A stretch of DNA of 64,000 bases from Variovorax sp. TBS-050B (GTDB taxonomy: Bacteria; Pseudomonadota; Gammaproteobacteria; Burkholderiales; Burkholderiaceae_C). Under the pieces are notes generated by a model that saw nothing but the letters and a program-made list of their open reading frames with translations, did not search any database and had not been told where the DNA came from. Position 1 is the first letter of the stretch; every line of letters starts with the position of its first letter. Below are positions 1 to 64,000 of this stretch, in pieces. Position numbers and translations under genes: made by a program. The stretch spans positions 2,331,001 through 2,395,000 of the forward strand of contig NZ_JARXYR010000002.1 of the NCBI RefSeq assembly GCF_029893635.1, written 5' to 3'.

Positions 1-1028
1 TGCTGCTCGCGCCGCTCGGCGACCGCTACGACCGCCGCCGCATCATCCTCGCCAAGGCGACGGTGCTGGTGCTCGCGCTGCTCGGCGCCGCCTTCTCGCC
101 CTCGGTCGGCCCGCTGCTGGCCGCCAGCCTGGTCATCGGCCTGGCCGCGACGATGGCGCAGGACGTGGTGCCGGCCGCCGCCACCCTGGCGCCCGAGGCG
201 CACCGCGGCCGCATCGTCGGCACGGTGATGACGGGGCTGCTGCTCGGCATCCTGCTGTCGCGCGTGCTCAGCGGCTTCGTGGCCGAGCACTTCGGCTGGC
301 GCACGATGTTCGTGGTGGCCGCCGCCAGCATCGCGCTGATCGGCGCCGCCGCGGCGCGCGGCCTGCCGCATCTGCGTCCGACCACGCAGCTGGGCTACGG
401 CGCGCTGCTCGGCTCCCTCGCGAGGCTCTGGCAGCGCCACGGCGCGCTGCGCCGCGCGACCTTCGCGCAGGCCTCGCTCTCGGTGGGCTTCAGCGCCTTC
501 TGGTCGACGCTGGCGGTGATGCTGCATGGCGCGCCCTTCCACCTGGGCAGTGCGGCGGCCGGCGCCTTCGGCCTGGCCGGTGCCGCCGGCGCGCTGGCCG
601 CGCCGCTGGCCGGCCGCCTGGCCGACCGCCGCGGCCCGGAGCTGGTGATCCGGCTCGGTGCCGCGCTCGCGGCGCTGTCGTTCGCGGCCATGCTGTTCGC
701 GCCGCTGATGGCGCCGGGCGCACGCCTCGGGCTGATCGTTGCCAGCGCCGTCGGCTTCGACTTCGGCCTGCAGGCGGCGCTGATCGCGCACCAGACCGTG
801 GTCTACGGCATCGACCCGGCGGCGCGCGGCCGGCTCAATGCGGTGTTCTTCACGGGGGTGTTCATCGGCATGGCCACCGGATCGGCGCTCGGCGCGCTGG
901 TGCTCGCGCAGTGGGGCTGGTCGGGCGTGGCGCTGCTGGGCGTGCTGTCGGGGCTCGGTGCGCTCGCGGTGCGCCTGTGGCCCGTGGCCGCGCGGCCGGC
1001 CGGGGCCTGCGGCTCGGCGGCCTGCTGA
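1..1028 (+). CDS. MFS transporter, 5' truncated by window edge
   Basis: Major facilitator superfamily permease of the inner membrane; substrate unknown. The reading frame is open from base 3, so the true start lies outside the window. The first visible residues carry the loop 2-3 signature of the family (PLGDRYDRRR, motif A), so about one and a half helices are missing. The rest is a run of alternating hydrophobic helices with a charged central loop, ending in a short Ala/Gly-rich Cys-containing tail (ACGSAAC). About 340 residues are present against a usual 390-420. It converges on folB with an 18-base gap. An inner-membrane efflux role is likely from the family, but nothing here fixes the substrate. 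Confidence 0.85.
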   Translation, partial: LLAPLGDRYDRRRIILAKATVLVLALLGAAFSPSVGPLLAASLVIGLAATMAQDVVPAAATLAPEAHRGRIVGTVMTGLLLGILLSRVLSGFVAEHFGWRTMFVVAAASIALIGAAAARGLPHLRPTTQLGYGALLGSLARLWQRHGALRRATFAQASLSVGFSAFWSTLAVMLHGAPFHLGSAAAGAFGLAGAAGALAAPLAGRLADRRGPELVIRLGAALAALSFAAMLFAPLMAPGARLGLIVASAVGFDFGLQAALIAHQTVVYGIDPAARGRLNAVFFTGVFIGMATGSALGALVLAQWGWSGVALLGVLSGLGALAVRLWPVAARPAGACGSAAC

Positions 1029-1046
1029 GGACTCAGGCGGCGGGGT

Positions 1047-1442
1047 TCACCACTCGCCGGCTTCCATGCGGATCGCCACTTCGCAGTCGTCGAAGATCTC
1101 GAGCTTGGCGATCTTCACGCGCACCCCGTGCACGCCGGGCAGCTGCAGCAGGCGCTGCACCAGCTTGCCGATCAGGCTCTCGAGCAGGTTCACATGCTCG
1201 GCGGTGCACTCGTCGATGATGATCCGGCGCACCTTGCGGTAGTCGAGCACGTGGAAGATGTCGTCGTCCTGCGGCAGCAGCGGCTGGGCGCCGAGGTTGA
1301 GCTCGGCGTCGACCTGGATCGGCTGCGGCGCGGTCTTCTCCTGGTCGAGGATGCCGAGGTTGGCGTCGAAGCGCAGGCCCTGGAGCGTGAGCGTCTGGCG
1401 GCCCTGCTGCGCGGGCGGCGTCGATGGCGAGGGGGTGGACAT
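1047..1442 (-). CDS. folB: dihydroneopterin aldolase
   Basis: Converts 7,8-dihydroneopterin to 6-hydroxymethyl-dihydropterin and glycolaldehyde in folate synthesis; cytoplasmic. The 131-residue product has the family's compact fold signs: an opening LTLQGLRFDANLGI strand, a central DYRKV segment and the closing RVKIAKLEIFDDCEVAI strand pair typical of FolB. Length fits the family (115-130), with a short Pro/Ser-rich N-terminal extension. I chose ATG 1442 because the longer open frame would run through the upstream SDR. It lies 8 bases downstream of the pteridine-reductase-like SDR and is almost certainly cotranscribed with it, which supports a pterin role for both. Confidence 0.9.
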   Translation of the reverse strand: MSTPSPSTPPAQQGRQTLTLQGLRFDANLGILDQEKTAPQPIQVDAELNLGAQPLLPQDDDIFHVLDYRKVRRIIIDECTAEHVNLLESLIGKLVQRLLQLPGVHGVRVKIAKLEIFDDCEVAIRMEAGEW

Positions 1443-1450
1443 GGTGGGCC

Positions 1451-2227
1451 TCACATGAGCGAGAAATCGCGCTCGAATTTCATCAGGTGTTGGCCGCCGT
1501 CCACCAGCAGCGTGGTGCCGGTGATCGAGCGGTTCTCGAGCGCGAACTTCACCGCCGCCACCACGTCCTCGGGCGTGGACGAGCGGCCGAGCGGCGAAAG
1601 CTTGTGCAGCTGCGCGAACCTGGCGTCGTCGAGCATGTGGCTCGGCAGCGTGAGGCCCGGCGCCACGCCCACCACGCGCACGTGCGGCGCGAGCGCCTGC
1701 GCCAGCATCGGCGTGGCGGCTTCGAGCGCGGCCTTCGAGAGCGTGTAGCTGAGGAAGTCGGGGTTCGGGTTCCAGAGCTTCTGGTCGAGCATGTGCACCA
1801 CCGCGCCCTGCGCGCCGCGCGCCGCCACGTGCGCGCACAGCGCCTGCGCGAGCACGATGGCCGCGCCGGTGTTGCTGCGCGCATGGCGCTCCATCAGCGC
1901 ATAGCTGAAGCTGGCGGCCTCGTCGTGTTCGAACAGCGCGGCGCTGTGGACCACCGCGTCCACGCCGCGGAAGCGCGCCACCACGCGCGGCAGCAGCGCG
2001 CGCGTGGCCTGCTCGTCCTCGAGGTCGGCCGCGAACAGGGCCGAGTCGCCCGCGAGCGCCGCGCAGTCGGCGACCGTGCGCTCGGCCTCCACCTGCGAAT
2101 GGCGGTAGTGCACCGCCACCTGCCAGCCGCCCGCCGCCAGCGCCAGCGCGATCTCGCGGCCCAGCCGGCGGCCCGCGCCCGTGACGAGGACGGTGCGGCG
2201 GTCGGAGGATGGCGGCGAAGGGCGCAT
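1451..2227 (-). CDS. SDR oxidoreductase, pteridine reductase / FolM-like
   Basis: Short-chain dehydrogenase of about 258 residues. The cofactor motif is TGAGRRLG, which fits the TGxxxRxG pattern of FolM/PTR1-type NADPH-dependent pteridine reductases rather than the common TGxxxGxG of SDRs. A YTLSK segment supplies the catalytic Tyr and Lys, although the usual upstream Ser region reads VVHMLDQK. Start ATG 2227 is chosen because the open frame further upstream overlaps the divergent methyltransferase. The gene directly precedes folB in one operon. The likely job is reduction of dihydromonapterin or dihydrofolate; this is inferred from motif plus neighbour, and a generic SDR role remains possible. 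Confidence 0.8.
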   Translation of the reverse strand: MRPSPPSSDRRTVLVTGAGRRLGREIALALAAGGWQVAVHYRHSQVEAERTVADCAALAGDSALFAADLEDEQATRALLPRVVARFRGVDAVVHSAALFEHDEAASFSYALMERHARSNTGAAIVLAQALCAHVAARGAQGAVVHMLDQKLWNPNPDFLSYTLSKAALEAATPMLAQALAPHVRVVGVAPGLTLPSHMLDDARFAQLHKLSPLGRSSTPEDVVAAVKFALENRSITGTTLLVDGGQHLMKFERDFSLM

Positions 2228-2267
2228 GCGGCGGAAGGGAATGTGCGGCTGGGGGGAGAATGGCGCC

Positions 2268-3386
2268 GTGACGACGAAGACCACGACCCCCGGCAGTTTA
2301 CCCACCGCACTCGACCACCTGATCGCGCGTTCCGTCGAACGCGCGGGCGGCTGGATCGGCTTCGACCGCTTCATGGCGCTTGCGCTGTACGCGCCCGGCC
2401 TGGGCTACTACGCCAACACGCTCGCGAAGTTCGGCCACATGCCGTCCTCGGGCAGCGACTTCGTGACCGCGCCCGAACTGACGCCGATGTTCGGCGCGAC
2501 CCTGGCCGCGCAGGTGGCCGAGGCGCTCGAGAAGACCGGCACCGACACGGTGTGGGAATTCGGCGCCGGATCGGGTGCGCTGGCGGTGCAGCTGCTGCAC
2601 GGGCTCGAAGCCGCGGGGCACCGCCACGTGCGCTACCGCATCGTCGATCTCTCCGGCACGCTGCGCGAGCGCCAGCAGCAGGCGCTCGCGGGCCATGCGG
2701 GCCAGGTCGAGTGGCTCGGCGAGCTGCCGGAGGCCATGGAGGGCGTGGTGGTCGGCAACGAGGTGCTCGACGCGATGCCGGTGCAGTTGCTCGCGCGCGC
2801 GGGCGGCCAGTGGTTCGAGCGCGGCGTGGTCCGCAACGCCGCCGGCGACGGCTGGGCCTGGGCCGACCGCGCGACCGATCTGCGCCCGCCCGTCGAAGTG
2901 GATGGTTCGCACGACTACCTCACCGAGATCCATCCGCAGGCCCGGGCCTTCGTCGCCACGCTCGCGGACCGCATGAAGAAGGGGGCCGCGTTCTTCATCG
3001 ACTACGGCTTCCCCGAAGCCGAGTACTACCACCCGCAGCGCCACATGGGCACGGTGATGTGCCACCGGGCCCACCAGGCCGACGGCGACCCGCTCTCGGA
3101 CGTGGGCCACAAGGACATCACCGCACACGTCGACTTCACCGGCATCGCGCTCGCCGGCCAGGATGCGGGGCTGTCGGTGCTCGGCTACACGAGCCAGGCG
3201 CGCTTCCTGCTGAACTGCGGGCTGCTGGCCCGGATGGAGGCGGGCTCGGTGGCGGAGCGGGCCATGGCCGCGCGGCTCATCCATGAACACGAGATGGGCG
3301 AACTGTTCAAGGTGGTCGGCTTCGCCGTGGGCGAGGGCTGGGCGGCGATGGGCTTCCGCGAGGGCGACCGCAGCCATACGCTCTGA
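2268..3386 (+). CDS. SAM-dependent methyltransferase, MidA/DUF185 family
   Basis: Class I S-adenosylmethionine-dependent methyltransferase of the MidA/NDUFAF7 type; the mitochondrial relative methylates an arginine of a complex I subunit, but bacterial targets are poorly known. Visible marks are the SAM loop EFGAGSG near residue 97, the family signature GNEVLDAMPV, and DYGFPEAEYYHP further on. I chose GTG 2268, preceded by a GGGGGGAG ribosome-binding site about 7 bases upstream; earlier in-frame ATGs would overlap the divergent SDR start. The product has 372 residues, close to the usual 350-400. Transcribed away from the folB operon, with only about 40 bases between. Confidence 0.85.
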   Translation: MTTKTTTPGSLPTALDHLIARSVERAGGWIGFDRFMALALYAPGLGYYANTLAKFGHMPSSGSDFVTAPELTPMFGATLAAQVAEALEKTGTDTVWEFGAGSGALAVQLLHGLEAAGHRHVRYRIVDLSGTLRERQQQALAGHAGQVEWLGELPEAMEGVVVGNEVLDAMPVQLLARAGGQWFERGVVRNAAGDGWAWADRATDLRPPVEVDGSHDYLTEIHPQARAFVATLADRMKKGAAFFIDYGFPEAEYYHPQRHMGTVMCHRAHQADGDPLSDVGHKDITAHVDFTGIALAGQDAGLSVLGYTSQARFLLNCGLLARMEAGSVAERAMAARLIHEHEMGELFKVVGFAVGEGWAAMGFREGDRSHTL

Positions 3387-3419
3387 CTTCGCCGGCGCCG
3401 AACCCGGTCATAAGCAAGC

Positions 3420-3434
3420 AACGAAGAGTTCGTT
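3420..3434. promoter_or_regulatory. perfect inverted repeat upstream of TauD-type gene
   Basis: AACGAA-gag-TTCGTT is a perfect 6-base inverted repeat with a 3-base centre, 34 bases before the dioxygenase start. It has the size of a dimeric repressor or activator site. No regulator is encoded next to it, so the protein that binds it is unknown. Confidence 0.3.
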
Positions 3435-3468
3435 GGCGAAAGCGCCCCCCGCGCCTACAGTCGCTGCC

Positions 3469-4344
3469 ATGACTCCCGCCGCCGCGTCCGCACAGCACTT
3501 CGAAGTCCGCCCCTTCGACGCCCCGGTCGGCGCCGAGATCCTCGGCCTCGACCTCTCGAAGCCGATCGACGGCGACGACTTTGCGCGCATCCACCGCGCC
3601 CACCTCGACCACCATGTGCTGGTCTTCCGCGACCAGCGCATCACGCCGCAGCAGCACATCGACTTCAGCCGCCGCTTCGGCCCGCTCGAGATCCACGTGC
3701 TGCACCAGTTCCATCTCGCGGGTCATCCGGAGATCCTGATCGTCTCGAACATCAAGGAGAACGGCGAGCCCATCGGCCTCGGCGATGCGGGCGTCTACTG
3801 GCATTCCGACATCTCGTACAAGCCCAGGCCCAGCCTCGGTTCGCTGCTGCATGCGCAGGAGCTGCCGAGCGAAGGCGGCGACACGCTGTTCGCGGACCAG
3901 CATCTCGCGTGGGAAGCGCTCGACCCCGAACTGCAGCAGCGCATCCTGCCGCTCAAGGCCGAGCACAGCTACCTCGCGAAGTACGAGGAACTGCGTGCCA
4001 AGAACCCCTGGCGGCCCAGGCTGTCGCAGGCGCAGATCGACCAGGTCGCGCCCGCCGTGCAGCCGGTGGTGCGCACGCATCCGGAGACCGGGCGCAAGGC
4101 GCTGTTCGTCAGCGAGCACTTCACCACGCGCATCGTCGGCCTGCCGCAGGCCGAGAGCGATGCCCTGCTGGCCGAGCTGTTCGCGCACAGCGTCAAGCCG
4201 GAGTTCGTCTACCGCCACCGCTGGGCGCCGCACGACCTGGTGTTCTGGGACAACCGCTCGCTGATGCATCTCGCGGCCGGCACGCCCGACCACCTGCGCC
4301 GCCGGCTGAACCGCACCACGATCGTGGGCGACGAGCCTTTCTGA
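3469..4344 (+). CDS. TauD/TfdA-family 2-oxoglutarate-dependent dioxygenase
   Basis: Fe(II)/2-oxoglutarate dioxygenase of 291 residues, the normal family size. The facial triad is visible: H112-S-D114 in YWHSDISY and a distal histidine near 267 in NRSLMHLAAG, followed by RRRLNRTT, which supplies the 2-oxoglutarate-binding arginine. TauD members oxidise sulfonates such as taurine and release sulfite, but related enzymes act on aryloxyacetates, sulfate esters or other acids, and no transporter or ssu/tau gene is adjacent to choose among them. ATG 3469 is used because the upstream frame only overlaps the methyltransferase. An inverted repeat at 3420-3434 may control it. It converges on the DUF5329 gene. 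Confidence 0.85.
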   Translation: MTPAAASAQHFEVRPFDAPVGAEILGLDLSKPIDGDDFARIHRAHLDHHVLVFRDQRITPQQHIDFSRRFGPLEIHVLHQFHLAGHPEILIVSNIKENGEPIGLGDAGVYWHSDISYKPRPSLGSLLHAQELPSEGGDTLFADQHLAWEALDPELQQRILPLKAEHSYLAKYEELRAKNPWRPRLSQAQIDQVAPAVQPVVRTHPETGRKALFVSEHFTTRIVGLPQAESDALLAELFAHSVKPEFVYRHRWAPHDLVFWDNRSLMHLAAGTPDHLRRRLNRTTIVGDEPF

Positions 4345-4367
4345 ACCTTCGGGCCCGAGATGGCGGT

Positions 4368-4775
4368 TCAGCGGCCCGTCTTCGGCTGCTGTTGCTTCTG
4401 CGGTTGCTGCCGCATCGCGCGCAGCTCGCCGTTCAGGAACGCGTTCGCCTCCTTCTCCGTGCCGTTGGCGAGCTTCACCTTGTAGGGCTTCCCCGTCATC
4501 TCGGAGCGCGAGGCGCACCGGTCGATGAAGTCCTCGGCGGTGACGAGTTCCTCCTTGAAGTGCTCGTACTTGGCGCGCATGTGCTTCGCGGCTTCGGCGG
4601 CGCCGTGTGGCTTGCCGTTGCGCATGAAGGTCACGTTGCTCATTTGCGAGACGCGCAGGATCAGCCCGTCGATGAGCTTCTGCTCCGAAGCGGACGGCGT
4701 GGCCTGCGCCAGCAGGGCCGCGGTGCCGAACAGGAGCGCCAGCAGGGCGGTGCGAAAGACTTGGAAGAGGGCCAT
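4368..4775 (-). CDS. DUF5329 / YfeK-family periplasmic protein
   Basis: Small exported protein of about 135 residues. The N-terminus is a signal peptide (ALLALLFGTAALLAQA), then the conserved core: LIDGL, a FMRNGKPH segment, KYEHFKEE, TAEDFIDRCASRS and TGKPYKV, matching the arrangement in E. coli YfeK. Function of the family is unknown. The tail is Gln/Lys-rich and low complexity. ATG 4775 puts the signal peptide at the N-terminus; ATG 4802 is nine residues earlier and equally possible, since neither has a strong ribosome-binding site. It stands alone between convergent and divergent neighbours. Confidence 0.75.
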   Translation of the reverse strand: MALFQVFRTALLALLFGTAALLAQATPSASEQKLIDGLILRVSQMSNVTFMRNGKPHGAAEAAKHMRAKYEHFKEELVTAEDFIDRCASRSEMTGKPYKVKLANGTEKEANAFLNGELRAMRQQPQKQQQPKTGR

Positions 4776-4883
4776 GCGAACAGTCTGGAATGGTCGGCCC
4801 ATGCTAGAGGGATGGCTCCGTGCGTGTCAAACCGGTGCCGGCTCGGGTCTAATCGCAGTTTTCCGCTTGCGTCGCATCCCCTC

Positions 4884-5663
4884 ATGAGCTCCTCCACCCC
4901 CGATCTGCTGTCGATCGCCAACGCGCTGGCCGATGCCGCCGCGGCGCAGTCGATGCGCCACTTCCGCACGCCGCTGGACATCATCACCAAGGCCGACGAG
5001 AGCCCCGTGACGCTCGCGGACCGCGCGGCCGAAACGGCGATGCGCGAGATTCTCGCGGCACGCGCGGCGGCGGACGGCATCTTCGGCGAGGAGCACGGCC
5101 AGGAGCGGCTCGATGCCGGCCGCATCTGGGTGCTCGACCCGATCGACGGCACGCGCAGCTTCATCACCGGCTCGCCGCTCTGGGGCACGCTGATCGGCGT
5201 GGTGGAGTCGGGGCGGGTCGTGCTCGGCATGATCGACATGCCGGTGCTCGGAGAGCGCTGGGTCGGCCGGGCCGGCCGGGGCGCCGCGCGCGACGGCCAG
5301 CCGGTCCGCACGAGCGGCTGCACCGAGGTGGCGAAGGCGCGCATCGTCACCACCTCGCCCGACATCTTCGCGCCCGCCGACTGGCAGGCCTTCGACCGCC
5401 TGAGCCGGCAGTGCGCGATGCGCCGTTTCGGCGGCGACTGCTACGGCTATGCCCAGCTCGCGGGCGGCACCGTCGACCTCGTGGTCGAGACCGGGCTGCA
5501 GCCCTACGACTACCTGGGCCCCGCCGGCCTGATCGAGGCGGCGGGCGGCGTCATCACCGACTGGGAGGGCCGGCCGCTCGGGCTCACCGCCGACTGCCGC
5601 GTGATCGCCGCGGCCACGCCCGAACTCCACAGGCAGGCCATGGCCATCCTCGCGGGCGCCTGA
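4884..5663 (+). CDS. hisN: histidinol-phosphatase, inositol monophosphatase family
   Basis: Metal-dependent phosphatase of 259 residues. The metal site is complete: GEEHG near residue 68, DPIDGTRS near 85-92, and YDYLGPAGLIEAAGG near 208, which replaces the WDxAA of true inositol monophosphatases. The YDYL form is the one seen in HisN-type histidinol-phosphatases, which release phosphate from L-histidinol phosphate in the eighth step of histidine synthesis. No other his gene is in the window, so the assignment rests on these motifs; another small phosphomonoester cannot be excluded. ATG 4884 removes a long out-of-gene extension. DUF2905 follows after 33 bases. Confidence 0.8.
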   Translation: MSSSTPDLLSIANALADAAAAQSMRHFRTPLDIITKADESPVTLADRAAETAMREILAARAAADGIFGEEHGQERLDAGRIWVLDPIDGTRSFITGSPLWGTLIGVVESGRVVLGMIDMPVLGERWVGRAGRGAARDGQPVRTSGCTEVAKARIVTTSPDIFAPADWQAFDRLSRQCAMRRFGGDCYGYAQLAGGTVDLVVETGLQPYDYLGPAGLIEAAGGVITDWEGRPLGLTADCRVIAAATPELHRQAMAILAGA

Positions 5664-5696
5664 GCCGCGCCCGGCACGAGGTTCTAGACTGTTCCC

Positions 5697-5891
5697 ATGC
5701 TGCGCTGGCTGATCGTCGTCGTCCTGGCCCTGGTGCTCATGAGCGGCCTCACCGCCTGGCTGCGCCGCTTCGGCTTCGGGCGGCTGCCCGGCGATTTCGA
5801 ATTCCGCGCCTTCGGCCGCGACTGGCAGCTGCCCGTCGCGAGCACCGTGGTGCTCAGCATGATCGCGGCGCTGGTGGCGCGCCTGCTCTAG
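5697..5891 (+). CDS. DUF2905 small membrane protein
   Basis: Protein of 64 residues with two predicted membrane helices (residues 3-20 and 47-63) joined by a short loop RRFGFGRLPGDFEFR, whose GRLPGDF core is the recognisable mark of the DUF2905 family. Function unknown. It sits 33 bases after hisN and 44 bases before the ROK gene on the same strand, so the three may share a transcript. Confidence 0.8.
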   Translation: MLRWLIVVVLALVLMSGLTAWLRRFGFGRLPGDFEFRAFGRDWQLPVASTVVLSMIAALVARLL

Positions 5892-5935
5892 AACAAGAGA
5901 CACAAGACAGACAGAAGGAAGAAAGGGAAGAAGCA

Positions 5936-6862
5936 ATGAGAGCCTGCGTAGACATCGGCGGCACCAAGGTGGCCGTGAGTCTTTCCGCGTCGAGCGACGC
6001 GCCGCTCATCGGCCGCCGCAGCGAGCCGACCGCCAAGACCGGCAACAACGATGCGGTGGCCGTGCAGATCCTGCGCATGATCGACGAGGTCTGCGCCGAG
6101 CAGGGCATCACCGCCGCCGACATCGATCGCGTGGGCGTCTCGTCCACCGGGCCTTTCGAATTGCGCGACGGCATGGTCGAGCTCGCCACGCCCAACATTT
6201 GCGGCGGCATCGCCGGCCCCGCGCGCGGCCTGCCCAACGACTGGATGACGGCCATCGTCGAGGCGCCGCTCGCGCAGCGCTTCGCCCGCGTGCGGGTCGA
6301 GAACGACGCCGTCGCCGCGCTCGAGGCCGAGCGCCAGTGGGGCGCGCTGCAAGGCCTGGACCACTGCGCCTACGTGACCTGGAGCACCGGCGTGGGCGTG
6401 GGCCTGTGCGTGGACGGCCGTGCGCTGCGCGGCAAGAACGGCAACGCGGGCCATGCGGGCCACAGCTTCGTGGCCGACGATGCGAGCGGCGCGCTCTGCG
6501 GCTGCGGCAACCTCGGCGACGTGGAGGCGCTGGTGGCCGGCAACTCGATCGCGCGGCGCTTCGGGCAGCCTGCGCCCGACCTGTTCGCGGCGGCCTCGGG
6601 CGGCGAGCCGCATGCGGTCGAGATCGTCGATGCGCTGTGCCGGGTGATGGGCCGCATGCTCTACAACCTCGTGGTCACGCTCGACCTGCAGCGCATCAGC
6701 CTCGGCGGCAGCGTGTTCCTGCACCACGGCGACTTCCTGCTGCCGCGGCTGCAGGCGCAGATCGACGGCAGGCTCAAGCCGCTGACGCGCGGCGTGACGC
6801 TGGTGCCCGCGGGGCTCGGCGACAGGATCGGCGACTACGCGGCGCTCGCGCTGCTCGACTGA
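5936..6862 (+). CDS. ROK-family sugar kinase with altered zinc motif
   Basis: Repressor/ORF/kinase family protein of 308 residues with no N-terminal DNA-binding domain, so probably a kinase rather than a regulator. It opens with the phosphate-binding loop DIGGTK; the central catalytic aspartate lies in ENDAV, and a GHAGHS segment leads to the zinc site. That site reads CGCGNLGDVE, whereas the family normally has CxCGxxGCxE, so the third cysteine is an aspartate. A GAAAG-type ribosome-binding site precedes ATG 5936. The 3' end overlaps the convergent MocR gene by 28 bases. The substrate (glucose, fructose, N-acetyl sugars) cannot be read from the sequence. Confidence 0.85.
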   Translation: MRACVDIGGTKVAVSLSASSDAPLIGRRSEPTAKTGNNDAVAVQILRMIDEVCAEQGITAADIDRVGVSSTGPFELRDGMVELATPNICGGIAGPARGLPNDWMTAIVEAPLAQRFARVRVENDAVAALEAERQWGALQGLDHCAYVTWSTGVGVGLCVDGRALRGKNGNAGHAGHSFVADDASGALCGCGNLGDVEALVAGNSIARRFGQPAPDLFAAASGGEPHAVEIVDALCRVMGRMLYNLVVTLDLQRISLGGSVFLHHGDFLLPRLQAQIDGRLKPLTRGVTLVPAGLGDRIGDYAALALLD

Positions 6863-8334
6863 AGCCGGCGTGGGGCGCCCTGCGCGGCCGCGCCGCCGCG
6901 CAGCAGCGCTTCGGTGATCTGGCCCAGCCGGCGCAGGCCGTTGCCGATCGCCTCGCCGTACGGCCAGCCGCAGTTGATGCGCAGGTAGTGGTCGAAGCGC
7001 GAGGAGTTGGAGAACAGCGTGCCGGGCGCCACCACGATGCGCTCCGCGAGCGCCGCGTCGAACACGCGCAGCGAGGACAGCCGCTCGGGCAGCTCGATCC
7101 ACAGCTGCAGCCCGCCGGGCGGCAGGTTGATGCGCGTGCCCGGCGGAAAGTGGCTCGCGATCGCATCGGCGGTCTGCTCGCGCTGCGTCTTCAGGCAGGC
7201 ACGCAGGTGGCGCAGGTGGCGGTCGTAGGCGCCGGTGCCCATGTAGAGCCCGGCCGCGCTCTGCGACAGGCCCTCGTTGTTGCGCGTCTGCGCGTACTTG
7301 AGCATTTCCACCCGCGCCTGCCAGCGCCCCGCCGTGATCCAGCCCAGGCGCAGCCCGGGCGCCAGGATCTTGTGCAGCGAGGCGCAGTGGATCACGTTGC
7401 CGCTGGTGTCCCATGACTTGAGCGCGCGCGGCGGGGCCGGCGCATCGACCAGCTCGCTGTAGGTGTCGTCCTCGATCAGCGGAATCGCATGCCGCTCGCA
7501 CAGGTGCGCGAGCCGGGCCTTGTGGGCGTCGGGCATCACGCTCCCGAGCGGGTTCTGCAGATGCGGCACCACCACCACGGCCTTGATGTTGTCGTAGGTG
7601 CGGATCGCGAGCTCCAGCGCCTCGATCGACAGCCCGGTCTGCGGGCTGGTCGGGATCTCGAGCGCGCGCATGCCCAGGCTTTCGAGGATCTGCAGCAGGC
7701 CGTAGAAGGTGGGCGATTCCACCGCCACCGTGTCGCCGGGCTGCGCGACGGCACGCAGCGCGAGATTGAGCGCCTCGATGCAGCCGTTGGTGACCAGCAC
7801 CTCTTCGGGCGAGATCGCCATGCCGACGCGCAGGGCGCGCTGCGCCACCACGTCGCGGAACTGCCGATGGCCCTTGAGTTGCGCCGCCACCGTGAGCATC
7901 TCGGGCTGCTGGCGCAGCATGCGCGTCATCGCATTGCGCAGCGCCTCGGCGGGATAGAGCTCGGGCGCGCCGCGCGCGATCGAGAGGTTGAGCTTCTCGG
8001 GCAATTGGCGGCGGCGCGCCACGAAGTCCGACACCTTGGCATGGATGCCCACGTACTGCGCCGGATCGGGCGGCACCCCGGCCGCGGGCTCCTCCATCGG
8101 CGCGATCGCGAGCCGCTTGGGCCGGCGCACGAAGTAGCCCGAGCGGTCGCGCGCCTCGACCCAGCCGTCGCTCTCCATCGTGCGGCACAGCTGCAGCGCG
8201 GTCGACAGGCTGATGTCGTGCAGGCGCATGAGGTGGCGCAGCGAGGGCAGCTTGTCGCCCTGCTTGAGCGAGCCGGTGTGGATCGCGTCCACGTAGTGCG
8301 CGGCGAGCTGGCGGTAGAGCGGTAGCGAGTCCAT
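6835..8334 (-). CDS. MocR-type GntR/aminotransferase-fold transcription factor
   Basis: Protein of 499 residues with an N-terminal winged helix of the GntR family (LPLYRQLAAHYVDAI, then KLPSLRHLMRLHDIS, residues 4-70) and a C-terminal fold-type I aminotransferase domain that uses pyridoxal phosphate. The PLP lysine lies in SLHKILAPGLRLGW, and EDDTYSEL gives the cofactor-contacting aspartate. MocR members usually control PLP, amino acid or membrane transport genes and often their divergent neighbour, here the DUF2917-like gene at 8506 across 171 bases. ATG 8334 is chosen since MDSLPLYRQL aligns with normal GntR starts; the open frame extends 21 residues further. Confidence 0.88.
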   Translation of the reverse strand: MDSLPLYRQLAAHYVDAIHTGSLKQGDKLPSLRHLMRLHDISLSTALQLCRTMESDGWVEARDRSGYFVRRPKRLAIAPMEEPAAGVPPDPAQYVGIHAKVSDFVARRRQLPEKLNLSIARGAPELYPAEALRNAMTRMLRQQPEMLTVAAQLKGHRQFRDVVAQRALRVGMAISPEEVLVTNGCIEALNLALRAVAQPGDTVAVESPTFYGLLQILESLGMRALEIPTSPQTGLSIEALELAIRTYDNIKAVVVVPHLQNPLGSVMPDAHKARLAHLCERHAIPLIEDDTYSELVDAPAPPRALKSWDTSGNVIHCASLHKILAPGLRLGWITAGRWQARVEMLKYAQTRNNEGLSQSAAGLYMGTGAYDRHLRHLRACLKTQREQTADAIASHFPPGTRINLPPGGLQLWIELPERLSSLRVFDAALAERIVVAPGTLFSNSSRFDHYLRINCGWPYGEAIGNGLRRLGQITEALLRGGAAAQGAPRRLQSSSASAA

Positions 8335-8505
8335 GGCGTCGATGCTCCCTCGATCGCGCATCCGGAAACAGATGCAGTTGCGGGAGAAAACGACCATAAC
8401 AGATGGCCCGCAACGGCCGCTGTTCCGGTGCGAATCGCCCCGCCGTGTGCCTGTTTTGCAGGCGCCGGCTTTCCTACGATGGCTGCATCACTCCAGGAAG
8501 CCGCC

Positions 8506-8853
8506 ATGCCCCCGATCACGCTCGACCCTCCGCCTCCCGCCATCGCCCTGCAGCCGGGCGACACCCTGCGCGCCGCGCTCGATCCCGCGAGCTGGCTTCA
8601 GATCGAGCAGGGCCGCGCGCAGCTCGTGGAACCGCCCGCGTGGTTCGGCGAGGCCGTGTTCACTGCGAAGACGATGCTCGAAGAAGGTGAGGTGCATCGG
8701 CTGGAACGCGGCGGCTGGATCGAGCTGCGCGCGCTGACGCCGGTGCGGCTGCGCATCCATGCGCCCTCGATGCATGCCGCGGCGCCGTTGCCGTCCGCGC
8801 GCGCCGAGCCGCGGCCGGTGATGCGGCTGGTGCGGCTTCTGACCGGCAGCTAG
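8506..8853 (+). CDS. small DUF2917-like protein
   Basis: Protein of 115 residues, one predicted all-beta domain without signal peptide or membrane segment. Its order of features (LQPGDTLRAAL, a WLQIEQGRAQLV strand, a GEVHRLERGGWIEL turn) resembles the DUF2917 protein at 20458 in this window, which has APGEAMSLKA, MLRVRQGRVWV and APGESLAVPAG. The resemblance is weak and by eye. An AGGAAG ribosome-binding site about 8 bases before ATG 8506 decides the start. Divergent from the MocR regulator, convergent with otsA 7 bases away. Function unknown. Confidence 0.55.
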   Translation: MPPITLDPPPPAIALQPGDTLRAALDPASWLQIEQGRAQLVEPPAWFGEAVFTAKTMLEEGEVHRLERGGWIELRALTPVRLRIHAPSMHAAAPLPSARAEPRPVMRLVRLLTGS

Positions 8854-8860
8854 CCTCTAT

Positions 8861-10246
8861 CTAGCGCTGGCTTGCCGCGTGGCGCAGCGCGTCGAGGAAG
8901 CTGCGCCGCCACCAGTGGATGTCCTGCTCGCGGATGCGCGAGAGCAGCTTCTGGTGCCGCTCGCGGCGCTCCTCGAGCGGCATCTGCAGCGCCTGCTGCA
9001 CCGTCTCGGCGGTGCCGTGCGTGTCGTAGGGGTTGACCAGCAGCGCTTCCTTCAATTGCTCGGCCGCGCCCGCGAAGCGCGAGAGCACCAGCACGCCGGG
9101 ATCGGCCGGGTCCTGCGCCGCGATGTATTCCTTGGCGACCAGGTTCATGCCGTCGCGCAGCGGCGTCACCAGTCCCACCGCGGCCGCGCGGCACAGCCCC
9201 GGCACGCGCTTGCGCGCCACCATGCGGTGGATGTAGCGCACCGGCATCCAGTCGAGCTCGCCGTAGTCGCCGTTGATCGCGCCGCACAGCGATTCGAGCT
9301 CGCGCCGGATGTCGCCGTAGGCGTCGACCGTCTCGCGCGTGGGCGAGGCGATCTGGATCAGCGTGGCGCTGCGGCGGTTCTCCGGATAGTTGGCGAGCAG
9401 CTCGCGGAAGGCGCGCACGCGCTGCGGGATGCCCTTGGAATAGTCGAGCCGGTCGATGCCCAGCAGCAGCCGCCGCTGCGAGTATTCGCGCTTCATGGTC
9501 TCGAACATGTCGCGCGATTCCTTCGCATGCGTGAGCGCCGCGAACTCGTCCACGTCGATGCCGATCGGGAACGCGGCGCAGCGCACCGTCTGGCCGTAGG
9601 CGCGGTACATCTCGTCGCCGAGGTACTCGCCATGCGCCTCGTTGCGCACGTAGTGCTCGAAGTGCTGCACGTCCTGCTGCGCCTGGAAGCCGATCAGGTC
9701 GTACGAGAACAGCGAGCGCATCAGCCATTCGTGCTGCGGCACGGCCGCGATGATGATCTGCGGCGGCAGCGGAATGTGCAGGAAGAAGCCGATGCGCTGG
9801 CGGCAGCCCATCGCGCGCAGCTCGGCCGCGAGCGGGATCAGGTGGTAGTCGTGGATCCAGATGACGTCGTCGTCGTTCAGCAGCGGCTTGAGCTTGCGCG
9901 CGAACAGCTGGTTCACGCGCCGGTAGCCGCCGATGAAGCCGGCGTCGAAATGCGCCAGGTCGAGCCGGTTGTGGAACACCGGCCACAGCACGTCGTTGCT
10001 GTAGCCGAGGTAGTAGCTGTCGTGGTCCTCGCGGCTCAGGTCGATGGTGGCGAGCCGGACCTTGCCGGCCTGCTGCATGTGCAGCTCGCCCTCGCCGGTC
10101 GGGCCTTCCTCCACGATCTGGCCGCTCCAGCCGAACCAGAGACCGCCGCTCTGCTGCAGGCTTTCGCCGAGCGCCACCGCCAGGCCGCCGGCCGCGGGTT
10201 TGCGGGGGTCGGCCACGCGATTGGAAACGACGACGAGTCTGCTCAT
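8861..10246 (-). CDS. otsA: alpha,alpha-trehalose-phosphate synthase
   Basis: GT20 glycosyltransferase that makes trehalose 6-phosphate from UDP-glucose and glucose 6-phosphate; cytoplasmic. The 461-residue product starts with [10 protein letters not shown], has the N-terminal sugar-binding GGLAVAL and GWSG loops, WIHDYHL, DLIGFQ, the [12 protein letters not shown] helix near residue 267 and the nucleotide-binding [10 protein letters not shown] segment, so all catalytic elements appear intact. The start ATG overlaps the stop of the upstream GH15 gene (ATGA, 10243-10246), indicating translational coupling. It is the last gene of the otsB-GH15-otsA operon. Trehalose is typically an osmotic and desiccation protectant. 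Confidence 0.95.
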
Positions 10247-12165
10247 ATGGCGGAGTCCCAGGGCGCCGAGAGCCGCATCGCCGCGTTGATGATGCCGACC
10301 ATCGAATAGGTCTGCGGAAAGTTGCCCCACATCTCGCCGGTGACGGGATGCGTGTCCTCCGAGAGCAGGCCGAGCGGATTGCGGGCCGCGAGCATGGTCT
10401 CGAAGATCTGCCGTGCCTCGGCCTTGCGGCCGATCTTGGCGAGCGCGTCGATGCGCCAGAAGGTGCAGATGTTGAACGCCGTCTCGGGCTTGCCGAAGTC
10501 GTCGGCGGCCTCGTAGCGGCGCATGTAGGGGCCGTCGCAGAGCGTCTTCTCCATCGCATCGACGGTGGAGATGAAGCGCGGGTCGCGCGCATCGATCAGC
10601 CCGACCTCGACCATCAGCAGGATGCTCGCATCGAGCTCGTGGCCGCCGAAGCTCTCGGCGAAGGCCTGGCGCTCCTCGCACCAGGACTTGGCGAGGATCT
10701 CCTCCTTCATGCGCGCGGCATGGCCGTGCCAGTAGGCGGCGCGCTCGGGCAGGTCGAGCGCGCGCGCGATCTTCGCGAGCCGGTCGCAGGCGGCCCAGCT
10801 CATCAGCGCGGAACTCGTGTGCACGCGCGCGCGGGTGCGCAGCTCCCACATGCCGGCGTCGGGCGTGCCGTAGACGCGGATCGCCTGCTCGCCGACCGCC
10901 TCGAGGTGCGGAAACTCCGCCAGCCCCGCGCGGCTCAGCAGCCGGTGGTCGTGGAAGGCCTGCGCCGCGCCGAGCACGATGTTGCCGTAGACGTCGTGCT
11001 GGAAGTGCTCCTGCGCCTGGTTGCCCACGCGCACCGGTCCCATGCCGCGGTAGCCCGGCAGATGGTCGACGATGGACTCGGGCAGCTCGCGTTCGAGCCC
11101 GATGCCGTAGAGCGGCTGGATGTGCTCGCCGTGCGAGCCGATCACCACGTTGCCGAGCCAGCGCAGGTAGTCCTCCATCGTGCCCACCTCGCTCAGCGAG
11201 TTGAGCGCGCGCACCACGAAGAAGGCATCGCGCAGCCAGCAGTAGCGGTAGTCCCAGTTGCGCTGGCTGCCCGGGGCCTCGGGGATGCTGGTGGTCATGG
11301 CCGCGACGATCGCACCCGTGTCCTCGTAGAGCGAGAGCTTGAGCGTGATCGCGGCGCGGATCACCGCGTCCTGGTACTCGAACGGGATCGCGAGCCGCTT
11401 GCTCCAGACGCGCCAGTAGGCGATGGTCTCCTGCTCGAAGCTGCGCGCGGTGTCGGCGATGCCGTCGAGCAGGGTCTCGTCCACGCCGAACATGAAGTTG
11501 TACTCGCGCGAGAGCACGAAGGGCTGGCGCGCGAGGATGTGCGAGATCGAGGCGTCGGTGTTGAGCCGCAAGGTGACGTCGGGGCCGACGTAGCGGATGT
11601 GGTTGCTGCCGCGCGTGACCTCGAGCGGCGCCGAGGCGCCCCACTGGAAGCGCGGATCGAGCGCCACGCGCACGCGCGGCGCGCCCGCGATCGGCCGCAC
11701 GCGGCGCACCAGCATCAGCGGCCGGAAGTAGCGCGAGCGGCTGTAGAAGCGCGGCGCGAAGTCGGTGATCTCGATGCCCTGGCCCGCGCTGTCGAACAGC
11801 TGGGTGCGCAGCACCGCGGTATTGGGCTCGTACCACTGCTTGCTGGAGGCGAAGTCCTCGATCTCGATGGCCCAGGCGCCGGCTTCCTCGCCGGGGTGCA
11901 GCAGGGCGTTGAAGACCGGGTCGCCGTCGAAGCGCGGCAGGCAGCACCAGACGATGCGCGCACGGGCATCGACGAGCGCGCTGAACGCGCAGTTGCCGAT
12001 CACGCCGACGTCGAGCGAGGGCTCGGCCGGCGGCGCGAAGCCGCGCGGCACGGCCGACGCGGCGGCGCGCGGGTCGACCGGCGCGTGGTCGGCAGGGCCG
12101 GCCGCGCCCGAGATCGAAGTGCCCGCGCGTTGCTCGGGCGCCTTCGACAGCTGCAGTTCACTCAT
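10243..12165 (-). CDS. glycoside hydrolase family 15 (glucoamylase/trehalase-like)
   Basis: Protein of 640 residues with the bacterial GH15 arrangement: an N-terminal beta-rich domain (from VGVIGNCAFSALVDARARIVW) followed by an alpha/alpha barrel. Diagnostic stretches are NWDYRYCWLRDAFF, YRGMGPVRVGN and TFNICTFWRIDALAK. There is no signal peptide, so it acts in the cytoplasm; a 45-residue Ala/Pro-rich N-terminus precedes the fold. Bacterial GH15 includes glucoamylases and trehalases. Its position between otsB and otsA, overlapping both (8 and 4 bases), makes a role in trehalose or maltooligosaccharide turnover likely but unproven. A GAGGAG site precedes the ATG. Confidence 0.88.
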   Translation of the reverse strand: MSELQLSKAPEQRAGTSISGAAGPADHAPVDPRAAASAVPRGFAPPAEPSLDVGVIGNCAFSALVDARARIVWCCLPRFDGDPVFNALLHPGEEAGAWAIEIEDFASSKQWYEPNTAVLRTQLFDSAGQGIEITDFAPRFYSRSRYFRPLMLVRRVRPIAGAPRVRVALDPRFQWGASAPLEVTRGSNHIRYVGPDVTLRLNTDASISHILARQPFVLSREYNFMFGVDETLLDGIADTARSFEQETIAYWRVWSKRLAIPFEYQDAVIRAAITLKLSLYEDTGAIVAAMTTSIPEAPGSQRNWDYRYCWLRDAFFVVRALNSLSEVGTMEDYLRWLGNVVIGSHGEHIQPLYGIGLERELPESIVDHLPGYRGMGPVRVGNQAQEHFQHDVYGNIVLGAAQAFHDHRLLSRAGLAEFPHLEAVGEQAIRVYGTPDAGMWELRTRARVHTSSALMSWAACDRLAKIARALDLPERAAYWHGHAARMKEEILAKSWCEERQAFAESFGGHELDASILLMVEVGLIDARDPRFISTVDAMEKTLCDGPYMRRYEAADDFGKPETAFNICTFWRIDALAKIGRKAEARQIFETMLAARNPLGLLSEDTHPVTGEMWGNFPQTYSMVGIINAAMRLSAPWDSAI

Positions 12166-12952
12166 CCACCTCTCCTCGGTTCGCTTTTTCTTCTTTCCTT
12201 GGCGCGGGGGACGCGGCGAGCAGGTCGCGCATCTGCACCAGCCATTCGAAGACGGCGCGCGGCGATTCGAGCCGGTGCAGCGCGAGGCTCGGCCCTGAGC
12301 CCACCTTGATGCCGATGCCGCCGCGCGGCTGCACCACCGCGAAGCCGCTCTCGTCGGTGGTGTCGTCGCCGGCGAAGAACGGCACGCGTCCCGCGAACGG
12401 TTCCTCGTTCATGAAGGCCTCGATCGCGATGCCCTTGTTGACGCCCGAGGGCTTGATCTCGAACACGAACTTGCCGTGCATCAGTTCGAGCTGCGGCCGG
12501 CCGGCGATCGCGCGCGACATGGCGTCGCGGCACACCGCCTCGAGCTGCGGCGCGAGCCGATAGTGCAGCGCGATGGCCGCATGCTTGCGCTCGACCAGCA
12601 GGCCCTCGTGCACGCGGGCGAGTTCATTGGCCGCATCGAGGATGGGCAGCAGGTCGGGCGCGCGCTGCTCCTGCATGCGGCCCTTGGCGTCGCGGCGCTG
12701 CACGCCGTGCTCGCCGCCCGCGGGCAGGCGCAGCGGCGCGAGGAAGCGGTCGATGGCGTCGATCTGGCGGCCCGAGACCACGGCGAGGGCCCCGCCGAGC
12801 AAGTCGCGCAGATCCTCGAGCAACGGGCGCAGCGCGGAAGGAATCTCGATCGCTTCGGGGGTGGGCGCGAGCGCGACGAGGGTGCCGTCGAAATCGAGGA
12901 AGAGGGCGCTGTCTCGGCCCAACGGAGGAGGCAACTGGGAAGACATTGGCAT
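12158..12952 (-). CDS. otsB: trehalose-6-phosphate phosphatase
   Basis: HAD-superfamily phosphatase of 264 residues that releases trehalose from trehalose 6-phosphate. Motif I is DFDGTL near residues 19-24 with the nucleophilic aspartate, motif II is VVSGRQ, and motif IV is GDDTTDE near 196. KPSGVNKG supplies the conserved lysine region. It is the first gene of the operon and its stop overlaps the GH15 start by 8 bases. A second ATG lies two codons in. The C-terminus ends in a charged Lys/Glu tail. With OtsA this makes a complete OtsAB route. Confidence 0.93.
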   Translation of the reverse strand: MPMSSQLPPPLGRDSALFLDFDGTLVALAPTPEAIEIPSALRPLLEDLRDLLGGALAVVSGRQIDAIDRFLAPLRLPAGGEHGVQRRDAKGRMQEQRAPDLLPILDAANELARVHEGLLVERKHAAIALHYRLAPQLEAVCRDAMSRAIAGRPQLELMHGKFVFEIKPSGVNKGIAIEAFMNEEPFAGRVPFFAGDDTTDESGFAVVQPRGGIGIKVGSGPSLALHRLESPRAVFEWLVQMRDLLAASPAPRKEEKANRGEVDE

Positions 12953-13041
12953 CTGGTGAAGACCTTACCACGCGCATTTCGTTTCCCGTGTCGGCCAAAG
13001 TCGGACGTGCGCGGCAACGCCGCCCGCGTGTCGACAAGCCG

Positions 13042-14301
13042 CTATCGCATCGAAGCCGCCACGGCCTGCACCCGCGCGCGGTGGATCGCCTCGCCGATGC
13101 GCGGCCCGGTGGCGCCCGACTGCTGCGCGGCGCGCGCGACGGCGTCGGTCGCCACGCCGGCCGCGGCCGCGAGCGCGCCGAGCAGCCGCTCGCGCTGCGG
13201 ATAGGCGCGGTCCTCGAAGCCGAGGCGCCCGCGCGCATCGCACTCGCAGGCCAGCAGCGCGTCGGCGAAGCGCGCGGGCTTGCGGAAGGCGTCGCAGCGC
13301 TCCAGCAGCCGCACCAGCGCGGCCGCGCCCAGTTCGCCGCTGCGGTGGATGTTGCCGTGCTCGCGCGCCACCACCTCGGCCAGTTCGCGGATCTCCACCG
13401 GCACGCGCCAGCGCTCGCACACCGCCTGCAGCAGTTCGGCGCTGCGCTGCTCGTGGCCGATGTGGCGCGGCAGCGCTTCGGGGTCGGTGGTGCCCTTGCC
13501 GAGGTCGTGCATCAGGCAGGCGAAGCGCACGGCCAGCGGCGCCTGGAGCCGCGCGCTGGTGTCGATCACCATCATCAGGTGCACGCCGGTGTCCACCTCC
13601 GGGTGGTGCGCCTCGGGCTGCGGCACGCCCCAGAGCCGGTCGACCTCGGGCAGCAGCACCGCGAGCGCGCCGCAGGCGCGCAGCACCTCGAACATGCGCG
13701 AGGGGCGCACCTCCATGAGCCCGCGCGAGAGCTCCTGCCAGACGCGCTCGGGCACCAGCGCATCGGCTTCGCCGGCCGCGACCATCTCCCGCATCAGCGC
13801 CATGGTCTCGGCCGCGACCGTGAAGTCGTCGAAGCGCGCGGCGAAGCGCGCCACGCGCAGGATGCGCACCGGGTCCTCGCGGAAGGCGTCGGTCACGTGG
13901 CGCAGCAGCTTCTGCGCGAGGTCGCGGCGGCCGTGGAAGGGATCGGCCAGGCGCTCGGGCGTGGGCTCGAACTGCCCGTCGGGTCCGACGAACTCGGCCG
14001 GCATCGCGATCGCGTTGACGGTGAGGTCGCGCCGCGCGAGGTCCTGCTCGAGCGTGACGTCGGGTGCGGCATGGATGGTGAAGCCGCGGTAGCCGGGGGC
14101 GCTCTTGCGCTCGGTGCGGGCCAGCGCGTATTCCTCGCGCGTGCGGGGATGCAGGAACACCGGGAAGTCGCGCCCCACGGGCAGGTAGCCGCGCGCCGTC
14201 ATTTCCTCCGGCGTGGCGCCGACCACCAGCCAGTCATGGTCGGACACCGGGCGTCCGAGCAACCGGTCGCGCAATGCGCCGCCGACGAGATAGGTTTCCA
14301 T
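13042..14301 (-). CDS. cca: multifunctional CCA tRNA nucleotidyltransferase
   Basis: Adds or repairs the 3' CCA end of tRNAs without a template. The 419-residue protein starts directly with the class II head domain: VGGALRDRLLG, the metal-binding SDHDW (DxD), and RRDLTVNAIA. An HD phosphohydrolase domain follows (HDLGKGTTD around residue 263, with FACLMH before it), as in the longer proteobacterial form that also has phosphatase/phosphodiesterase activity. ATG 14301 lies at the head of the fold. Only 90 bases separate its end from otsB, which points the same way. Confidence 0.95.
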   Translation of the reverse strand: METYLVGGALRDRLLGRPVSDHDWLVVGATPEEMTARGYLPVGRDFPVFLHPRTREEYALARTERKSAPGYRGFTIHAAPDVTLEQDLARRDLTVNAIAMPAEFVGPDGQFEPTPERLADPFHGRRDLAQKLLRHVTDAFREDPVRILRVARFAARFDDFTVAAETMALMREMVAAGEADALVPERVWQELSRGLMEVRPSRMFEVLRACGALAVLLPEVDRLWGVPQPEAHHPEVDTGVHLMMVIDTSARLQAPLAVRFACLMHDLGKGTTDPEALPRHIGHEQRSAELLQAVCERWRVPVEIRELAEVVAREHGNIHRSGELGAAALVRLLERCDAFRKPARFADALLACECDARGRLGFEDRAYPQRERLLGALAAAAGVATDAVARAAQQSGATGPRIGEAIHRARVQAVAASMR

Positions 14302-14463
14302 GCGCCGAGTGTAGGTAGGGATATCCCAACTGGAAAAATAGAACGACCGTTCGATAATTCACGCGCGGATCGGACGAATCCTCGCCAATCCGCGCCAAAA
14401 GTAGACGCTGTCACAGCGGAGGCTGCGTACTACCAATTTCTTATCCAAAGGAGCAATCAAACC

Positions 14464-15189
14464 ATGAAGAAAACAGTGTTTGCGCTGGCGGCCCTGGGTG
14501 CGCTCGCGTCCGGGAGTGCATGGGCGCAGAAGGCCGGAGACTGGGTCATCGGTACCGGATGGATCCACCTGGCGCCGCAGGATTCGAGCAAGCCGCTGAC
14601 GCTGACAGCGCCGGTGCGCAGCGTGGTCGCGGGCTCGGGCGCCTCGGTCGGCAACTCGGACACGCTCGGGCTGAGCGCGGTGTACTTCATCGACAGCCAC
14701 TGGGCGGTCGAGGGCGTGCTCGGCGTGCCGCCGAAGTTCAAGCTCGACGGCGAGGGCACGCTGGCGCGCGTGGGCGAACTCGGCGAGGCGCGGCAGTGGA
14801 GCCCGACCATCCTCGGCAAGTACTACTTCAACGAGGGCACCGACGCCTTCCGCCCGTTCGTGGGCCTGGGCGCGACCTACGTCTGGTACAGCGACATCAA
14901 GCTCACGCCGGGTCTGCAGGGCGCGCTCGGCAGCCAGCTGCGCCAGCGGCCGCTGTCCACCTCGACCACGGCCGAACTCGACAGCTCCTTCGCACCGGTG
15001 TTCAACATCGGCGCCTCCTACCAGCTCGACAAGAACTGGGGCATCTCGTTCTCGGTCTCGTACATCCCGCTCAAGACCAAGGCCAAGCTCACGACCACCT
15101 CGGTCACCGGCCTGCCGATCGCGACCAGCGAGGCGCGGCTGAAGCTCAACCCGATCGTGACCTACCTGTCGGCCACGTACCGGTTCTGA
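14464..15189 (+). CDS. ompW: OmpW-family outer membrane protein
   Basis: Eight-stranded outer-membrane beta-barrel of 241 residues. A signal peptide with an AWA-Q cleavage site is followed by alternating amphipathic strands and typical OmpW landmarks: SVYFIDSHWAVE-like segment, KYYFNEGTDAFRPFVGLGATYVW split over two strands, and a C-terminal phenylalanine in TYRF needed for Bam-dependent insertion. A strong AAAGGAG site about 10 bases before ATG 14464 decides the start. OmpW proteins form small hydrophobic channels and are often induced by oxygen or stress signals. It is a single-gene unit converging on the GST gene. Confidence 0.88.
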   Translation: MKKTVFALAALGALASGSAWAQKAGDWVIGTGWIHLAPQDSSKPLTLTAPVRSVVAGSGASVGNSDTLGLSAVYFIDSHWAVEGVLGVPPKFKLDGEGTLARVGELGEARQWSPTILGKYYFNEGTDAFRPFVGLGATYVWYSDIKLTPGLQGALGSQLRQRPLSTSTTAELDSSFAPVFNIGASYQLDKNWGISFSVSYIPLKTKAKLTTTSVTGLPIATSEARLKLNPIVTYLSATYRF

Positions 15190-15207
15190 GCGCGCGCCGG
15201 CGGCGCG

Positions 15208-15891
15208 TCAGCGCTGCTGGCGGTAGTGTTCCTCGAACGGAAGGAAGTCGTTCTCGGCCAGGGCGTCGTCGATCCACGCCTTCACGCCGGGCAGCGCCTG
15301 CACCCGCTCGATGTAGGCGGTGATGGCGGCCGGCACCGGCAGGCCGTAGGTCTTGATGCGGGTGCCGACGGGTGCGAAGTACGCGTCGGCAATGCCGAAC
15401 TCGCCGAACAGCATCGGCCCGCCATGCGCGGCGAGCAGGTCGCCCCACATCTGCACGATGCGCTCGACCTCGCCGCCGAGCGCGGGATGCTCCTGGAGCA
15501 GCTTCGCGCCCACATCCGGGAGCCGGGCCTCGATGTTCATGCCGCAGAGGGTGCGCAGGTTGCCGAAGCCGGCGTGCATCTCGGCGCAGATGCTGCGCGC
15601 ACGGGCGCGGTCGGCCGCCGCGCGCGGCCAGAGCTGCTTGTCGGGGAAGGTCTCGGCGAGGTATTCGGCGATCGCGAGGCTGTCCCAGATCACGAGTTCG
15701 TCGTCGACGAGCACCGGCACCTTGGCGATCGGGTTGAGCTTGGCGATGGCCTGCTTGAACTGCGAATCGGCCGCGAAGGAGTCGAAGCGCAGCTTCACTT
15801 CCTCGAACGGAATGCCGGCCTGCTTCATGAGCACCCAGGGCCGCATGGACCAGGAGGAGTAGTTCTTGTTGCCGATGTAGAGCTTGCGCAT
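15208..15891 (-). CDS. glutathione S-transferase family protein
   Basis: Cytosolic GST-fold protein of 227 residues. The N-terminal thioredoxin-like domain begins with KLYIGNKNYSSWSMRPW, where the serine pair after the first strand is the candidate catalytic residue; VPVLVDDE gives the cis-proline, and IWDSLAIAEYL the glutathione-binding Ser. An all-helical C-terminal domain follows with GEFGIADAYFAPV. The NYSSWS form is common in a proteobacterial subgroup of unknown substrate. The gene stands alone, convergent with ompW. Confidence 0.88.
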   Translation of the reverse strand: MRKLYIGNKNYSSWSMRPWVLMKQAGIPFEEVKLRFDSFAADSQFKQAIAKLNPIAKVPVLVDDELVIWDSLAIAEYLAETFPDKQLWPRAAADRARARSICAEMHAGFGNLRTLCGMNIEARLPDVGAKLLQEHPALGGEVERIVQMWGDLLAAHGGPMLFGEFGIADAYFAPVGTRIKTYGLPVPAAITAYIERVQALPGVKAWIDDALAENDFLPFEEHYRQQR

Positions 15892-16022
15892 CGTGTGATC
15901 CTGCGGGTCGGAAGATGGGATGGAAACGGAAAGCCCTCGATGCTAGCCGCCGCCGCGGCCCGGATTGATGCCGAAACGCGCGCCGATTGATGCGCCCCCC
16001 GGGCTCGCAGGGCGCGCTGCGT

Positions 16023-16586
16023 TCAGTGCGGCGGCGGGTCTTCGGGCGAAGCGATCACGCGCGGTGAACTGCCGGGGCCGCCTTCGTCGCGCGGCGGGCC
16101 CACCAGCCGTTCGATCAATGCGACGAGGCGCGGCACCACCGCGAGCACCGCCAAGGCGAGCAGCGCGCTCAGCACCGCCGTCACCTCGCGGCCGAGCCCG
16201 CAGGCCATGCCGATGGCCGCGGTCATCCACAGGCCGGCGGCGGTGGTGAGGCCCTGCACCTGCTGTTCGTCCCTGACCTGCTTGAGGATGGTGCCCGCGC
16301 AGAGAAAACCCACGCCCGCGACCAGGCCCTGTATCACCCGGCTCATGTCGGCCGGCTCGATGCCCGACTGCTGCGGGATCAGCACGAACATCGCCGACCC
16401 GATCGCCACCAGCATGTGGGTGCGCACGCCGGCGGCCTTGCCGTGCTGCTCGCGCTCGAAGCCGAGCATGAAGCCGAGCACCGCCGCGAGCATCAGCCGC
16501 ACGACGATGCGCGTGAGCTGGGCGACGTCGCCCACGTCCGAGAACTCGGCCGCGACGGTGTCGAGGACCTCGGCGGTCCAGCTCAT
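16023..16586 (-). CDS. MgtC/SapB-family membrane protein
   Basis: Inner membrane protein of 187 residues with four to five hydrophobic helices. The family core is clear: RLMLAAVLGFMLGFERE, HGKAAGVRTHMLVAIGSA and GVGFLCAGTIL. MgtC of intracellular pathogens inhibits the F1Fo ATPase and helps growth at low magnesium; relatives in soil bacteria are less understood. Its ATG follows the transglycosylase stop after one base (TGA-G-ATG), so the pair is cotranscribed and probably coupled. The C-terminal 30 residues are a Pro/Glu/Gly-rich tail. Confidence 0.85.
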   Translation of the reverse strand: MSWTAEVLDTVAAEFSDVGDVAQLTRIVVRLMLAAVLGFMLGFEREQHGKAAGVRTHMLVAIGSAMFVLIPQQSGIEPADMSRVIQGLVAGVGFLCAGTILKQVRDEQQVQGLTTAAGLWMTAAIGMACGLGREVTAVLSALLALAVLAVVPRLVALIERLVGPPRDEGGPGSSPRVIASPEDPPPH

Positions 16587-16587
16587 C

Positions 16588-18595
16588 TCAAGGCAGGTCC
16601 TTGTTGGGTTCGGGCAGCGCGGCGTCGCGCGGCCCCACGCGGCCGAGGCGCTCCTTCAGCGACTGCGGCCGGCCGCTGATCAGCGCGGCGTAGTTGGTGG
16701 TGTTGGCGAGCACCTTCTTGACGTAGTCGCGCGTCTCGTTGAAGGGCACGTTCTCGGCCCAGATCGCGGCGTCGAGCAACGGCCCGTTGCGCCAGCTGCG
16801 CGGCCGGCCCGGGCCGGCGTTGTAGGCGGCCGCGGCGAGCGCCATCGAACCGTCGAAGTCGTCGAGCGCGAGCTTCAGGTAGTTGGTGCCGATGGTGATG
16901 TTGGTTTCGCGGTCGTTGATCTGCCCGGGCGAGAAGTCGGTCATGCCGATCTTGCGCGCGGTCCAGCGCGCGGTGGCGGGCATGACCTGCATCAGGCCCG
17001 AGGCGCCGACGCCCGAGCGCGCATCCATGATGAAGCGGCTTTCCTGGCGGATCAGGCCGTAGACGTAGGCCGGGTCGAGGCCGATGTCCTGGCTCTTGCG
17101 CAGCACCGTGTCGTGGAAGGGCATGGGAAAGCGCTGCTCGGCGTCGATCGTGCCCTTGGTGCGTTCGCTGGTGTTGATGCAGCGGTCCCACACCTCGCGC
17201 TGGCAGGCGAGGTCGGCCGCGGCGAGCAGCGCCCGGTCGTCCATGCCGCCCTTGTCGTGCAGGTTGGTGGCGTAGTTCCACTCGCGCGTGCCTTCGGAGC
17301 GCAGGCCGATGCCGATGGCGTAGAGCGCGCGGTTGAGCGAGGGGTTGGTGCGCGCGGCGTTCTTTTCCTCGGGCGTGAGCGGCGCGGGACGCGTCGGCAC
17401 CACGATGCGCTGGCCGAGCTCCTCGAGCGCGAGCATTTCGTAGAAGCCGCGCGTGCCGGCGATGCTCTGGTAGAGCTCGCGCGCCTGGGCGCGGCGTTCG
17501 TCGCCCCCCGCGCGCGGCGAGCGCGCGCGCCTTCCAGTAGACCCAGGTGGGGTCGAGCTGGGCGGTCTCGCTCATCGCGTTGATCGCGGGCGCCACTTCC
17601 TTCCACTGGCCGGCGCGCAGCGCGGCGCGCACGCGCCAGCCGAGCATGTCGTCCGACAGGTCGCCGTTCCTGGTGACGTTGGCGAAGTAGCTGCCCGCCA
17701 TCGGCGAGAGCTTGCTCGCGGCCTGGCGCCCGATGGTGCCCCAGAGCCAGTTGCGCTCCTCGGCCGAAAGCATCGGGCCCCACTTGCCGTCGAGCTGCGT
17801 GGCGGCCTGCTCCGGATCGGCCATGGCGATGCGGATCAGCGCGAGCACCACGATCTCCTTGCGCGACTTGGCGGCGACGAAGGCGCGGCCGGCGAGGAAC
17901 TTGGCGGCGCTGGCGTTGACTTCGTCGAACAGCGGCAGCGCGTCGGGCGCGGCGATGGTCACGGCGCCGCGTGCGGCCTGGGCGCGGTTGGCTTCCATCG
18001 CGAGGCGCGCCTTCTTCCAGGCGTCGTTGGGCGACATCAGCCGGGCCGCGACCATGCGGTCGGCCGCGGTCAGGCAGCCGTCGTCGGCGTCCCGCTGCGC
18101 CAGCCAGTTGCGGCGGACCTCGTCGGCCTGCGCCTGGGTGGCGCTGCCGGTGCGCAGCGCCTCGACCAGGATCGCGTAGCAGCGCACCTGCGGGTCGTCG
18201 TTCATGCGGAAGCCGGGCAGGGCGGCGGCAAAGCCGTCCCAGTCGCGGCGCTGGCCGAGCAGCAGCAGCCAGTCGTTGCGCAGCCGGTCTTCCTGGTAGG
18301 TGCCGGCGTAGCGGGAGAAGAAGTCCTGCACTTCGTTCGGCAGGGCTTCCTGCAGCCGGGCCTTCAGTTCCCAGTAGGCGGCCCAGGGTTCGAGCGCATG
18401 GCCGCGCGCCTGCGGCAGCAGCGCGGCCAGCCGCGCCTTGTCGCCGCGCTGGAAGGCCTGCTTCATCTGGATCAGCACGTCGTCGCCGGTGCCGGATTGC
18501 GCGCGTGCGGGCTGCGGCGCGAGCAATGCCGCGGCGGCGGCAAGAAGGGTGGAGAACACCAGCGCGGAGGCCCTTTGGCGCGGGCGTCGGTGCAT
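16588..18595 (-). pseudogene. slt: soluble lytic murein transglycosylase, frameshifted
   Basis: Periplasmic Slt70-type enzyme that cleaves peptidoglycan to 1,6-anhydro-muropeptides. A signal peptide (VFSTLLAAAAALLAPQPARA) leads into a long helical superhelix, and a C-terminal lysozyme-like domain has the catalytic glutamate in GLIRQESRF plus GLMQVMPATA and AAYNAGPGR. The gene is split over two frames: the N-terminal part runs to ARALAARGG, the C-terminal part resumes as DERRAQARELYQ. The switch coincides with a run of six C on the + strand (17504-17509); removing one base restores about 668 residues in one frame. It is either a real disruption or a homopolymer error. MgtC follows immediately. 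Confidence 0.85.
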
Positions 18596-18631
18596 GGGTG
18601 CCAAAATGCTCGGGAACTGCATCGGGGGATT

Positions 18632-19249
18632 ATGGACAAGTCAAAGGATGCCGGCACCTCGGCGACCGCAAGTTTTCTCAAGGAACAGCTGCGCAAGGCG
18701 CTCGTCGAACAGCGCCTGGCCATGCCCGACCGGCTGGCCCGCGCCGACCAGCTGCAGCGCGTGATGCGGATCTGGCTGGTGGGCCGGCCCGACACCGTGA
18801 TCGGCGCCTACTGGCCGATCAAGGGCGAGTTCGATCCGCTGCCCGCGCTGCACCGCTGGAAGGAAGACGGCGAACTGATGGACGAACCGCAGCGCCGCCG
18901 CATCGGCCTGCCGGTGATCGACAAGGTCCACAAGACCCTGACCTTCCATGCCTGGTATCCCGGCTGCCAGATGGAGGAAGACGCCTACGGCATCCCCAAG
19001 CCCAAGGACACCGAGCTCATCGTGCCCACGCTGCTGTTCGTGCCCTGCGTGGGCTACAGCGCCGGCGGCTACCGGCTGGGCTACGGCGGCGGCTTCTACG
19101 ACCGCACGCTGGCGGCCCTCGAACCGCGGCCGTTCACCGTGGGCCTGGGCTTCACCCACGGCTTTCTCGACGAGTACCAGCCCGAGGCGCACGACCTGCC
19201 GCTCGACGCGATCCTGAACGACAACGGCGTGGTCTGGCCTGTTGGCTAG
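18632..19249 (+). CDS. 5-formyltetrahydrofolate cyclo-ligase
   Basis: Converts 5-formyl-THF to 5,10-methenyl-THF with ATP, recycling stored folate in the cytoplasm. The 205-residue protein shows an early RKALVEQRLAM helix, GAYWPIKGEFD, and the diagnostic phosphate-binding segment GYRLGYGGGFYDRTL near the C-terminus. ATG 18632 lies just after a GGGGGA ribosome-binding site and is divergent from the transglycosylase with about 36 bases between. It is the second folate-related locus in the window besides folB. Confidence 0.92.
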   Translation: MDKSKDAGTSATASFLKEQLRKALVEQRLAMPDRLARADQLQRVMRIWLVGRPDTVIGAYWPIKGEFDPLPALHRWKEDGELMDEPQRRRIGLPVIDKVHKTLTFHAWYPGCQMEEDAYGIPKPKDTELIVPTLLFVPCVGYSAGGYRLGYGGGFYDRTLAALEPRPFTVGLGFTHGFLDEYQPEAHDLPLDAILNDNGVVWPVG

Positions 19250-19303
19250 CCCGATCCCCTGGATAGGGTGCGGTTAGAGCCCAGGGACACCGCGGAACCG
19301 GCT

Positions 19304-20287
19304 TCAGTCGATGTTGTCGACGGTGTCGGGGTCGGGCACTTCCCCGATGGTTTCGCGTGTCGTCACGGCCTGGGCCTGCAGCCACTCCGAAAAGGCCTTG
19401 ATCTCCGGCCGCAGCGCCAGCCGCGGCCCCGCGATGAGCCAGTAGCCCATCGGCGAATCCATGCGGTGCTGCGGCAGCACCTCGACCAGGTCGCCGTTGG
19501 CGAGGCTCTCGGCGATCAGCGAGCTGCGCGCCAGCACCACGCCCTGGCCGGTGAGCGCGGCCTGCACCATCTGGTAGGCGTAGTTGAAGTAGAGCCAGCG
19601 CCTCGGCTGCGCGCGCTCCAGCCCGTTGACCTCGAACCAGCGCCGCCAGGTCAGCCATTCGAGGTGCGTGCGGTGCGCGTCGCCGGCCTCGATCAGCGTG
19701 AAGCGCGTGATGTCCTCCGGCGTGCGGATCGGCGGGCTGCTCTTGATCAGCCAGGGGCTCGCCACCGGCGTCAGCGTCTCGCCGAACAGGCGCACGGCGC
19801 CATCGGGCATCGATTCGCGCGGGCCGTAGCGCAGCGCGATGTCGACGTCGGCCACCTCGAGGTCGACCGCCACGTCGCTGGCGTCGATGCGGATGTCGAT
19901 CTCCGGGTTGTCGCGCTGGAAGGCCTCGAGCCGCGGAATCAGCCACATCGATGCAAAAGACGCAAAAGTGGTCAGCGACACGCTCTTGCGCCCCGCGCTC
20001 TGGCGGATCTGCCGCACGGCCGTGTCGATGCGCGGCAGCGACTGCTGCACCGCGAGCAGCAGCTGGGCGCCGGCGCTGGTGAGCTCGACCGCGCGCGTGT
20101 GGCGCAGGAACAGCGCCACGCCCACTTCTTCTTCGAGCGACTGGATCTGGCGGCTCACGGCCGACTGGGTGAGCGCCATCTCCTCGGCCGCGGCGCGGAA
20201 ATTGAGGTGGCGTGCCACGGCCTCGAAGGCGCGCAGGTGGCCGGCCGAGATCGGGCGCGAGCGCAGGTGGGTTTGCGAATGCTGCAT
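19304..20287 (-). CDS. LysR-type regulator, GcvA-like
   Basis: Transcription factor of 327 residues: winged helix-turn-helix at residues 15-75 (LRAFEAVARHLNFRAAAEEMALTQ in two parts, then SAVSRQIQSLEEE) and a periplasmic-binding-like effector domain (LTTFASFASMWLIPRLEAF). The effector domain's SMWLIPRL segment resembles GcvA-type members. The inducer is unknown. It is divergent from the DUF2917 gene, with a 170-base intergenic region, so that gene is the natural target. Confidence 0.9.
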   Translation of the reverse strand: MQHSQTHLRSRPISAGHLRAFEAVARHLNFRAAAEEMALTQSAVSRQIQSLEEEVGVALFLRHTRAVELTSAGAQLLLAVQQSLPRIDTAVRQIRQSAGRKSVSLTTFASFASMWLIPRLEAFQRDNPEIDIRIDASDVAVDLEVADVDIALRYGPRESMPDGAVRLFGETLTPVASPWLIKSSPPIRTPEDITRFTLIEAGDAHRTHLEWLTWRRWFEVNGLERAQPRRWLYFNYAYQMVQAALTGQGVVLARSSLIAESLANGDLVEVLPQHRMDSPMGYWLIAGPRLALRPEIKAFSEWLQAQAVTTRETIGEVPDPDTVDNID

Positions 20288-20457
20288 GACGAGGAGGAGA
20301 GGGGTCCGGGGCTGCGGATCGATTGATGCGGAACCGGAATCAGTAGGCTACCTCGTTTTCATTGGACTGCCAACGGCGCAAAAACGATCATTCATTCCCG
20401 AACTGCGCAACCGCCCCGTCCTGTCATCGCGCATCGGCCAAGCCTAGGAGTCTGATC

Positions 20458-20787
20458 ATGTCCACCGCCGTCTGCACCAATCCGTCGCTCGCATCCCTGC
20501 CCGCATCCGCCCGCACCACCACCGCCGCCGCCGTCCCGCCGGCCGTGCGCCGCGGCGCCTGGCAGATCGCCCCCGGCGAGGCGATGAGCCTGAAGGCGCG
20601 GACGGCCAGCATGCTGCGCGTCCGCCAGGGCCGGGTCTGGGTCACCGCCGATGCCGGCACCGCCGCCCCGAGCGAGGACCTGGTGCTCGCCCCGGGCGAG
20701 TCGCTGGCGGTGCCCGCCGGCCAGCGCATCGTGATGGAAGCGTGGGACGGCTACGGCGCCACGTACTCGTGGGACCCGGCGGCCTGA
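20458..20787 (+). CDS. DUF2917 domain protein
   Basis: Protein of 109 residues made of an Ala/Thr-rich leader (1-35) and a compact beta domain with the DUF2917 pattern: MSLKARTASMLRVRQGRVWV, TADAG, then LVLAPGESLAVPAGQ and a final aromatic strand. No signal peptide or catalytic motif; biochemical role unknown. GGAG lies 9 bases before the ATG. It is divergent from a LysR regulator and ends at a strong terminator (20823-20846), so it is a monocistronic unit probably controlled by that regulator. Confidence 0.85.
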   Translation: MSTAVCTNPSLASLPASARTTTAAAVPPAVRRGAWQIAPGEAMSLKARTASMLRVRQGRVWVTADAGTAAPSEDLVLAPGESLAVPAGQRIVMEAWDGYGATYSWDPAA

Positions 20788-20822
20788 GCGCCGGCCTGCG
20801 GCACAACGCTTCCCACGGACGG

Positions 20823-20846
20823 AAGGCGGCTTCGGCCGCCTTTTTT
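20823..20846 (+). terminator. rho-independent terminator after DUF2917 gene
   Basis: Perfect 8-base stem AAGGCGGC / GCCGCCTT closed by a TTCG tetraloop and followed by a T run. It lies 35 bases after the DUF2917 stop and separates it from the convergent BLUF gene. This is the cleanest intrinsic terminator I saw in the window. Confidence 0.9.
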
Positions 20847-20877
20847 CTTGCCTGTTCCGTTTTGGCGCTGCGCCGGC

Positions 20878-21282
20878 TCAGCCGTTGATGTCGAAGCTCG
20901 GCCGCAGCGCCAGGAAGTGCTTCAGCGCGGCCTCGCCCTCCAGCGCATGCACGCCCGCCATCAGATCGGGCCCTTCGCTCTCGGCCAGGCCCATGCCGAA
21001 GCCGCTGTAGCGGCGCGCGGTGAGCGGCCCCTGGTAGAGCACCCGCACTTCCATGTGCCGCGGATCCTGCGCGATGCGCTGCATCAACGCTTCCAGCGAG
21101 GCTTGCGGCCCTTCGAGATGGTGGCAGAAGCGCATGCCGTCGAAGACCAGCAGACCGGTGATCTGGCTCTGGGCATTGCGGATGCGGGCCTGGGTCACGA
21201 TCGCGCCGACGGTGGCCGGCGGCAGGTCTTGCGTGAGGATGCTGCAGTAGAAGACTTCGTGAAGAGCTTGTTGTTCTGTCAT
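20878..21282 (-). CDS. BLUF-domain protein lacking the conserved glutamine
   Basis: Single-domain protein of 134 residues of the blue-light FAD-binding (BLUF) family. Y12 in VFYCS and N36 in RNAQSQITGLL keep the exact 24-residue spacing of Tyr21 and Asn45 in AppA. The residue 18 positions after N36, where the photoactive Gln63 should be, is H54 in RFCHHLEG. The LEG end of the motif is intact, so the alignment is secure. Known BLUF photochemistry needs that glutamine, so this protein either uses histidine or is not a normal photoreceptor. ATG 21282 is chosen because the open frame upstream is not family-like. Divergent from a Crp/Fnr gene over 90 bases. Confidence 0.85.
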   Translation of the reverse strand: MTEQQALHEVFYCSILTQDLPPATVGAIVTQARIRNAQSQITGLLVFDGMRFCHHLEGPQASLEALMQRIAQDPRHMEVRVLYQGPLTARRYSGFGMGLAESEGPDLMAGVHALEGEAALKHFLALRPSFDING

Positions 21283-21372
21283 GCGTGCGGAAGCGAAAGG
21301 CCCGCAAAGTTTAGGAAATCCGCCCGCCGCACGAAATGTAAAAAGACACATCCGAAAAGCCTATAGTGGCGC

Positions 21373-22143
21373 GTGAGATTCGACGACTACGCCAACCCCG
21401 CGCCGCCCCCGGCGGGCGCGAACCCGTGCGACGACTGCGCGCTGCGCCGGCTCGAGGCCTTCCTGCCGGCCACACCCGAGGAAATCCAGACCATCAAGTC
21501 GTTCCGCATCGGCACGCGCCGGGTGGCGGCAGGCGGAACGATCGTCCATGAGCACCGGCCGAGCGCCGAGCTCTTCACCCTCTATGCCGGGTGGGCCTTT
21601 CGCTACAAGACGCTGAGCGACGGCCGGCGCCAGATCCTGAACTTCCTCTTGCCCGGCGACTTCATCGGCCTGCAGGACGAATTCGCCGACGGCCAGACGC
21701 ACGGCGTCGAGGCCGTGACCGACGCCACGCTCTGCGCCTTCTCGCGCGGCCGGCTGTGGGAGCTCTTCCATGCGCAGCCCAAGCTCGGCTACGACATCAC
21801 CTGGCTGGCCGCGCGCGAGGAAAAGCACGTCGACGACAACCTCGTGACCGCCGGCCGCCGCAATGCGGTCGAGCGCGTCGCCATGCTGCTGATGCACCTG
21901 TTCCGCCGCGCCCAGCGCGTGGGCATGGTGCGCGACGACTGGGTGGAGTTTCCGTTCAACCAGCAGCACATCGCCGATGCGCTCGGGCTGTCGCTGGTGC
22001 ACACCAACAAGACCCTGCGCAAGCTCCAGAGCCTGGGCTTCTACAAGCTCGATGCGGGCTGGCTGCGCATCCTCGAGCCGCATGCGCTCGAGCGGCTGGG
22101 CGACTACTTCGAGCGCCCGATGCGCCCGATGCCGCTGATCTGA
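21373..22143 (+). CDS. Crp/Fnr-family transcription regulator
   Basis: Regulator of 256 residues starting at GTG 21373. A cyclic-nucleotide-binding-like beta roll (residues 40-135) is followed by a dimer helix and a winged helix (FNQQHIADALGLSLVHTNKTL, residues about 195-217). Cysteines C19 and C22 (NPCDDC) and C121 (TLCAFSR) line up with Fnr C20, C23 and C122, but the position of Fnr C29 is E28. The recognition helix has VHTNK where Fnr has VETISR, so its site should differ from the standard Fnr box. A TATAGT hexamer lies only about 10 bases upstream of the GTG, suggesting a very short or absent leader. Divergent from the BLUF gene. Confidence 0.88.
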   Translation: MRFDDYANPAPPPAGANPCDDCALRRLEAFLPATPEEIQTIKSFRIGTRRVAAGGTIVHEHRPSAELFTLYAGWAFRYKTLSDGRRQILNFLLPGDFIGLQDEFADGQTHGVEAVTDATLCAFSRGRLWELFHAQPKLGYDITWLAAREEKHVDDNLVTAGRRNAVERVAMLLMHLFRRAQRVGMVRDDWVEFPFNQQHIADALGLSLVHTNKTLRKLQSLGFYKLDAGWLRILEPHALERLGDYFERPMRPMPLI

Positions 22144-22158
22144 GCCCCCAGGCCGCGT

Positions 22159-23028
22159 TCAGCGCGCCGCCACCAGCTGCCGCACGTCGTCCCGGTAGGC
22201 CTGCAGCCGCCGCAGCGCCTGCTCGCGCTGGCCCGGGGCGGTGATGTTGTGCAGCGCCGCGAGGTTGCGGCAGCCCTCCTGCAGCAGCGCCTGCTGGTGT
22301 TCGCGCCAGGGGCCGGGCGGCGGATCGGCGACGCGCATCACGTAGGCATGGATCGCCGCGCGCGCCTCCGCGGCCGGCGGCCGGGCGGACTGGAAGCCGC
22401 GCAGCAGCGCCAGCGCCTCCTGCTGGCGCTGGCGGCGCTCGGCATCGGCCAGGCGCGGATCGAACACCGACTGCGCCACCTGTTGCCGCACCAGCGCGCG
22501 CTGTTCGGGCGTCAGGCGGCCGTAGAAGTCCTCCAGCCGCTCGACGAACTTGTCGTAGCGCCGCTCCTGCACCTGGGCCGCGCTGCGGTCCAGCCATTCC
22601 TTGCGGTATTCGGCGTTGTTCTTGGCGTACTTGCGTTCGAGCTGCTGCAACTGCGCCTCGCCCAGGCTCAGCGCGAGTTCGGTGCCCGCCGGCTCGGCCT
22701 GCTCGGCCACCGCGAGCAGGCGTTCGCGGATCCGGTCGGCCATGCGGCAGGCCTCCGTCGCGGTCACGTCGCGCGGCGCCAGCGCCTCGGCTTCCTGCAG
22801 CAGCGTGGCCACGCGGGGCAGCTCGTTCCGGCGGTGCCAGGCGAGCAGCTGGGCCAGTTCGTCGCGCACCTTGGGCGTCTGCGCGCCGTCGAGGTCGAGG
22901 TAGCCGTCGAGCCACCAGTAGCTCAATTCGGGCAGGTTGTTGTAGGCCAGCCGCACCGTGCTGCAGGCGCCCAGCGCGGCCGCCGCGAGCAGCAGGCCGA
23001 TAATCCGCGCCAGATTGACGCAACGCAT
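22159..23028 (-). CDS. DUF6279 lipoprotein
   Basis: Lipoprotein of 289 residues with a signal sequence ending in the lipobox LGAC, then a segment STVRLAYNNLPELSYWWLD that is characteristic of the DUF6279 family. The remainder is strongly helical with many Arg/Glu/Gln residues and probably coiled. Function unknown. ATG 23028 places the signal peptide properly; ATG 23046 would overlap the divergent glmU start. It converges on the Crp/Fnr gene with a 15-base gap. Confidence 0.8.
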   Translation of the reverse strand: MRCVNLARIIGLLLAAAALGACSTVRLAYNNLPELSYWWLDGYLDLDGAQTPKVRDELAQLLAWHRRNELPRVATLLQEAEALAPRDVTATEACRMADRIRERLLAVAEQAEPAGTELALSLGEAQLQQLERKYAKNNAEYRKEWLDRSAAQVQERRYDKFVERLEDFYGRLTPEQRALVRQQVAQSVFDPRLADAERRQRQQEALALLRGFQSARPPAAEARAAIHAYVMRVADPPPGPWREHQQALLQEGCRNLAALHNITAPGQREQALRRLQAYRDDVRQLVAAR

Positions 23029-23044
23029 TCGGTGAGAAAGAAGC

Positions 23045-24454
23045 ATGGATCAGATTTCCCAACAGGACCAGGCCCCGGTCGACGTGGTCATCATGGCCGC
23101 CGGCAAGGGCACGCGCATGAAGAGCCGGCTGCCCAAAGTGTTGCATCGTTTGGCCGGCCGTGCGCTGCTCGCGCATGTGACCGACACCGCGGCGCGGCTC
23201 GGCGCGCGCCATGTGGTGGTGGTCACCGGCCACGGCGCGGCGGAGGTCGAGGCGGCGATGCACGGCCGGCCGCTGCAGTTCGCGCGCCAGGAGCCGCAGC
23301 TCGGCACGGGCCATGCGGTGCAGCAGGCCATGCCGCTGCTGCCCGACGACGGGGTGGTGCTCGTGCTCTCGGGCGACGTGCCGCTGATCGCCGAGGACAC
23401 GCTGCGCGCGCTGATCGCCGCCGGCGCGGGCGAGCGGCTCGCGCTGCTGACCATCGAGGTCGACGATCCGACCGGCTACGGGCGCATCGTGCGTGCCGAG
23501 GCGGAGGGCGGGGCGGTGACGGCCATCGTCGAGCAGAAGGACGCCACCGATGCGCAGCGCGCCATCCGCGAGGTCTACAGCGGCATGATGGCCGTGCCCG
23601 CGGCGCGGCTGAAGGGCTGGCTCGGCCGGCTAGACAACCGCAACGCGCAGGGCGAGTACTACCTGACCGATGTCGTCAAGCTCGCGGCCGCCGACGGCGT
23701 GCCGGTGGTTGCGCACGTCACGGACGACGCGCTGCAGGTGGCCGGCATCAACAGCCCCGCGCAACTCGCCGGGCTCGAACGCGCATGGCAGCTGCGGCAG
23801 GCCGAGGCGCTCATGGCGCAGGGGGTGCGGCTTGCCGATCCGGCGCGCTTCGACCTGCGCGGCACGCTGGCTTGCGAGGCCGACGTCGAGATCGACGTCA
23901 ACTGCGTGTTCGAGGGCGCGGTGTTCCTCGGCGAAGGCGTGCGCATCGGCGCCAACTGCGTGATCGCCAACGCCCGCATCGAAGCCGGCGCGGTGATCCA
24001 TCCCTTCACCCACATCGACGGCGAGAAGGCCGGCGTGACGGTGGGCGAGAAGGCGCTGGTCGGGCCCTTCGCGCGCCTGCGCCCCGGGGCCCAGCTGGGC
24101 GCCGAGGTGCACATCGGCAACTTCGTCGAGGTCAAGAACTCGACCCTGGCCGACGGCGCCAAGGCCAACCACCTGGCCTACCTCGGCGACGCCACCGTGG
24201 GCCGGCGCGTCAATTACGGCGCGGGCAGCATCACGGCCAACTACGACGGCGCCAACAAGCACCGCACCGTGATCGAGGACGACGTGCACGTGGGCAGCAA
24301 CTGCGTGCTGGTGGCGCCGGTGACCATCGGCGCCGGCGGCACCATCGGCGGCGGCTCGACGGTCAACAAGTCCACCGAACCCGGTGCGCTCACCGTCGCG
24401 CGCAGCAAGCCGGTCAGCTATCCGAACTGGCAGCGCCCGCAGAAGAAGAAATAG
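23045..24454 (+). CDS. glmU: bifunctional GlmU (N-acetylglucosamine-1-P uridyltransferase / glucosamine-1-P acetyltransferase)
   Basis: Makes UDP-GlcNAc, the precursor of peptidoglycan and LPS. Residues 12-240 form the uridyltransferase with the nucleotide loop AAGKGTRMKS and the LSGDVPL metal site; residues about 260-460 form a left-handed beta helix of hexapeptide repeats (IGANCVIANARI, VKNSTLADGAKANH, NYGAGSITANYDG) that carries the acetyltransferase site. 469 residues, slightly above the usual 456 because of a short N-terminal extension. The 3' end overlaps the convergent Lrp gene by 41 bases. glmS follows downstream on the same strand. Confidence 0.97.
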   Translation: MDQISQQDQAPVDVVIMAAGKGTRMKSRLPKVLHRLAGRALLAHVTDTAARLGARHVVVVTGHGAAEVEAAMHGRPLQFARQEPQLGTGHAVQQAMPLLPDDGVVLVLSGDVPLIAEDTLRALIAAGAGERLALLTIEVDDPTGYGRIVRAEAEGGAVTAIVEQKDATDAQRAIREVYSGMMAVPAARLKGWLGRLDNRNAQGEYYLTDVVKLAAADGVPVVAHVTDDALQVAGINSPAQLAGLERAWQLRQAEALMAQGVRLADPARFDLRGTLACEADVEIDVNCVFEGAVFLGEGVRIGANCVIANARIEAGAVIHPFTHIDGEKAGVTVGEKALVGPFARLRPGAQLGAEVHIGNFVEVKNSTLADGAKANHLAYLGDATVGRRVNYGAGSITANYDGANKHRTVIEDDVHVGSNCVLVAPVTIGAGGTIGGGSTVNKSTEPGALTVARSKPVSYPNWQRPQKKK

Positions 24455-24926
24455 GCAGCCGGGGCTCGAACTTCGCGCGCTTCAGACTGAAGAAGGCCTT
24501 GACGTTGCGCACGTTCGCGTCGGCCGTGAAGAGCCGCTGCGCGAGCGCGCCATAGCCCGGCATGTCGCGCGCGGCCACCACCAGCACGAAATCCGGCCCG
24601 GGCGAGACGCGCCAGCATTGCTGCACGGCCTCGTCGGCGATCACGCGCGCCTCGAAGGCGTCGAGCGCCGCGGCATCCTGACGGTCGAGCGATATCTCCA
24701 CCACCGCCTGCAGGCCGTGGCCCAGCACCGCCGCGAGCCGGTCGGGCGAGAGCAGCGCGACCTGGCGCTCGATGAGCCCCGCCTCGCGCAGCCGCTGCAC
24801 CCGCCGCAGGCAGGTGGGCGGTGAGATCCCGACCTCGGCGGCGAGGCGCTGGTTGGTCTGAGAGGCGTCGTGCTGGAGGGCGTCCAGCAGGCGCAGGTCG
24901 GTGGGATCGAGCGATAAGGATTCCAT
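24414..24926 (-). CDS. Lrp/AsnC-family regulator
   Basis: Feast/famine regulator of about 170 residues: N-terminal helix-turn-helix (LDPTDLRLLDALQ, then GISPPTCLRRVQRLREAGLI) and a C-terminal RAM ligand domain. Its target may be itself or glmS, since the 150 bases upstream carry repeated ATGGAAT elements and glmS starts just beyond. ATG 24926 matches typical Lrp starts; the open frame continues ten residues further into those repeats. It lies between glmU and glmS in the opposite direction, overlapping glmU. Confidence 0.88.
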   Translation of the reverse strand: MESLSLDPTDLRLLDALQHDASQTNQRLAAEVGISPPTCLRRVQRLREAGLIERQVALLSPDRLAAVLGHGLQAVVEISLDRQDAAALDAFEARVIADEAVQQCWRVSPGPDFVLVVAARDMPGYGALAQRLFTADANVRNVKAFFSLKRAKFEPRLPISSSAGAASSDS

Positions 24927-24979
24927 GAATTGCGGAATTATGGAATAAAACTCCATATGGATGATTGCATGGAATAAAA
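24921..24979. promoter_or_regulatory. candidate Lrp-type operator cluster between lrp and glmS
   Basis: An AT-rich patch in a GC-rich genome. ATGGAATAAAA occurs twice in direct orientation (24940-24950 and 24969-24979, 29 bases apart), and its inverse TTCCAT (24921-24926) and CTCCAT (24951-24956) lie between and before them. Multiple phased half-sites suit an Lrp family octamer. The binding protein is inferred from adjacency. Confidence 0.4.
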
Positions 24980-25076
24980 AGCCAAATCGATCGGAATTTC
25001 GACTGCATATTTCTTTGCTCCCTGCCTACCATCGAGCCCTTTCCCGTTCCTTCCTCTTCTCTCCAAAGGCAACCCC

Positions 25077-26960
<1,884 letters not shown>

Positions 26961-26987
26961 GGAGGGACGGCGGCGCTCAACAACGGC

Positions 26988-27836
26988 TCATTCGTCGCGA
27001 ATGCCGTTGCGCAGCACGCCGATGGCATCCACCTCGATCTCGCAGACGTCACCCGGCTTCATGAAGACCTGCGGCGTGCGCTTGTTGCCCACGCCACCGG
27101 GCGTGCCGGTCACGATGACGTCGCCCGCCGCCAGCGGAAGGAAAGCCGAGATGTAGGCGATCTGGCGCGGAATGCTGTGGACCATCTTGTCGGTGGTGGT
27201 GCGCTGCATCTCCTGGCCGTTCAGGCGCGTGACGAGCGTCATCGTCCGGCCGGGCGCGATCTCGTCGGCGGTGACCATCCAGGGCCCGAAGGCGCCGGTC
27301 TTCCAGAAGTTCTTTCCAGGGCCCCACTGCGAGGTGTGGAGCTGCCAGTCCCGCACCGAGCCATCGTTGTAGCAGCTGTAGCCGGCGATGTGCGACCACG
27401 AATCGGCCTCGGAGATGTGCCGACCCCCCTTGCCGATGACGATGGCGATCTCGCCTTCGTAGTCCAGGCGCTCGGACACCCTGGGGCGCACGATGTCCTC
27501 GCCGTGCGCCAGCTGCGAATCGGCCAGGCGCAGGAAGATCACCGGCTTTTCGGTCACTTCCTTGCCTGTTTCGCGGATGTGCTCGCCGTAGTTCAGGCCG
27601 ATGCAGAAGATCTTGCCGGGGTTCGGGATGACGGGCTGCAGCTTCACTTCGCTGAAGGGCAGTGTGGCCTTCGCCGCCGCGATCTTCGTCGAGGCGTCCG
27701 CGATCAGGTCTGCGGCGATGAAGGACTTGAGGTCCGGCGCCCGTGCGCCGTAGATCTCGCCCAGGTCGACCACGCGGTCGCCGATCACGGCGCCGAAGCT
27801 GTCTTGGCCGTTGTATTGATAGCTGATGAGTTTCAT
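26988..27836 (-). CDS. fumarylacetoacetate hydrolase family protein
   Basis: FAH-fold enzyme of 282 residues. The metal-binding residues are in RLDYEGEIAIVIGK (E and E) with the N-terminal IFCIGLNYGEHI, and the C-terminal GDVIVTGTPGGVG is the strongly conserved family end. Members hydrolyse or hydrate open-chain products of aromatic ring cleavage, or decarboxylate oxaloacetate. Here it is the last gene behind VOC, hydroxylase and IclR genes on the same strand, so processing of a ring-cleavage product is the best guess. 37 bases separate it from the IclR gene. Confidence 0.85.
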   Translation of the reverse strand: MKLISYQYNGQDSFGAVIGDRVVDLGEIYGARAPDLKSFIAADLIADASTKIAAAKATLPFSEVKLQPVIPNPGKIFCIGLNYGEHIRETGKEVTEKPVIFLRLADSQLAHGEDIVRPRVSERLDYEGEIAIVIGKGGRHISEADSWSHIAGYSCYNDGSVRDWQLHTSQWGPGKNFWKTGAFGPWMVTADEIAPGRTMTLVTRLNGQEMQRTTTDKMVHSIPRQIAYISAFLPLAAGDVIVTGTPGGVGNKRTPQVFMKPGDVCEIEVDAIGVLRNGIRDE

Positions 27837-27873
27837 GAGAATGCCTTGGAGCGGGTTGGGGAACGGGTTGGAG

Positions 27874-28626
27874 CTAGCCCAGCCGACCCCCGATGCGCAT
27901 GGCGGACTCGGTGATCAGGTGGACCATCTTTTCAAGGTCGACGATCGCGAGACGCGAGGTATCGAACACCAGCGAGATGGCGGCCCATGCACCGCCATCG
28001 GACTTGGGGATGGGCGCCGCCACCGCCGCCAGTTGCGGCTCCAGCTCGCCCTTGGAGACGTAGTGGCCCGCCTTGCGGATGGCCGCGTAGTGGCGGCGGA
28101 ACTCGGGCCACTCCGCGGGAAGGCCGCAGCGCACGAGCTCGTCGTGGTGCGATGCAAAGACCTTCTTCAGTTGCGTCGAGCCGAACGAAGCGAGCAGCAC
28201 CTTGGGCGCGGCGCCCAGGAACAGCGGCCTCGGCCGGCCGCGCCCATAGGCGAGGCTGGCCGGCGAACTGCCCATCTCGCGGTAGATGTCGAGCACCTGC
28301 ACGCCGAAGACGCTGGTCAGCACGCAGTCGAAGCCGGTCGCCGCGACCAGCTCGCGCAGCACCGGGAGCCCTGCGTTGAGCACCGGATCGGCCCGCCGGA
28401 TGTAGTGGTCCAGCATGATGATGCGCGGCCCCAGCGCGTAGTGCGAGTCCTCCACGCGCTGCAGCAGCCCGGCCTGCAGCAGCAGCCGCACATAGCGATA
28501 GCTGGTGGGAAGCGACACGTCCAGCGCGGTGGCGATGTCCTCCGCCGTTCGCATCAGGTGGGTGTCGTCGAAGAGGTCGAGCACCCCGAGCATCCGCTCC
28601 AGGCTGGAGGTTGAAGATTCTGACAA
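27874..28626 (-). CDS. IclR-type transcription regulator
   Basis: Regulator of 250 residues: winged helix at 5-65 (LERMLGVLDLFDD, TAEDIATALDVSLPTSYRYV) and the IclR effector domain (AGLPVLRELVAATGFDCVL). The open frame starts at a TTG (28626) with GGGG upstream; the next in-frame ATG is eleven codons in and would clip the DNA-binding domain, so TTG is preferred. Located between the hydroxylase (21 bases upstream) and FAH gene, it is cotranscribed with the pathway it probably controls, presumably acting at the promoter pair near 30750-30800. Confidence 0.87.
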   Translation of the reverse strand: MSESSTSSLERMLGVLDLFDDTHLMRTAEDIATALDVSLPTSYRYVRLLLQAGLLQRVEDSHYALGPRIIMLDHYIRRADPVLNAGLPVLRELVAATGFDCVLTSVFGVQVLDIYREMGSSPASLAYGRGRPRPLFLGAAPKVLLASFGSTQLKKVFASHHDELVRCGLPAEWPEFRRHYAAIRKAGHYVSKGELEPQLAAVAAPIPKSDGGAWAAISLVFDTSRLAIVDLEKMVHLITESAMRIGGRLG

Positions 28627-28647
28627 GAAGATTCCCCGATGAATGGT

Positions 28648-30147
28648 TCATGGCGCGACGGGGAGGTATTGCGAAATGCGATCCAGATCAGCCCCCGAGC
28701 GCGCCACGCCGACGATATAGCGGTCAGGGCGAAGTATCACGGCAGCGGCGTCGTGCGAGCGCAGCCAGTCGCGCAGGCTCGCATCGGGCGCATCGATGAC
28801 GACGGCCTCGCTGTGCCGCCAGCGCGATGCGGTGGCAGGCGCTGCCGCGTCGAGGACCTGCCGGCTGCCGATCACCGCGCTGCGGCGCCCGAGGCGTTCG
28901 TCGAGCAGGCGTCCGTCGTCCAGTTGCGGCTGGGGAAAGGGCCGCCCGGCCAGGTCGGGCGTGCTGGGGTCGAACGCGCCGGCGCCGAGCAGCTGCGGCG
29001 GCAACTCGAAGACCTCCGGCTGCCCGGCCGCGAACTTCGCATCGCGTTCGGCCGCCAGTGCCGGGTCGGTGGTCTGGATGATGTTGCCCAGCCGCACCGC
29101 CAGGTCGATGAGCGCGCGCACATGCGGCTTGCGCTCGGACTCGTAGGTTTCGAGCAGCGTGTCGCAGGCGCGTCCCGCCAGCACCGCATCGAGCTTCCAC
29201 GCCAGATTCGATGCGTCCCGGATGCCGGCGCACATGCCTTGGCCGAGGAAGGGCGGCGTCTGGTGGCAGGCATCGCCGGCCAGGAACAGGCGCTTGTCGC
29301 GCCAGCCATCGGCCACCACCGACTGGAAGGTGTAGATGGCCGCCCGCTCCAGGCGCGCCTGCGCCGGCCGCACCCATGGGGCCACCAGCCGCCACAGGTT
29401 GTCGGGCTGCACGAGCGCTTCGCGGTCGTCGTCGGGCAGCACCATGATCTCCCAGCGCCGGCGCTCGCCCACCACGTTGCAGTAGGTCATCGGCCGGCGC
29501 GGGTCGCAGTACTGCACCGTGTAGGGGGGCAGGTCCACCGCCTGCTCGAGCAGCACGTCGAACACCAGCCAGGGCTGGCGCAGGCCCAGGTCCACCATCG
29601 TGCTGCCGATGGCCTGGCGCACCGGCGAGCGTGCGCCGTCGCAGCCCACGACGTAGCGGGCGCGCGCGACGTGATCCTGCCCGGATTCCAGCGAACGGTA
29701 GGTCACGGTGGCGGCCTCCGCGTCCTGCGCCACCGCCGTCAACGCGTGGCGCAGTTGCACGTGCACCCGGGGGAAGCGCGCCAGGCCTTCGCGCAGCACG
29801 GCTTCCAGCCGAGGCTGGTGAAAGTAGTAGTTGTTGGCACAGCCGTGCGGGCCGGCGGCGGCGGAGCCGCCGCGGATGAGCATCGTCTCGCTGGCGCCGT
29901 TGACGAAATGCATGCCCTGCGTACCGGGGCGCGAGATGGCCAGTACCTGCTCGCGCAGTCCCGCCGCCTGGAAGATGCGCAGCACTTCGCCATCGAAGTG
30001 GATGGCCCGCGGCAGCGGAAAGATGCCTGCCTCCTTCTCGATCACCAGCACCGAACGCCCGGCAGCGCCCAGCAGGTTGGCCAGCGTGGCTCCGGTGGGG
30101 CCCAGGCCGACGATGACGACGTCGTAGGCGTCGGCGCGCTCAGGCAT
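28648..30147 (-). CDS. FAD-dependent aromatic hydroxylase, MhpA-like
   Basis: Flavoprotein monooxygenase of 499 residues. The dinucleotide fold is at the N-terminus (VVIVGLGPTGATLANLLG), the DG motif is in YVVGCDGARSPVR, and the GD motif in LFLAGDACHQTPPFLGQG. This arrangement is that of MhpA (3-(3-hydroxyphenyl)propionate hydroxylase) and related phenol or resorcinol hydroxylases, which add an ortho hydroxyl group to a phenolic ring with NAD(P)H. Its start overlaps the VOC gene's stop by 8 bases, so hydroxylation and ring cleavage are genetically coupled. The exact substrate is unknown; the C-terminal thioredoxin-like domain has no catalytic motif. Confidence 0.87.
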   Translation of the reverse strand: MPERADAYDVVIVGLGPTGATLANLLGAAGRSVLVIEKEAGIFPLPRAIHFDGEVLRIFQAAGLREQVLAISRPGTQGMHFVNGASETMLIRGGSAAAGPHGCANNYYFHQPRLEAVLREGLARFPRVHVQLRHALTAVAQDAEAATVTYRSLESGQDHVARARYVVGCDGARSPVRQAIGSTMVDLGLRQPWLVFDVLLEQAVDLPPYTVQYCDPRRPMTYCNVVGERRRWEIMVLPDDDREALVQPDNLWRLVAPWVRPAQARLERAAIYTFQSVVADGWRDKRLFLAGDACHQTPPFLGQGMCAGIRDASNLAWKLDAVLAGRACDTLLETYESERKPHVRALIDLAVRLGNIIQTTDPALAAERDAKFAAGQPEVFELPPQLLGAGAFDPSTPDLAGRPFPQPQLDDGRLLDERLGRRSAVIGSRQVLDAAAPATASRWRHSEAVVIDAPDASLRDWLRSHDAAAVILRPDRYIVGVARSGADLDRISQYLPVAP

Positions 30148-30697
30148 TCTGGTCCTCCTGCATGCGGCGCGCGATCTCGGCCTGCCATTGCGCGCGGCCC
30201 ATGAACCTGGGCAGCCGCTTCGCGATGGCCTCCGCCTGCGCCAGGATGGCCTCGTCCGGTTGCGCCAGGTCGACCGGCTCGCGCAGCGGCTGGTCGCAGT
30301 ACCAGGGCGTGTCCATGAACAGCTCCAGCCGGTTTCCCTCCGGGTCGCGGCAGTACACCGAGATGGCGTTGCCGTGCGTCACGGGGTGCATGTCCGTCGC
30401 GCCCTCGGTCAGCAACCGGTCGTGGAAGCGGCGCAGAGCCTGCAGGTCGGGCACCCGGAAGGAGATCTGGTTGACGACGTTGAAGGCCATGTCGGCCGGC
30501 CGGCCGGTGGCCAGGACCAATTGATGGTGCTCGCCCGGATCGCGGCTCAGGAAGACCAGCTGCACGGGGCCCAGCGCGCCTTCGTCGGTCTGGGTGAAGC
30601 GCAGCGCCGCCTTGTAGAAGCGCGCCATGCGCGGCAGATCCGTGACGTACAGGCCGATGTGGCTGAACCGCAGGTCCGAGGGATGATCAATTTGCAT
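30140..30697 (-). CDS. VOC-family extradiol ring-cleavage dioxygenase
   Basis: Two-module vicinal-oxygen-chelate protein of 185 residues. The metal ligands are visible: His in FSHIGLYV, His in the EHHQLVL strand, and Glu in NRLELFMDTPWY. The DPEGNRLELF and DTPWY pattern is shared with small type I extradiol dioxygenases related to catechol 2,3-dioxygenase. It is the first gene of the operon and precedes the MhpA-like hydroxylase, which would make its catechol substrate. GTG 30700 is an alternative start one codon earlier; an AGGAG lies upstream of both. Confidence 0.82.
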   Translation of the reverse strand: MQIDHPSDLRFSHIGLYVTDLPRMARFYKAALRFTQTDEGALGPVQLVFLSRDPGEHHQLVLATGRPADMAFNVVNQISFRVPDLQALRRFHDRLLTEGATDMHPVTHGNAISVYCRDPEGNRLELFMDTPWYCDQPLREPVDLAQPDEAILAQAEAIAKRLPRFMGRAQWQAEIARRMQEDQNA

Positions 30698-30749
30698 CAC
30701 TGTCTCTCCTATCGAGAATTTTCGCGTCGAACGATGCGTGTCTGACTTG

Positions 30750-30779
30750 ATTATCTATCAAATTATCGTATTTTGACAA
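30750..30779 (-). promoter_or_regulatory. promoter candidate for VOC-hydroxylase-IclR-FAH operon
   Basis: Read on the minus strand: -35 TTGTCA (30774-30779), then a TAGATAAT -10 region (30750-30757) with 16 to 18 bases between depending on the hexamer chosen. The -35 shares bases with the -35 of the divergent Bug gene promoter, so one bound IclR dimer could control both. Confidence 0.5.
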
Positions 30780-30800
30780 TAGGCGCCATTTTCGTATGAT
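30773..30800 (+). promoter_or_regulatory. sigma-70 promoter of the Bug receptor gene
   Basis: TTGACA (30773-30778, perfect consensus), 16-base spacer, TATGAT (30795-30800, five of six consensus). Transcription should start near 30807, giving a leader of about 36 bases with an AAGGAG site (30831). It is the best-formed housekeeping promoter in the window and sits in an AT-rich island. Confidence 0.75.
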
Positions 30801-30842
30801 TCGACCCGTGCAATTTGCACGTGATCGCATAAGGAGACATTC

Positions 30843-31844
30843 ATGACGTTCTTCAGAAGACTCTTCTGTCATTCCGCCGCGCTGGCTGCGGCCGTCGGGA
30901 TCGCATGGCCCATGGGCGATGCGGCCGCCCAGATCGCCTACCCCACCAAGCCGGTGCGGATCGTTGCCCCCTTCCCCGCGGGCAGCGGCCCGGACGCCAA
31001 TGCGCGGGAACTGGCGAGCGAACTCACGAAGATCCTTGGACAGCCGTTCTATGTGGAGAACCGCCCGGGCGCCTCGAACATCATCGGAACGGAAGTCGCC
31101 GCCAAGGCACCGAACGATGGCTACACGCTGTACATCGGCACCACCAGTTCGCTGTCGGTGGTGCCGCACCTCTACGCCAAGCCGCCCTTCAACGCGGAGC
31201 GCGACTTCGCACCCATCAGCCTGATGGGCGTGCTCAACACGGGCCTCATCGCCACCCCGGGCACCCCGGCCCGGGATGCCAGGGAACTGATCGCGCAGCT
31301 CAAGGCCAGGCCGGATTCCGTCACCGTGGCCACCCAGGGCATCGGCAGCTACTCGCATCTTTCGGCGGTGTGGTTCAACCGGGCGGCGGGCGTTCAGTCC
31401 AGCCTCGTTCCCTACAACAGCAACAGTCCCTATGCAGACCTGCTGGCCGGGCAGATCCAGCTCATGTTCGACGGGCTGCCCGCCGCGGCCACCAACGTTC
31501 AGGCGGGCAAGCTCCGGCTGCTGGGCATCACGGGCAAGGAGCGCCATCCCAGCTTCCCCAACGTTCCGACCTTCGCGGAGCAGGGGCTTCCCGACTACAC
31601 GCCGATCGCCTGGCAGGGCTTGCTGGCGCCGGCCGGGAGTTCGCCCGCCATCCTCGAGAAGCTGAGCGGCGCGATGGGCAAGGTCTGCCAGTCGCAGGAA
31701 CTGGCCAAGAGGTGGCGTGACTACGGCGGCGAGCTGCGCTGCAACACACCCGCGGAGTTCACCGCGTTCATCAACGCCGACCGCGCCATGTGGGGCAAGG
31801 TGATCCGGGCTGCCGGGATCAAGCTCGACCAAGCTCCGAACTGA
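30843..31844 (+). CDS. Bug-family (TctC) extracytoplasmic solute receptor
   Basis: Periplasmic binding protein of 333 residues with a signal peptide ending near DAAAQ and the Bug landmarks: [44 protein letters not shown]. Such receptors feed tripartite tricarboxylate transporters, but Comamonadaceae carry many without adjacent TctAB membrane genes, as here. Ligands are usually small carboxylates or aromatic acids. It is divergent from the VOC-hydroxylase operon and probably coregulated through the shared promoter region, so its ligand is likely the aromatic substrate of that pathway. Confidence 0.9.
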
Positions 31845-31926
31845 CCCCCTTTCCCCCCTCTGTTCCGCCGATCGGCCAACCGGCTCCCCCCGGGAAAATC
31901 GAAGATTGATTCCTCCCGGACATTCC

Positions 31927-33480
31927 ATGCGACACCTCAAGATCGGCACCCGTCTCGGGATGGGCTTCACACTGCTGCTGCTCCTTTTGCTCGCCATCGG
32001 CGCGATCGGCCTGCAGCAGATGGGCAGGCTCTCGGACGAGATCCGCATCGTCAACGAGGTGGCCGGCGGCAAGCTCTACGCGCTCAACCGGGTCCGCTTC
32101 GCGATCGGCACGCGGGCGATCGCGGCGCGCAATCTGGCGCTGGTGAGCGATGCGCAGTTGCAGAAGAAGGACCTCGAACTGGTGCGGTCCTCGCAGTCGG
32201 AGATCGACGAGGGCATGAAGTCGCTCGCCGCGATCCTGAAAGACCCGCGCTCGGGCGCCGTGGAAGAAGAGGAGCGCCTGCTCGCGCAGCTGCAGGCGCT
32301 CGAGGCGCAGTACCTGGTGATCGCGGGCAAGGTGGTGTCGCTCGCGACCGGCGGCAAGACCGAAGAGGCCGTGCGTGCGCTGACGCAGGAATGCATGCCG
32401 CTCCTGACGCGCGTGATCGCGCATGTGGGCAGCTTCGAGCAAGCGCTCAAGGAGGGGGCCGACCGCACCGCGGTCGAGGCAGCGCAGGCCTACCAGACGG
32501 CGCGCTGGCTGATGCTGGTGCTGAGCGGCCTCTCGCTGGCGCTGGGCATCGGCATCGCGCTGTGGCTGACCCGTTCGATCACGCGGCCGCTCAACGAGGC
32601 GGTGCGCGTGGCGCAGTCGGTCGCCGCGGGCAACCTCGGCACGCAGGTGACGGCCACCAGCCGCGACGAGGCCGGCCTGCTGATGCAGGCGCTGCACGAG
32701 ATGAACACCAGCCTCTCGCGGCTCGTGGGCGAGGTGCATCGCGGCGCGGCGAGCATCGGCGAAGCATCGGCGCAGATTTCCGCGGGCAACCGCGACCTCT
32801 CCTCGCGCACCGAGCATCAGGCGAGCTCGCTCGAACAGACCGCGGCGTCGATGGAGGAGCTCACCTCCACCGTCAAGCAGAACGCGGAGAACGCCCGCCA
32901 GGCCAACCAGCTCGCGGTGTCCGCGTCGTCGGTGGCGGCAGAGGGCGGCACGATCGTCAGCCAGGTGATCGACACCATGGCGGCCATCGACGGCTCGTCG
33001 AAGAAGATCGTCGACATCATCGGCGTGATCGACGGCATCGCGTTTCAGACCAACATCCTCGCGCTCAATGCGGCGGTCGAGGCGGCGCGCGCCGGCGAGC
33101 AGGGCCGCGGCTTCGCGGTGGTGGCCTCGGAGGTGCGCAGCCTGGCGCAGCGCTCGGCCGCGGCGGCCAAGGAGATCAAGGACCTGATCGGCGACTCGGT
33201 CGGTCGCGTGGAGGCGGGCAGTGCGCTGGTGGACCAGGCCGGCCGCACGATGCGCGAGATCGTGGCGAGCGTGCAGCGCGTCACCGAGATCATCGGCCAG
33301 ATCACCGTCGCGAGCCGCGAGCAGACCGACGGCATCGAGCAGGTGAACCAGGCGATCGCGCAGATCGACCAGGTCACGCAGCAGAACGCCGCGCTGGTGC
33401 AGCAGGCGGGCGCCGCGGCGGGTTCGCTGCAGGCGCAGGCCGGCGGCCTCTCGCAGGCGGTGAGCGTGTTCAGGCTCTGA
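31927..33480 (+). CDS. methyl-accepting chemotaxis protein
   Basis: Transmembrane chemoreceptor of 517 residues. Helix TM1 ([16 protein letters not shown]) is followed by a periplasmic four-helix-bundle ligand domain (residues 35-190), TM2 ([21 protein letters not shown] broken near 200), HAMP ([11 protein letters not shown]) and a long signalling coiled coil. The hairpin tip is the highly conserved [20 protein letters not shown] region. No C-terminal CheR-binding pentapeptide. ATG 31927 is chosen over a TTG seven codons earlier. Next to the aromatic cluster but 82 bases beyond the Bug gene; a sensing link is speculative. Confidence 0.92.
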
Positions 33481-33508
33481 TCGCGCCGGCGAAGCGATAC
33501 GGCGCGGC

Positions 33509-33838
33509 TCAGCCCGCCATCGCGCGGCAAGCCTGCGCGCAGTCGCTGCACGCCTTGGCGCAGGCCTGGCAGTGATCGTGGCGATGCTTGCCGCATTCCT
33601 GCGCGCAGGCTTCGCAGACGTCCGCGCACAGCGCGCAGACGGCCTTGGCAAACCCGCTGCCGCGCGCCATGGCGGCGGCGGCGAACTGGCATGCGGCCGC
33701 GCAGTCCATGTCGAGCGCGATGCAGCGCGCCATCATGCCGACGTCCTCTTCCTGCAGGCAGGCCGCGGCACAGTGGTTGCACGCGGTGGCGCAGCGATTG
33801 CAGGCTTCGATGCAGGCGGCGTAGCTTTCGTGGGGCAT
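33509..33838 (-). CDS. cysteine-rich four-helix copper-storage protein (Csp-like)
   Basis: Protein of 109 residues with 19 cysteines in CxxxC and CxxC spacings (for example CNRCATACNHCAAAC) that place them along the inner faces of four helices, plus several His. This is the pattern of the Csp/DUF326 copper-storage family, in which thiolates bind many Cu(I) ions. There is no signal peptide, so it resembles cytosolic Csp3 rather than exported Csp1. The open frame extends far upstream, but ATG 33838 begins the conserved MPHESYAACIEAC. It is divergent from a zinc dehydrogenase over about 207 bases in which I found no clear CueR-type site. Confidence 0.85.
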   Translation of the reverse strand: MPHESYAACIEACNRCATACNHCAAACLQEEDVGMMARCIALDMDCAAACQFAAAAMARGSGFAKAVCALCADVCEACAQECGKHRHDHCQACAKACSDCAQACRAMAG

Positions 33839-34045
33839 GTGTTTTCTCCGTGGGGTGGCTCTTGAAACGCTCCACCTCTCGTGTGCGACGCGTGTAGGAG
33901 CGGCGCGCATGCGGACGTGAGCAGGGCCTGTCGCCGCCGGCGGGCCGGATGGGGCGCTGTCCGACGAGCCCTGGGGGTCTGTGCTTGCGCGCCGCCGGTT
34001 CGGCGTGCCGATGCTTGGACTCCTGTTTCCAAGGAGCAACAAGCG

Positions 34046-35227
34046 ATGCTGGCAATGAACTACCGCGGTCCGTACCGCATCCGCGCCGTGCAGAAGCAGG
34101 AGCCCGAGATCGAGCATCCCGGCGATGCGATCGTGCGGGTCACGCGCTCGTGCATCTGCGGCTCGGACCTGCACCTCTACCACGGCTTGGTGCCCGACAC
34201 CCGCATCGGCTCGACCTTCGGCCACGAGTTCACCGGCGTGGTGGAAGCGGTCGGCCCGGCCGTGCAGCACCTGAAACCGGGCGACCACGTGCTGGTGCCC
34301 TTCAACATCTTCTGCGGCAGCTGCTACTTCTGCCAGAAGGAGCTCTACAGCAACTGCCACGCGACCAACCCCGAGGCCACCGCGGTGGGCGGCATCTTCG
34401 GCTATTCGCACACCGCGGGCGGCTACGACGGCGGTCAGGCCGAGTACGTGCGCGTGCCGATGGCCGACGTGGGGCCCACGGTCATCCCGGCCGACATGCA
34501 CCTGGACGACGCGGTGCTGCTCACCGACGCGCTGCCCACCGGCTACCAGGCCGCCGAGATGGGCGGCATCGACGAGGGCGACACGGTGGTGATCTTCGGC
34601 GCGGGCCCGATCGGCATCTTCGCGGCCAAGTCCGCGTGGCTGCTGGGCGCGGGCCGCGTGATCGTGGTGGACCACCTCGAATACCGGCTGGACTTCGTGC
34701 GCACCTACGCGCAGTGCGAGACCATCGACTTCAAGCAGGTCGGCGACATGGCGATGCACATCAAGAAGATCACCGACGGCCTGGGCGCCGACGTGTGCAT
34801 CGACTGCGTGGGCTGCGAGGCCGCGGGCAACTTCGCGCAGACGCTGCTGGGCATCAAGCTCAAGCTGCAGGGCGGCGCGGCGACGGTGCTGCACTGGTGC
34901 ATCAACTCGGTCCGCAAGGGCGGCACGGTGTCGATCGTGGGCGTCTACGGGCCGACCTTCAACGCCATTCCGATCGGCAACGCGGTCAACAAGGGACTCA
35001 CGCTGCGCATGAACCAGGCCAGCGTGAAGCGGCACCTGCCGCGTCTCATCGAGCACATCCAGGCCGGGCGCATCGAGCCGCGCCGCGTGATCACGCACCA
35101 CGTCGACCTGGCGGACGTGGCCGACGCCTACCACCTGTTCTCGAGCAAGCTCGACAACTGCATCAAGACCGTGCTGATCCCGCCCGGCGCGCCGCGCGTC
35201 GCGACGGCGACCGCGGCCATGCAATGA
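34046..35227 (+). CDS. zinc-dependent alcohol dehydrogenase (formaldehyde-dehydrogenase-like)
   Basis: Medium-chain dehydrogenase of 393 residues. The catalytic zinc ligands lie in SCICGSDLHLY and FGHEFTGVVE; the structural zinc site is CGSCYFCQKELYSNC; the NAD fold has IFGAGPIGIFAA. An insertion after the structural zinc site and the long C-terminal half resemble glutathione-independent formaldehyde dehydrogenases and threonine-dehydrogenase-like enzymes. AAGGAG precedes ATG 34046; a short CTCCT upstream (34020-34024) could pair with it. The hypothetical gene at 35250 follows after 22 bases and is probably in the same operon. Substrate not determinable. Confidence 0.87.
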   Translation: MLAMNYRGPYRIRAVQKQEPEIEHPGDAIVRVTRSCICGSDLHLYHGLVPDTRIGSTFGHEFTGVVEAVGPAVQHLKPGDHVLVPFNIFCGSCYFCQKELYSNCHATNPEATAVGGIFGYSHTAGGYDGGQAEYVRVPMADVGPTVIPADMHLDDAVLLTDALPTGYQAAEMGGIDEGDTVVIFGAGPIGIFAAKSAWLLGAGRVIVVDHLEYRLDFVRTYAQCETIDFKQVGDMAMHIKKITDGLGADVCIDCVGCEAAGNFAQTLLGIKLKLQGGAATVLHWCINSVRKGGTVSIVGVYGPTFNAIPIGNAVNKGLTLRMNQASVKRHLPRLIEHIQAGRIEPRRVITHHVDLADVADAYHLFSSKLDNCIKTVLIPPGAPRVATATAAMQ

Positions 35228-35249
35228 CCGAACTCCGGAGCGCGCCACC

Positions 35250-35783
35250 ATGAACACGTCATTCACCACGCCCGGCGACGAAGACCGCGCCGCATCCCGC
35301 GCGCGCTTTGCGCACATCGTCGGCTGGGGCGCCGACCTCGACCGCGCCATGCGCCCCGGCGTGCCGAAGGAGCGCACGCCGCCGCGCCTGCCGCACCCCG
35401 TCGAGCCGCCGCAGCAGCAGCACGCCGATGTGGAGGTGCTGCATTCGACCGAGCGGCCCGGCATCACGCCGGTCTTCGGCACCACGCTGCCGCCCTCGGG
35501 CCTGAGCGGCCGGCTGCGGCGCGCGGCCTTCCGGCATTCGGAGAACGACATCCGCCACTGGATGATGCTGCTCCTGGCCGACCGCGTGCAGATGGGCGAG
35601 GCGCTGTGCAGCGACCTCGCGCGCGGCCATGTGCCGAACCTCTATGCCGAGATGGGCGGGCGCGCCGAGCTGCGCCACAACCCGATGGGCGCGGCGCGCA
35701 AGGCCGCGATCGGCATCGCGGCGGTGGCCGTGCTCTGCATGGTCCTGAAGCCGCGCAAACGCGCGCGCCGCCTGCGCGGATGA
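35250..35783 (+). CDS. hypothetical protein with C-terminal membrane helix
   Basis: I do not recognise this 177-residue protein. It has a charged, Pro-rich N-terminal half, a segment FRHSENDIRHWMMLLLADRV that looks like an amphipathic helix, and one C-terminal hydrophobic stretch (AAIGIAAVAVLCMVL) followed by a basic tail, so it is probably tail-anchored in the inner membrane with its bulk in the cytoplasm. It lies 22 bases after the zinc dehydrogenase and its stop overlaps the recQ start (ATGA, 35780-35783). Confidence 0.75.
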   Translation: MNTSFTTPGDEDRAASRARFAHIVGWGADLDRAMRPGVPKERTPPRLPHPVEPPQQQHADVEVLHSTERPGITPVFGTTLPPSGLSGRLRRAAFRHSENDIRHWMMLLLADRVQMGEALCSDLARGHVPNLYAEMGGRAELRHNPMGAARKAAIGIAAVAVLCMVLKPRKRARRLRG

Positions 35784-37570
35784 GGCCGCGGGCGTCGTCG
35801 CAGGCGGCGCGGCCGGCCGGCAGCGCCCGCAGCGCGCCGCGCCAGCGTCCGCGTGCCCGCCCGGGCGTGGACCGGGTGCTGCGCGAGGTCTTCGGCCACC
35901 GGCAGCTGCGTCCCGGCCAGCGCCACGTGATCGACCGCGTGGTGGCCGGCGAATCGACGCTCGCGGTGATGCCCACGGGCGCGGGCAAGTCGCTCTGCTA
36001 CCAGGTGCCGGCGGTGCTGGCCGGCGGCCGCACGGTGGTGGTCTCGCCGCTGATCGCGCTCATGAAGGACCAGTGCGAGAAGCTCGACGCGCTCGGCGTG
36101 CGCGCCGTGCAGTTGAACAGCCAGTGCAGCGCCGACGAGATCGCCGCCGCCGAAGCCGCCATCACGGACGGCAGCGCGCGGGTGATCTTCAGCACGCCCG
36201 AGCGGCTCGCCGATGCCGGCTTCGTCAAGCTGCTGCAGCAGCGGCCGGTGTCGCTGCTGGTGGTGGACGAGGCGCACTGCATCTCGCAGTGGGGGCACGA
36301 CTTCCGGCCCGCTTTCCTCGAAATCGGCGCCGCGCTGCGCGCGCTGGGCCAGCCGGTGGTGCTGGCGCTCACCGCCACCGCGAACGACGAGGTGGCCGCG
36401 GAGATCATGGAAAGGCTCGGCATCCCGCGCGCCGGCCTGGTCGACACCGGCGCCTACCGGCCGAACCTGCACTATGCCGTCGAGCCCTTCCTGCGCGAGG
36501 AAGACAAGCTGCAGCGCGCGCTCGCGCTGGTGGCGGGCCTGCAGGGCAGCGGCATCGTCTACACCGCGACGGTGAAGGCGGCCGAGGCGCTGTTCGCCGC
36601 GCTCGCGGACGCGGGCGAATCGGCGGGCCTCTACCACGGCCGCCAGCGCGCGGCCGACCGGCGCGACGCGCAGGACCGCTTCATGGCCGGCGAACTGCGC
36701 GTGATGGTCGCGACCAACGCCTTCGGCATGGGCATCGACAAGCCGGACATCCGCTTCGTGCTGCACTACCAGATGCCGTCGAGCCTCGACGCCTACTACC
36801 AGGAGTCGGGCCGCGCCGGCCGCGACGGCGAGCGCGCCGACTGCGTGCTGCTGTACCTGCGCCGCGACAAGGCGGTGCAGCAGTTCTTCCTGGCGGGCTG
36901 GCTGCCCGAACTGGCGGAACTGCGCGCACTGCAGCAGCTTCTGTCGGCCGCGCCCGAGACGCGCTGGGAGCCCGCCGAGCTGCCGCAGCGCGCACGCCTG
37001 CCGCGCGGCAAGCTGCGCGTGCTGCTGAACCTGCTCGCGCAGGCGCGGCTGCTCGCCCGCGACGACGAAGGCCGGCTGCGCTGGGGTCGCAAGCCGCCGC
37101 TCGACGATGCGGGGCTCGAGGCGCTGCTCGGCACGCACCGCGAGAAGCGCGAGCAGGAGCGCGCGGCGCTGGAACGCATGACCTTCTACGCGAGCACCGG
37201 CATGTGCCGCTGGCAGGTGCTGCTCGCCGGCCTCGGCAGCGAAGACGAGATCGCGCAGCGCTGCGGCGCTTGCGACAACTGCGTGCGCCTGGCGAAGCAC
37301 GAGCGCGAGCAGCAGCAGCAACAGCCGACCGCCGCGGAAGCCGGTGCCGCGCCGTCGCCCGAGGCCGCGAAGGCGGCCGCCCCGCGCACCGCCTTCGCGC
37401 GCGGCGCCGCGGTGCGCGTGCCGCGCTACGGCGTGGGCAGCGTGTCCAGCGCCGATGCGGTCTCGGTCACGATCGAATTCGCCGACGGCAGCGAGCGCTG
37501 CTTCCATCCCGAGTTCGTGCGTCCCGTGGTGGCGCGCCGGGCGCGGCGAGCGGCCGCGGCGCCCGGGTGA
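35780..37570 (+). CDS. recQ: RecQ-type ATP-dependent DNA helicase with nonstandard C-terminus
   Basis: Superfamily 2 helicase of 596 residues. Walker A is MPTGAGKSLCYQ, the DEAH box is VVDEAHCISQWGHDFRP (with the RecQ aromatic loop), and motif VI is QESGRAGRDG. A zinc-binding segment ends in CGACDNC. Instead of a winged helix plus HRDC, the C-terminus is a Gln/Ala-rich linker and a small beta module (VRVPRYGVGSV, then VTIEFADGSERCF) resembling the Tudor-like ends of UvrD/PcrA. ATG 35780 overlaps the upstream stop. The function would be fork restart or recombination repair. Confidence 0.88.
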   Translation: MRPRASSQAARPAGSARSAPRQRPRARPGVDRVLREVFGHRQLRPGQRHVIDRVVAGESTLAVMPTGAGKSLCYQVPAVLAGGRTVVVSPLIALMKDQCEKLDALGVRAVQLNSQCSADEIAAAEAAITDGSARVIFSTPERLADAGFVKLLQQRPVSLLVVDEAHCISQWGHDFRPAFLEIGAALRALGQPVVLALTATANDEVAAEIMERLGIPRAGLVDTGAYRPNLHYAVEPFLREEDKLQRALALVAGLQGSGIVYTATVKAAEALFAALADAGESAGLYHGRQRAADRRDAQDRFMAGELRVMVATNAFGMGIDKPDIRFVLHYQMPSSLDAYYQESGRAGRDGERADCVLLYLRRDKAVQQFFLAGWLPELAELRALQQLLSAAPETRWEPAELPQRARLPRGKLRVLLNLLAQARLLARDDEGRLRWGRKPPLDDAGLEALLGTHREKREQERAALERMTFYASTGMCRWQVLLAGLGSEDEIAQRCGACDNCVRLAKHEREQQQQQPTAAEAGAAPSPEAAKAAAPRTAFARGAAVRVPRYGVGSVSSADAVSVTIEFADGSERCFHPEFVRPVVARRARRAAAAPG

Positions 37571-37580
37571 GAATCGAGGC

Positions 37581-38900
37581 ATGCGCCTTCCACATCCCGC
37601 ACGCTTCCCCTTCGCAGTTTCCTGCAGGCTTTCGCTGATGGCGGCGGCCGCGGCCGTGTTCCTCGCCGGCTGCGCGTCCGATCCCGCGGCGACGCCTTCG
37701 CCCAAGCCGCCGCCCGCGGCCGTGCCGACGGTGCGGCCGGCCGCGCCCGCGCCCGCGGCGCAGGACGCCGCCGCCGTCGAACAGCGCTTCGCGGCCTGGG
37801 TGGCGGACTTCCGCGCCAGCGCGCGCGCCGCTGGCATCGCCGAGGCCACGCTGCAGAGCGCGTTCGCCGGCGTGCAGTACCTGCCGCGCGTGGTCGAGCT
37901 CGACCGCGCCCAGCCGGAGTTCACGCGCACCGTGTGGGAGTACCTCGACAACACCGTCACGCCGCAGCGCGTGGCCGCGGGCCAGGAGCGGCTGCAGCAG
38001 GTGCGCGCCGAAGCCGATGCCGCCGCCGCGCGCTACGGCGTGCCGCCCGCCGTGGTGGTCGCCATCTGGGGCATGGAAAGCAACTACGGCGGCAATTACG
38101 GCAGCACCCCGGTGATCGATGCGCTCGCGACGCTCGGCTTCGACGGCCGGCGCGAGGACTGGGCGAAGCGCGAACTGCTCGCGGCGCTCAGGATCCTCGA
38201 GAGCGGCGACATCGCACGCGACCGCATGATCGGCTCCTGGGCCGGCGCGATGGGGCAGACGCAGTTCCTGCCTTCGAACTTCCTCGCCTATGCGGTCGAT
38301 GCCGACGGCGACGGCCGGCGCGACATCTGGGGCAGCATGGCCGACGTCGTGGCCTCGACCGCCAACTTCCTCGCGCGCTCGGGCTGGCAGGCCGGCCAGC
38401 CCTGGGGCGTGGAGGTCCGGCTGCCCGCTGGCTTCGACCTCGGCCGCGCCGACATGGCGGTGCGCCAGTCCGCGGCGCAATGGGCGGCGGAGGGCGTGAC
38501 GGCCGTCGACGGCCAGCCGCTGCCGGCCCTGGCCGACGGCGCCATCCTGCTGCCCGCGGGCGCACGCGGCCCGGCCTTTCTGGTGGGGCCGAACTTCCGC
38601 ACCATCCTGCGCTACAACAACTCGACCAACTACGCGCTCGCGGTGGGCCTGCTGTCGCAGCGCCTCGGCGGCGGACCGGGGGTGCAGGCCGCATGGCCGC
38701 GCGAGCTCGCGGCGCTCTCGCGCAGCCAGACGGTCGAGTTGCAGACCGCGCTGAGCCAGCGCGGCTTCGCGGCCGGCGCGGCCGACGGCATCATGGGGCC
38801 GGCCACGCGCGATGCGCTGCGCCGCTACCAGCGCAGCGTCGGCCTGCCCGCCGACGGCTATCCGAGCCTGGACCTGCTGCAGCGGCTGCAGCAGCCCTGA
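37581..38900 (+). CDS. mltB: membrane-bound lytic murein transglycosylase B
   Basis: Peptidoglycan-cleaving lipoprotein of 439 residues. The signal sequence ends in the lipobox LAGC (Cys near 24), followed by a Pro/Ala-rich linker, the catalytic domain with glutamate in WGMESNYGG and the matching QTQFLPSNF and DGDGRRDIW segments, and a C-terminal peptidoglycan-binding module (LQTALSQRGF, DGIMGPATRDALRRYQ). Ten bases after recQ. It is the second lytic transglycosylase in the window and is intact, unlike the Slt gene at 16588. Confidence 0.93.
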   Translation: MRLPHPARFPFAVSCRLSLMAAAAAVFLAGCASDPAATPSPKPPPAAVPTVRPAAPAPAAQDAAAVEQRFAAWVADFRASARAAGIAEATLQSAFAGVQYLPRVVELDRAQPEFTRTVWEYLDNTVTPQRVAAGQERLQQVRAEADAAAARYGVPPAVVVAIWGMESNYGGNYGSTPVIDALATLGFDGRREDWAKRELLAALRILESGDIARDRMIGSWAGAMGQTQFLPSNFLAYAVDADGDGRRDIWGSMADVVASTANFLARSGWQAGQPWGVEVRLPAGFDLGRADMAVRQSAAQWAAEGVTAVDGQPLPALADGAILLPAGARGPAFLVGPNFRTILRYNNSTNYALAVGLLSQRLGGGPGVQAAWPRELAALSRSQTVELQTALSQRGFAAGAADGIMGPATRDALRRYQRSVGLPADGYPSLDLLQRLQQP

Positions 38901-38905
38901 AGCCG

Positions 38906-39017
38906 CGGACCCGGCACACGGGTCCGTTAAACTGGCCCCGGGTGCGAGGCCGGGGAGGGCCTCGCAGGTTCATGCGCTGGTCGGGCCGCCACGCAGTTCC
39001 GTCACGCCTGTTTCCCC
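38906..39017 (+). promoter_or_regulatory. structured leader RNA candidate before Na+/H+ antiporter
   Basis: The 117 bases between mltB and the antiporter can fold into three stems: 38907-38913 with 38919-38925 (GGACCCG/CGGGTCC), 38943-38951 with 38958-38966 (TGCGAGGCC/GGCCTCGCA, perfect, loop GGGGAG), and a weaker one around TGCG-N-CGCA at 38973-38994. The GGGG loop can pair with the CCCC just before the ATG (39014-39017), and no Shine-Dalgarno sequence is visible. Bacterial cation exporters are often controlled by Li+ or Na+ riboswitches; whether this is one needs a covariance-model search. Confidence 0.45.
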
Positions 39018-40277
39018 ATGCAAGAGCCCACCATCCAGTACGTCGCCGCGGCCCTGTTCGCCATCGCGCTCATCCACACCTTCGCCGCCAAGCAGTTCGA
39101 GCGGCTGTCGCACCGCTTTCCCCGCCACGCCGGCCTGTTCCATCTGCTCGGCGAGGTCGAGGTCGTCTTCGGCTTCTGGGCCATCGTGCTCGTGCTCGCG
39201 ATGGCGCTGCTCGTCGGCGGCCAGGAGGCGCTCGGCTATGCCGAATCGCGCAACTACACCGAGCCGCTGTTCGTCTTCGTCGTCATGGTGGTGGCGGCCT
39301 CGCGGCCGGTGCTCGCCACCGTGATGTCGGGCGTGAACACCATCGCGCGGCTGGTGCCGCTGCCCACGCCGATGGCGACCGCATGGCTCGGCCTGGCGGC
39401 GGTGCCGCTGCTCGGCTCGCTCGTCACCGAGCCCGCGGCCATGACCATCGCCGCGCTGATGCTGGCGCCGCAGATCTTCCGGCCGCAGGTGCCCGAGGCG
39501 GTGAAGTACTTCGCGCTCGGCGTGCTGTTCGTCAATGTGTCGATCGGCGGCACGCTCACCTCGTATGCCGCGCCGCCGGTGCTGATGGTGGCCACGACCT
39601 GGCAGTGGGACAGCGCCTTCATGCTCGCCACCTTCGGCTGGAAGGCCGCGGTGGCCGTGGTCGTCAACGCCACCGTCGCCACCTTCGTGCTGCGCCGGCA
39701 CCTGCCCGCCGCGTCGGCGGCGGCAGGCCACGCGACCGGGGCGCCCGTGCCGGCCACGGTGGCGGCCACGCACCTGGTGCTGCTCGCGGGCATCGTGCTC
39801 TTCGCGCACCATCCGGTGGCCTTTCTCGGCCTGTTCCTGATGTTCCTCGGCTTCACCCAGGCCTACGAGCGCCACCAGAGCCCGCTGATCATCAAGGAGG
39901 CGCTGCTCGTGGGCTTCTTCCTGGCCGGCCTCGTGGTGCTGGGCGGCATGCAGCGCTGGTGGCTGGAGCCGGTCGTCTCGGGCCTGGAGCCGCTCGCCCT
40001 GTTCTTCGGCGCGCTCGGGCTGACGGCGATCACCGACAACGCCGCGCTCACCTACCTCGGCTCGCTGATCGCGAACATCTCCGACCAATCCAAGTACATG
40101 CTCGTCGCGGGCGCGGTGGCCGGCGGCGGCCTGACCGTGATCGCCAACGCGCCGAACCCCGCGGGCGTGGCGCTGCTCAAGCGCGGCTTCTCCGACGAGA
40201 CCATCGGCGCGGGCGGCCTGCTGCTCGGCGCGCTCGGCCCGACGATCGTGGCCGCCGCGGCCTTCATGCTGCTGTAG
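39018..40277 (+). CDS. putative Na+/H+ antiporter
   Basis: Polytopic inner membrane protein of 419 residues with about eleven hydrophobic helices. It fits a family annotated as putative Na+/H+ antiporters; candidate ion-binding residues are the Glu in GSLVTEPAAMTI and the Asp/Asn in AITDNAALTYLG, both inside helices, and a NAPNPAGVALL segment near the end. Ion and direction of transport are inferred. The first ATG (39018) follows a CCCC rather than a ribosome-binding site and lies behind a structured leader. Its end overlaps the convergent EamA gene by 14 bases. Confidence 0.82.
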   Translation: MQEPTIQYVAAALFAIALIHTFAAKQFERLSHRFPRHAGLFHLLGEVEVVFGFWAIVLVLAMALLVGGQEALGYAESRNYTEPLFVFVVMVVAASRPVLATVMSGVNTIARLVPLPTPMATAWLGLAAVPLLGSLVTEPAAMTIAALMLAPQIFRPQVPEAVKYFALGVLFVNVSIGGTLTSYAAPPVLMVATTWQWDSAFMLATFGWKAAVAVVVNATVATFVLRRHLPAASAAAGHATGAPVPATVAATHLVLLAGIVLFAHHPVAFLGLFLMFLGFTQAYERHQSPLIIKEALLVGFFLAGLVVLGGMQRWWLEPVVSGLEPLALFFGALGLTAITDNAALTYLGSLIANISDQSKYMLVAGAVAGGGLTVIANAPNPAGVALLKRGFSDETIGAGGLLLGALGPTIVAAAAFMLL

Positions 40278-41235
40278 CGCCGCAAGCCTTGGCGCCGTGG
40301 CGGCCCGGTGCGGCGGCGACTGTCGCGGTGCCGCGGTTCACCGCGGTGTGAAGCAGCAGCGCCCCCACCACCATCGCCATGCCGGCCGCCTCGTTGGCCG
40401 AGGGCAGCTTGCCGAGCGCCATGCCCATCAGCAGCGCAGAGACCGGCACGAAGTTCAGGAAGGCCGTGCCGGTCACCGCGCCGAGGGTGCGCACGCCGTA
40501 GTTGAAGGCCAGCACGCACAGCGCCGAAGGCACCAGACCGACGAAGAGGAGGGCATGCCAGGTGAGGCGCAGCCCTTCGGCGCTCGGCGCATGGCTGACG
40601 CCGAAGGCGTTGGCGAGCAGTGCGGCGGCCAGCAGCAGCGGCCACGCGGCGAGCACCGTGAGCGCCGAGTATTCGAGCACGTCGAGTCCCGGCAGGCGCG
40701 CCGCGCCGCGCGTGTACCAGATCCATCCGAGGGTGCCGACGAAGGCGATGGCATCGCCCGCGAGCGCGCCGGTGCCGGCCGCGGCGGGCGCGCCGAAAAG
40801 CAGGCCCGACACCATCGCCACCCCCGCGAGCGCAATCGCCGTCGCCAGCAGCCCGAGCCGCGCGGGCCGCACGCCGTCGACCGCCCAGCGCACGAGCTGC
40901 GTGGTCATCGGCGTGGTGGCGACGATCACCGCGCCGTGCGAAGGCACCGAGTGCGCGAGCCCGACGAACAGCAGCACGCTGAAGACGCCGAAGCCCGCAC
41001 CGCCGCGCAGCGCGAGCGGCCCCGCATGCAGCCGCAACTTGCGCCACGGCCCCGCGCCGCGCGGCAGCAGCAGCGCGGCGAACAGCAGCGCCGACACGCT
41101 GTAGCGGATGAAGGTGAGCCAGACCGGCCCGACCTGCGGCAGCACAGCCTTGCCGACCAGGAACATGGAACCCCAGCCGGCGGTGGCGAAGAGCAGCGCG
41201 GCGATGCCGAGCGGACGTGGATGCGTGTGGGACAT
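40264..41235 (-). CDS. EamA/DMT-family transporter
   Basis: Ten-helix drug/metabolite transporter of 323 residues made of two EamA repeats. The first begins GIAALLFATAGWGSMFLVGKA, the second GDAIAFVGTLGWIWYT; PLLAAALL-type helices alternate regularly. Members usually export amino acids or small metabolites. ATG 41235 starts just before the first helix; the open frame extends into the divergent LysR region. Divergent from the LysR gene at 41378 across 142 bases, so that regulator probably controls it. Confidence 0.88.
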   Translation of the reverse strand: MSHTHPRPLGIAALLFATAGWGSMFLVGKAVLPQVGPVWLTFIRYSVSALLFAALLLPRGAGPWRKLRLHAGPLALRGGAGFGVFSVLLFVGLAHSVPSHGAVIVATTPMTTQLVRWAVDGVRPARLGLLATAIALAGVAMVSGLLFGAPAAAGTGALAGDAIAFVGTLGWIWYTRGAARLPGLDVLEYSALTVLAAWPLLLAAALLANAFGVSHAPSAEGLRLTWHALLFVGLVPSALCVLAFNYGVRTLGAVTGTAFLNFVPVSALLMGMALGKLPSANEAAGMAMVVGALLLHTAVNRGTATVAAAPGRHGAKACGATAA

Positions 41236-41377
41236 GGTGCTTGAAGCCTCTCGCGTGGAATCAGTCGATGGCTCGAAGCATCGACCTTCGTGCGGCGCGA
41301 GGCCATTCGCTTCTTTGGACAGGGGGCTCCGAAAAAGCGAACGGACGGAATCCACCCGCGCGCCCACAATCCGCGGC

Positions 41378-42247
41378 ATGGAGCTCTACCAACTCAAGAC
41401 CTTCGTCGCGATCGCGAAGGAGGGCAGCCTCACGCGCGCGGCCGAGCGCGTGTTCACCAGCGCGCCGGCCGTCAGCGCGCAGCTCAAGGCGCTCGAGGAC
41501 GAACTCGGCGTCAAGCTCTTCGAACGCACGCCCCGCGGCATGGTGCTCACCCCGGCCGGCCGCAGCCTGCGCGAAGAGGCCGAGCGCACGCTCGACTCGG
41601 CCATGCGCATGCGCTCCGCCGCCGAGCAGATCCGCGGCGCGGCGCAGGGCGTGGTGCGCTTCGGCACCGTGGTCGACCCGGTGGCGCTGCGGCTCGGCGA
41701 CGTGCTGGTCAAGCTGGCCGAGCGGCATCCGCAGGTCACGCTGCAGCTGCGCCAGGGCCTGTCGTACGAGACGCTCGCGGCCGTGCAGCACGGCGAGCTC
41801 AACTGCGCCTATGCCCTCAGCGACGACGAGGAGGTCGACGGCCTCGAACTGCGCCGCCTCGTGCCGGTGGAACTCGTGGTCGCGCTGCCCGCACCGGTCT
41901 CGCGGCCCGGCCTCACGCTCGAAGAACTCACGCAGATGCCCTGGGTGGGAACGCCGCCCTCGTGCATCCTGCGCACCCACCTCGAAAAGCTGTTCGCGGG
42001 CGCAGGCCGCCCCTACCGGCAGGGCCGCACCGCCGACAACGAGAGCGCCATCCGTAGCATGGTCGCCAGCGGCATGGGCGCCGGCCTGATGCGGCTCGAC
42101 CAGGCCGAACAGGGACGGCGCAACGGCGAGCTCGCCATCTGGGAAGGCTGGCGTTCGCGCACCTGGCTGTGCTGGCTCGCGGGGGAGGGGCGGCACGCGG
42201 CGGCGGTGGATGCGGTGCGCGGCGCGGTGCTGGAAGCCTGGGCCTGA
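41378..42247 (+). CDS. LysR-type transcription regulator
   Basis: Regulator of 289 residues with the winged helix at 2-60 (LYQLKTFVAIAKEGSLTRAAE, then SAPAVSAQLKALEDELGV) and an effector domain opening with VVRFGTVVDP. The recognition region SAPAVSAQ differs slightly from the usual TQPAVS. It is divergent from the EamA exporter, the classic LysR-target layout. The 1627-residue ligase follows 60 bases downstream on the same strand, so readthrough control of that gene is also possible. Confidence 0.9.
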   Translation: MELYQLKTFVAIAKEGSLTRAAERVFTSAPAVSAQLKALEDELGVKLFERTPRGMVLTPAGRSLREEAERTLDSAMRMRSAAEQIRGAAQGVVRFGTVVDPVALRLGDVLVKLAERHPQVTLQLRQGLSYETLAAVQHGELNCAYALSDDEEVDGLELRRLVPVELVVALPAPVSRPGLTLEELTQMPWVGTPPSCILRTHLEKLFAGAGRPYRQGRTADNESAIRSMVASGMGAGLMRLDQAEQGRRNGELAIWEGWRSRTWLCWLAGEGRHAAAVDAVRGAVLEAWA

Positions 42248-42307
42248 GCGCGAGGCGGGCGCGCACGACTTGCGGAGTCGGCGCGGCCTGTCATCATTCG
42301 CGCCTGC

Positions 42308-45300
42308 ATGAGCCAAGAACTTACATTTCCCGCGGAACTGCTCGCGCGCGCACGGCGGGTCCTGACCGCTACGGACGGTGCCCTCCCGACTGCCGCCGCC
42401 ACCCACGAGGCGGGCTGCGTGGTCCTCATCGCGCTGGGCGACGGCACCAGCCGCGCACGTGTCGTCTGCGGCCGCGGGTCCGGCGCCGAGGAAGCCTGGC
42501 GCGCCGCCTGCGACGCGGCGATGGCACTGGCGAAGCGCATCGGCATGCAGCCCGTGCGCCTGCGCGCGGAACTGGTCGACCGGGTGGAGCCGATGACCTG
42601 GGGCGCGCTCAAGGCGCGGCTCGCGCGCACCAAGCGCAACTACTTCCACCTCGGCGTGTCCTTCGATGTGCGCTTCGAGACCGCGCTGCTCGCGCAGGAG
42701 ATCAACGGCAGCGCGATCTTCTACAACGGCACCGTCGACCATGCCGAGCCGAACGCGGGCAACCTGGGCCTGCATGCGAAGCGGCGTTTCGGCCGCGAGA
42801 TCGGGTTTCCGGCCGATGACGCGGCGCCCGTGTGGTGCTTCACCACCCGCGCCGCCTATGCGGATGCCGAGGGCGCCTGGCCGATCACGCCCGAGGGGCA
42901 GGCCGCGGGCTACCGCGTGCTTGCGGACTGGGGCGCACCGCAGGTGCGTGGCCTCGTCGACAGCGCGAGCGACTACCTCGCGGCGCAGGTCAAGCCCACG
43001 GGCGAGTTCCATTACGGCTGGTTTCCCTGCTTCGACCGCCCGATTCCGACCTACAACACGCTGCGCCATGTGAGTTCGACCTATGCGCTGCTCGAAGCCT
43101 GGGAACTGACGCGCAGCGACGGCCAGAAGGCGGCGATCGACCGCTCGCTCGCCTTCGTGGCCGAGCGCCTGATCCGCGAGGCGACGCTCGCCGACGGCAC
43201 GCGCGCCGCCTACCTGCTCGATGTCGGCAACGAGATCAAGCTCGGCGGCAATGCGGTGTGTCTGCTGGCCTTCGTCAAATACACCGAGCTCACGGACGAC
43301 CGCCGGTACCTGCCGCTGCTGGAGCGGCTCGCGCTCGGCATCCGCGCGATGCAGGACCCGGCGAGCGGCCGCTTCGTGCACGTGCTGAATCACCCGGCGC
43401 TCGACGTGAAGAGCGCCTTCCGCGTCATCTACTACGACGGCGAAGCGGCCTTCGGCCTGATGCGCCTGTACGGCCTCACGCGCGATCCCCGCTGGCTCGC
43501 GGTGGTCGAGAAGGCCTTCGAGCACTTCATCGCCGCGAAGCACTGGCAGGCGCACGACCACTGGCTGAGCTACTGCGTGAACGAGCTCACGCGCTGGCGG
43601 CCCGAGACGCGCTACTACGAGTTTGGACTGCAGAACGTGGCGGGCTACCTCGACTTCGTGCTCGAGCGCATCACCACCTTCCCGACGCTGCTCGAGTTGA
43701 TGATGGCCGCGCGCGAGATGCTGGTGCGGCTCGAAGCCGACCCGGCGCTGCGCGTGCTGCTCGACGGCTTCGACCGCGCCAAGTTCGACCGCGCACTCGA
43801 ACACCGCGCGCGCTACCTCGCCAACGGGTACTTCTGGCCGGAGCTCGCGATGTTCTTCCGCCACCCCGACCGCATCACGGGGTCGTTCTTCATCAAGCAT
43901 CACAGCTTCCGCGTGCGCATCGACGACGTGGAGCACTACCTCTCGGGGTATGTCGCGTACCTCAAGTTCCTGCAGGGCGGGAAGGACGCGCCCGGCGACC
44001 GCATCGCAGCGTCGGCGACGCCGAAGGCCGCTGCCGCGCCGCTGCTGGCGCGCGACGCGGGGCCGGTGGTCGCCTGGGGCGGCGACGTGAACCTCGGCCG
44101 CCGGCAGCACTACCGCACCGAGGAACTGGGCCTGCCTGCCGTGCTCGGCGGCGTGCCGGTGCTCGCCGAGGCGGATCTGCGCATCGTCAATCTCGAATGC
44201 GTGGTCGCCACCGTCGGCGCACAGGGCGTCGAGAAGGGCGAGGCCACGCCCTACTACTACCGTGCGCGGCCCGAGATGCTGCGCGTCCTGGCCGAGGCCC
44301 GCATTGAGGTGGTCGCCACCGCCAACAACCACAGCGGCGACTACGGTGTCGAGGCGTTGATGGAGCAGGCACGGCTGCTCGATGCCGCCGGCATCGGCCA
44401 CTCCGGCACCGGCGCCACGCTCGACGACGCGCTCAGGCCGGTCCTGCGCCGCGTGGGTGCGCTCAACGTAGCGCTGTTCGCGATCGACGCGACCCAGCCG
44501 CACTTCGCCGCCACGCAGACCGCCGGCGGCAGCGCGTACCTGTCGCTCTCGGCGCCGTCGGCATGGTTCGATGTCCTCGCGCCGCGCATCGCCGCCGTGC
44601 GCGACCGGGCGCACGTGGTGCTGGTGGCCGTGCACTGGGGCCGGAACCAGGAACCCGCGCCCGGCGGCGAGGAGATCGCCGTCGGCCACGCCATCATCGA
44701 AGCCGGCGCCGACGCGGTGCTGGGCGCGTCCGCGCACATGCTGCAGGGCGTCGAAATCCACCAGGGGCGGCCGATCGTCCACGACGCCGGCGACTTCCTG
44801 TTCGATGCGGTCCAGCGCGACGACGACGAAGGCGGCGTGTTCTCGCTGCAGCTCGGCGAGGAAGGCGTCCGGCGCGTGATGTTCACGCCCATCGGCACCG
44901 GCTTCGGACAGACGGTGCAGCTCGAAGGCGAGCGCGGCATCGCCGCGGCGCGCCGCTTCATGCAGAAATCCGCGGACCTCGGTTCGAGCTTCACCATGGC
45001 GCCAGGCGGCCAGTGCGTGCTCGATCTGCAGCCGCCGCCGCGCGCGCCGCGGACGCTGCCGCCCGTGCCCGAGGCGGCGCTCCGCCCCGATGCGATCCAG
45101 CCCGTCGTGATGCCGCGCGACGAATGGCAGGTGGATGCCGTGCCGCCCGACGCGCGGCTCCCGGCGCCAGTCGCATTGGGTCCGCTTCGCCTGCTCGGCC
45201 TGCGCGCCACGCCGGATGCCGTCGTGGGCCGGCGGCTGCTGTTCGTCGAGACCTTCTGGCAGATCGATGCGCCGGTCGACACCGACTGGCGGCTCGACAT

Positions 45301-47191
45301 CCGCGCCGTGCCGGTGCCGCCCGCCACCATGCCCTCATGGGGCGCCGCCATGGACCACGACCCCTGCGACTGGATGTGGCCCACCCGCCGGTGGCAGCCG
45401 GGCGTGATCTACCGCGACCGCTACGGCCTGCGCCCGCCCGCCGGCAAGACGCTGCACGACGCGCAGCTGCAGCTCGTGGTCGGCCTGGTCGGGGCGCCGG
45501 GCCGCACCCGGCGCGTGCCGGTGGGTGCGCCGATCTCGTTCGCCGCGCGCAAGGGCAGGCCCACGGCGCAGCCGCTGGAGAGCTTTCCGCCGCCGCCGCG
45601 CTACCGGGCGATACCGCCCCAAGCCCTGCCGCCCGACCTGCCCGGCGTTGCGGGGCAGGTGTGGAATGCCGCGCAGGTCGCTGCCGCCACCGGCGGAACG
45701 TGGCTGGTCGAGCCGCCGCCCGGCTGGTTCGTGCGCTCGGTGCCGCGCAGCGAGACCTTTCTCGACCTGCTGCCCGGGCCTTCGCTGTTCGTCGTCTCCG
45801 GCGAGCCGGTGCGTGCGCTGCACGAACGCTATGCCGTCGCGCGGGAACGCCTGAAGTGGGACTGGTCACAACATCTCGCCCGGCTCCAGCCGCGGCTGGC
45901 CGGTGCCGTGCTGTCGGAGCCCGTCGACGGGCTTCCGCCCGATTTCCCGGTGCTGCAGGTCGCCGACCCGATCCACGCGCTGATCGAACTCGGCGCCACC
46001 GCACGCCAGCGCATGCGCGGCCGCGTGGTGGCGATCACCGGCAGCGCGGGCAAGACCTCCGTGTGCCGGATGCTGGCGCACGCCTTCGCGGCCTCGCACA
46101 AGGTCTTCTCCACGCTGGAGAACTACAACTCGCGCGTGGGCATGCTCGCGATGCTGGCGAACGTCTCGGCCGACACCGACCTCGTCGTGCTCGAGACCGC
46201 CGTGAGCGGTATCAACGCACCGGATTTCCAGAACATCAAACTGGTGCAGCCCGATCTGGCCATCGTGACCAACATCGCGCCTTCCCACTTGGCCGAGGGG
46301 CAGACGGTGCTCGACATCGCGCGGCGCAAGGCCAACATCTTCGAAGGCATGTGTCCGGGCGGCATCGCGGTGCTCTGCACCGACACCGAGCATTTCGACT
46401 ATCTGCGCAGGCGCGCACGCGCGCGACGGCTCGAAGTGCTGACCTACGGCACGGCCGATTCGGCGGACATCCGGCTCGAGGCGCACGATGCGGCGACGGG
46501 GCAGGTCACGGCGAGCCACGGCGGCCGGCGCTTCTCCTACCTGCTGGGTGCGAAGGGGCGGCACATGGCGGTCAACAGCCTCGTGTGCTTCGCAGTCGCG
46601 CATGCGCTCGGGCTCGACCCGGCGAAGGTGCCCGCGCAGCTCGCGTCCTTCGCGGCCGTGGCCGGGCGCGGACGGCTGCTGCACCTCGCGCTCGCCGGAC
46701 GCGGCTTTCGGCTCATCGACGAAACGTACAACGCCAATCCGCTGTCGATGGCCATGGCGCTCGCCATGGTGGCCGAGGAGCCTTGCGCCGAAGGCGGCCG
46801 CAAGCTGCTCGTGCTCGGCGACATGCTCGAACTCGGCCGCGATGCGGCGCGCTACCACGAAGCGCTCGTCGCATCGATCGCCCAATGCCACCCCGCGCAG
46901 GTCTTCCTGCGTGGGCCGCAGATGCAGGCCCTGCGCGAACGGCTCGCGGCGGCCCTGCCGGGCACGCCGGTGCACGCACCCGCCACCCTCGCGGAACTCG
47001 AAGGCATGCTGCTCGAGGCCATCGGCAACGGCGACCTGCTGCTGCTCAAGGGGTCGAACGGCATGCAGCTCTGGCGGATCGTGAAGGCGATGACGAAGCT
47101 GCACGAGCAACAACAACAGCAACAGCAGCCGCCGGCGATCGTGATCCGGCGCGTCGCGGCGCACCCGGCTGCCGCCGGCCCCTCCGCATGA
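42308..47191 (+). CDS. multidomain toroid / CapA / beta-sandwich / MurF-type ligase
   Basis: A 1627-residue protein without signal peptide or membrane helix. Residues 1-200 are unrecognised. About 215-560 look like an alpha/alpha-toroid of sugar-active enzymes (GEFHYGWFPCFDRP near 231, GGNAVCLLAFVKY). About 585-860 is a CapA (PGA_cap) module: GGDVNLGRR, NLECVV, ATANNHSGDYG near 671, AVHWG near 774, SAHMLQGVE. About 910-1080 is a beta-sandwich-like part (HDPCDWMWPTRRWQPG). About 1105-1600 is a whole MurF-like ligase: N-terminal domain, P-loop ITGSAGKTS near 1243, ETYNANPLSM near 1470, GDMLELG and LKGSNGMQLW. It ends in a poly-Gln run. CapB of poly-gamma-glutamate synthesis is also Mur-like, so amide polymer or conjugate synthesis is the best inference; the product is unknown. 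Confidence 0.8.
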   Translation: MSQELTFPAELLARARRVLTATDGALPTAAATHEAGCVVLIALGDGTSRARVVCGRGSGAEEAWRAACDAAMALAKRIGMQPVRLRAELVDRVEPMTWGALKARLARTKRNYFHLGVSFDVRFETALLAQEINGSAIFYNGTVDHAEPNAGNLGLHAKRRFGREIGFPADDAAPVWCFTTRAAYADAEGAWPITPEGQAAGYRVLADWGAPQVRGLVDSASDYLAAQVKPTGEFHYGWFPCFDRPIPTYNTLRHVSSTYALLEAWELTRSDGQKAAIDRSLAFVAERLIREATLADGTRAAYLLDVGNEIKLGGNAVCLLAFVKYTELTDDRRYLPLLERLALGIRAMQDPASGRFVHVLNHPALDVKSAFRVIYYDGEAAFGLMRLYGLTRDPRWLAVVEKAFEHFIAAKHWQAHDHWLSYCVNELTRWRPETRYYEFGLQNVAGYLDFVLERITTFPTLLELMMAAREMLVRLEADPALRVLLDGFDRAKFDRALEHRARYLANGYFWPELAMFFRHPDRITGSFFIKHHSFRVRIDDVEHYLSGYVAYLKFLQGGKDAPGDRIAASATPKAAAAPLLARDAGPVVAWGGDVNLGRRQHYRTEELGLPAVLGGVPVLAEADLRIVNLECVVATVGAQGVEKGEATPYYYRARPEMLRVLAEARIEVVATANNHSGDYGVEALMEQARLLDAAGIGHSGTGATLDDALRPVLRRVGALNVALFAIDATQPHFAATQTAGGSAYLSLSAPSAWFDVLAPRIAAVRDRAHVVLVAVHWGRNQEPAPGGEEIAVGHAIIEAGADAVLGASAHMLQGVEIHQGRPIVHDAGDFLFDAVQRDDDEGGVFSLQLGEEGVRRVMFTPIGTGFGQTVQLEGERGIAAARRFMQKSADLGSSFTMAPGGQCVLDLQPPPRAPRTLPPVPEAALRPDAIQPVVMPRDEWQVDAVPPDARLPAPVALGPLRLLGLRATPDAVVGRRLLFVETFWQIDAPVDTDWRLDIRAVPVPPATMPSWGAAMDHDPCDWMWPTRRWQPGVIYRDRYGLRPPAGKTLHDAQLQLVVGLVGAPGRTRRVPVGAPISFAARKGRPTAQPLESFPPPPRYRAIPPQALPPDLPGVAGQVWNAAQVAAATGGTWLVEPPPGWFVRSVPRSETFLDLLPGPSLFVVSGEPVRALHERYAVARERLKWDWSQHLARLQPRLAGAVLSEPVDGLPPDFPVLQVADPIHALIELGATARQRMRGRVVAITGSAGKTSVCRMLAHAFAASHKVFSTLENYNSRVGMLAMLANVSADTDLVVLETAVSGINAPDFQNIKLVQPDLAIVTNIAPSHLAEGQTVLDIARRKANIFEGMCPGGIAVLCTDTEHFDYLRRRARARRLEVLTYGTADSADIRLEAHDAATGQVTASHGGRRFSYLLGAKGRHMAVNSLVCFAVAHALGLDPAKVPAQLASFAAVAGRGRLLHLALAGRGFRLIDETYNANPLSMAMALAMVAEEPCAEGGRKLLVLGDMLELGRDAARYHEALVASIAQCHPAQVFLRGPQMQALRERLAAALPGTPVHAPATLAELEGMLLEAIGNGDLLLLKGSNGMQLWRIVKAMTKLHEQQQQQQQPPAIVIRRVAAHPAAAGPSA

Positions 47192-48134
47192 TCGAACGCC
47201 ACGCCCACCGCACCGGGGGCCGGCTCGCATGGGTGCTGCTGCTTGCGCTGTCGCAAGCCGCCTGCGCGCAGCGTGCCGGGCTGGACGCTCCGACGCCTGC
47301 GGCCCGCAGCGCCGACGCGCCCCTCGCATGGAACCAGCCCGCCACGCGCGCCGCCTGCCCCGACCGCCCCGGCTACCTCTGGGTGCAGCCGCCCGAAGGT
47401 CCGGCCTGCGTCCGCTACTTCGCGAGCAGCGACCTCGACGGCGCGCGGCTCGCGATCGTGCAGTTCTCGGGCGACCGCGACAGCCTGATGGAGCGGCCGC
47501 CCGCGCAGATCCCGGGCAACACCGAGGCGCTGCGCACGCGCGACGCCCAGCGCAGCCGCGATCGCGCGGGCGTGCCGTGGGTGTTCGTGGCGCGGCCCGG
47601 CACGTATGGGTCGTCGGGCGACCACGGCAGGCGGCGCGAGATTGCCGAGTTCCACGCGCTCGACGCCGCGCTCGACGCGCTGATGCAGCGCCACCGGCTG
47701 CAGCGCATCGTGATCCTCGGCCACAGCGGCGGGGCCACCGCGGGCGCGGCGCTGCTCACGCTGGGCCGCCAGCGCATCGCCTGCGCGGTGCTGACCTCGG
47801 GCGCCTACGGGCTGCTGGAGCGCGCGCGCCGGCTCGGCAAGTCGCGCGGCGGCCGCAGCGACACCACCGGAAGCACGCAGTTCTACGACCCGCTCGCGCA
47901 CGTCGACGGCATCGTGCCCGACCCCGCGCGACGCATCGTGCTGATCGGCAGCCGCGAGGACCGCAACACGCCCTTCGACCTGCAGCAGCGCTTCGCCGAT
48001 GCGGTCGCGCGCGCGCGGGCCACCGCGTCGAGATCCGCACCCACGCGGCCGACCCGCCCGAATACCACGACCTGCAGGACCGCATCGGCCTGCGCACCGC
48101 CGCGCAGTGCGCGCAAGAGGCGATGCACCCATGA
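47188..48134 (+). pseudogene. exported alpha/beta hydrolase, apparent frameshift near 3' end
   Basis: Serine hydrolase with an N-terminal export signal (LAWVLLLALSQAACAQ). The nucleophile elbow is ILGHSGGATAG; a SREDRNTPF segment offers the acid. In the starting frame the reading passes QQRFADAVARA and then becomes Arg/Pro/Thr nonsense; the frame two bases on gives GHRVEIRTHAADPPEYHDLQ, with the expected catalytic His, and a stop at 48134. The switch falls in an alternating CG run (48006-48015). Corrected length about 314 residues. Its ATG overlaps the ligase stop and its stop overlaps the galM ATG, so it is part of a coupled cassette. Real inactivation or sequence error cannot be told apart here. 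Confidence 0.75.
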
Positions 48135-49237
48135 ACACCATGACGACCACCACGACAGCCACGACCACGACCGCCCGCGGCATCGCCACGCGCGAATTCG
48201 GCCACATGCCCGACGGCCGCCCCGTGACCGAATACACCCTCGACAACGGCCGCGGCCTGAGCCTCAGCACCATCAACCTCGGCGGCATCGTGACCGCGCT
48301 GCGGGTGCCGGGCCGCGACGGCCGGGCCGGGAACATCGTGCTGGGCCTGCCGACGCTGGCCGAGTACCTGCAGCCGCATCCGCATTTCGGCACCATCGTC
48401 GGACGCTATGCCAACCGCATCGCGCACGGCCGCTTCACGCTCGACGGCACGCCGCACCAGCTGACGATCAACAACGGCGTGCATTCGCTGCATGGGGGCA
48501 CGCACGGCTTCGGCACGCGCTTCTGGGAGATCGCGCCGGTGGACGACGCGCCGGATGCGGTGGCCGTCGAGCTGCGCTACACCAGCGCGGACGGCGAAGA
48601 GGGCTTCCCGGGCGAGCTGCGGCTCGCGGTGCGCTACGCGCTGAGCACGCGCGCGAACACCTGGCGCATCGACTACCGGGCCGAGACCGACCGGGCCACG
48701 GTGCTGAACCTGAGCCACCACGACTATTTCAATCTCGCGGGCGAGGGTGCGGTGCTCGACCACCGGCTGACCATCCCGGCCAGCCGCTTCTGCCCGGTGG
48801 ATGCGGGCCTGATACCGCTCGGCACGGCAGCGGTGGCGGGAACGCCCTTCGACTTCCGCGCGCCCATGCCGATCGGCGAACGCATGGCCGATCGGCACGA
48901 GCAGCTGCTTGCCGCCGGCGGCTACGACCACAACTGGGTGCTCGATCGGCCGGCGCCGGACGGCCTGGCGCTCGCTGCGCGGCTCGAACACGAGGCCACC
49001 GGCCGCGTGATGGAAGTGCACACCACCGAGCCGGCGGTGCAGTTCTATTCGGGCAACTTCCTGGACGGCAGCCTGCGCGGCGCGGACGGCGAGCCGCTGC
49101 GCCGCGGCGCGGGCCTGTGCCTGGAGACGCAGCACCATCCCGACGCGCCGAACCGGCCGGAGTTTCCCTCCACCGTGCTGCGGCCGGGCGAGCGCTTCCA
49201 CAGCGCGACCGAGCACCGCTTCGACGTGCTGGGCTGA
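48131..49237 (+). CDS. galM: aldose 1-epimerase (galactose mutarotase family)
   Basis: Interconverts alpha and beta anomers of aldohexoses. The 368-residue protein has NGVHSLHGG, the catalytic histidine in LSHHDYFNLAG and the catalytic glutamate in CLETQHHPDAPNRPEFP, with GRYANRIAHGRF near the N-terminus. No signal peptide; the N-terminus is a Thr-rich tract (TTTTTATTTT). ATG 48131 overlaps the hydrolase stop (ATGA). It may serve the ligase cassette or, as a sugar mutarotase, the oxidative sugar pathway that begins about 1.3 kb downstream. Confidence 0.92.
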   Translation: MNTMTTTTTATTTTARGIATREFGHMPDGRPVTEYTLDNGRGLSLSTINLGGIVTALRVPGRDGRAGNIVLGLPTLAEYLQPHPHFGTIVGRYANRIAHGRFTLDGTPHQLTINNGVHSLHGGTHGFGTRFWEIAPVDDAPDAVAVELRYTSADGEEGFPGELRLAVRYALSTRANTWRIDYRAETDRATVLNLSHHDYFNLAGEGAVLDHRLTIPASRFCPVDAGLIPLGTAAVAGTPFDFRAPMPIGERMADRHEQLLAAGGYDHNWVLDRPAPDGLALAARLEHEATGRVMEVHTTEPAVQFYSGNFLDGSLRGADGEPLRRGAGLCLETQHHPDAPNRPEFPSTVLRPGERFHSATEHRFDVLG

Positions 49238-49243
49238 CGCGGC

Positions 49244-49519
49244 TCAGCGCGGCGCCGGTTGCACCATCGCCGCCACGAGCCGACGCACCAGCGGCAGCAC
49301 CACGAGCAGCGAGGGAAAGGCCACCAGCCACGAGACGCCCCAGGCCGCCATCCACTGCGGCAGCAGACCGGGATGGAAGCCCACGCTCTTGAGCGTGGAG
49401 ATGCCCGCGACGATGCAGGACATGAAGACCGAGAGCAGCAGCGGCATCAGGATGCCCGCATAGCGCGCCGGCAGCCGGCGCGTGCGCATGGCGGTGGAGG
49501 CGGGTGTGGTTGTTTCCAT
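49244..49519 (-). CDS. DUF2798 small membrane protein
   Basis: Protein of 91 residues with two predicted helices (ILMPLLLSVFMSCIVAGIS and WLVAFPSLLVVLPLV) and the family's RLPARYAGILMPLLLS start, after a Thr-rich leader. Function unknown. ATG 49519 follows an AAGGAAT ribosome-binding site; the longer open frame is unlikely. Divergent from the LysR gene at 49643, convergent with galM. Confidence 0.8.
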   Translation of the reverse strand: METTTPASTAMRTRRLPARYAGILMPLLLSVFMSCIVAGISTLKSVGFHPGLLPQWMAAWGVSWLVAFPSLLVVLPLVRRLVAAMVQPAPR

Positions 49520-49642
49520 GGATGATTCCTTTCTGGCTTGCTTGAATGCGGCCTTGCCGCGACAGCCCAAAGATAGAAAAAGCCGCCGCTTCGGAGAATC
49601 CGTGCGCGGCGCCAAGAACCTTCATCCAGATCGGGAGAATCC

Positions 49643-50530
49643 ATGGACCAGCTGCAGGACATCCGCGCCTTCGTCGCCATCGTCGACCTGGGCAGCCAGA
49701 GCGCGGCGGCGCGCCAACTCGGGCGCTCGGTGCAGTCCATCAGCCGCTCGCTGGGCGTGCTCGAGCGCAGCCTCGGGGTCCAGCTGATCCGGCGCACCAC
49801 GCGGCGTTCGTCGACCACCGAGGTGGGGCGCAGCTACTACCGCCGCGTGCAGGCCGCGCTGGCCGAACTCGACGCGGCGGGCGCCGAGGCCAGCAGCCAG
49901 CTCGATGCGCCGCGCGGCCTGCTGCGCGTGGCGGCGCCGGTGCAGTTCGCGGCGTCGTACGTGGTGCCGCTGGTGGCGGCGTTCATGCAGCGCTATCCGG
50001 GCATGGAGGTGGACCTCACCGCGTCCGACCGCTTCGTGGACCTGATCGAGGGCGACATCGACCTTGCGATCCGCGCCGGCGAGCTGCCGGATTCGGAGCT
50101 CGCGGCCCGCCGGCTCGGCGCGCTGCGGCTGGTGGTGTTCGGCGCACCCGCGTACTTCGCGCGGCACGGCCGGCCCGAGCGCCCGGAAGACCTGGCATCG
50201 CACCAGTGCCTGGTGCGCACCACGCACGGCAACGATGCGCACTGGCCCTTCAGCGTCGACGGCCGGCTCGCGCGCGTGAAGGTGTCGGGGCGGTTCCGCG
50301 CCGACAGCACGAGCGCGCTCTATGCCGCGGTCACCGCCGGCATGGGCCTGTTCCGCACGCCGCTGTGGCAGATCCGGCCGCTGCTCGACAGCGGGCAGGC
50401 CGAGCTGGTGCTCACCGGGTTCGAAGCGCCGCCGCTCCCGCTGCATGCGGTGTGGCCGGCGGCGCGCGGCAGTTTCGCGCGCGCGAAGCTGTTCGCCGAT
50501 TTCGCGGCGGAGCACCTGCCGCCGCTCTGA
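49643..50530 (+). CDS. LysR-type transcription regulator
   Basis: Regulator of 295 residues, winged helix at 3-62 (IRAFVAIVDLGSQSAAARQLGRS, SVQSISRSLGVLERSLGV split) and effector domain from LLRVAAPVQFAASYVVPL. The GDIDLAIRAGELPDS segment resembles the group that regulates short-chain dehydrogenases and drug-related genes. Divergent from DUF2798 over about 120 bases; convergent with the lactonase by 18 bases. Target unknown, DUF2798 being the obvious candidate. Confidence 0.88.
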   Translation: MDQLQDIRAFVAIVDLGSQSAAARQLGRSVQSISRSLGVLERSLGVQLIRRTTRRSSTTEVGRSYYRRVQAALAELDAAGAEASSQLDAPRGLLRVAAPVQFAASYVVPLVAAFMQRYPGMEVDLTASDRFVDLIEGDIDLAIRAGELPDSELAARRLGALRLVVFGAPAYFARHGRPERPEDLASHQCLVRTTHGNDAHWPFSVDGRLARVKVSGRFRADSTSALYAAVTAGMGLFRTPLWQIRPLLDSGQAELVLTGFEAPPLPLHAVWPAARGSFARAKLFADFAAEHLPPL

Positions 50531-50548
50531 GCGGCGCGCCGCCGCGCG

Positions 50549-51454
50549 TCAGCCCGCGAACAGCGCGGCCGGCAGACCCGGGCTGCCGATGCGCACGCTG
50601 AACAGGCCGCCCGCGAGCGGCTCGGCCGCGAGCGCTGGGTCCGACAGGCCGGTGCGCGCGGTGCTGATGTAGAGCGTGCAGAGGTCTTCGCCGCCGAAGG
50701 CGCAGTCGGTCACCTGGCTGGCGGGCAGCGTGATGCGCGCCAGCTCGGCGCCGCTCTCGGGGTCGTGGCAGCTCACGCAGTGGCCGCCCCAGCGCGCGAT
50801 CCAGAGCCGGCCGGCCGCGTCGGTGGTCATGCCGTCGGGCAGGCCCTCGCCCTCGCCGAAGCGCAGCCACACGCGCTTGTTGCGCACCGTGCCGGCCGCG
50901 GCGTCGAAGTCATAGGCGTAGATGCAGCCCTCGACCGTGGCGTTGAAGTACATCGTGCGCTCGTCGAGCGACCAAGTCGGCCCGTTCGTCACCGCGAAGC
51001 CGTCGTCGTGGCGCGTGCAGCTGCCGTCGGCATCGAAGCGGTAGAGCGCGCCCGTGGGGGCCTGGCAGTCGAAGTCCATGCTGCCGGCCCAGAAGCGGCC
51101 CTGCCGGTCGCACTTGCCGTCGTTGAAGCGGTTGCCGGCGCGCTCGGGCTCGGGCCGGTGCAGGTAGCGCGGCGCCGCATCCAGCGCCGGATCGAACAGC
51201 GCGAAGCCGCGGCGCATGGTGACGATCAGCCCGGGCGCCTCGGCGCGTTCGGCCAGCGCGGTGATCTCCTCGTCGAACTGCCAGCTGCGGCGCTCGCCGC
51301 CGCGCGGGTCGTGGCGATGGAGCCGGCCTTCGAGGATGTCGATCCAGTAGAGCACCTGTTCGCGCTGCGACCAGACCGTGCCTTCGCCGAGGGCGGCATC
51401 GGCGGGCCAGAGGCATTCGGGCGTGCCGAGGATGGTGGGGGCACTGAGGGCCAT
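50549..51454 (-). CDS. SMP-30/gluconolactonase-family sugar lactonase
   Basis: Six-bladed beta-propeller lactonase of 301 residues. The divalent metal ligands are in LGEGTVW (Glu), RFNDGKCDRQGRFW (Asn/Asp), VTNGPTW (Asn) and EGLPDGMT (Asp), all intact. It opens aldonolactones made by sugar dehydrogenases. Here it is divergent from a sugar dehydrogenase (SDR) and lies in a locus with a semialdehyde dehydrogenase and a sugar-acid dehydratase, so an arabino-, galactono- or xylonolactonase role fits. The shared 100-base intergenic region carries TATCAA-N6-TTGATA. Confidence 0.9.
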   Translation of the reverse strand: MALSAPTILGTPECLWPADAALGEGTVWSQREQVLYWIDILEGRLHRHDPRGGERRSWQFDEEITALAERAEAPGLIVTMRRGFALFDPALDAAPRYLHRPEPERAGNRFNDGKCDRQGRFWAGSMDFDCQAPTGALYRFDADGSCTRHDDGFAVTNGPTWSLDERTMYFNATVEGCIYAYDFDAAAGTVRNKRVWLRFGEGEGLPDGMTTDAAGRLWIARWGGHCVSCHDPESGAELARITLPASQVTDCAFGGEDLCTLYISTARTGLSDPALAAEPLAGGLFSVRIGSPGLPAALFAG

Positions 51455-51507
51455 GGGCGTTGTCTCCTTCGTTGTTGTTGGCGAATCGTCCTTGACGCGG
51501 CGGATCG

Positions 51508-51558
51508 TATCAAGGCATATTGATAATAGAAATCAGCATTCTCGGCATCTATTGATAT
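51508..51558. promoter_or_regulatory. TTGATA-type operator between lactonase and sugar dehydrogenase
   Basis: TATCAA-N6-TTGATA (51508-51525) is a perfect inverted repeat, and a further TTGATAT lies at 51552-51558. The same words occur in the divergent gbpR/aldehyde dehydrogenase promoter at 53523-53564. The likely binder is the GbpR-like LysR protein. Confidence 0.5.
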
Positions 51559-52366
51559 GGATTTTGCAATGACAGAAAACGCCTCTTCGCAGCAGCGGCA
51601 GCAGCAGCACGCGATCCATCCCAGCCTCGCGGGGCGCACGGTCTTCGTGACCGGCGGCGGCAGCGGCATCGGCGCGGCCATTGTGGCCGCGTTCGCGGCG
51701 CAGGGCGCGCGCGTCGCCTTCGTCGACATCGCCGAGGCCGAGAGCGCCGCGCTCGCGCAGCGCATCGCTGCGGCGGGCCATGCCGCGCCGTGGTGGCGCA
51801 CCTGCGACGTGCGCGACATCGCGGCGCTGCAGAAGGCCATTGCCGACGCGGCCGCCGAGCTCGGCGACTTCGCGGTGCTGGTCAACAACGTCGCGAGCGA
51901 CGACCGCCACACGCTCGAATCGGTCACGCCGGACTACTACGACAACCGCATGGCCATCAACGAGCGCCCCGCGCTGTTCGCGATCCAGTCGGTGGTGCCG
52001 GGCATGAAGCGGCTGGGCTTCGGCTCCGTCGTCAACCTCGGCTCCACGGGCTGGCAGACCAAGGGCTCGGGCTATCCCTGCTACGCGATCGCGAAGTCCT
52101 CGGTCAACGGCCTCACGCGCGGCCTGGCGGTGGAGCTGGGCAAGCACCGCATCCGCATCAACACCGTCTCGCCCGGCTGGGTGATGACCGAGCGGCAGGT
52201 CAACCTGTGGCTCGATGCCGAGGGCGAACAGGCCCTGCAGCGCAACCAGTGCCTGCCCGACAAGCTGATGCCCGAAGACATCGCGCACATGGTGCTGTTC
52301 CTCGCCTCCGACGACGCCAGGATGTGCACGGCGCAGGAGTTCACGGTGGACGCGGGCTGGACTTGA
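51557..52366 (+). CDS. SDR-family sugar dehydrogenase
   Basis: Short-chain dehydrogenase of 269 residues. NAD(P) motif TGGGSGIG near 34, NNVAS strand, and a catalytic Ser...Tyr-x3-Lys in LGSTGWQTKGSGYPCYAIAK. The C-terminus ends SDDARMCTAQEFTVDAGWT as in classical SDRs. Related enzymes oxidise L-arabinose, D-xylose or D-galactose at C1 to the lactone. The lactonase is divergent, and the rest of an oxidative sugar pathway follows. An internal ATG at 51569 is an equally possible start, which would leave the TTGATAT word outside the gene. Confidence 0.87.
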   Translation: MDFAMTENASSQQRQQQHAIHPSLAGRTVFVTGGGSGIGAAIVAAFAAQGARVAFVDIAEAESAALAQRIAAAGHAAPWWRTCDVRDIAALQKAIADAAAELGDFAVLVNNVASDDRHTLESVTPDYYDNRMAINERPALFAIQSVVPGMKRLGFGSVVNLGSTGWQTKGSGYPCYAIAKSSVNGLTRGLAVELGKHRIRINTVSPGWVMTERQVNLWLDAEGEQALQRNQCLPDKLMPEDIAHMVLFLASDDARMCTAQEFTVDAGWT

Positions 52367-52395
52367 AATTCTGAAGCCGGGGTCGGGCAGCCGTA

Positions 52396-52493
52396 CGCGA
52401 AGGACGCGAAGGTTTCGCGAAGGGCGCGAAAAAGAGAATCAAAAAATTGGTCTTCCTTTCGCGTCCTTCGCGAAACCTTCGCGCCCTCTGCGT
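52396..52493. repeat. long imperfect inverted repeat between convergent genes
   Basis: Two arms of about 30 bases built from CGCGAAGG / CCTTCGCG words (52396-52430 and 52457-52493) pair with two or three mismatches around a 26-base AT-rich loop. Each arm itself contains the palindrome CGCGAAGGTTTCGCG. It lies between the convergent SDR and gbpR genes and could act as a bidirectional terminator or be a REP-type element. Confidence 0.75.
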
Positions 52494-52513
52494 CCGGAAA
52501 CCCGCTCCCGAAT

Positions 52514-53473
52514 TCAATCGATCTCCAGCTTCCGCCCATACACGCTCAGGCTCGCCGTCTTCAGCGCCTTCATCATCACCTTGGCCGCGGGCGACAGCAG
52601 CCGGTCGGTGCGCGTGATGATGCCGAAGGCGTCCATGTGGCAGGGCATGTCGAGTGGCAGCAGCGACACGATGCCGTGCGCCGCGTAGTAGCGCGCCACG
52701 TCGGTCGCGAGCACCGCCACCATGTCGCTCTGCTGCAGCATGCGGGTGATGAAGAGCAGCGCCGGGCTCTCGATGATGTTGGCGGGGGGCGCGAGGCCTT
52801 CCTCCTGGAACATCAGGTCGAAGCGGTGGCGCAGCACGCTGCCCGCGGGCGGCACGATCCAGCCCGCGCCCACCACGTCGCGCAGCGTGAGGCCGCTCAC
52901 GCCCAGCAGCGGATGGCCGGGCCGCACCAGCGCGCACACCGGCTCCTCGGTCAGCGCCTCGTAGCGCAGCTGCGACTTGTCGTGCTCGGCGAAGAGCCGG
53001 GCCACCAGGATGTCGAGCGTGCCCTGTTCCAGCCGCTCCAGCAGCACCGGGCTGGTCTCGATCTCGAGCGAGACGCGCAGGTCGGGCTGTTCGCGCTTCA
53101 CCATCGCCACCGCGGGCGGCATCAGCGTGAGGCCCGGCGCGGTGATCGCGCCCACGTTCACCTGCCCGAAGCGGCCGGCCTTGAGCGCGGTGAGCTCGTC
53201 GTGCGCCTGGTTCAGGCTCGCGAGCGCCACGCGCGCATGGCGGATCATGGTCTCGCCGTACCAGGTCGGCCGCATGCCGCGCGGCAGCCGCTCGAACAGC
53301 GGCACCTCCAGCACGTCCTCCAGGTCCTTGAGCAGCTTGGACGCCGCGGGCTGCGTCATGTTGAGCACCTGCGCGGCGCGGTGGATGTTGCCTTCCTCCG
53401 CCAGCGCCACGAGCAGCAGCAATTGCCGCGTCTTGAGGCGCGCACGGATGAACCAGTGGTTGTAGTTGTTCAT
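52514..53473 (-). CDS. gbpR: GbpR-like LysR regulator of sugar genes
   Basis: LysR regulator of 319 residues. The winged helix (LKTRQLLLLVALAEEGNIHRA, then MTQPAASKLLKDLE) with an N-terminal NNYNHWFIRARLKT and the LPRGMRPTWYGE segment are typical of GbpR, the galactose/arabinose-responsive regulator that controls chvE-type binding proteins in Rhizobiales and Azospirillum. Effector domain from VNVGAITAPGLT. ATG 53473 is used; the open frame runs 20 residues further upstream. Divergent from the semialdehyde dehydrogenase gene at the head of the transporter operon. Confidence 0.85.
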   Translation of the reverse strand: MNNYNHWFIRARLKTRQLLLLVALAEEGNIHRAAQVLNMTQPAASKLLKDLEDVLEVPLFERLPRGMRPTWYGETMIRHARVALASLNQAHDELTALKAGRFGQVNVGAITAPGLTLMPPAVAMVKREQPDLRVSLEIETSPVLLERLEQGTLDILVARLFAEHDKSQLRYEALTEEPVCALVRPGHPLLGVSGLTLRDVVGAGWIVPPAGSVLRHRFDLMFQEEGLAPPANIIESPALLFITRMLQQSDMVAVLATDVARYYAAHGIVSLLPLDMPCHMDAFGIITRTDRLLSPAAKVMMKALKTASLSVYGRKLEID

Positions 53474-53522
53474 GACAAGGGGTTGGAACTTTGGGCTGCG
53501 CGGGTTTTCCAGAATCCGGCGA

Positions 53523-53564
53523 TTGATATCCATTTTGTCGAAAAAATGATTGGATCGATATCAA
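53523..53564. promoter_or_regulatory. TTGATATC inverted repeat between gbpR and aldehyde dehydrogenase
   Basis: TTGATATC (53523-53530), 26 bases, GATATCAA (53557-53564). The arms match the TTGATA words in the lactonase/SDR intergenic region. Spacing is wide for one dimer but normal for the two half-sites contacted by a LysR tetramer. Confidence 0.55.
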
Positions 53565-53617
53565 ATTCGTTCCTAGACTCTCGCCACTCCAAAAACGAGA
53601 GACAAGGTCAACGCTCC

Positions 53618-55069
53618 GTGATCCACGGCGAGCTCCATCAGAACGTGCGGCAGTACATCAATGGCCGCTGGGAAACCAGCGCGACCACGGGTGTGAGCGC
53701 CAATCCCTCGGACACCAGCGAAGTGGTGGCGGAGTACGCACGGGCCGACCGGCGGCAGGTCGATTCGGCGATCCGCGCCGCGGCCGACGCCTTCGGCCAC
53801 TGGAGCCACAGCACGCCGCAGCGCCGCGCCGACGTGCTCGACCGCATCGGCACCGAGCTGCTCGCGCGCCGCGACGAGCTGGGCCTGCTGCTGGCGCGCG
53901 AGGTCGGCAAGACCCTGCCCGAGGCGGTGGCCGAGGCCACGCGCGCGGGCCAGATCTTCAAGTTCTTCGCGGGCGAGGCGCTGCGCGCGGGCGGCGAGAA
54001 CATGGCGTCCGTGCGCGCCGGCGTGCAGGTCGACGTGACGCGCGAACCCGTGGGCGTGACCGGGCTCATCACGCCCTGGAACTCGCCGCTCGCGGTGCCC
54101 GCGACCAAGATCGCGCCGGCGCTCGCGCACGGCAACAGCGTGGTCTTCAAGCCGGCCGAACTGGTGCCGGCCTGCGGCTGGACCCTGGCCGAGATCATCA
54201 GCCGCGCCGCATTGCCCGCGGGCGTGTTCAACCTCGTGATGGGCAGCGGCCGCGAGGCCGGCCAGGCCATGGTCGACAGCCCGCTGGTCGATGCGCTGAG
54301 CTTCACCGGCTCGGCGCGCAACGGCGAGCGCATCCTGCAGGCGGCGGCCGCGCGTCGCGCCAAGGTGCAGCTCGAGATGGGCGGCAAGAACGCGCTCGTG
54401 GTGCTGGCCGATGCCGACCTCGACCATGCGGTCGATTGCGCGGTGCAGGGCGCCTACTTCTCGAACGGCCAGCGCTGCACCGCATCGAGCCGGCTGATCG
54501 TCGAGGCCGCGGTGCACGACGCCTTCGTCGCGAAGCTGCGCGACCGGCTCAAGACGCTGAAGATCGGCCATGCGCTCGAACGCGGCGTCGACATCGGCCC
54601 GCTGGCCGACGAGGTGCGGCTCGCGCGCAGCCTGGCCTGGGTCGAGATCGCGCGCGAGGAGGGCGCCGAGCACGTCTGGGGCGGCGAGCCGCTCGTGCGC
54701 GCCACCACCGGCCATTACATGAGCCCGGCGCTCTTCCTCGCGCGGCCCGCGCACCGCATCGCGCGCGAGGAGATCTTCGGCCCCCTGGCCTGCGTGCTGC
54801 GCGCGGCCGACTACGACGAGGCGCTGGCGCTGTGCAACGACACGCCCTCGGGCCTGAGCGCGGGCATCTGCACCAACTCGCTCAAGCACGCGATGCATTT
54901 CAGGCGCCATGCCGAAGTGGGCATGACGATGGTCAATCTGCCGACCGCGGGGGTGGACTTCCACGTGCCCTTCGGCGGCCGCAAGGGGTCGGGCTACGGG
55001 CCGCGCGAACAAGGGCGCCACGCCGCGGAGTTCTACACGACGGTCAAGACCGGCTACATGCGGGCCTGA
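53618..55069 (+). CDS. NAD(P)-dependent aldehyde dehydrogenase, alpha-ketoglutaric-semialdehyde type
   Basis: Aldehyde dehydrogenase of 483 residues. Catalytic cysteine in SNGQRCTASSR, general base Glu in LEMGGKNALV, cofactor site TPWNSPLAVPATKIAPALA and FTGSARNGERI. This subgroup includes 2,5-dioxopentanoate (alpha-ketoglutaric semialdehyde) dehydrogenases, the last step of oxidative pentose or sugar-acid breakdown. GTG 53618 gives the normal family length; an ATG at 53546 lies in the inverted repeat and is less likely. It heads the transporter operon, 50 bases before ytfQ. Confidence 0.85.
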   Translation: MIHGELHQNVRQYINGRWETSATTGVSANPSDTSEVVAEYARADRRQVDSAIRAAADAFGHWSHSTPQRRADVLDRIGTELLARRDELGLLLAREVGKTLPEAVAEATRAGQIFKFFAGEALRAGGENMASVRAGVQVDVTREPVGVTGLITPWNSPLAVPATKIAPALAHGNSVVFKPAELVPACGWTLAEIISRAALPAGVFNLVMGSGREAGQAMVDSPLVDALSFTGSARNGERILQAAAARRAKVQLEMGGKNALVVLADADLDHAVDCAVQGAYFSNGQRCTASSRLIVEAAVHDAFVAKLRDRLKTLKIGHALERGVDIGPLADEVRLARSLAWVEIAREEGAEHVWGGEPLVRATTGHYMSPALFLARPAHRIAREEIFGPLACVLRAADYDEALALCNDTPSGLSAGICTNSLKHAMHFRRHAEVGMTMVNLPTAGVDFHVPFGGRKGSGYGPREQGRHAAEFYTTVKTGYMRA

Positions 55070-55119
55070 CCACCTCATCGATGTTTTTCAGCTGGCCGAC
55101 ATAACGAAGGAGACATTCC

Positions 55120-56088
55120 ATGAAACTCAACCGCCGCACACTCAACATCGCGCTCGCCGCCGCCTCGCTCGGCAGCCTGCTGCCGGCCGCCGCGCTCGCG
55201 CAGCAGAAGAAGATCGTCCTGGGCTTCAGCCAGGTCGGCGCCGAAAGCGAATGGCGCACCGCCAACACCGAGTCGATCAAGTCGTCGGCCAAGGAGGCCG
55301 GCATCGAGCTCAAGTTCTCCGATGCGCAGCAGAAGCAGGAGAACCAGATCAAGGCCATCCGCTCCTTCATCGCGCAGAAGGTCGACGTGATCGCCTTCTC
55401 GCCGGTGGTCGAGTCGGGCTGGGAGACGGTGCTGCGCGAGGCCAAGGCCGCCAAGATCCCGGTGGTGCTGACCGACCGCGCCGTCAACACCAAGGACGAT
55501 TCGCTCTACGTGACCTTCATGGGCTCCGACTTCGTCGAGGAAGGCCGCAAGGCCGGCCGCTGGCTGGTCGAGAAGATGAAGGACCAGAAGGGCGAGGTCA
55601 ACATCGTCGAGCTGCAGGGCACCGTGGGCTCGGCGCCCGCGATCGACCGCAAGAAGGGCTTCGAGGAGATCATCAAGGCCGACCCCAAGTTCAAGATCCT
55701 GCGCTCGCAGACCGGCGACTTCACGCGCGCCAAGGGCAAGGAGGTGATGGAAGCCTTCCTCAAGGCCGAGGGGAAGAAGATCAACGTGCTCTACGCGCAC
55801 AACGACGACATGGCGATCGGCGCGATCCAGGCCATCGAGGAAGCGGGCCTGAAGCCCGCGAAGGACATCACCATCATCTCGATCGACGCCGTCAAGGGCG
55901 CCTTCGAGGCCATGATCGCCGGCAAGCTCAACGTGTCGGTCGAATGCAGCCCGCTGCTCGGGCCGCAGCTCATGAGCGCGGTCAAGGACATCAAGGCCGG
56001 CAAGACGCTGCCCAAGCGCATCGTGACCGAGGAAGGCATCTTCCCGATGGAAGTCGCCGCCAAGGAATTCCCCAACCGAAAGTACTGA
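55120..56088 (+). CDS. ytfQ: YtfQ-like sugar-binding protein of a CUT2 ABC transporter
   Basis: Periplasmic sugar receptor of 322 residues with an export signal ([17 protein letters not shown]). It matches E. coli YtfQ, the galactofuranose receptor, through long runs such as [47 protein letters not shown] (broken here), [16 protein letters not shown] and [21 protein letters not shown] precedes the ATG. Its cognate ATPase and permeases (ytfR, ytfT, yjfF) lie about 4 kb downstream, separated by the chvE-gguAB set. Confidence 0.9.
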
Positions 56089-56107
56089 TCGAGAGCGAGC
56101 ACCCGCC

Positions 56108-57181
56108 ATGAAACGTAGCAACTTCCTCAAGGCCTCGATGGCCGTCGTCGCGCTCGCCGCCGCGGGTCTCGCGCCGCTCGCGCAGGCGCAGGACAAGGGC
56201 CTGATCGCGATCTCGATGCCGACCAAGTCGTCGGCACGCTGGATCGCCGACGGCGCCAACATGGTCAAGTACTTCAAGGAGAAGGGCTACAAGACCGACC
56301 TGCAGTACGCCGACGACGACATCCCGAACCAGCTCGCGCAGATCGAGAACATGGTGACCAAGGGCTCCAAGGTGCTGGTCATCGCGGCGATCGACGGCTC
56401 CACGCTGTCGGACGTGCTGCAGAAGGCGGCCGACAAGGGCGTGAAGGTCATCGCCTACGACCGGCTCATCAAGGGCTCGAAGAACGTCGACTACTACGCC
56501 ACCTTCGACAACTTCCAGGTCGGCGTGCTGCAGGCGCAGTCGATCGAGGCGGCGCTGGGCCTGAAGAGCGGCAAGGGCCCGTTCAACATCGAGCTGTTCG
56601 GCGGCTCGCCCGACGACAACAACGCCTTCTTCTTCTACAACGGCGCGATGTCGGTGCTCGACCCCTACATCAAGAGCGGCAAGCTCGTGGTGCGCAGCAA
56701 GCAGATGGGCATGGACAAGGTGGGCACGCTGCGCTGGGACGGCGCGGTGGCGCAGGCGCGCATGGACAACCTGCTGTCGGCCTTCTACACCAAGGACCGC
56801 GTGGATGCGGTGCTCTCGCCCTACGACGGGCTCTCGATCGGCATCATCTCCTCGCTCAAGGGCGTGGGCTACGGCTCGGCCTCGCAGCCGATGCCGGTGG
56901 TCTCGGGCCAGGACGCCGAGATCCCCTCGGTCAAGTCGATCCTGCGCAAGGAGCAGACCTCGACCGTGTTCAAGGACACGCGCGAGCTCGCCAAGGTCAC
57001 GGTGGCCATGGTCGACGCGATGCTCTCGGGCAAGACGCCCGAGGTGAACGACACCAAGACCTACAACAACGGCGTCAAGGTGGTGCCCTCGTACCTGCTC
57101 AAGCCCGTCAGCGTGGATGGCGGCAACTGGAAGCAGGTGCTGGTCGACAGCGGCTACTACAAGGAAAACCAGGTCAAGTGA
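56108..57181 (+). CDS. chvE: ChvE-type multiple-sugar-binding protein
   Basis: Periplasmic receptor of 357 residues, signal peptide then [51 protein letters not shown] and [14 protein letters not shown]. These are hallmarks of ChvE, which in Agrobacterium binds galactose, arabinose, glucose and other aldoses and works with GguAB (and with VirA in virulence). No VirA-like sensor is in the window. 19 bases after ytfQ; its stop overlaps the GTG of gguA (GTGA). Confidence 0.92.
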
Positions 57182-58761
57182 GCACCGACATGGCAGCGGA
57201 GCGGCCCGCCTGCATCCTCGAGATGCGCGGCATCACCAAGACGTTCCCGGGCGTGAAGGCGCTCTCGAACGTGAACCTGGCGGTGCGCGCGGGCGAGATC
57301 CATGCCGTGGTCGGCGAGAACGGCGCGGGCAAGTCGACGCTCATGAAGGTGCTGAGCGGCGTCTACCCGTGCGACTCCTACACCGGCGAGATCCACTTCG
57401 AGGGCGAGCAGCGCCGGTTCCGCGGCATCGCCGACAGCGAGCGGCTCGGCATCATCATCATCCACCAGGAGCTGGCGCTGGTGCCGCTGCTCTCGATCGC
57501 CGAGAACATCTTCCTCGGCAACGAGATCGCCAGCGGCGGCGTGATCGACTGGTTCGCCGCCTACGCGAAGACGCGCGAGCTGCTCGCCAAGGTGGGCCTG
57601 GCCGAATCGCCCACCACGCTCGTGACCGACCTCGGCGTGGGCAAGCAGCAACTGGTGGAGATCGCCAAGGCGCTCGCGAAGGAGGTGAAGCTGCTGATCC
57701 TCGACGAGCCCACCGCAAGCCTGAACGAGAACGACAGCGATGCGCTGCTCATGCTGCTGCTCGAACTCAAGCGCCAGGGCATCGCCTCGATCCTGATCTC
57801 GCACAAGCTCAACGAGATCGCCAAGGTGGCCGACTCGATCACGGTGCTGCGCGACGGCGCCACGGTCGAGACCATGGACTGCCGCACGCAGCCGATCAGC
57901 GAGGACCGCATCATCCGCGGCATGGTCGGGCGCGACATGGCGCACCGCTATCCGCAGCGCACGCCGAAGATCGGCGAGACCGTGTTCGAGGTGCGCGACT
58001 GGCGCGTGCACCATGCGCTGCATGCCGACCGCGAGCAGATCAAGGGCGTGGACCTGCACGTGCGCCGCGGCGAGATCGTCGGCATCGCGGGCCTGATGGG
58101 CGCGGGGCGCACCGAACTCGCGATGAGCATCTTCGGCCGCTCCTACGGCCAGCGCATCAGCGGCACGGTGTTGATGCACGGCCAGCCGGTCGACGTGGGC
58201 ACGGTGCGCAAGGCCATCGACCACGGCATCGCCTACGTGACCGAGGACCGCAAGGGCCTGGGGCTGGTGCTCGAGGAGAACATCCAGAAGAACGTGAGCC
58301 TCGCCAATCTGGATGCAGTGTCGCGCTCGTCGGTGATCGACGATGCGCGCGAGTTCAAGGTGGCGAACGACTACCGCAAGGCGCTGCGCATCCGCTGTTC
58401 GGGCGTGGAGCAGCTGGTGGTCAACCTGTCGGGCGGCAACCAGCAGAAGGTGGTGCTGAGCAAATGGCTCTTCACGCAGCCCGAACTGCTGATCCTCGAC
58501 GAGCCCACGCGCGGCATCGACGTGGGCGCCAAGTACGAGATCTACACCATCATCGACCAGCTCGCGAGCGAGGGCAAAGGCATTCTCATGATTTCTTCCG
58601 AACTTCCCGAGCTGCTCGGGATGTGCGACCGCATCTACGTGATGAACGAGGGCCGCTTCGTGGCCGAGTTTCCGGCGGCCGAGGCCTCGCAGGAGCGCAT
58701 CATGCACGCCATCGTGAGCGCGGGGAGTTCGGTCCATCTGCCCGTGGAGCCATCGGCATGA
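57178..58761 (+). CDS. gguA: sugar ABC transporter ATPase, GguA type
   Basis: Duplicated CUT2 ATPase of 527 residues. First half: Walker [10 protein letters not shown] near 46, a degenerate signature [15 protein letters not shown], Walker [11 protein letters not shown]. Second half: degenerate loop GLMGAGRTE and consensus signature [15 protein letters not shown], Walker [11 protein letters not shown]. One competent site per half is normal for this family. GTG 57178 overlaps the chvE stop; ATG 57190 is a weaker alternative. Followed by gguB with an ATGA overlap. Confidence 0.93.
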
Positions 58762-59951
58762 CCCCCGTCGACGCGGCGGTGACGCCTCCGAAGCTGCATG
58801 CCGGCTTCCTGAAGAACAACCTGCGCGAGTACGGCATGCTGATCTCGCTGGTCGCGATTATGGTGCTGTTCCAGGTGCTGACCGACGGCACCTTGCTGCG
58901 GCCGCTGAACCTGACCAACCTGCTGCTGCAGAACAGCTACGTCGTGATCATGGCGCTGGGCATGCTGCTGGTGATCGTGGCGGGGCACATCGACCTGTCG
59001 GTGGGTTCGGTCTGCGGCTTCATCGGCGCGCTGGCGGCGGTGCTGATGGTCGAGTACGAATGGCACTTCGTGCCGGCGGCGCTGGTCGGCATCCTGGCCG
59101 GTGCGCTGATCGGCGCCGCGCAGGGCTGGTTCGTGGCGTACCGCAAGATTCCGTCGTTCATCGTCACGCTCGCGGGCATGCTGGTGTTCAAGGGGCTGAC
59201 GCTCGCGCTGCTCGCGGGGCAGTCGGTCGGACCGTTCCCCGAGGCCTTCCAGCGCCTGAGCTCGGGCTTCATCCCCGATCCGCTGGGCGGCGAGGGCGGC
59301 GGCCTGCGCACCACCTCGCTGATCCTCGGCGCGGTCGCGGCGGCGGCGCTGATCTTCTTCAAGCTGCGCGGTCGCTCGAAGCTCGCGGCGCACGGCATGG
59401 AGACGGAGCCCTTCGCCTTCTTCCTCGTGAAGAACCTGTTCTTCGCGGCCATCATCCTGTTCTTCAGCTACCTGCTGTCGACCTACCGGGGCCTGCCCAA
59501 CGTGCTGATCGTGATGGCGGTGCTGATCGTGGCCTACGACTTCGTCACCAACCGCACGACCGTCGGCCGGCGCATCTACGCGCTCGGCGGCAACGAGAAG
59601 GCGGCGCGGCTGTCGGGCGTGAAGACGCAGCGCCTGGCCTTCCTGACCTTCGTGAACATGGGTGCGCTCGCGGCGCTCGCGGGCCTGGTGTTCGCGGCCC
59701 GGCTCAACACCGCCACGCCGAAGGCCGGCCTCGGCTTCGAGCTCGACGTGATCGCGGCCTGCTTCATCGGCGGCGCCTCGGCCTCGGGCGGCGTGGGCAA
59801 GGTCATGGGGGCGGTGATCGGCGCCTTCATCATGGGCGTGATGAACAACGGCATGTCGATCATGGGCATCGGCATCGACTACCAGCAGGTCATCAAGGGC
59901 CTGGTGCTGCTCGCGGCCGTGTTCGTCGACGTCTACAACAAGAACAAGTAG
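58758..59951 (+). CDS. gguB: sugar ABC transporter permease, GguB type
   Basis: Inner membrane permease of 397 residues. The CUT2 permease pattern is clear: [24 protein letters not shown] in two parts, [15 protein letters not shown] and the [21 protein letters not shown] segment. A charged central insert ([18 protein letters not shown]) is larger than in single-domain RbsC-type permeases, as usual for GguB/XylH. The start overlaps the gguA stop (ATGA). Only three bases separate it from ytfR. Confidence 0.92.
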
Positions 59952-59954
59952 GCC

Positions 59955-61475
59955 ATGAGCGACGGCAGCGCCCCGCCCGTGCTCGAACTGCGCGGCATCC
60001 ACAAGCAGTTCGGCGGCATCGCCGTGCTGCGCGACGTGCAGCTCACGCTGCGCGCGGGCGAGATCCATGCGCTCATGGGGCAGAACGGCGCGGGCAAGTC
60101 CACGCTGATCAAGGTGCTCACGGGCGTGCTCGCGTCGAACGGCGGCGAGATGCGGCTCGCGGGGAAAACGATCGCGCCCGGCTCGCCGCTCGAGGCGCAG
60201 AAGCTCGGCATCAGCACCGTCTACCAGGAAGTGAACCTGTGCCCGAACCTCTCGGTGGCCGAGAACGTGTTCGCGGGCCGCTATCCGCGCCGCGGCGCGG
60301 CGCAGGGCTTCCGCATCGACTGGACGGCGGTGAACCGGCGCGCCGAGGAACTGCTCGCGCGCATCGGCCTGTCGATCGACGTGACGCGGCTGCTGTCGAG
60401 CTATTCGGTGGCGGTGCAGCAGATGGTGGCGATCGCGCGCGCGCTCGGCGTGTCGTCGAAGGTGCTGATCCTCGACGAGCCGACCTCCAGCCTCGACGAC
60501 GACGAGGTGGAGAAGCTGTTCGAGGTGCTGCGGCGCCTGCGCGGCGAAGGGCTGGCGATCGTCTTCGTCACGCATTTCTTCAACCAGGTCTATGCAGTGT
60601 CCGACCGCATCACCGTGCTGCGCAACGGCCAGTGGGTGGGCGAATGGCGCACGGCCGAACTCGGCCCGCAGGCGCTGATCGCGGCGATGCTCGGGCGCGA
60701 GCTCGCGGCGCAGTCGGCGCGGCCGGCGGCGCTGCCCGCGTTCGACGAGGCCGCGCCGGCGCTGCTCGAAGCCGAAGGGCTGGGGCAGGCCGGCCAGCTG
60801 CAGGCGACCGACCTGCGCGTACGCGCCGGCGAGGTGGTCGGCATCGCGGGCCTGCTGGGTGCGGGGCGCACCGAACTCGCGCGCCTGCTGTTCGGACTCG
60901 AATCGCCCGACCGCGGCGTGCTGCGGATCGACGGCCGGACGCTGAACTTCTCGAGCCCCGCGGATGCGATCCGCGAAGGGCTCGCGCTCTGTCCCGAGGA
61001 GCGCAAGACCGACGGCATCGTGGCCGAACTCTCGGTGCGCGAGAACATCGCGCTCGCGCTGCAGGCCCGGCTCGGCACGCGGCGCTTTCTCTCGCGCGCC
61101 GAGCAGGCGACGATGGCCGAGCGATTCGTGGCCGCGCTCGGCATCAAGACCGCGAGCATCGAGACGCCGATCGGCCTGCTCTCGGGCGGCAACCAGCAGA
61201 AGGCGATGATCGCGCGCTGGCTCGCGACCGAGCCGCGGCTGCTGATCCTCGACGAGCCCACGCGCGGCATCGACGTGGCGGCGAAGCAGGAGATCATGGA
61301 AGAGATCCTGCAGCTCGCGCGCGCGGGCATGGCGGTGATCTTCATCTCGTCGGAGATGAGCGAGGTGGTGCGCGTGGCGCATCGCATCGTGGTGCTGCGG
61401 GATCGGCAGAAGGTGGGCGAACTGCCGGGCGGCGCGACGGAAGACGAGGTCTACGAAATGATTGCCGCCGCATGA
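59955..61475 (+). CDS. ytfR: sugar ABC transporter ATPase, YtfR type
   Basis: Duplicated CUT2 ATPase of 506 residues. First half: GQNGAGKST near 45, degenerate [29 protein letters not shown]. Second half: GLLGAGRTE, canonical [28 protein letters not shown]. It resembles YtfR of the galactofuranose system and should pair with YtfQ and the two permeases downstream. The gap to ytfT (145 bases) holds a palindromic repeat element. Confidence 0.92.
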   Translation: MSDGSAPPVLELRGIHKQFGGIAVLRDVQLTLRAGEIHALMGQNGAGKSTLIKVLTGVLASNGGEMRLAGKTIAPGSPLEAQKLGISTVYQEVNLCPNLSVAENVFAGRYPRRGAAQGFRIDWTAVNRRAEELLARIGLSIDVTRLLSSYSVAVQQMVAIARALGVSSKVLILDEPTSSLDDDEVEKLFEVLRRLRGEGLAIVFVTHFFNQVYAVSDRITVLRNGQWVGEWRTAELGPQALIAAMLGRELAAQSARPAALPAFDEAAPALLEAEGLGQAGQLQATDLRVRAGEVVGIAGLLGAGRTELARLLFGLESPDRGVLRIDGRTLNFSSPADAIREGLALCPEERKTDGIVAELSVRENIALALQARLGTRRFLSRAEQATMAERFVAALGIKTASIETPIGLLSGGNQQKAMIARWLATEPRLLILDEPTRGIDVAAKQEIMEEILQLARAGMAVIFISSEMSEVVRVAHRIVVLRDRQKVGELPGGATEDEVYEMIAAA

Positions 61476-61499
61476 ACCCGAGCGATCTCTTTTCTTTCT

Positions 61500-61605
61500 C
61501 CCTCCCCTTCCGGGGGAGGGCAGGGGTGGGGGCGCACGGCCTTCACTACCGCGCGGTCTTCGAGGCCGCATGCCCCCATCCCAGCCTTCCCCCGGCGGGG
61601 GAAGG
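61500..61605. repeat. cruciform-type palindromic element inside the ABC operon
   Basis: Three nested or adjacent stems: CCCTCCCC/GGGGAGGG (61500-61507 with 61513-61520), CCTTCCCCC/GGGGGAAGG (61585-61593 with 61597-61605, perfect), and an outer pair GGGGTGGGGGCGCACGGCC (61523-61541) with GGCCGCATGCCCCCATCCC (61564-61582), imperfect. It has the look of a REP/BIME-like mobile intergenic repeat inserted between ytfR and ytfT; it may also process or attenuate the transcript. Confidence 0.75.
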
Positions 61606-61620
61606 AGCAAGGCAGAAGAC

Positions 61621-62655
61621 ATGAGCCTCTTTGCATCCCTCATGCGCCATCGCCTCGCCTGGCCGCTCATCACGCTGTTGCTGCTGCTCGCGGTCAACAC
61701 CGCCTTCAACGCGAGCTTCCTGCACCTCGAATGGCGCGACGGCCATCTCTACGGCAGCCTGATCGACATCGTCAACCGCGCCGCGCCGCTGGTGCTGGTG
61801 TCGCTCGGCATGACGCTGGTGATCGCGACGCGCGGCATCGACATCTCGGTGGGGGCTGTGGTGGCGATCGCGGCGGCGGTGGCCGCGTGGATGATCGGCG
61901 GCGCGGTGGGCGGCGACACCAGCCGCTATCCGATGTGGCTGGCGATCCTGGCGGCGATCGGCGTCGCGCTGGCCTGCGGGCTCTGGAACGGCCTGCTGGT
62001 CGCGAAGGTGGGCATGCAGCCGATCATCGCGACGCTGATCCTGATGGTGGCGGGCCGCGGCATCGCGCAGCTCGTGACCGACGGGCAGATCATCACCATC
62101 TACTACAAGCCTTTCTTCTTCCTCGGCAGCGGTTACCTGCTTGGGCTGCCGTTCTCGCTCTTCATCGTGGCGGCGGTGTTCGTGCTGCTGTACCTCGCGA
62201 TCACGCGCACCGCGCTCGGCCTGTTCATCCAGGCGGTGGGCATCAATCCGACCGCGGCGCGCGTGGCGGGCGTGCAGTCGCGGCGGCTCGTCGTCGGCGC
62301 CTATGCCTTCTGCGGCGCCTGCGCGGGCGTCGCGGGGCTGCTGATCAGTTCCAACGTCAAGAGCGCGGACGGCAACAACGCCGGCCAGTTGCTCGAACTC
62401 GACGCGATCCTCGCGGTCACGCTCGGCGGCACCGCGCTCACCGGCGGGCGCTTCAGCCTCATGGGCAGCGTGATCGGCGCGCTGATCATCCAGACGCTGA
62501 CCTACGCGATCTACTCGATGGGCGTGCCGCCCGAGATCAACCTCGTGGTCAAGGCGGTGGTGGTGTTCGCGGTGATGCTGCTGCAGTCGCCCGAGTTCCG
62601 CACGCAGCTGCGCGTGCTGGTGCAGCGGCCGGTGCACGACGGAGGTGCCGCATGA
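61621..62655 (+). CDS. ytfT: sugar ABC transporter permease, YtfT type
   Basis: Inner membrane permease of 344 residues. The CUT2 core is PLVLVSLGMTLVIATRGIDISVGA, MQPIIATLILMVAGRG and the GGTALTGGRFSLMGSVIGALI C-terminal region. ATG 61621 starts just before the first helix; an AAGGAG lies about 20 bases earlier in the palindromic element, so its usable ribosome-binding site is unclear. It overlaps yjfF by ATGA. Confidence 0.92.
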   Translation: MSLFASLMRHRLAWPLITLLLLLAVNTAFNASFLHLEWRDGHLYGSLIDIVNRAAPLVLVSLGMTLVIATRGIDISVGAVVAIAAAVAAWMIGGAVGGDTSRYPMWLAILAAIGVALACGLWNGLLVAKVGMQPIIATLILMVAGRGIAQLVTDGQIITIYYKPFFFLGSGYLLGLPFSLFIVAAVFVLLYLAITRTALGLFIQAVGINPTAARVAGVQSRRLVVGAYAFCGACAGVAGLLISSNVKSADGNNAGQLLELDAILAVTLGGTALTGGRFSLMGSVIGALIIQTLTYAIYSMGVPPEINLVVKAVVVFAVMLLQSPEFRTQLRVLVQRPVHDGGAA

Positions 62656-63677
62656 GCGCCGTGATGCAGAGCGCGTCGGCGCCAAAGCCCACGTCCGCGC
62701 CCGGTGCGGGGCGGAAGGGGCTCAACCCCAAGTACCTGCCGCTCGCGGCCACGGTGTCGCTGTTCGTGCTGATGGCCACGCTCGGCTCGGTGTTCTACGA
62801 CGGCTTCTTCTCGGCCCAGGTGTTCCTGAACCTGCTCATCGACAACGCCTTCCTGATCGTGGTGGCGGTGGGCATGACCTTCGTGATCCTCTCGGGGGGA
62901 ATCGACCTGTCGGTGGGCTCGGTGATCGCGCTCACCACCATGGTGTCGGCCGCGCTGGTCGAGAAGCACGGCTGGAGCCCGGCGGTCGTGATTCCGCTCG
63001 TGCTCGCGATGGGCACGGCCTTCGGCGCCTTCATGGGCTTCCTGATCGAGCGCTTCCGGCTGCAGCCTTTCATCGTCACGCTCGCGGGCATGTTCCTCGC
63101 GCGCGGGCTGTGCTATCTCATCAGCATCGACTCGATCAGCATCACGAACGAGTTCTATGCCCAGGTCTCGCAGGTCCGCATCCCGGTCTGGGGCGAGGCC
63201 TCGCTCTCGATCAGCGCGGTGATCGCGGTCGCGGTGCTGCTCGCGGCGATCTTCATCGCCCACTGCACGCCCTTCGGTCGCACGGTCTACGCGATCGGCG
63301 GCAGCGAGCATTCGGCGATGCTGATGGGCCTGCCGGTGCGGCGCACGCTGGTCGGGGTCTACACGCTCTCGGGCTTCTGCTCGGCGCTCGCGGGCGTGAT
63401 CTTCACCTTCTACATGCTCTCGGGCTACGGCCTGCATGCGCTGGGCCTCGAGCTCGACGCCATCGCGGCGGTGGTGATCGGCGGCACGCTGCTCACGGGC
63501 GGCGTGGGCTACGTGGCCGGCACGCTGTTCGGCGTGCTGATGCTCGGGATCATCCAGACCCTCATCTCGTTCGACGGCACGCTGAGCTCGTGGTGGACGC
63601 GCATCGTCGTCGGCGCGCTGCTCTTCGTCTTCTGCCTGCTGCAACGCTTCTTCACCTCGCGCGCACCGCGCCGCTGA
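62652..63677 (+). CDS. yjfF: sugar ABC transporter permease, YjfF type
   Basis: Second permease of the YtfQRT-YjfF importer, 341 residues. Landmarks are [49 protein letters not shown] and VIGGTLLTGGVGYVAGTLFG. Heterodimeric permease pairs are normal in this family. The start overlaps the ytfT stop. The sugar-acid dehydratase begins six bases after the stop, so transport and catabolism are in one operon. Confidence 0.92.
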   Translation: MSAVMQSASAPKPTSAPGAGRKGLNPKYLPLAATVSLFVLMATLGSVFYDGFFSAQVFLNLLIDNAFLIVVAVGMTFVILSGGIDLSVGSVIALTTMVSAALVEKHGWSPAVVIPLVLAMGTAFGAFMGFLIERFRLQPFIVTLAGMFLARGLCYLISIDSISITNEFYAQVSQVRIPVWGEASLSISAVIAVAVLLAAIFIAHCTPFGRTVYAIGGSEHSAMLMGLPVRRTLVGVYTLSGFCSALAGVIFTFYMLSGYGLHALGLELDAIAAVVIGGTLLTGGVGYVAGTLFGVLMLGIIQTLISFDGTLSSWWTRIVVGALLFVFCLLQRFFTSRAPRR

Positions 63678-63683
63678 TATCCC

Positions 63684-64000
63684 ATGACAAAGAAATTGCG
63701 CTCGACCGAATGGTTCGGCTCCGCCGACAAGAACGGCTTCATGTACCGTAGCTGGATGAAGAACCAGGGCATCCCGGACCACGAGTTCGACGGCCGCCCG
63801 ATCATCGGCATCTGCAACACCTGGTCGGAGCTCACGCCGTGCAACGCGCACTTCCGCAAGATCGCGGAGCATGTGAAGCGCGGCATCTCGGAGGCCGGCG
63901 GCTTCCCGGTGGAGTTCCCGGTGTTCTCGAACGGCGAGTCGAACCTGCGGCCCACCGCGATGCTCACGCGCAACCTCGCGAGCATGGACGTGGAAGAGGC
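63684..64000 (+). CDS. IlvD/Edd-family sugar-acid dehydratase, 3' truncated by window edge
   Basis: Only the first 105 residues are in the window. They show the N-terminal pattern of the Fe-S sugar-acid dehydratases: KLRSTEWFGS, GRPIIGICNTWSELTPCNAHF (with the first cluster cysteine, split here), and GGFPVEFPVFSNGE, close to L-arabinonate dehydratase of Rhizobium by my memory of that protein. It would convert an aldonate to the 2-keto-3-deoxy acid. It is last in the visible operon, six bases after yjfF. Confidence 0.87.
   Translation, partial: MTKKLRSTEWFGSADKNGFMYRSWMKNQGIPDHEFDGRPIIGICNTWSELTPCNAHFRKIAEHVKRGISEAGGFPVEFPVFSNGESNLRPTAMLTRNLASMDVEE

What the first reader, a model, noticed from the sequence alone, without database searches (positions are those of the whole stretch)
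42308..47191. 1627-residue fusion of toroid, CapA, beta-sandwich and complete MurF-type ligase
The sequence shows motifs of at least three separate enzyme classes in one uninterrupted frame: CapA-type GDVNLGRR, NLECVV, ANNHSGDYG and VHWG; a full MurF-like ligase with ITGSAGKTS and ETYNANPLSM; and an N-terminal helical-toroid-like half. CapB of poly-gamma-glutamate synthesis is a Mur-ligase homologue and CapA is its partner, normally in separate membrane-associated proteins. A soluble fusion carrying also a sugar-type module suggests an undescribed ATP-dependent amide-bond synthase joining amino acids to a carbohydrate or making a non-ribosomal polymer.
Basis: partly seen in the sequence, partly recalled or inferred. 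Interest (0 to 1): 0.85.

Follow-up and report, generated by a model that had tools for sequence, protein, structure and literature searches.

The report
Amide ligase for repeat-bearing biofilm adhesins
This giant fused enzyme belongs to a widespread gene system that sits beside bacterial surface adhesins made of long Ala-Asp or Ser-Asp repeats, and it probably decorates those repeats through ATP-driven amide bonds instead of the sugars known from staphylococci.

Summary
In detail: window 42308-47191 is one open frame of 1627 aa with CapA (PF09587), Mur-ligase middle and C-terminal domains, an N-terminal helical toroid and a beta-rich module. It is a conserved family and not a PGA synthase. 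The toroid is the common part of a system found beside giant adhesins with long X-Asp dipeptide tracts, in Gram-negatives (type I secretion) and Gram-positives. The partner next to the toroid predicts the tract: glycosyltransferase with Ser-Asp or Thr-Asp, Mur ligase or ATP-grasp with Ala-Asp (S/T:A loci; first set 12:2 against 3:20; later loci 9:0 against 0:12). The window-type fusion lies directly downstream of an Ala-Asp adhesin gene in 3 of 3 fetched loci of another genus. The window has no such adhesin, but its genome has an Ala-Asp adhesin operon elsewhere, with a second toroid-Mur protein whose P-loop is lost. S. aureus GtfC, shown by others to be needed for full glycosylation of the Ser-Asp repeats of Pls, is very probably a toroid protein. 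Best reading: a cytoplasmic enzyme that modifies adhesin repeats; amidation of Asp side chains is the likeliest chemistry but is inferred.

The parts
42308..47191 (+). 1627-aa fusion protein: N-domain, (alpha/alpha)6 toroid, CapA, beta module, MurF-like ligase
42308..42922 (+). N-terminal alpha/beta domain, residues 1-205; fold not identified
   Evidence: hardly covered by the matches
42923..43987 (+). (alpha/alpha)6 toroid, residues 206-560; the constant part of the adhesin-linked system
   Evidence: 68 invariant columns over 18 diverse relatives of N-domain plus toroid
44024..45037 (+). CapA/PGA_cap domain, residues 573-910; closest solved fold is peptide epimerase MslH
45128..45547 (+). beta-strand module, residues 941-1080
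   Evidence: strands at model positions 380-509
45635..47107 (+). MurF-like ligase, residues about 1110-1600
46037..46060 (+). P-loop TGSAGKTS, intact
46328..46330 (+). Lys1341, at the place of the carbamylated Lys of Mur ligases (role recalled)
47188..48134 (+). alpha/beta-hydrolase-like gene with a signal-peptide-like start (read by eye), overlapping the stop of the fusion; reading frame changes near 48000
   Evidence: a relative lies beside the fusion or toroid in many loci

Best explanation
The protein is a cytoplasmic modification enzyme of X-Asp dipeptide-repeat adhesins. The N-domain and toroid, homologous to 538-aa staphylococcal proteins (very probably GtfC), bind or process the acidic (Ala/Ser-Asp)n tract of the adhesin before export. 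The MurF-like ligase uses ATP to activate a carboxylate, most likely the Asp side chains of the tract, and joins an amine (an amino acid or short peptide) in amide linkage, as the Mur-like domain of cyanophycin synthetase joins Arg to Asp (recalled). The CapA domain would edit or epimerise the product; the exported hydrolase would act outside. In Variovorax the fusion would work in trans on the Ala-Asp adhesin encoded by a T1SS operon elsewhere in the genome. Shown here by genome comparison: domains, linkage to such adhesins, the partner-repeat rule, co-occurrence. Inferred: covalent modification, Asp as acceptor, the amine, the CapA and hydrolase roles, the trans action.
For: Non-Variovorax toroid loci: 47 of 67 hold an X-Asp tract of 8 or more units, 54 of 67 a tract or a HlyD/TolC/LapG/LapD match; 0 of 20 control regions hold either. 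Partner-repeat rule, first set: GT4 12 SD and 2 AD, Mur 3 SD and 20 AD, p 1.8e-5; genus level p 0.003. Loci taken after the idea was formed: glycosyltransferase 9 of 9 with SD or TD, ligase (11 Mur, 1 ATP-grasp) 12 of 12 with AD; leaving out the 6 whose toroid is over 90% identical to a first-set locus, 6 of 6 and 9 of 9. Window-type fusion directly after an AD adhesin gene in 3 of 3 loci L229, L231, L232. Own genome: AD adhesin, toroid-Mur, T1SS ATPase, HlyD, TolC-type operon. Variovorax: fusion-class and operon-class toroids both in 49, one only in 1 and 4, neither in 47 of 101 genomes; operon Mur without P-loop in 21 of 21, fusion Mur with P-loop in 12 of 12. Experimental anchor from others: GtfC needed with GtfD for full Pls glycosylation (PMC5230774, section 10).
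Against: No biochemistry. Five exceptions to the partner-repeat rule in the first set (L050, L063, L005, L084, L111). 13 of 67 non-Variovorax loci show no tract or secretion/Lap match. The window has no X-Asp tract of 6 or more units in its 64 kb and no HlyD, TolC or Lap match. In 7 of 20 sampled Variovorax fusion-class loci only the toroid is found, and the operon Mur of those genomes has no P-loop either, so the ligase is dispensable there. Toroids without a recognised partner also sit beside AD, SD or GD tracts.
Confidence: 0.45

Rival explanations
1. The ligase and CapA domains make a small activated or free amide compound (for example a peptidyl sugar precursor), which the toroid or another enzyme then attaches to the adhesin or the matrix; the ligase never touches the adhesin.
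For: Mur ligases classically work on soluble UDP-linked substrates (recalled); the toroid fold is that of sugar epimerases and GH76; some relatives carry a second Mur, ATP-grasp or S11 modules.
Against: The partner type follows the amino acid of the repeat, which suggests direct contact with the tract. Genes for sugar nucleotides near these loci were not looked for, so that test is open.
Confidence: 0.25
2. The system is a chaperone or secretion aid for very acidic, unfolded tracts; the ligase domain is only a binding scaffold and no covalent mark is made.
For: P-loop lost in 21 of 21 Variovorax operon copies; toroid-only copies persist.
Against: P-loop kept in the window and in 12 of 12 fusion copies with a Mur domain; GtfC is needed for a covalent mark on Pls; exchange among four enzyme classes (GT4, GT2, Mur, ATP-grasp) fits chemistry better than a chaperone.
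Confidence: 0.15
3. Poly-gamma-glutamate-like or other free non-ribosomal polymer synthase.
For: CapA plus Mur-type ligase in one protein; PgsB is a Mur homologue (recalled).
Against: No PgsB match in the genome; TIGR04012 matches the protein only at 0.0049, far below cut-off; relatives lie in adhesin loci.
Confidence: 0.07
4. Mere co-travel of unrelated genes in adhesin islands.
For: Some of the loci are on plasmids.
Against: Toroid and X-Asp tract are paired in Staphylococcus, Listeria, Enterobacteriaceae, Agrobacterium and Variovorax; the toroid is fused to several of its partners; the repeat-specific partner choice held on later loci.
Confidence: 0.05

Closest known systems
Staphylococcal SD-repeat glycosylation (SdgA/SdgB; GtfC/GtfD of Pls)
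   Same: Toroid gene directly after an X-Asp-repeat adhesin; GtfC (538 aa, 69% to an S. epidermidis relative, annotated as hypothetical and not predicted as a transferase by CAZy) matches the 538-aa staphylococcal toroids in length, identity (68.8%) and gene order pls-toroid (L201) and adhesin-toroid-convergent GT (L200, L203).
   Different: The window protein has no glycosyltransferase; a CapA and a Mur-type ligase stand in its place, and its kin mostly go with Ala-Asp tracts, which hold no hydroxyl.
Cyanophycin synthetase CphA1
   Different: Here the Asp-rich backbone would be a ribosomally made adhesin tract; domain order and the toroid differ.
MurF
   Different: Below both cut-offs; the genome has its own MurF.
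MslH, lasso peptide epimerase (CapA-like)
   Different: MslH His261, a calcium ligand, is Gly778 here, so epimerase activity is not implied.
LapA/LapG/LapD adhesin systems
   Same: LapG and LapD genes lie between toroid and adhesin in Phytobacter L059 and match in many Enterobacteriaceae loci.
   Different: No LapG or LapD match in the window.

Membership tests
Staphylococcal GtfC / X-Asp adhesin modification system | toroid homologous to the 538-aa staphylococcal protein over its length | tested here: met
   34.2% over 532 columns to S. aureus P0242
Staphylococcal GtfC / X-Asp adhesin modification system | X-Asp adhesin in the same genome | tested here: met
   AD tract in G000:C2:673725-676781
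Staphylococcal GtfC / X-Asp adhesin modification system | adhesin directly beside the gene | tested here: not met
   no X-Asp tract in the window; met for the same architecture in L229, L231, L232
Staphylococcal GtfC / X-Asp adhesin modification system | glycosyltransferase partner | tested here: not met
   ligase instead; so filed as a variant
Poly-gamma-glutamate synthase (PgsBCA/CapBCA) | PgsB/CapB ligase present | tested here: not met
   no TIGR04012 match in the genome
Poly-gamma-glutamate synthase (PgsBCA/CapBCA) | CapA domain | tested here: met
MurF | score over the curated cut-off | tested here: not met
   262.9 against 288.6
Active Mur ligase | P-loop and conserved Lys and N/A/SM motif | tested here: met
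Active Mur ligase | ATP-dependent amide formation | not testable with these tools
   needs an assay
MslH-type peptide epimerase | all metal and dyad residues | tested here: not met
   His261 equivalent is Gly778; Asp11 and Glu44 placed by motif only
AGE sugar 2-epimerase / GH76 | (alpha/alpha)6 fold | tested here: met
AGE sugar 2-epimerase / GH76 | catalytic residues | tested here: inconclusive
   no residue-level structural alignment available; the toroid profile found none of them by sequence

The most novel reading that the evidence does not exclude
A new class of protein modification: Asp side chains of ribosomally made poly(Ala-Asp) tracts in giant biofilm adhesins are amidated by Mur-type or ATP-grasp ligases on a toroid scaffold, giving a cyanophycin-like, charge-altered decoration of the cell surface, with CapA, S11 and further ligase modules building longer, perhaps D-amino-acid, branches. 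Glycosyltransferases do the matching job on Ser-Asp and Thr-Asp tracts.
Probability: 0.33. Interest if true: 0.95.

Novelty: new variant of a known kind. Interest (0 to 1): 0.82.

Why it matters
It joins genes now named hypothetical protein, CapA family protein or poly(glycerol-phosphate) alpha-glucosyltransferase into one system that accompanies repeat adhesins from staphylococci to soil and marine bacteria. It offers a place for GtfC, which is needed for adhesin glycosylation though CAZy does not see a transferase in it, and it predicts an undescribed amide decoration of Ala-Asp tracts that can be tested by mass spectrometry on one peptide. Among the rows listed by the ten literature searches made here I saw no paper joining Mur ligases with such repeats.

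Tried and rejected
PGA-synthase reading: rejected on the missing PgsB and on gene context. Misannotated housekeeping MurF: rejected, the true MurF is elsewhere. Amidoligase literature: passages of PMC2922099 describe peptide-ligase operons; I saw no such fusion in them. The toroid profile against PDB sequences gave only one chance-level match. A composition test for adhesin-like frames also flagged antisense frames of the repeats (seen), so later counts use explicit X-Asp tracts. Generic ABC-transporter hits appeared in 9 of the 20 control regions, so the T1SS ATPase was not used as a marker. The tract count left out the window genome's own adhesin, because that gene was split over two fetched stretches; it was read. 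The trans-acting reading is weakened by 7 of 20 fusion-class loci with a toroid only (the surroundings of three of the seven were looked at). E. coli: the query from Citrobacter found only 3 of 5426 genomes, all on plasmids, at 59% of its length.

Sampling: genome contigs returned the best 80 of 384 relatives. Of 54 plasmid records with a match 18 were opened, chosen by hand, and one E. coli record. The phylum sample had 14 of 398 genomes with the toroid, the class sample 3 of 369, the order of G166 4 of 295, its family 25 of 295, the order of G105 6 of 48, the family of G861 5 of 61. Of the 21, six have a toroid over 90% identical to a first-set locus (one of them 100%), and five come from one genus. 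Ten first-set loci with a tract but no recognised partner and the GD locus L124 are outside the partner test. Related strains are not independent; the genus-level test is the fairer one.

Full report

A modular family. The search gave 823 relatives at E <= 1e-3, of which the best 120 are listed; names among them include Variovorax, Microbulbifer, Alcaligenes, Sphingobium, Oceanimonas and Halopseudomonas. Some add modules at the C-terminus: a second Mur ligase (P0052, read), ATP-grasp domains (P0075, P0104), an acylphosphatase (P0104), an S11 peptidase (P0041, P0056). The toroid also occurs alone or fused to GT4 or to a Mur ligase, to a YheCD ATP-grasp or GT2, or to several ATP-grasp domains. 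In Phytobacter the order is Mur, S11, CapA in one gene, then a hydrolase gene, with the toroid separate.

The context. Toroid genes sit beside giant adhesins and, in Gram-negatives, their export genes: BapA-like proteins with TolC, T1SS ATPase and HlyD in Agrobacterium, a similar set in Nitratireductor and Klebsiella, LPXTG and Sdr-like proteins in Staphylococcus and Listeria. Most of these adhesins carry long, often perfect X-Asp dipeptide tracts (Acinetobacter L007 does not). Among 67 non-Variovorax toroid loci 47 have a tract of 8 units or more, and 54 a tract or a HlyD/TolC/LapG/LapD match; 13 have neither. None of 20 control regions from five of the genomes has either.

The partner-repeat rule. 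In the first set, GT4 partners went with Ser-Asp in 12 of 14 loci and Mur partners with Ala-Asp in 20 of 23 (p 1.8e-5). By genus it is 7 of 9 against 13 of 15 (p 0.003). None of the 105 loci matched both partners. After this idea was formed I took further loci: glycosyltransferase partners had Ser-Asp (7 GT4) or Thr-Asp (2 GT2) in 9 of 9, ligase partners (11 Mur, 1 ATP-grasp) Ala-Asp in 12 of 12 (p 3.4e-6). Six of these 21 are close kin of first-set loci (toroid over 90% identical); without them it is 6 of 6 against 9 of 9. Hydroxyl residues thus go with sugar transferases, and tracts whose only reactive side chain is the Asp carboxylate go mostly with carboxylate-amine ligases. That is the main reason to propose Asp amidation.

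The window's own place. The 64-kb window has no X-Asp tract of 6 or more units and no HlyD, TolC or Lap match. But the same genome has, at G000:C2:665014-676781, an adhesin with a long (AD)n tract, a 1022-aa toroid-Mur protein, and T1SS ATPase, HlyD and outer-membrane efflux (TolC-type) genes. In the genus, 49 of 101 genomes have both a toroid of the window's score class and one of the operon class, 1 and 4 have only one, 47 neither (classes by bit score, toroid-only copies included). In 21 of 21 T1SS-linked operon copies the ligase has no P-loop and an X-Asp tract is present (AD-rich in 18, SD-rich in 3), while 12 of 12 fusion copies with a Mur match keep the P-loop. One further operon-class copy (L167) lies on an 11-kb contig without T1SS matches or tract and keeps its P-loop. 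This suggests that the fusion supplies the active ligase in trans. Against it, 7 of the 20 sampled fusion-class loci (19 genomes) hold only the toroid, one (L186) lacks the Mur match, and none of the 20 has a tract nearby. In another genus, one of whose contigs has the length given for the Oceanimonas baumannii protein P0081, the window-type three-part fusion follows an Ala-Asp adhesin gene directly in 3 of 3 loci (L229, L231, L232), with T1SS matches close by in two and a TolC match at the edge in the third; in L231 the tract is split over reading frames.

An experimental anchor. In S. aureus COL, gtfC follows the SD-repeat adhesin gene pls; GtfC has 538 aa, was annotated as hypothetical, is not predicted as a transferase by CAZy, and is 69% identical to an S. 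epidermidis protein. With GtfD it gives fully glycosylated Pls; with the COL genes GtfD alone gives weak glycosylation, with the 1061 genes none is seen without GtfC (PMC5230774, passages and section 10). Staphylococcal toroids are 538 aa, 68.8% identical between S. aureus P0242 and S. epidermidis P0268, and lie after a gene named pls or Sdr-like genes, some with a convergent glycosyltransferase. I did not hold the GtfC sequence, so the identity is a strong inference. SdgA and SdgB are GT-B enzymes (PMC8561734, passages). S. epidermidis sesJ is reported always with two downstream transferase genes (PMC7029136, passages); I did not test whether one is a toroid.

Mechanism and confidence. Membership in the X-Asp adhesin system: about 0.9. 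Covalent modification of the tract: about 0.65. Asp amidation by the Mur domain: about 0.4. That cyanophycin synthetase's Mur-like domain amidates Asp side chains is recalled knowledge; its fold matches are. CapA as epimerase or editor and the hydrolase as an outside-acting enzyme are guesses.

What is known. Ser-Asp glycosylation is known in staphylococci; LapD/LapG control of adhesins is known. None of the rows listed by the ten literature searches is on Mur or ATP-grasp ligases with such repeats; the searches list part of their hits, the library holds open-licence PMC papers only, and apart from the papers cited I saw only titles and abstract starts.

Noticed in passing
window 47188-48134: The alpha/beta-hydrolase gene after the fusion matches relatives in one frame up to about 48000 and seems to end in another frame: broken gene or sequencing error.
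   Followed up: partly
Variovorax fusion loci, e.g. L034 and L016: The ligase module comes in two subtypes (YNANP with GSAGKTS, as in the window and L034; WNAE with GTVGKSS in most listed), while the rest of the protein is conserved: the module seems to have been swapped.
   Followed up: partly
L124: A toroid gene without recognised partner beside a long Gly-Asp tract.
   Followed up: no
L222, L223: Toroid with GT2 glycosyltransferase beside Thr-Asp tracts.
   Followed up: yes
P0104, P0075, P0052: Window-type relatives with extra ATP-grasp, acylphosphatase or second Mur modules, as in an assembly line.
   Followed up: no
L007, L198: Acinetobacter loci with a toroid and a separate CapA gene without an X-Asp tract; in L007 a gene annotated as T1SS target protein precedes the toroid.
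   Followed up: no
L115, L117, L119: Toroid with YheCD ATP-grasp and no X-Asp tract or secretion match in the fetched stretch.
   Followed up: no
window 37344-41379 and 48000-52366: The fusion sits among seemingly unrelated genes (lytic transglycosylase, permease, EamA, LysR, aldose epimerase, SMP-30, SDR; names by eye); several recur around the toroid-only version in the Variovorax loci looked at.
   Followed up: partly
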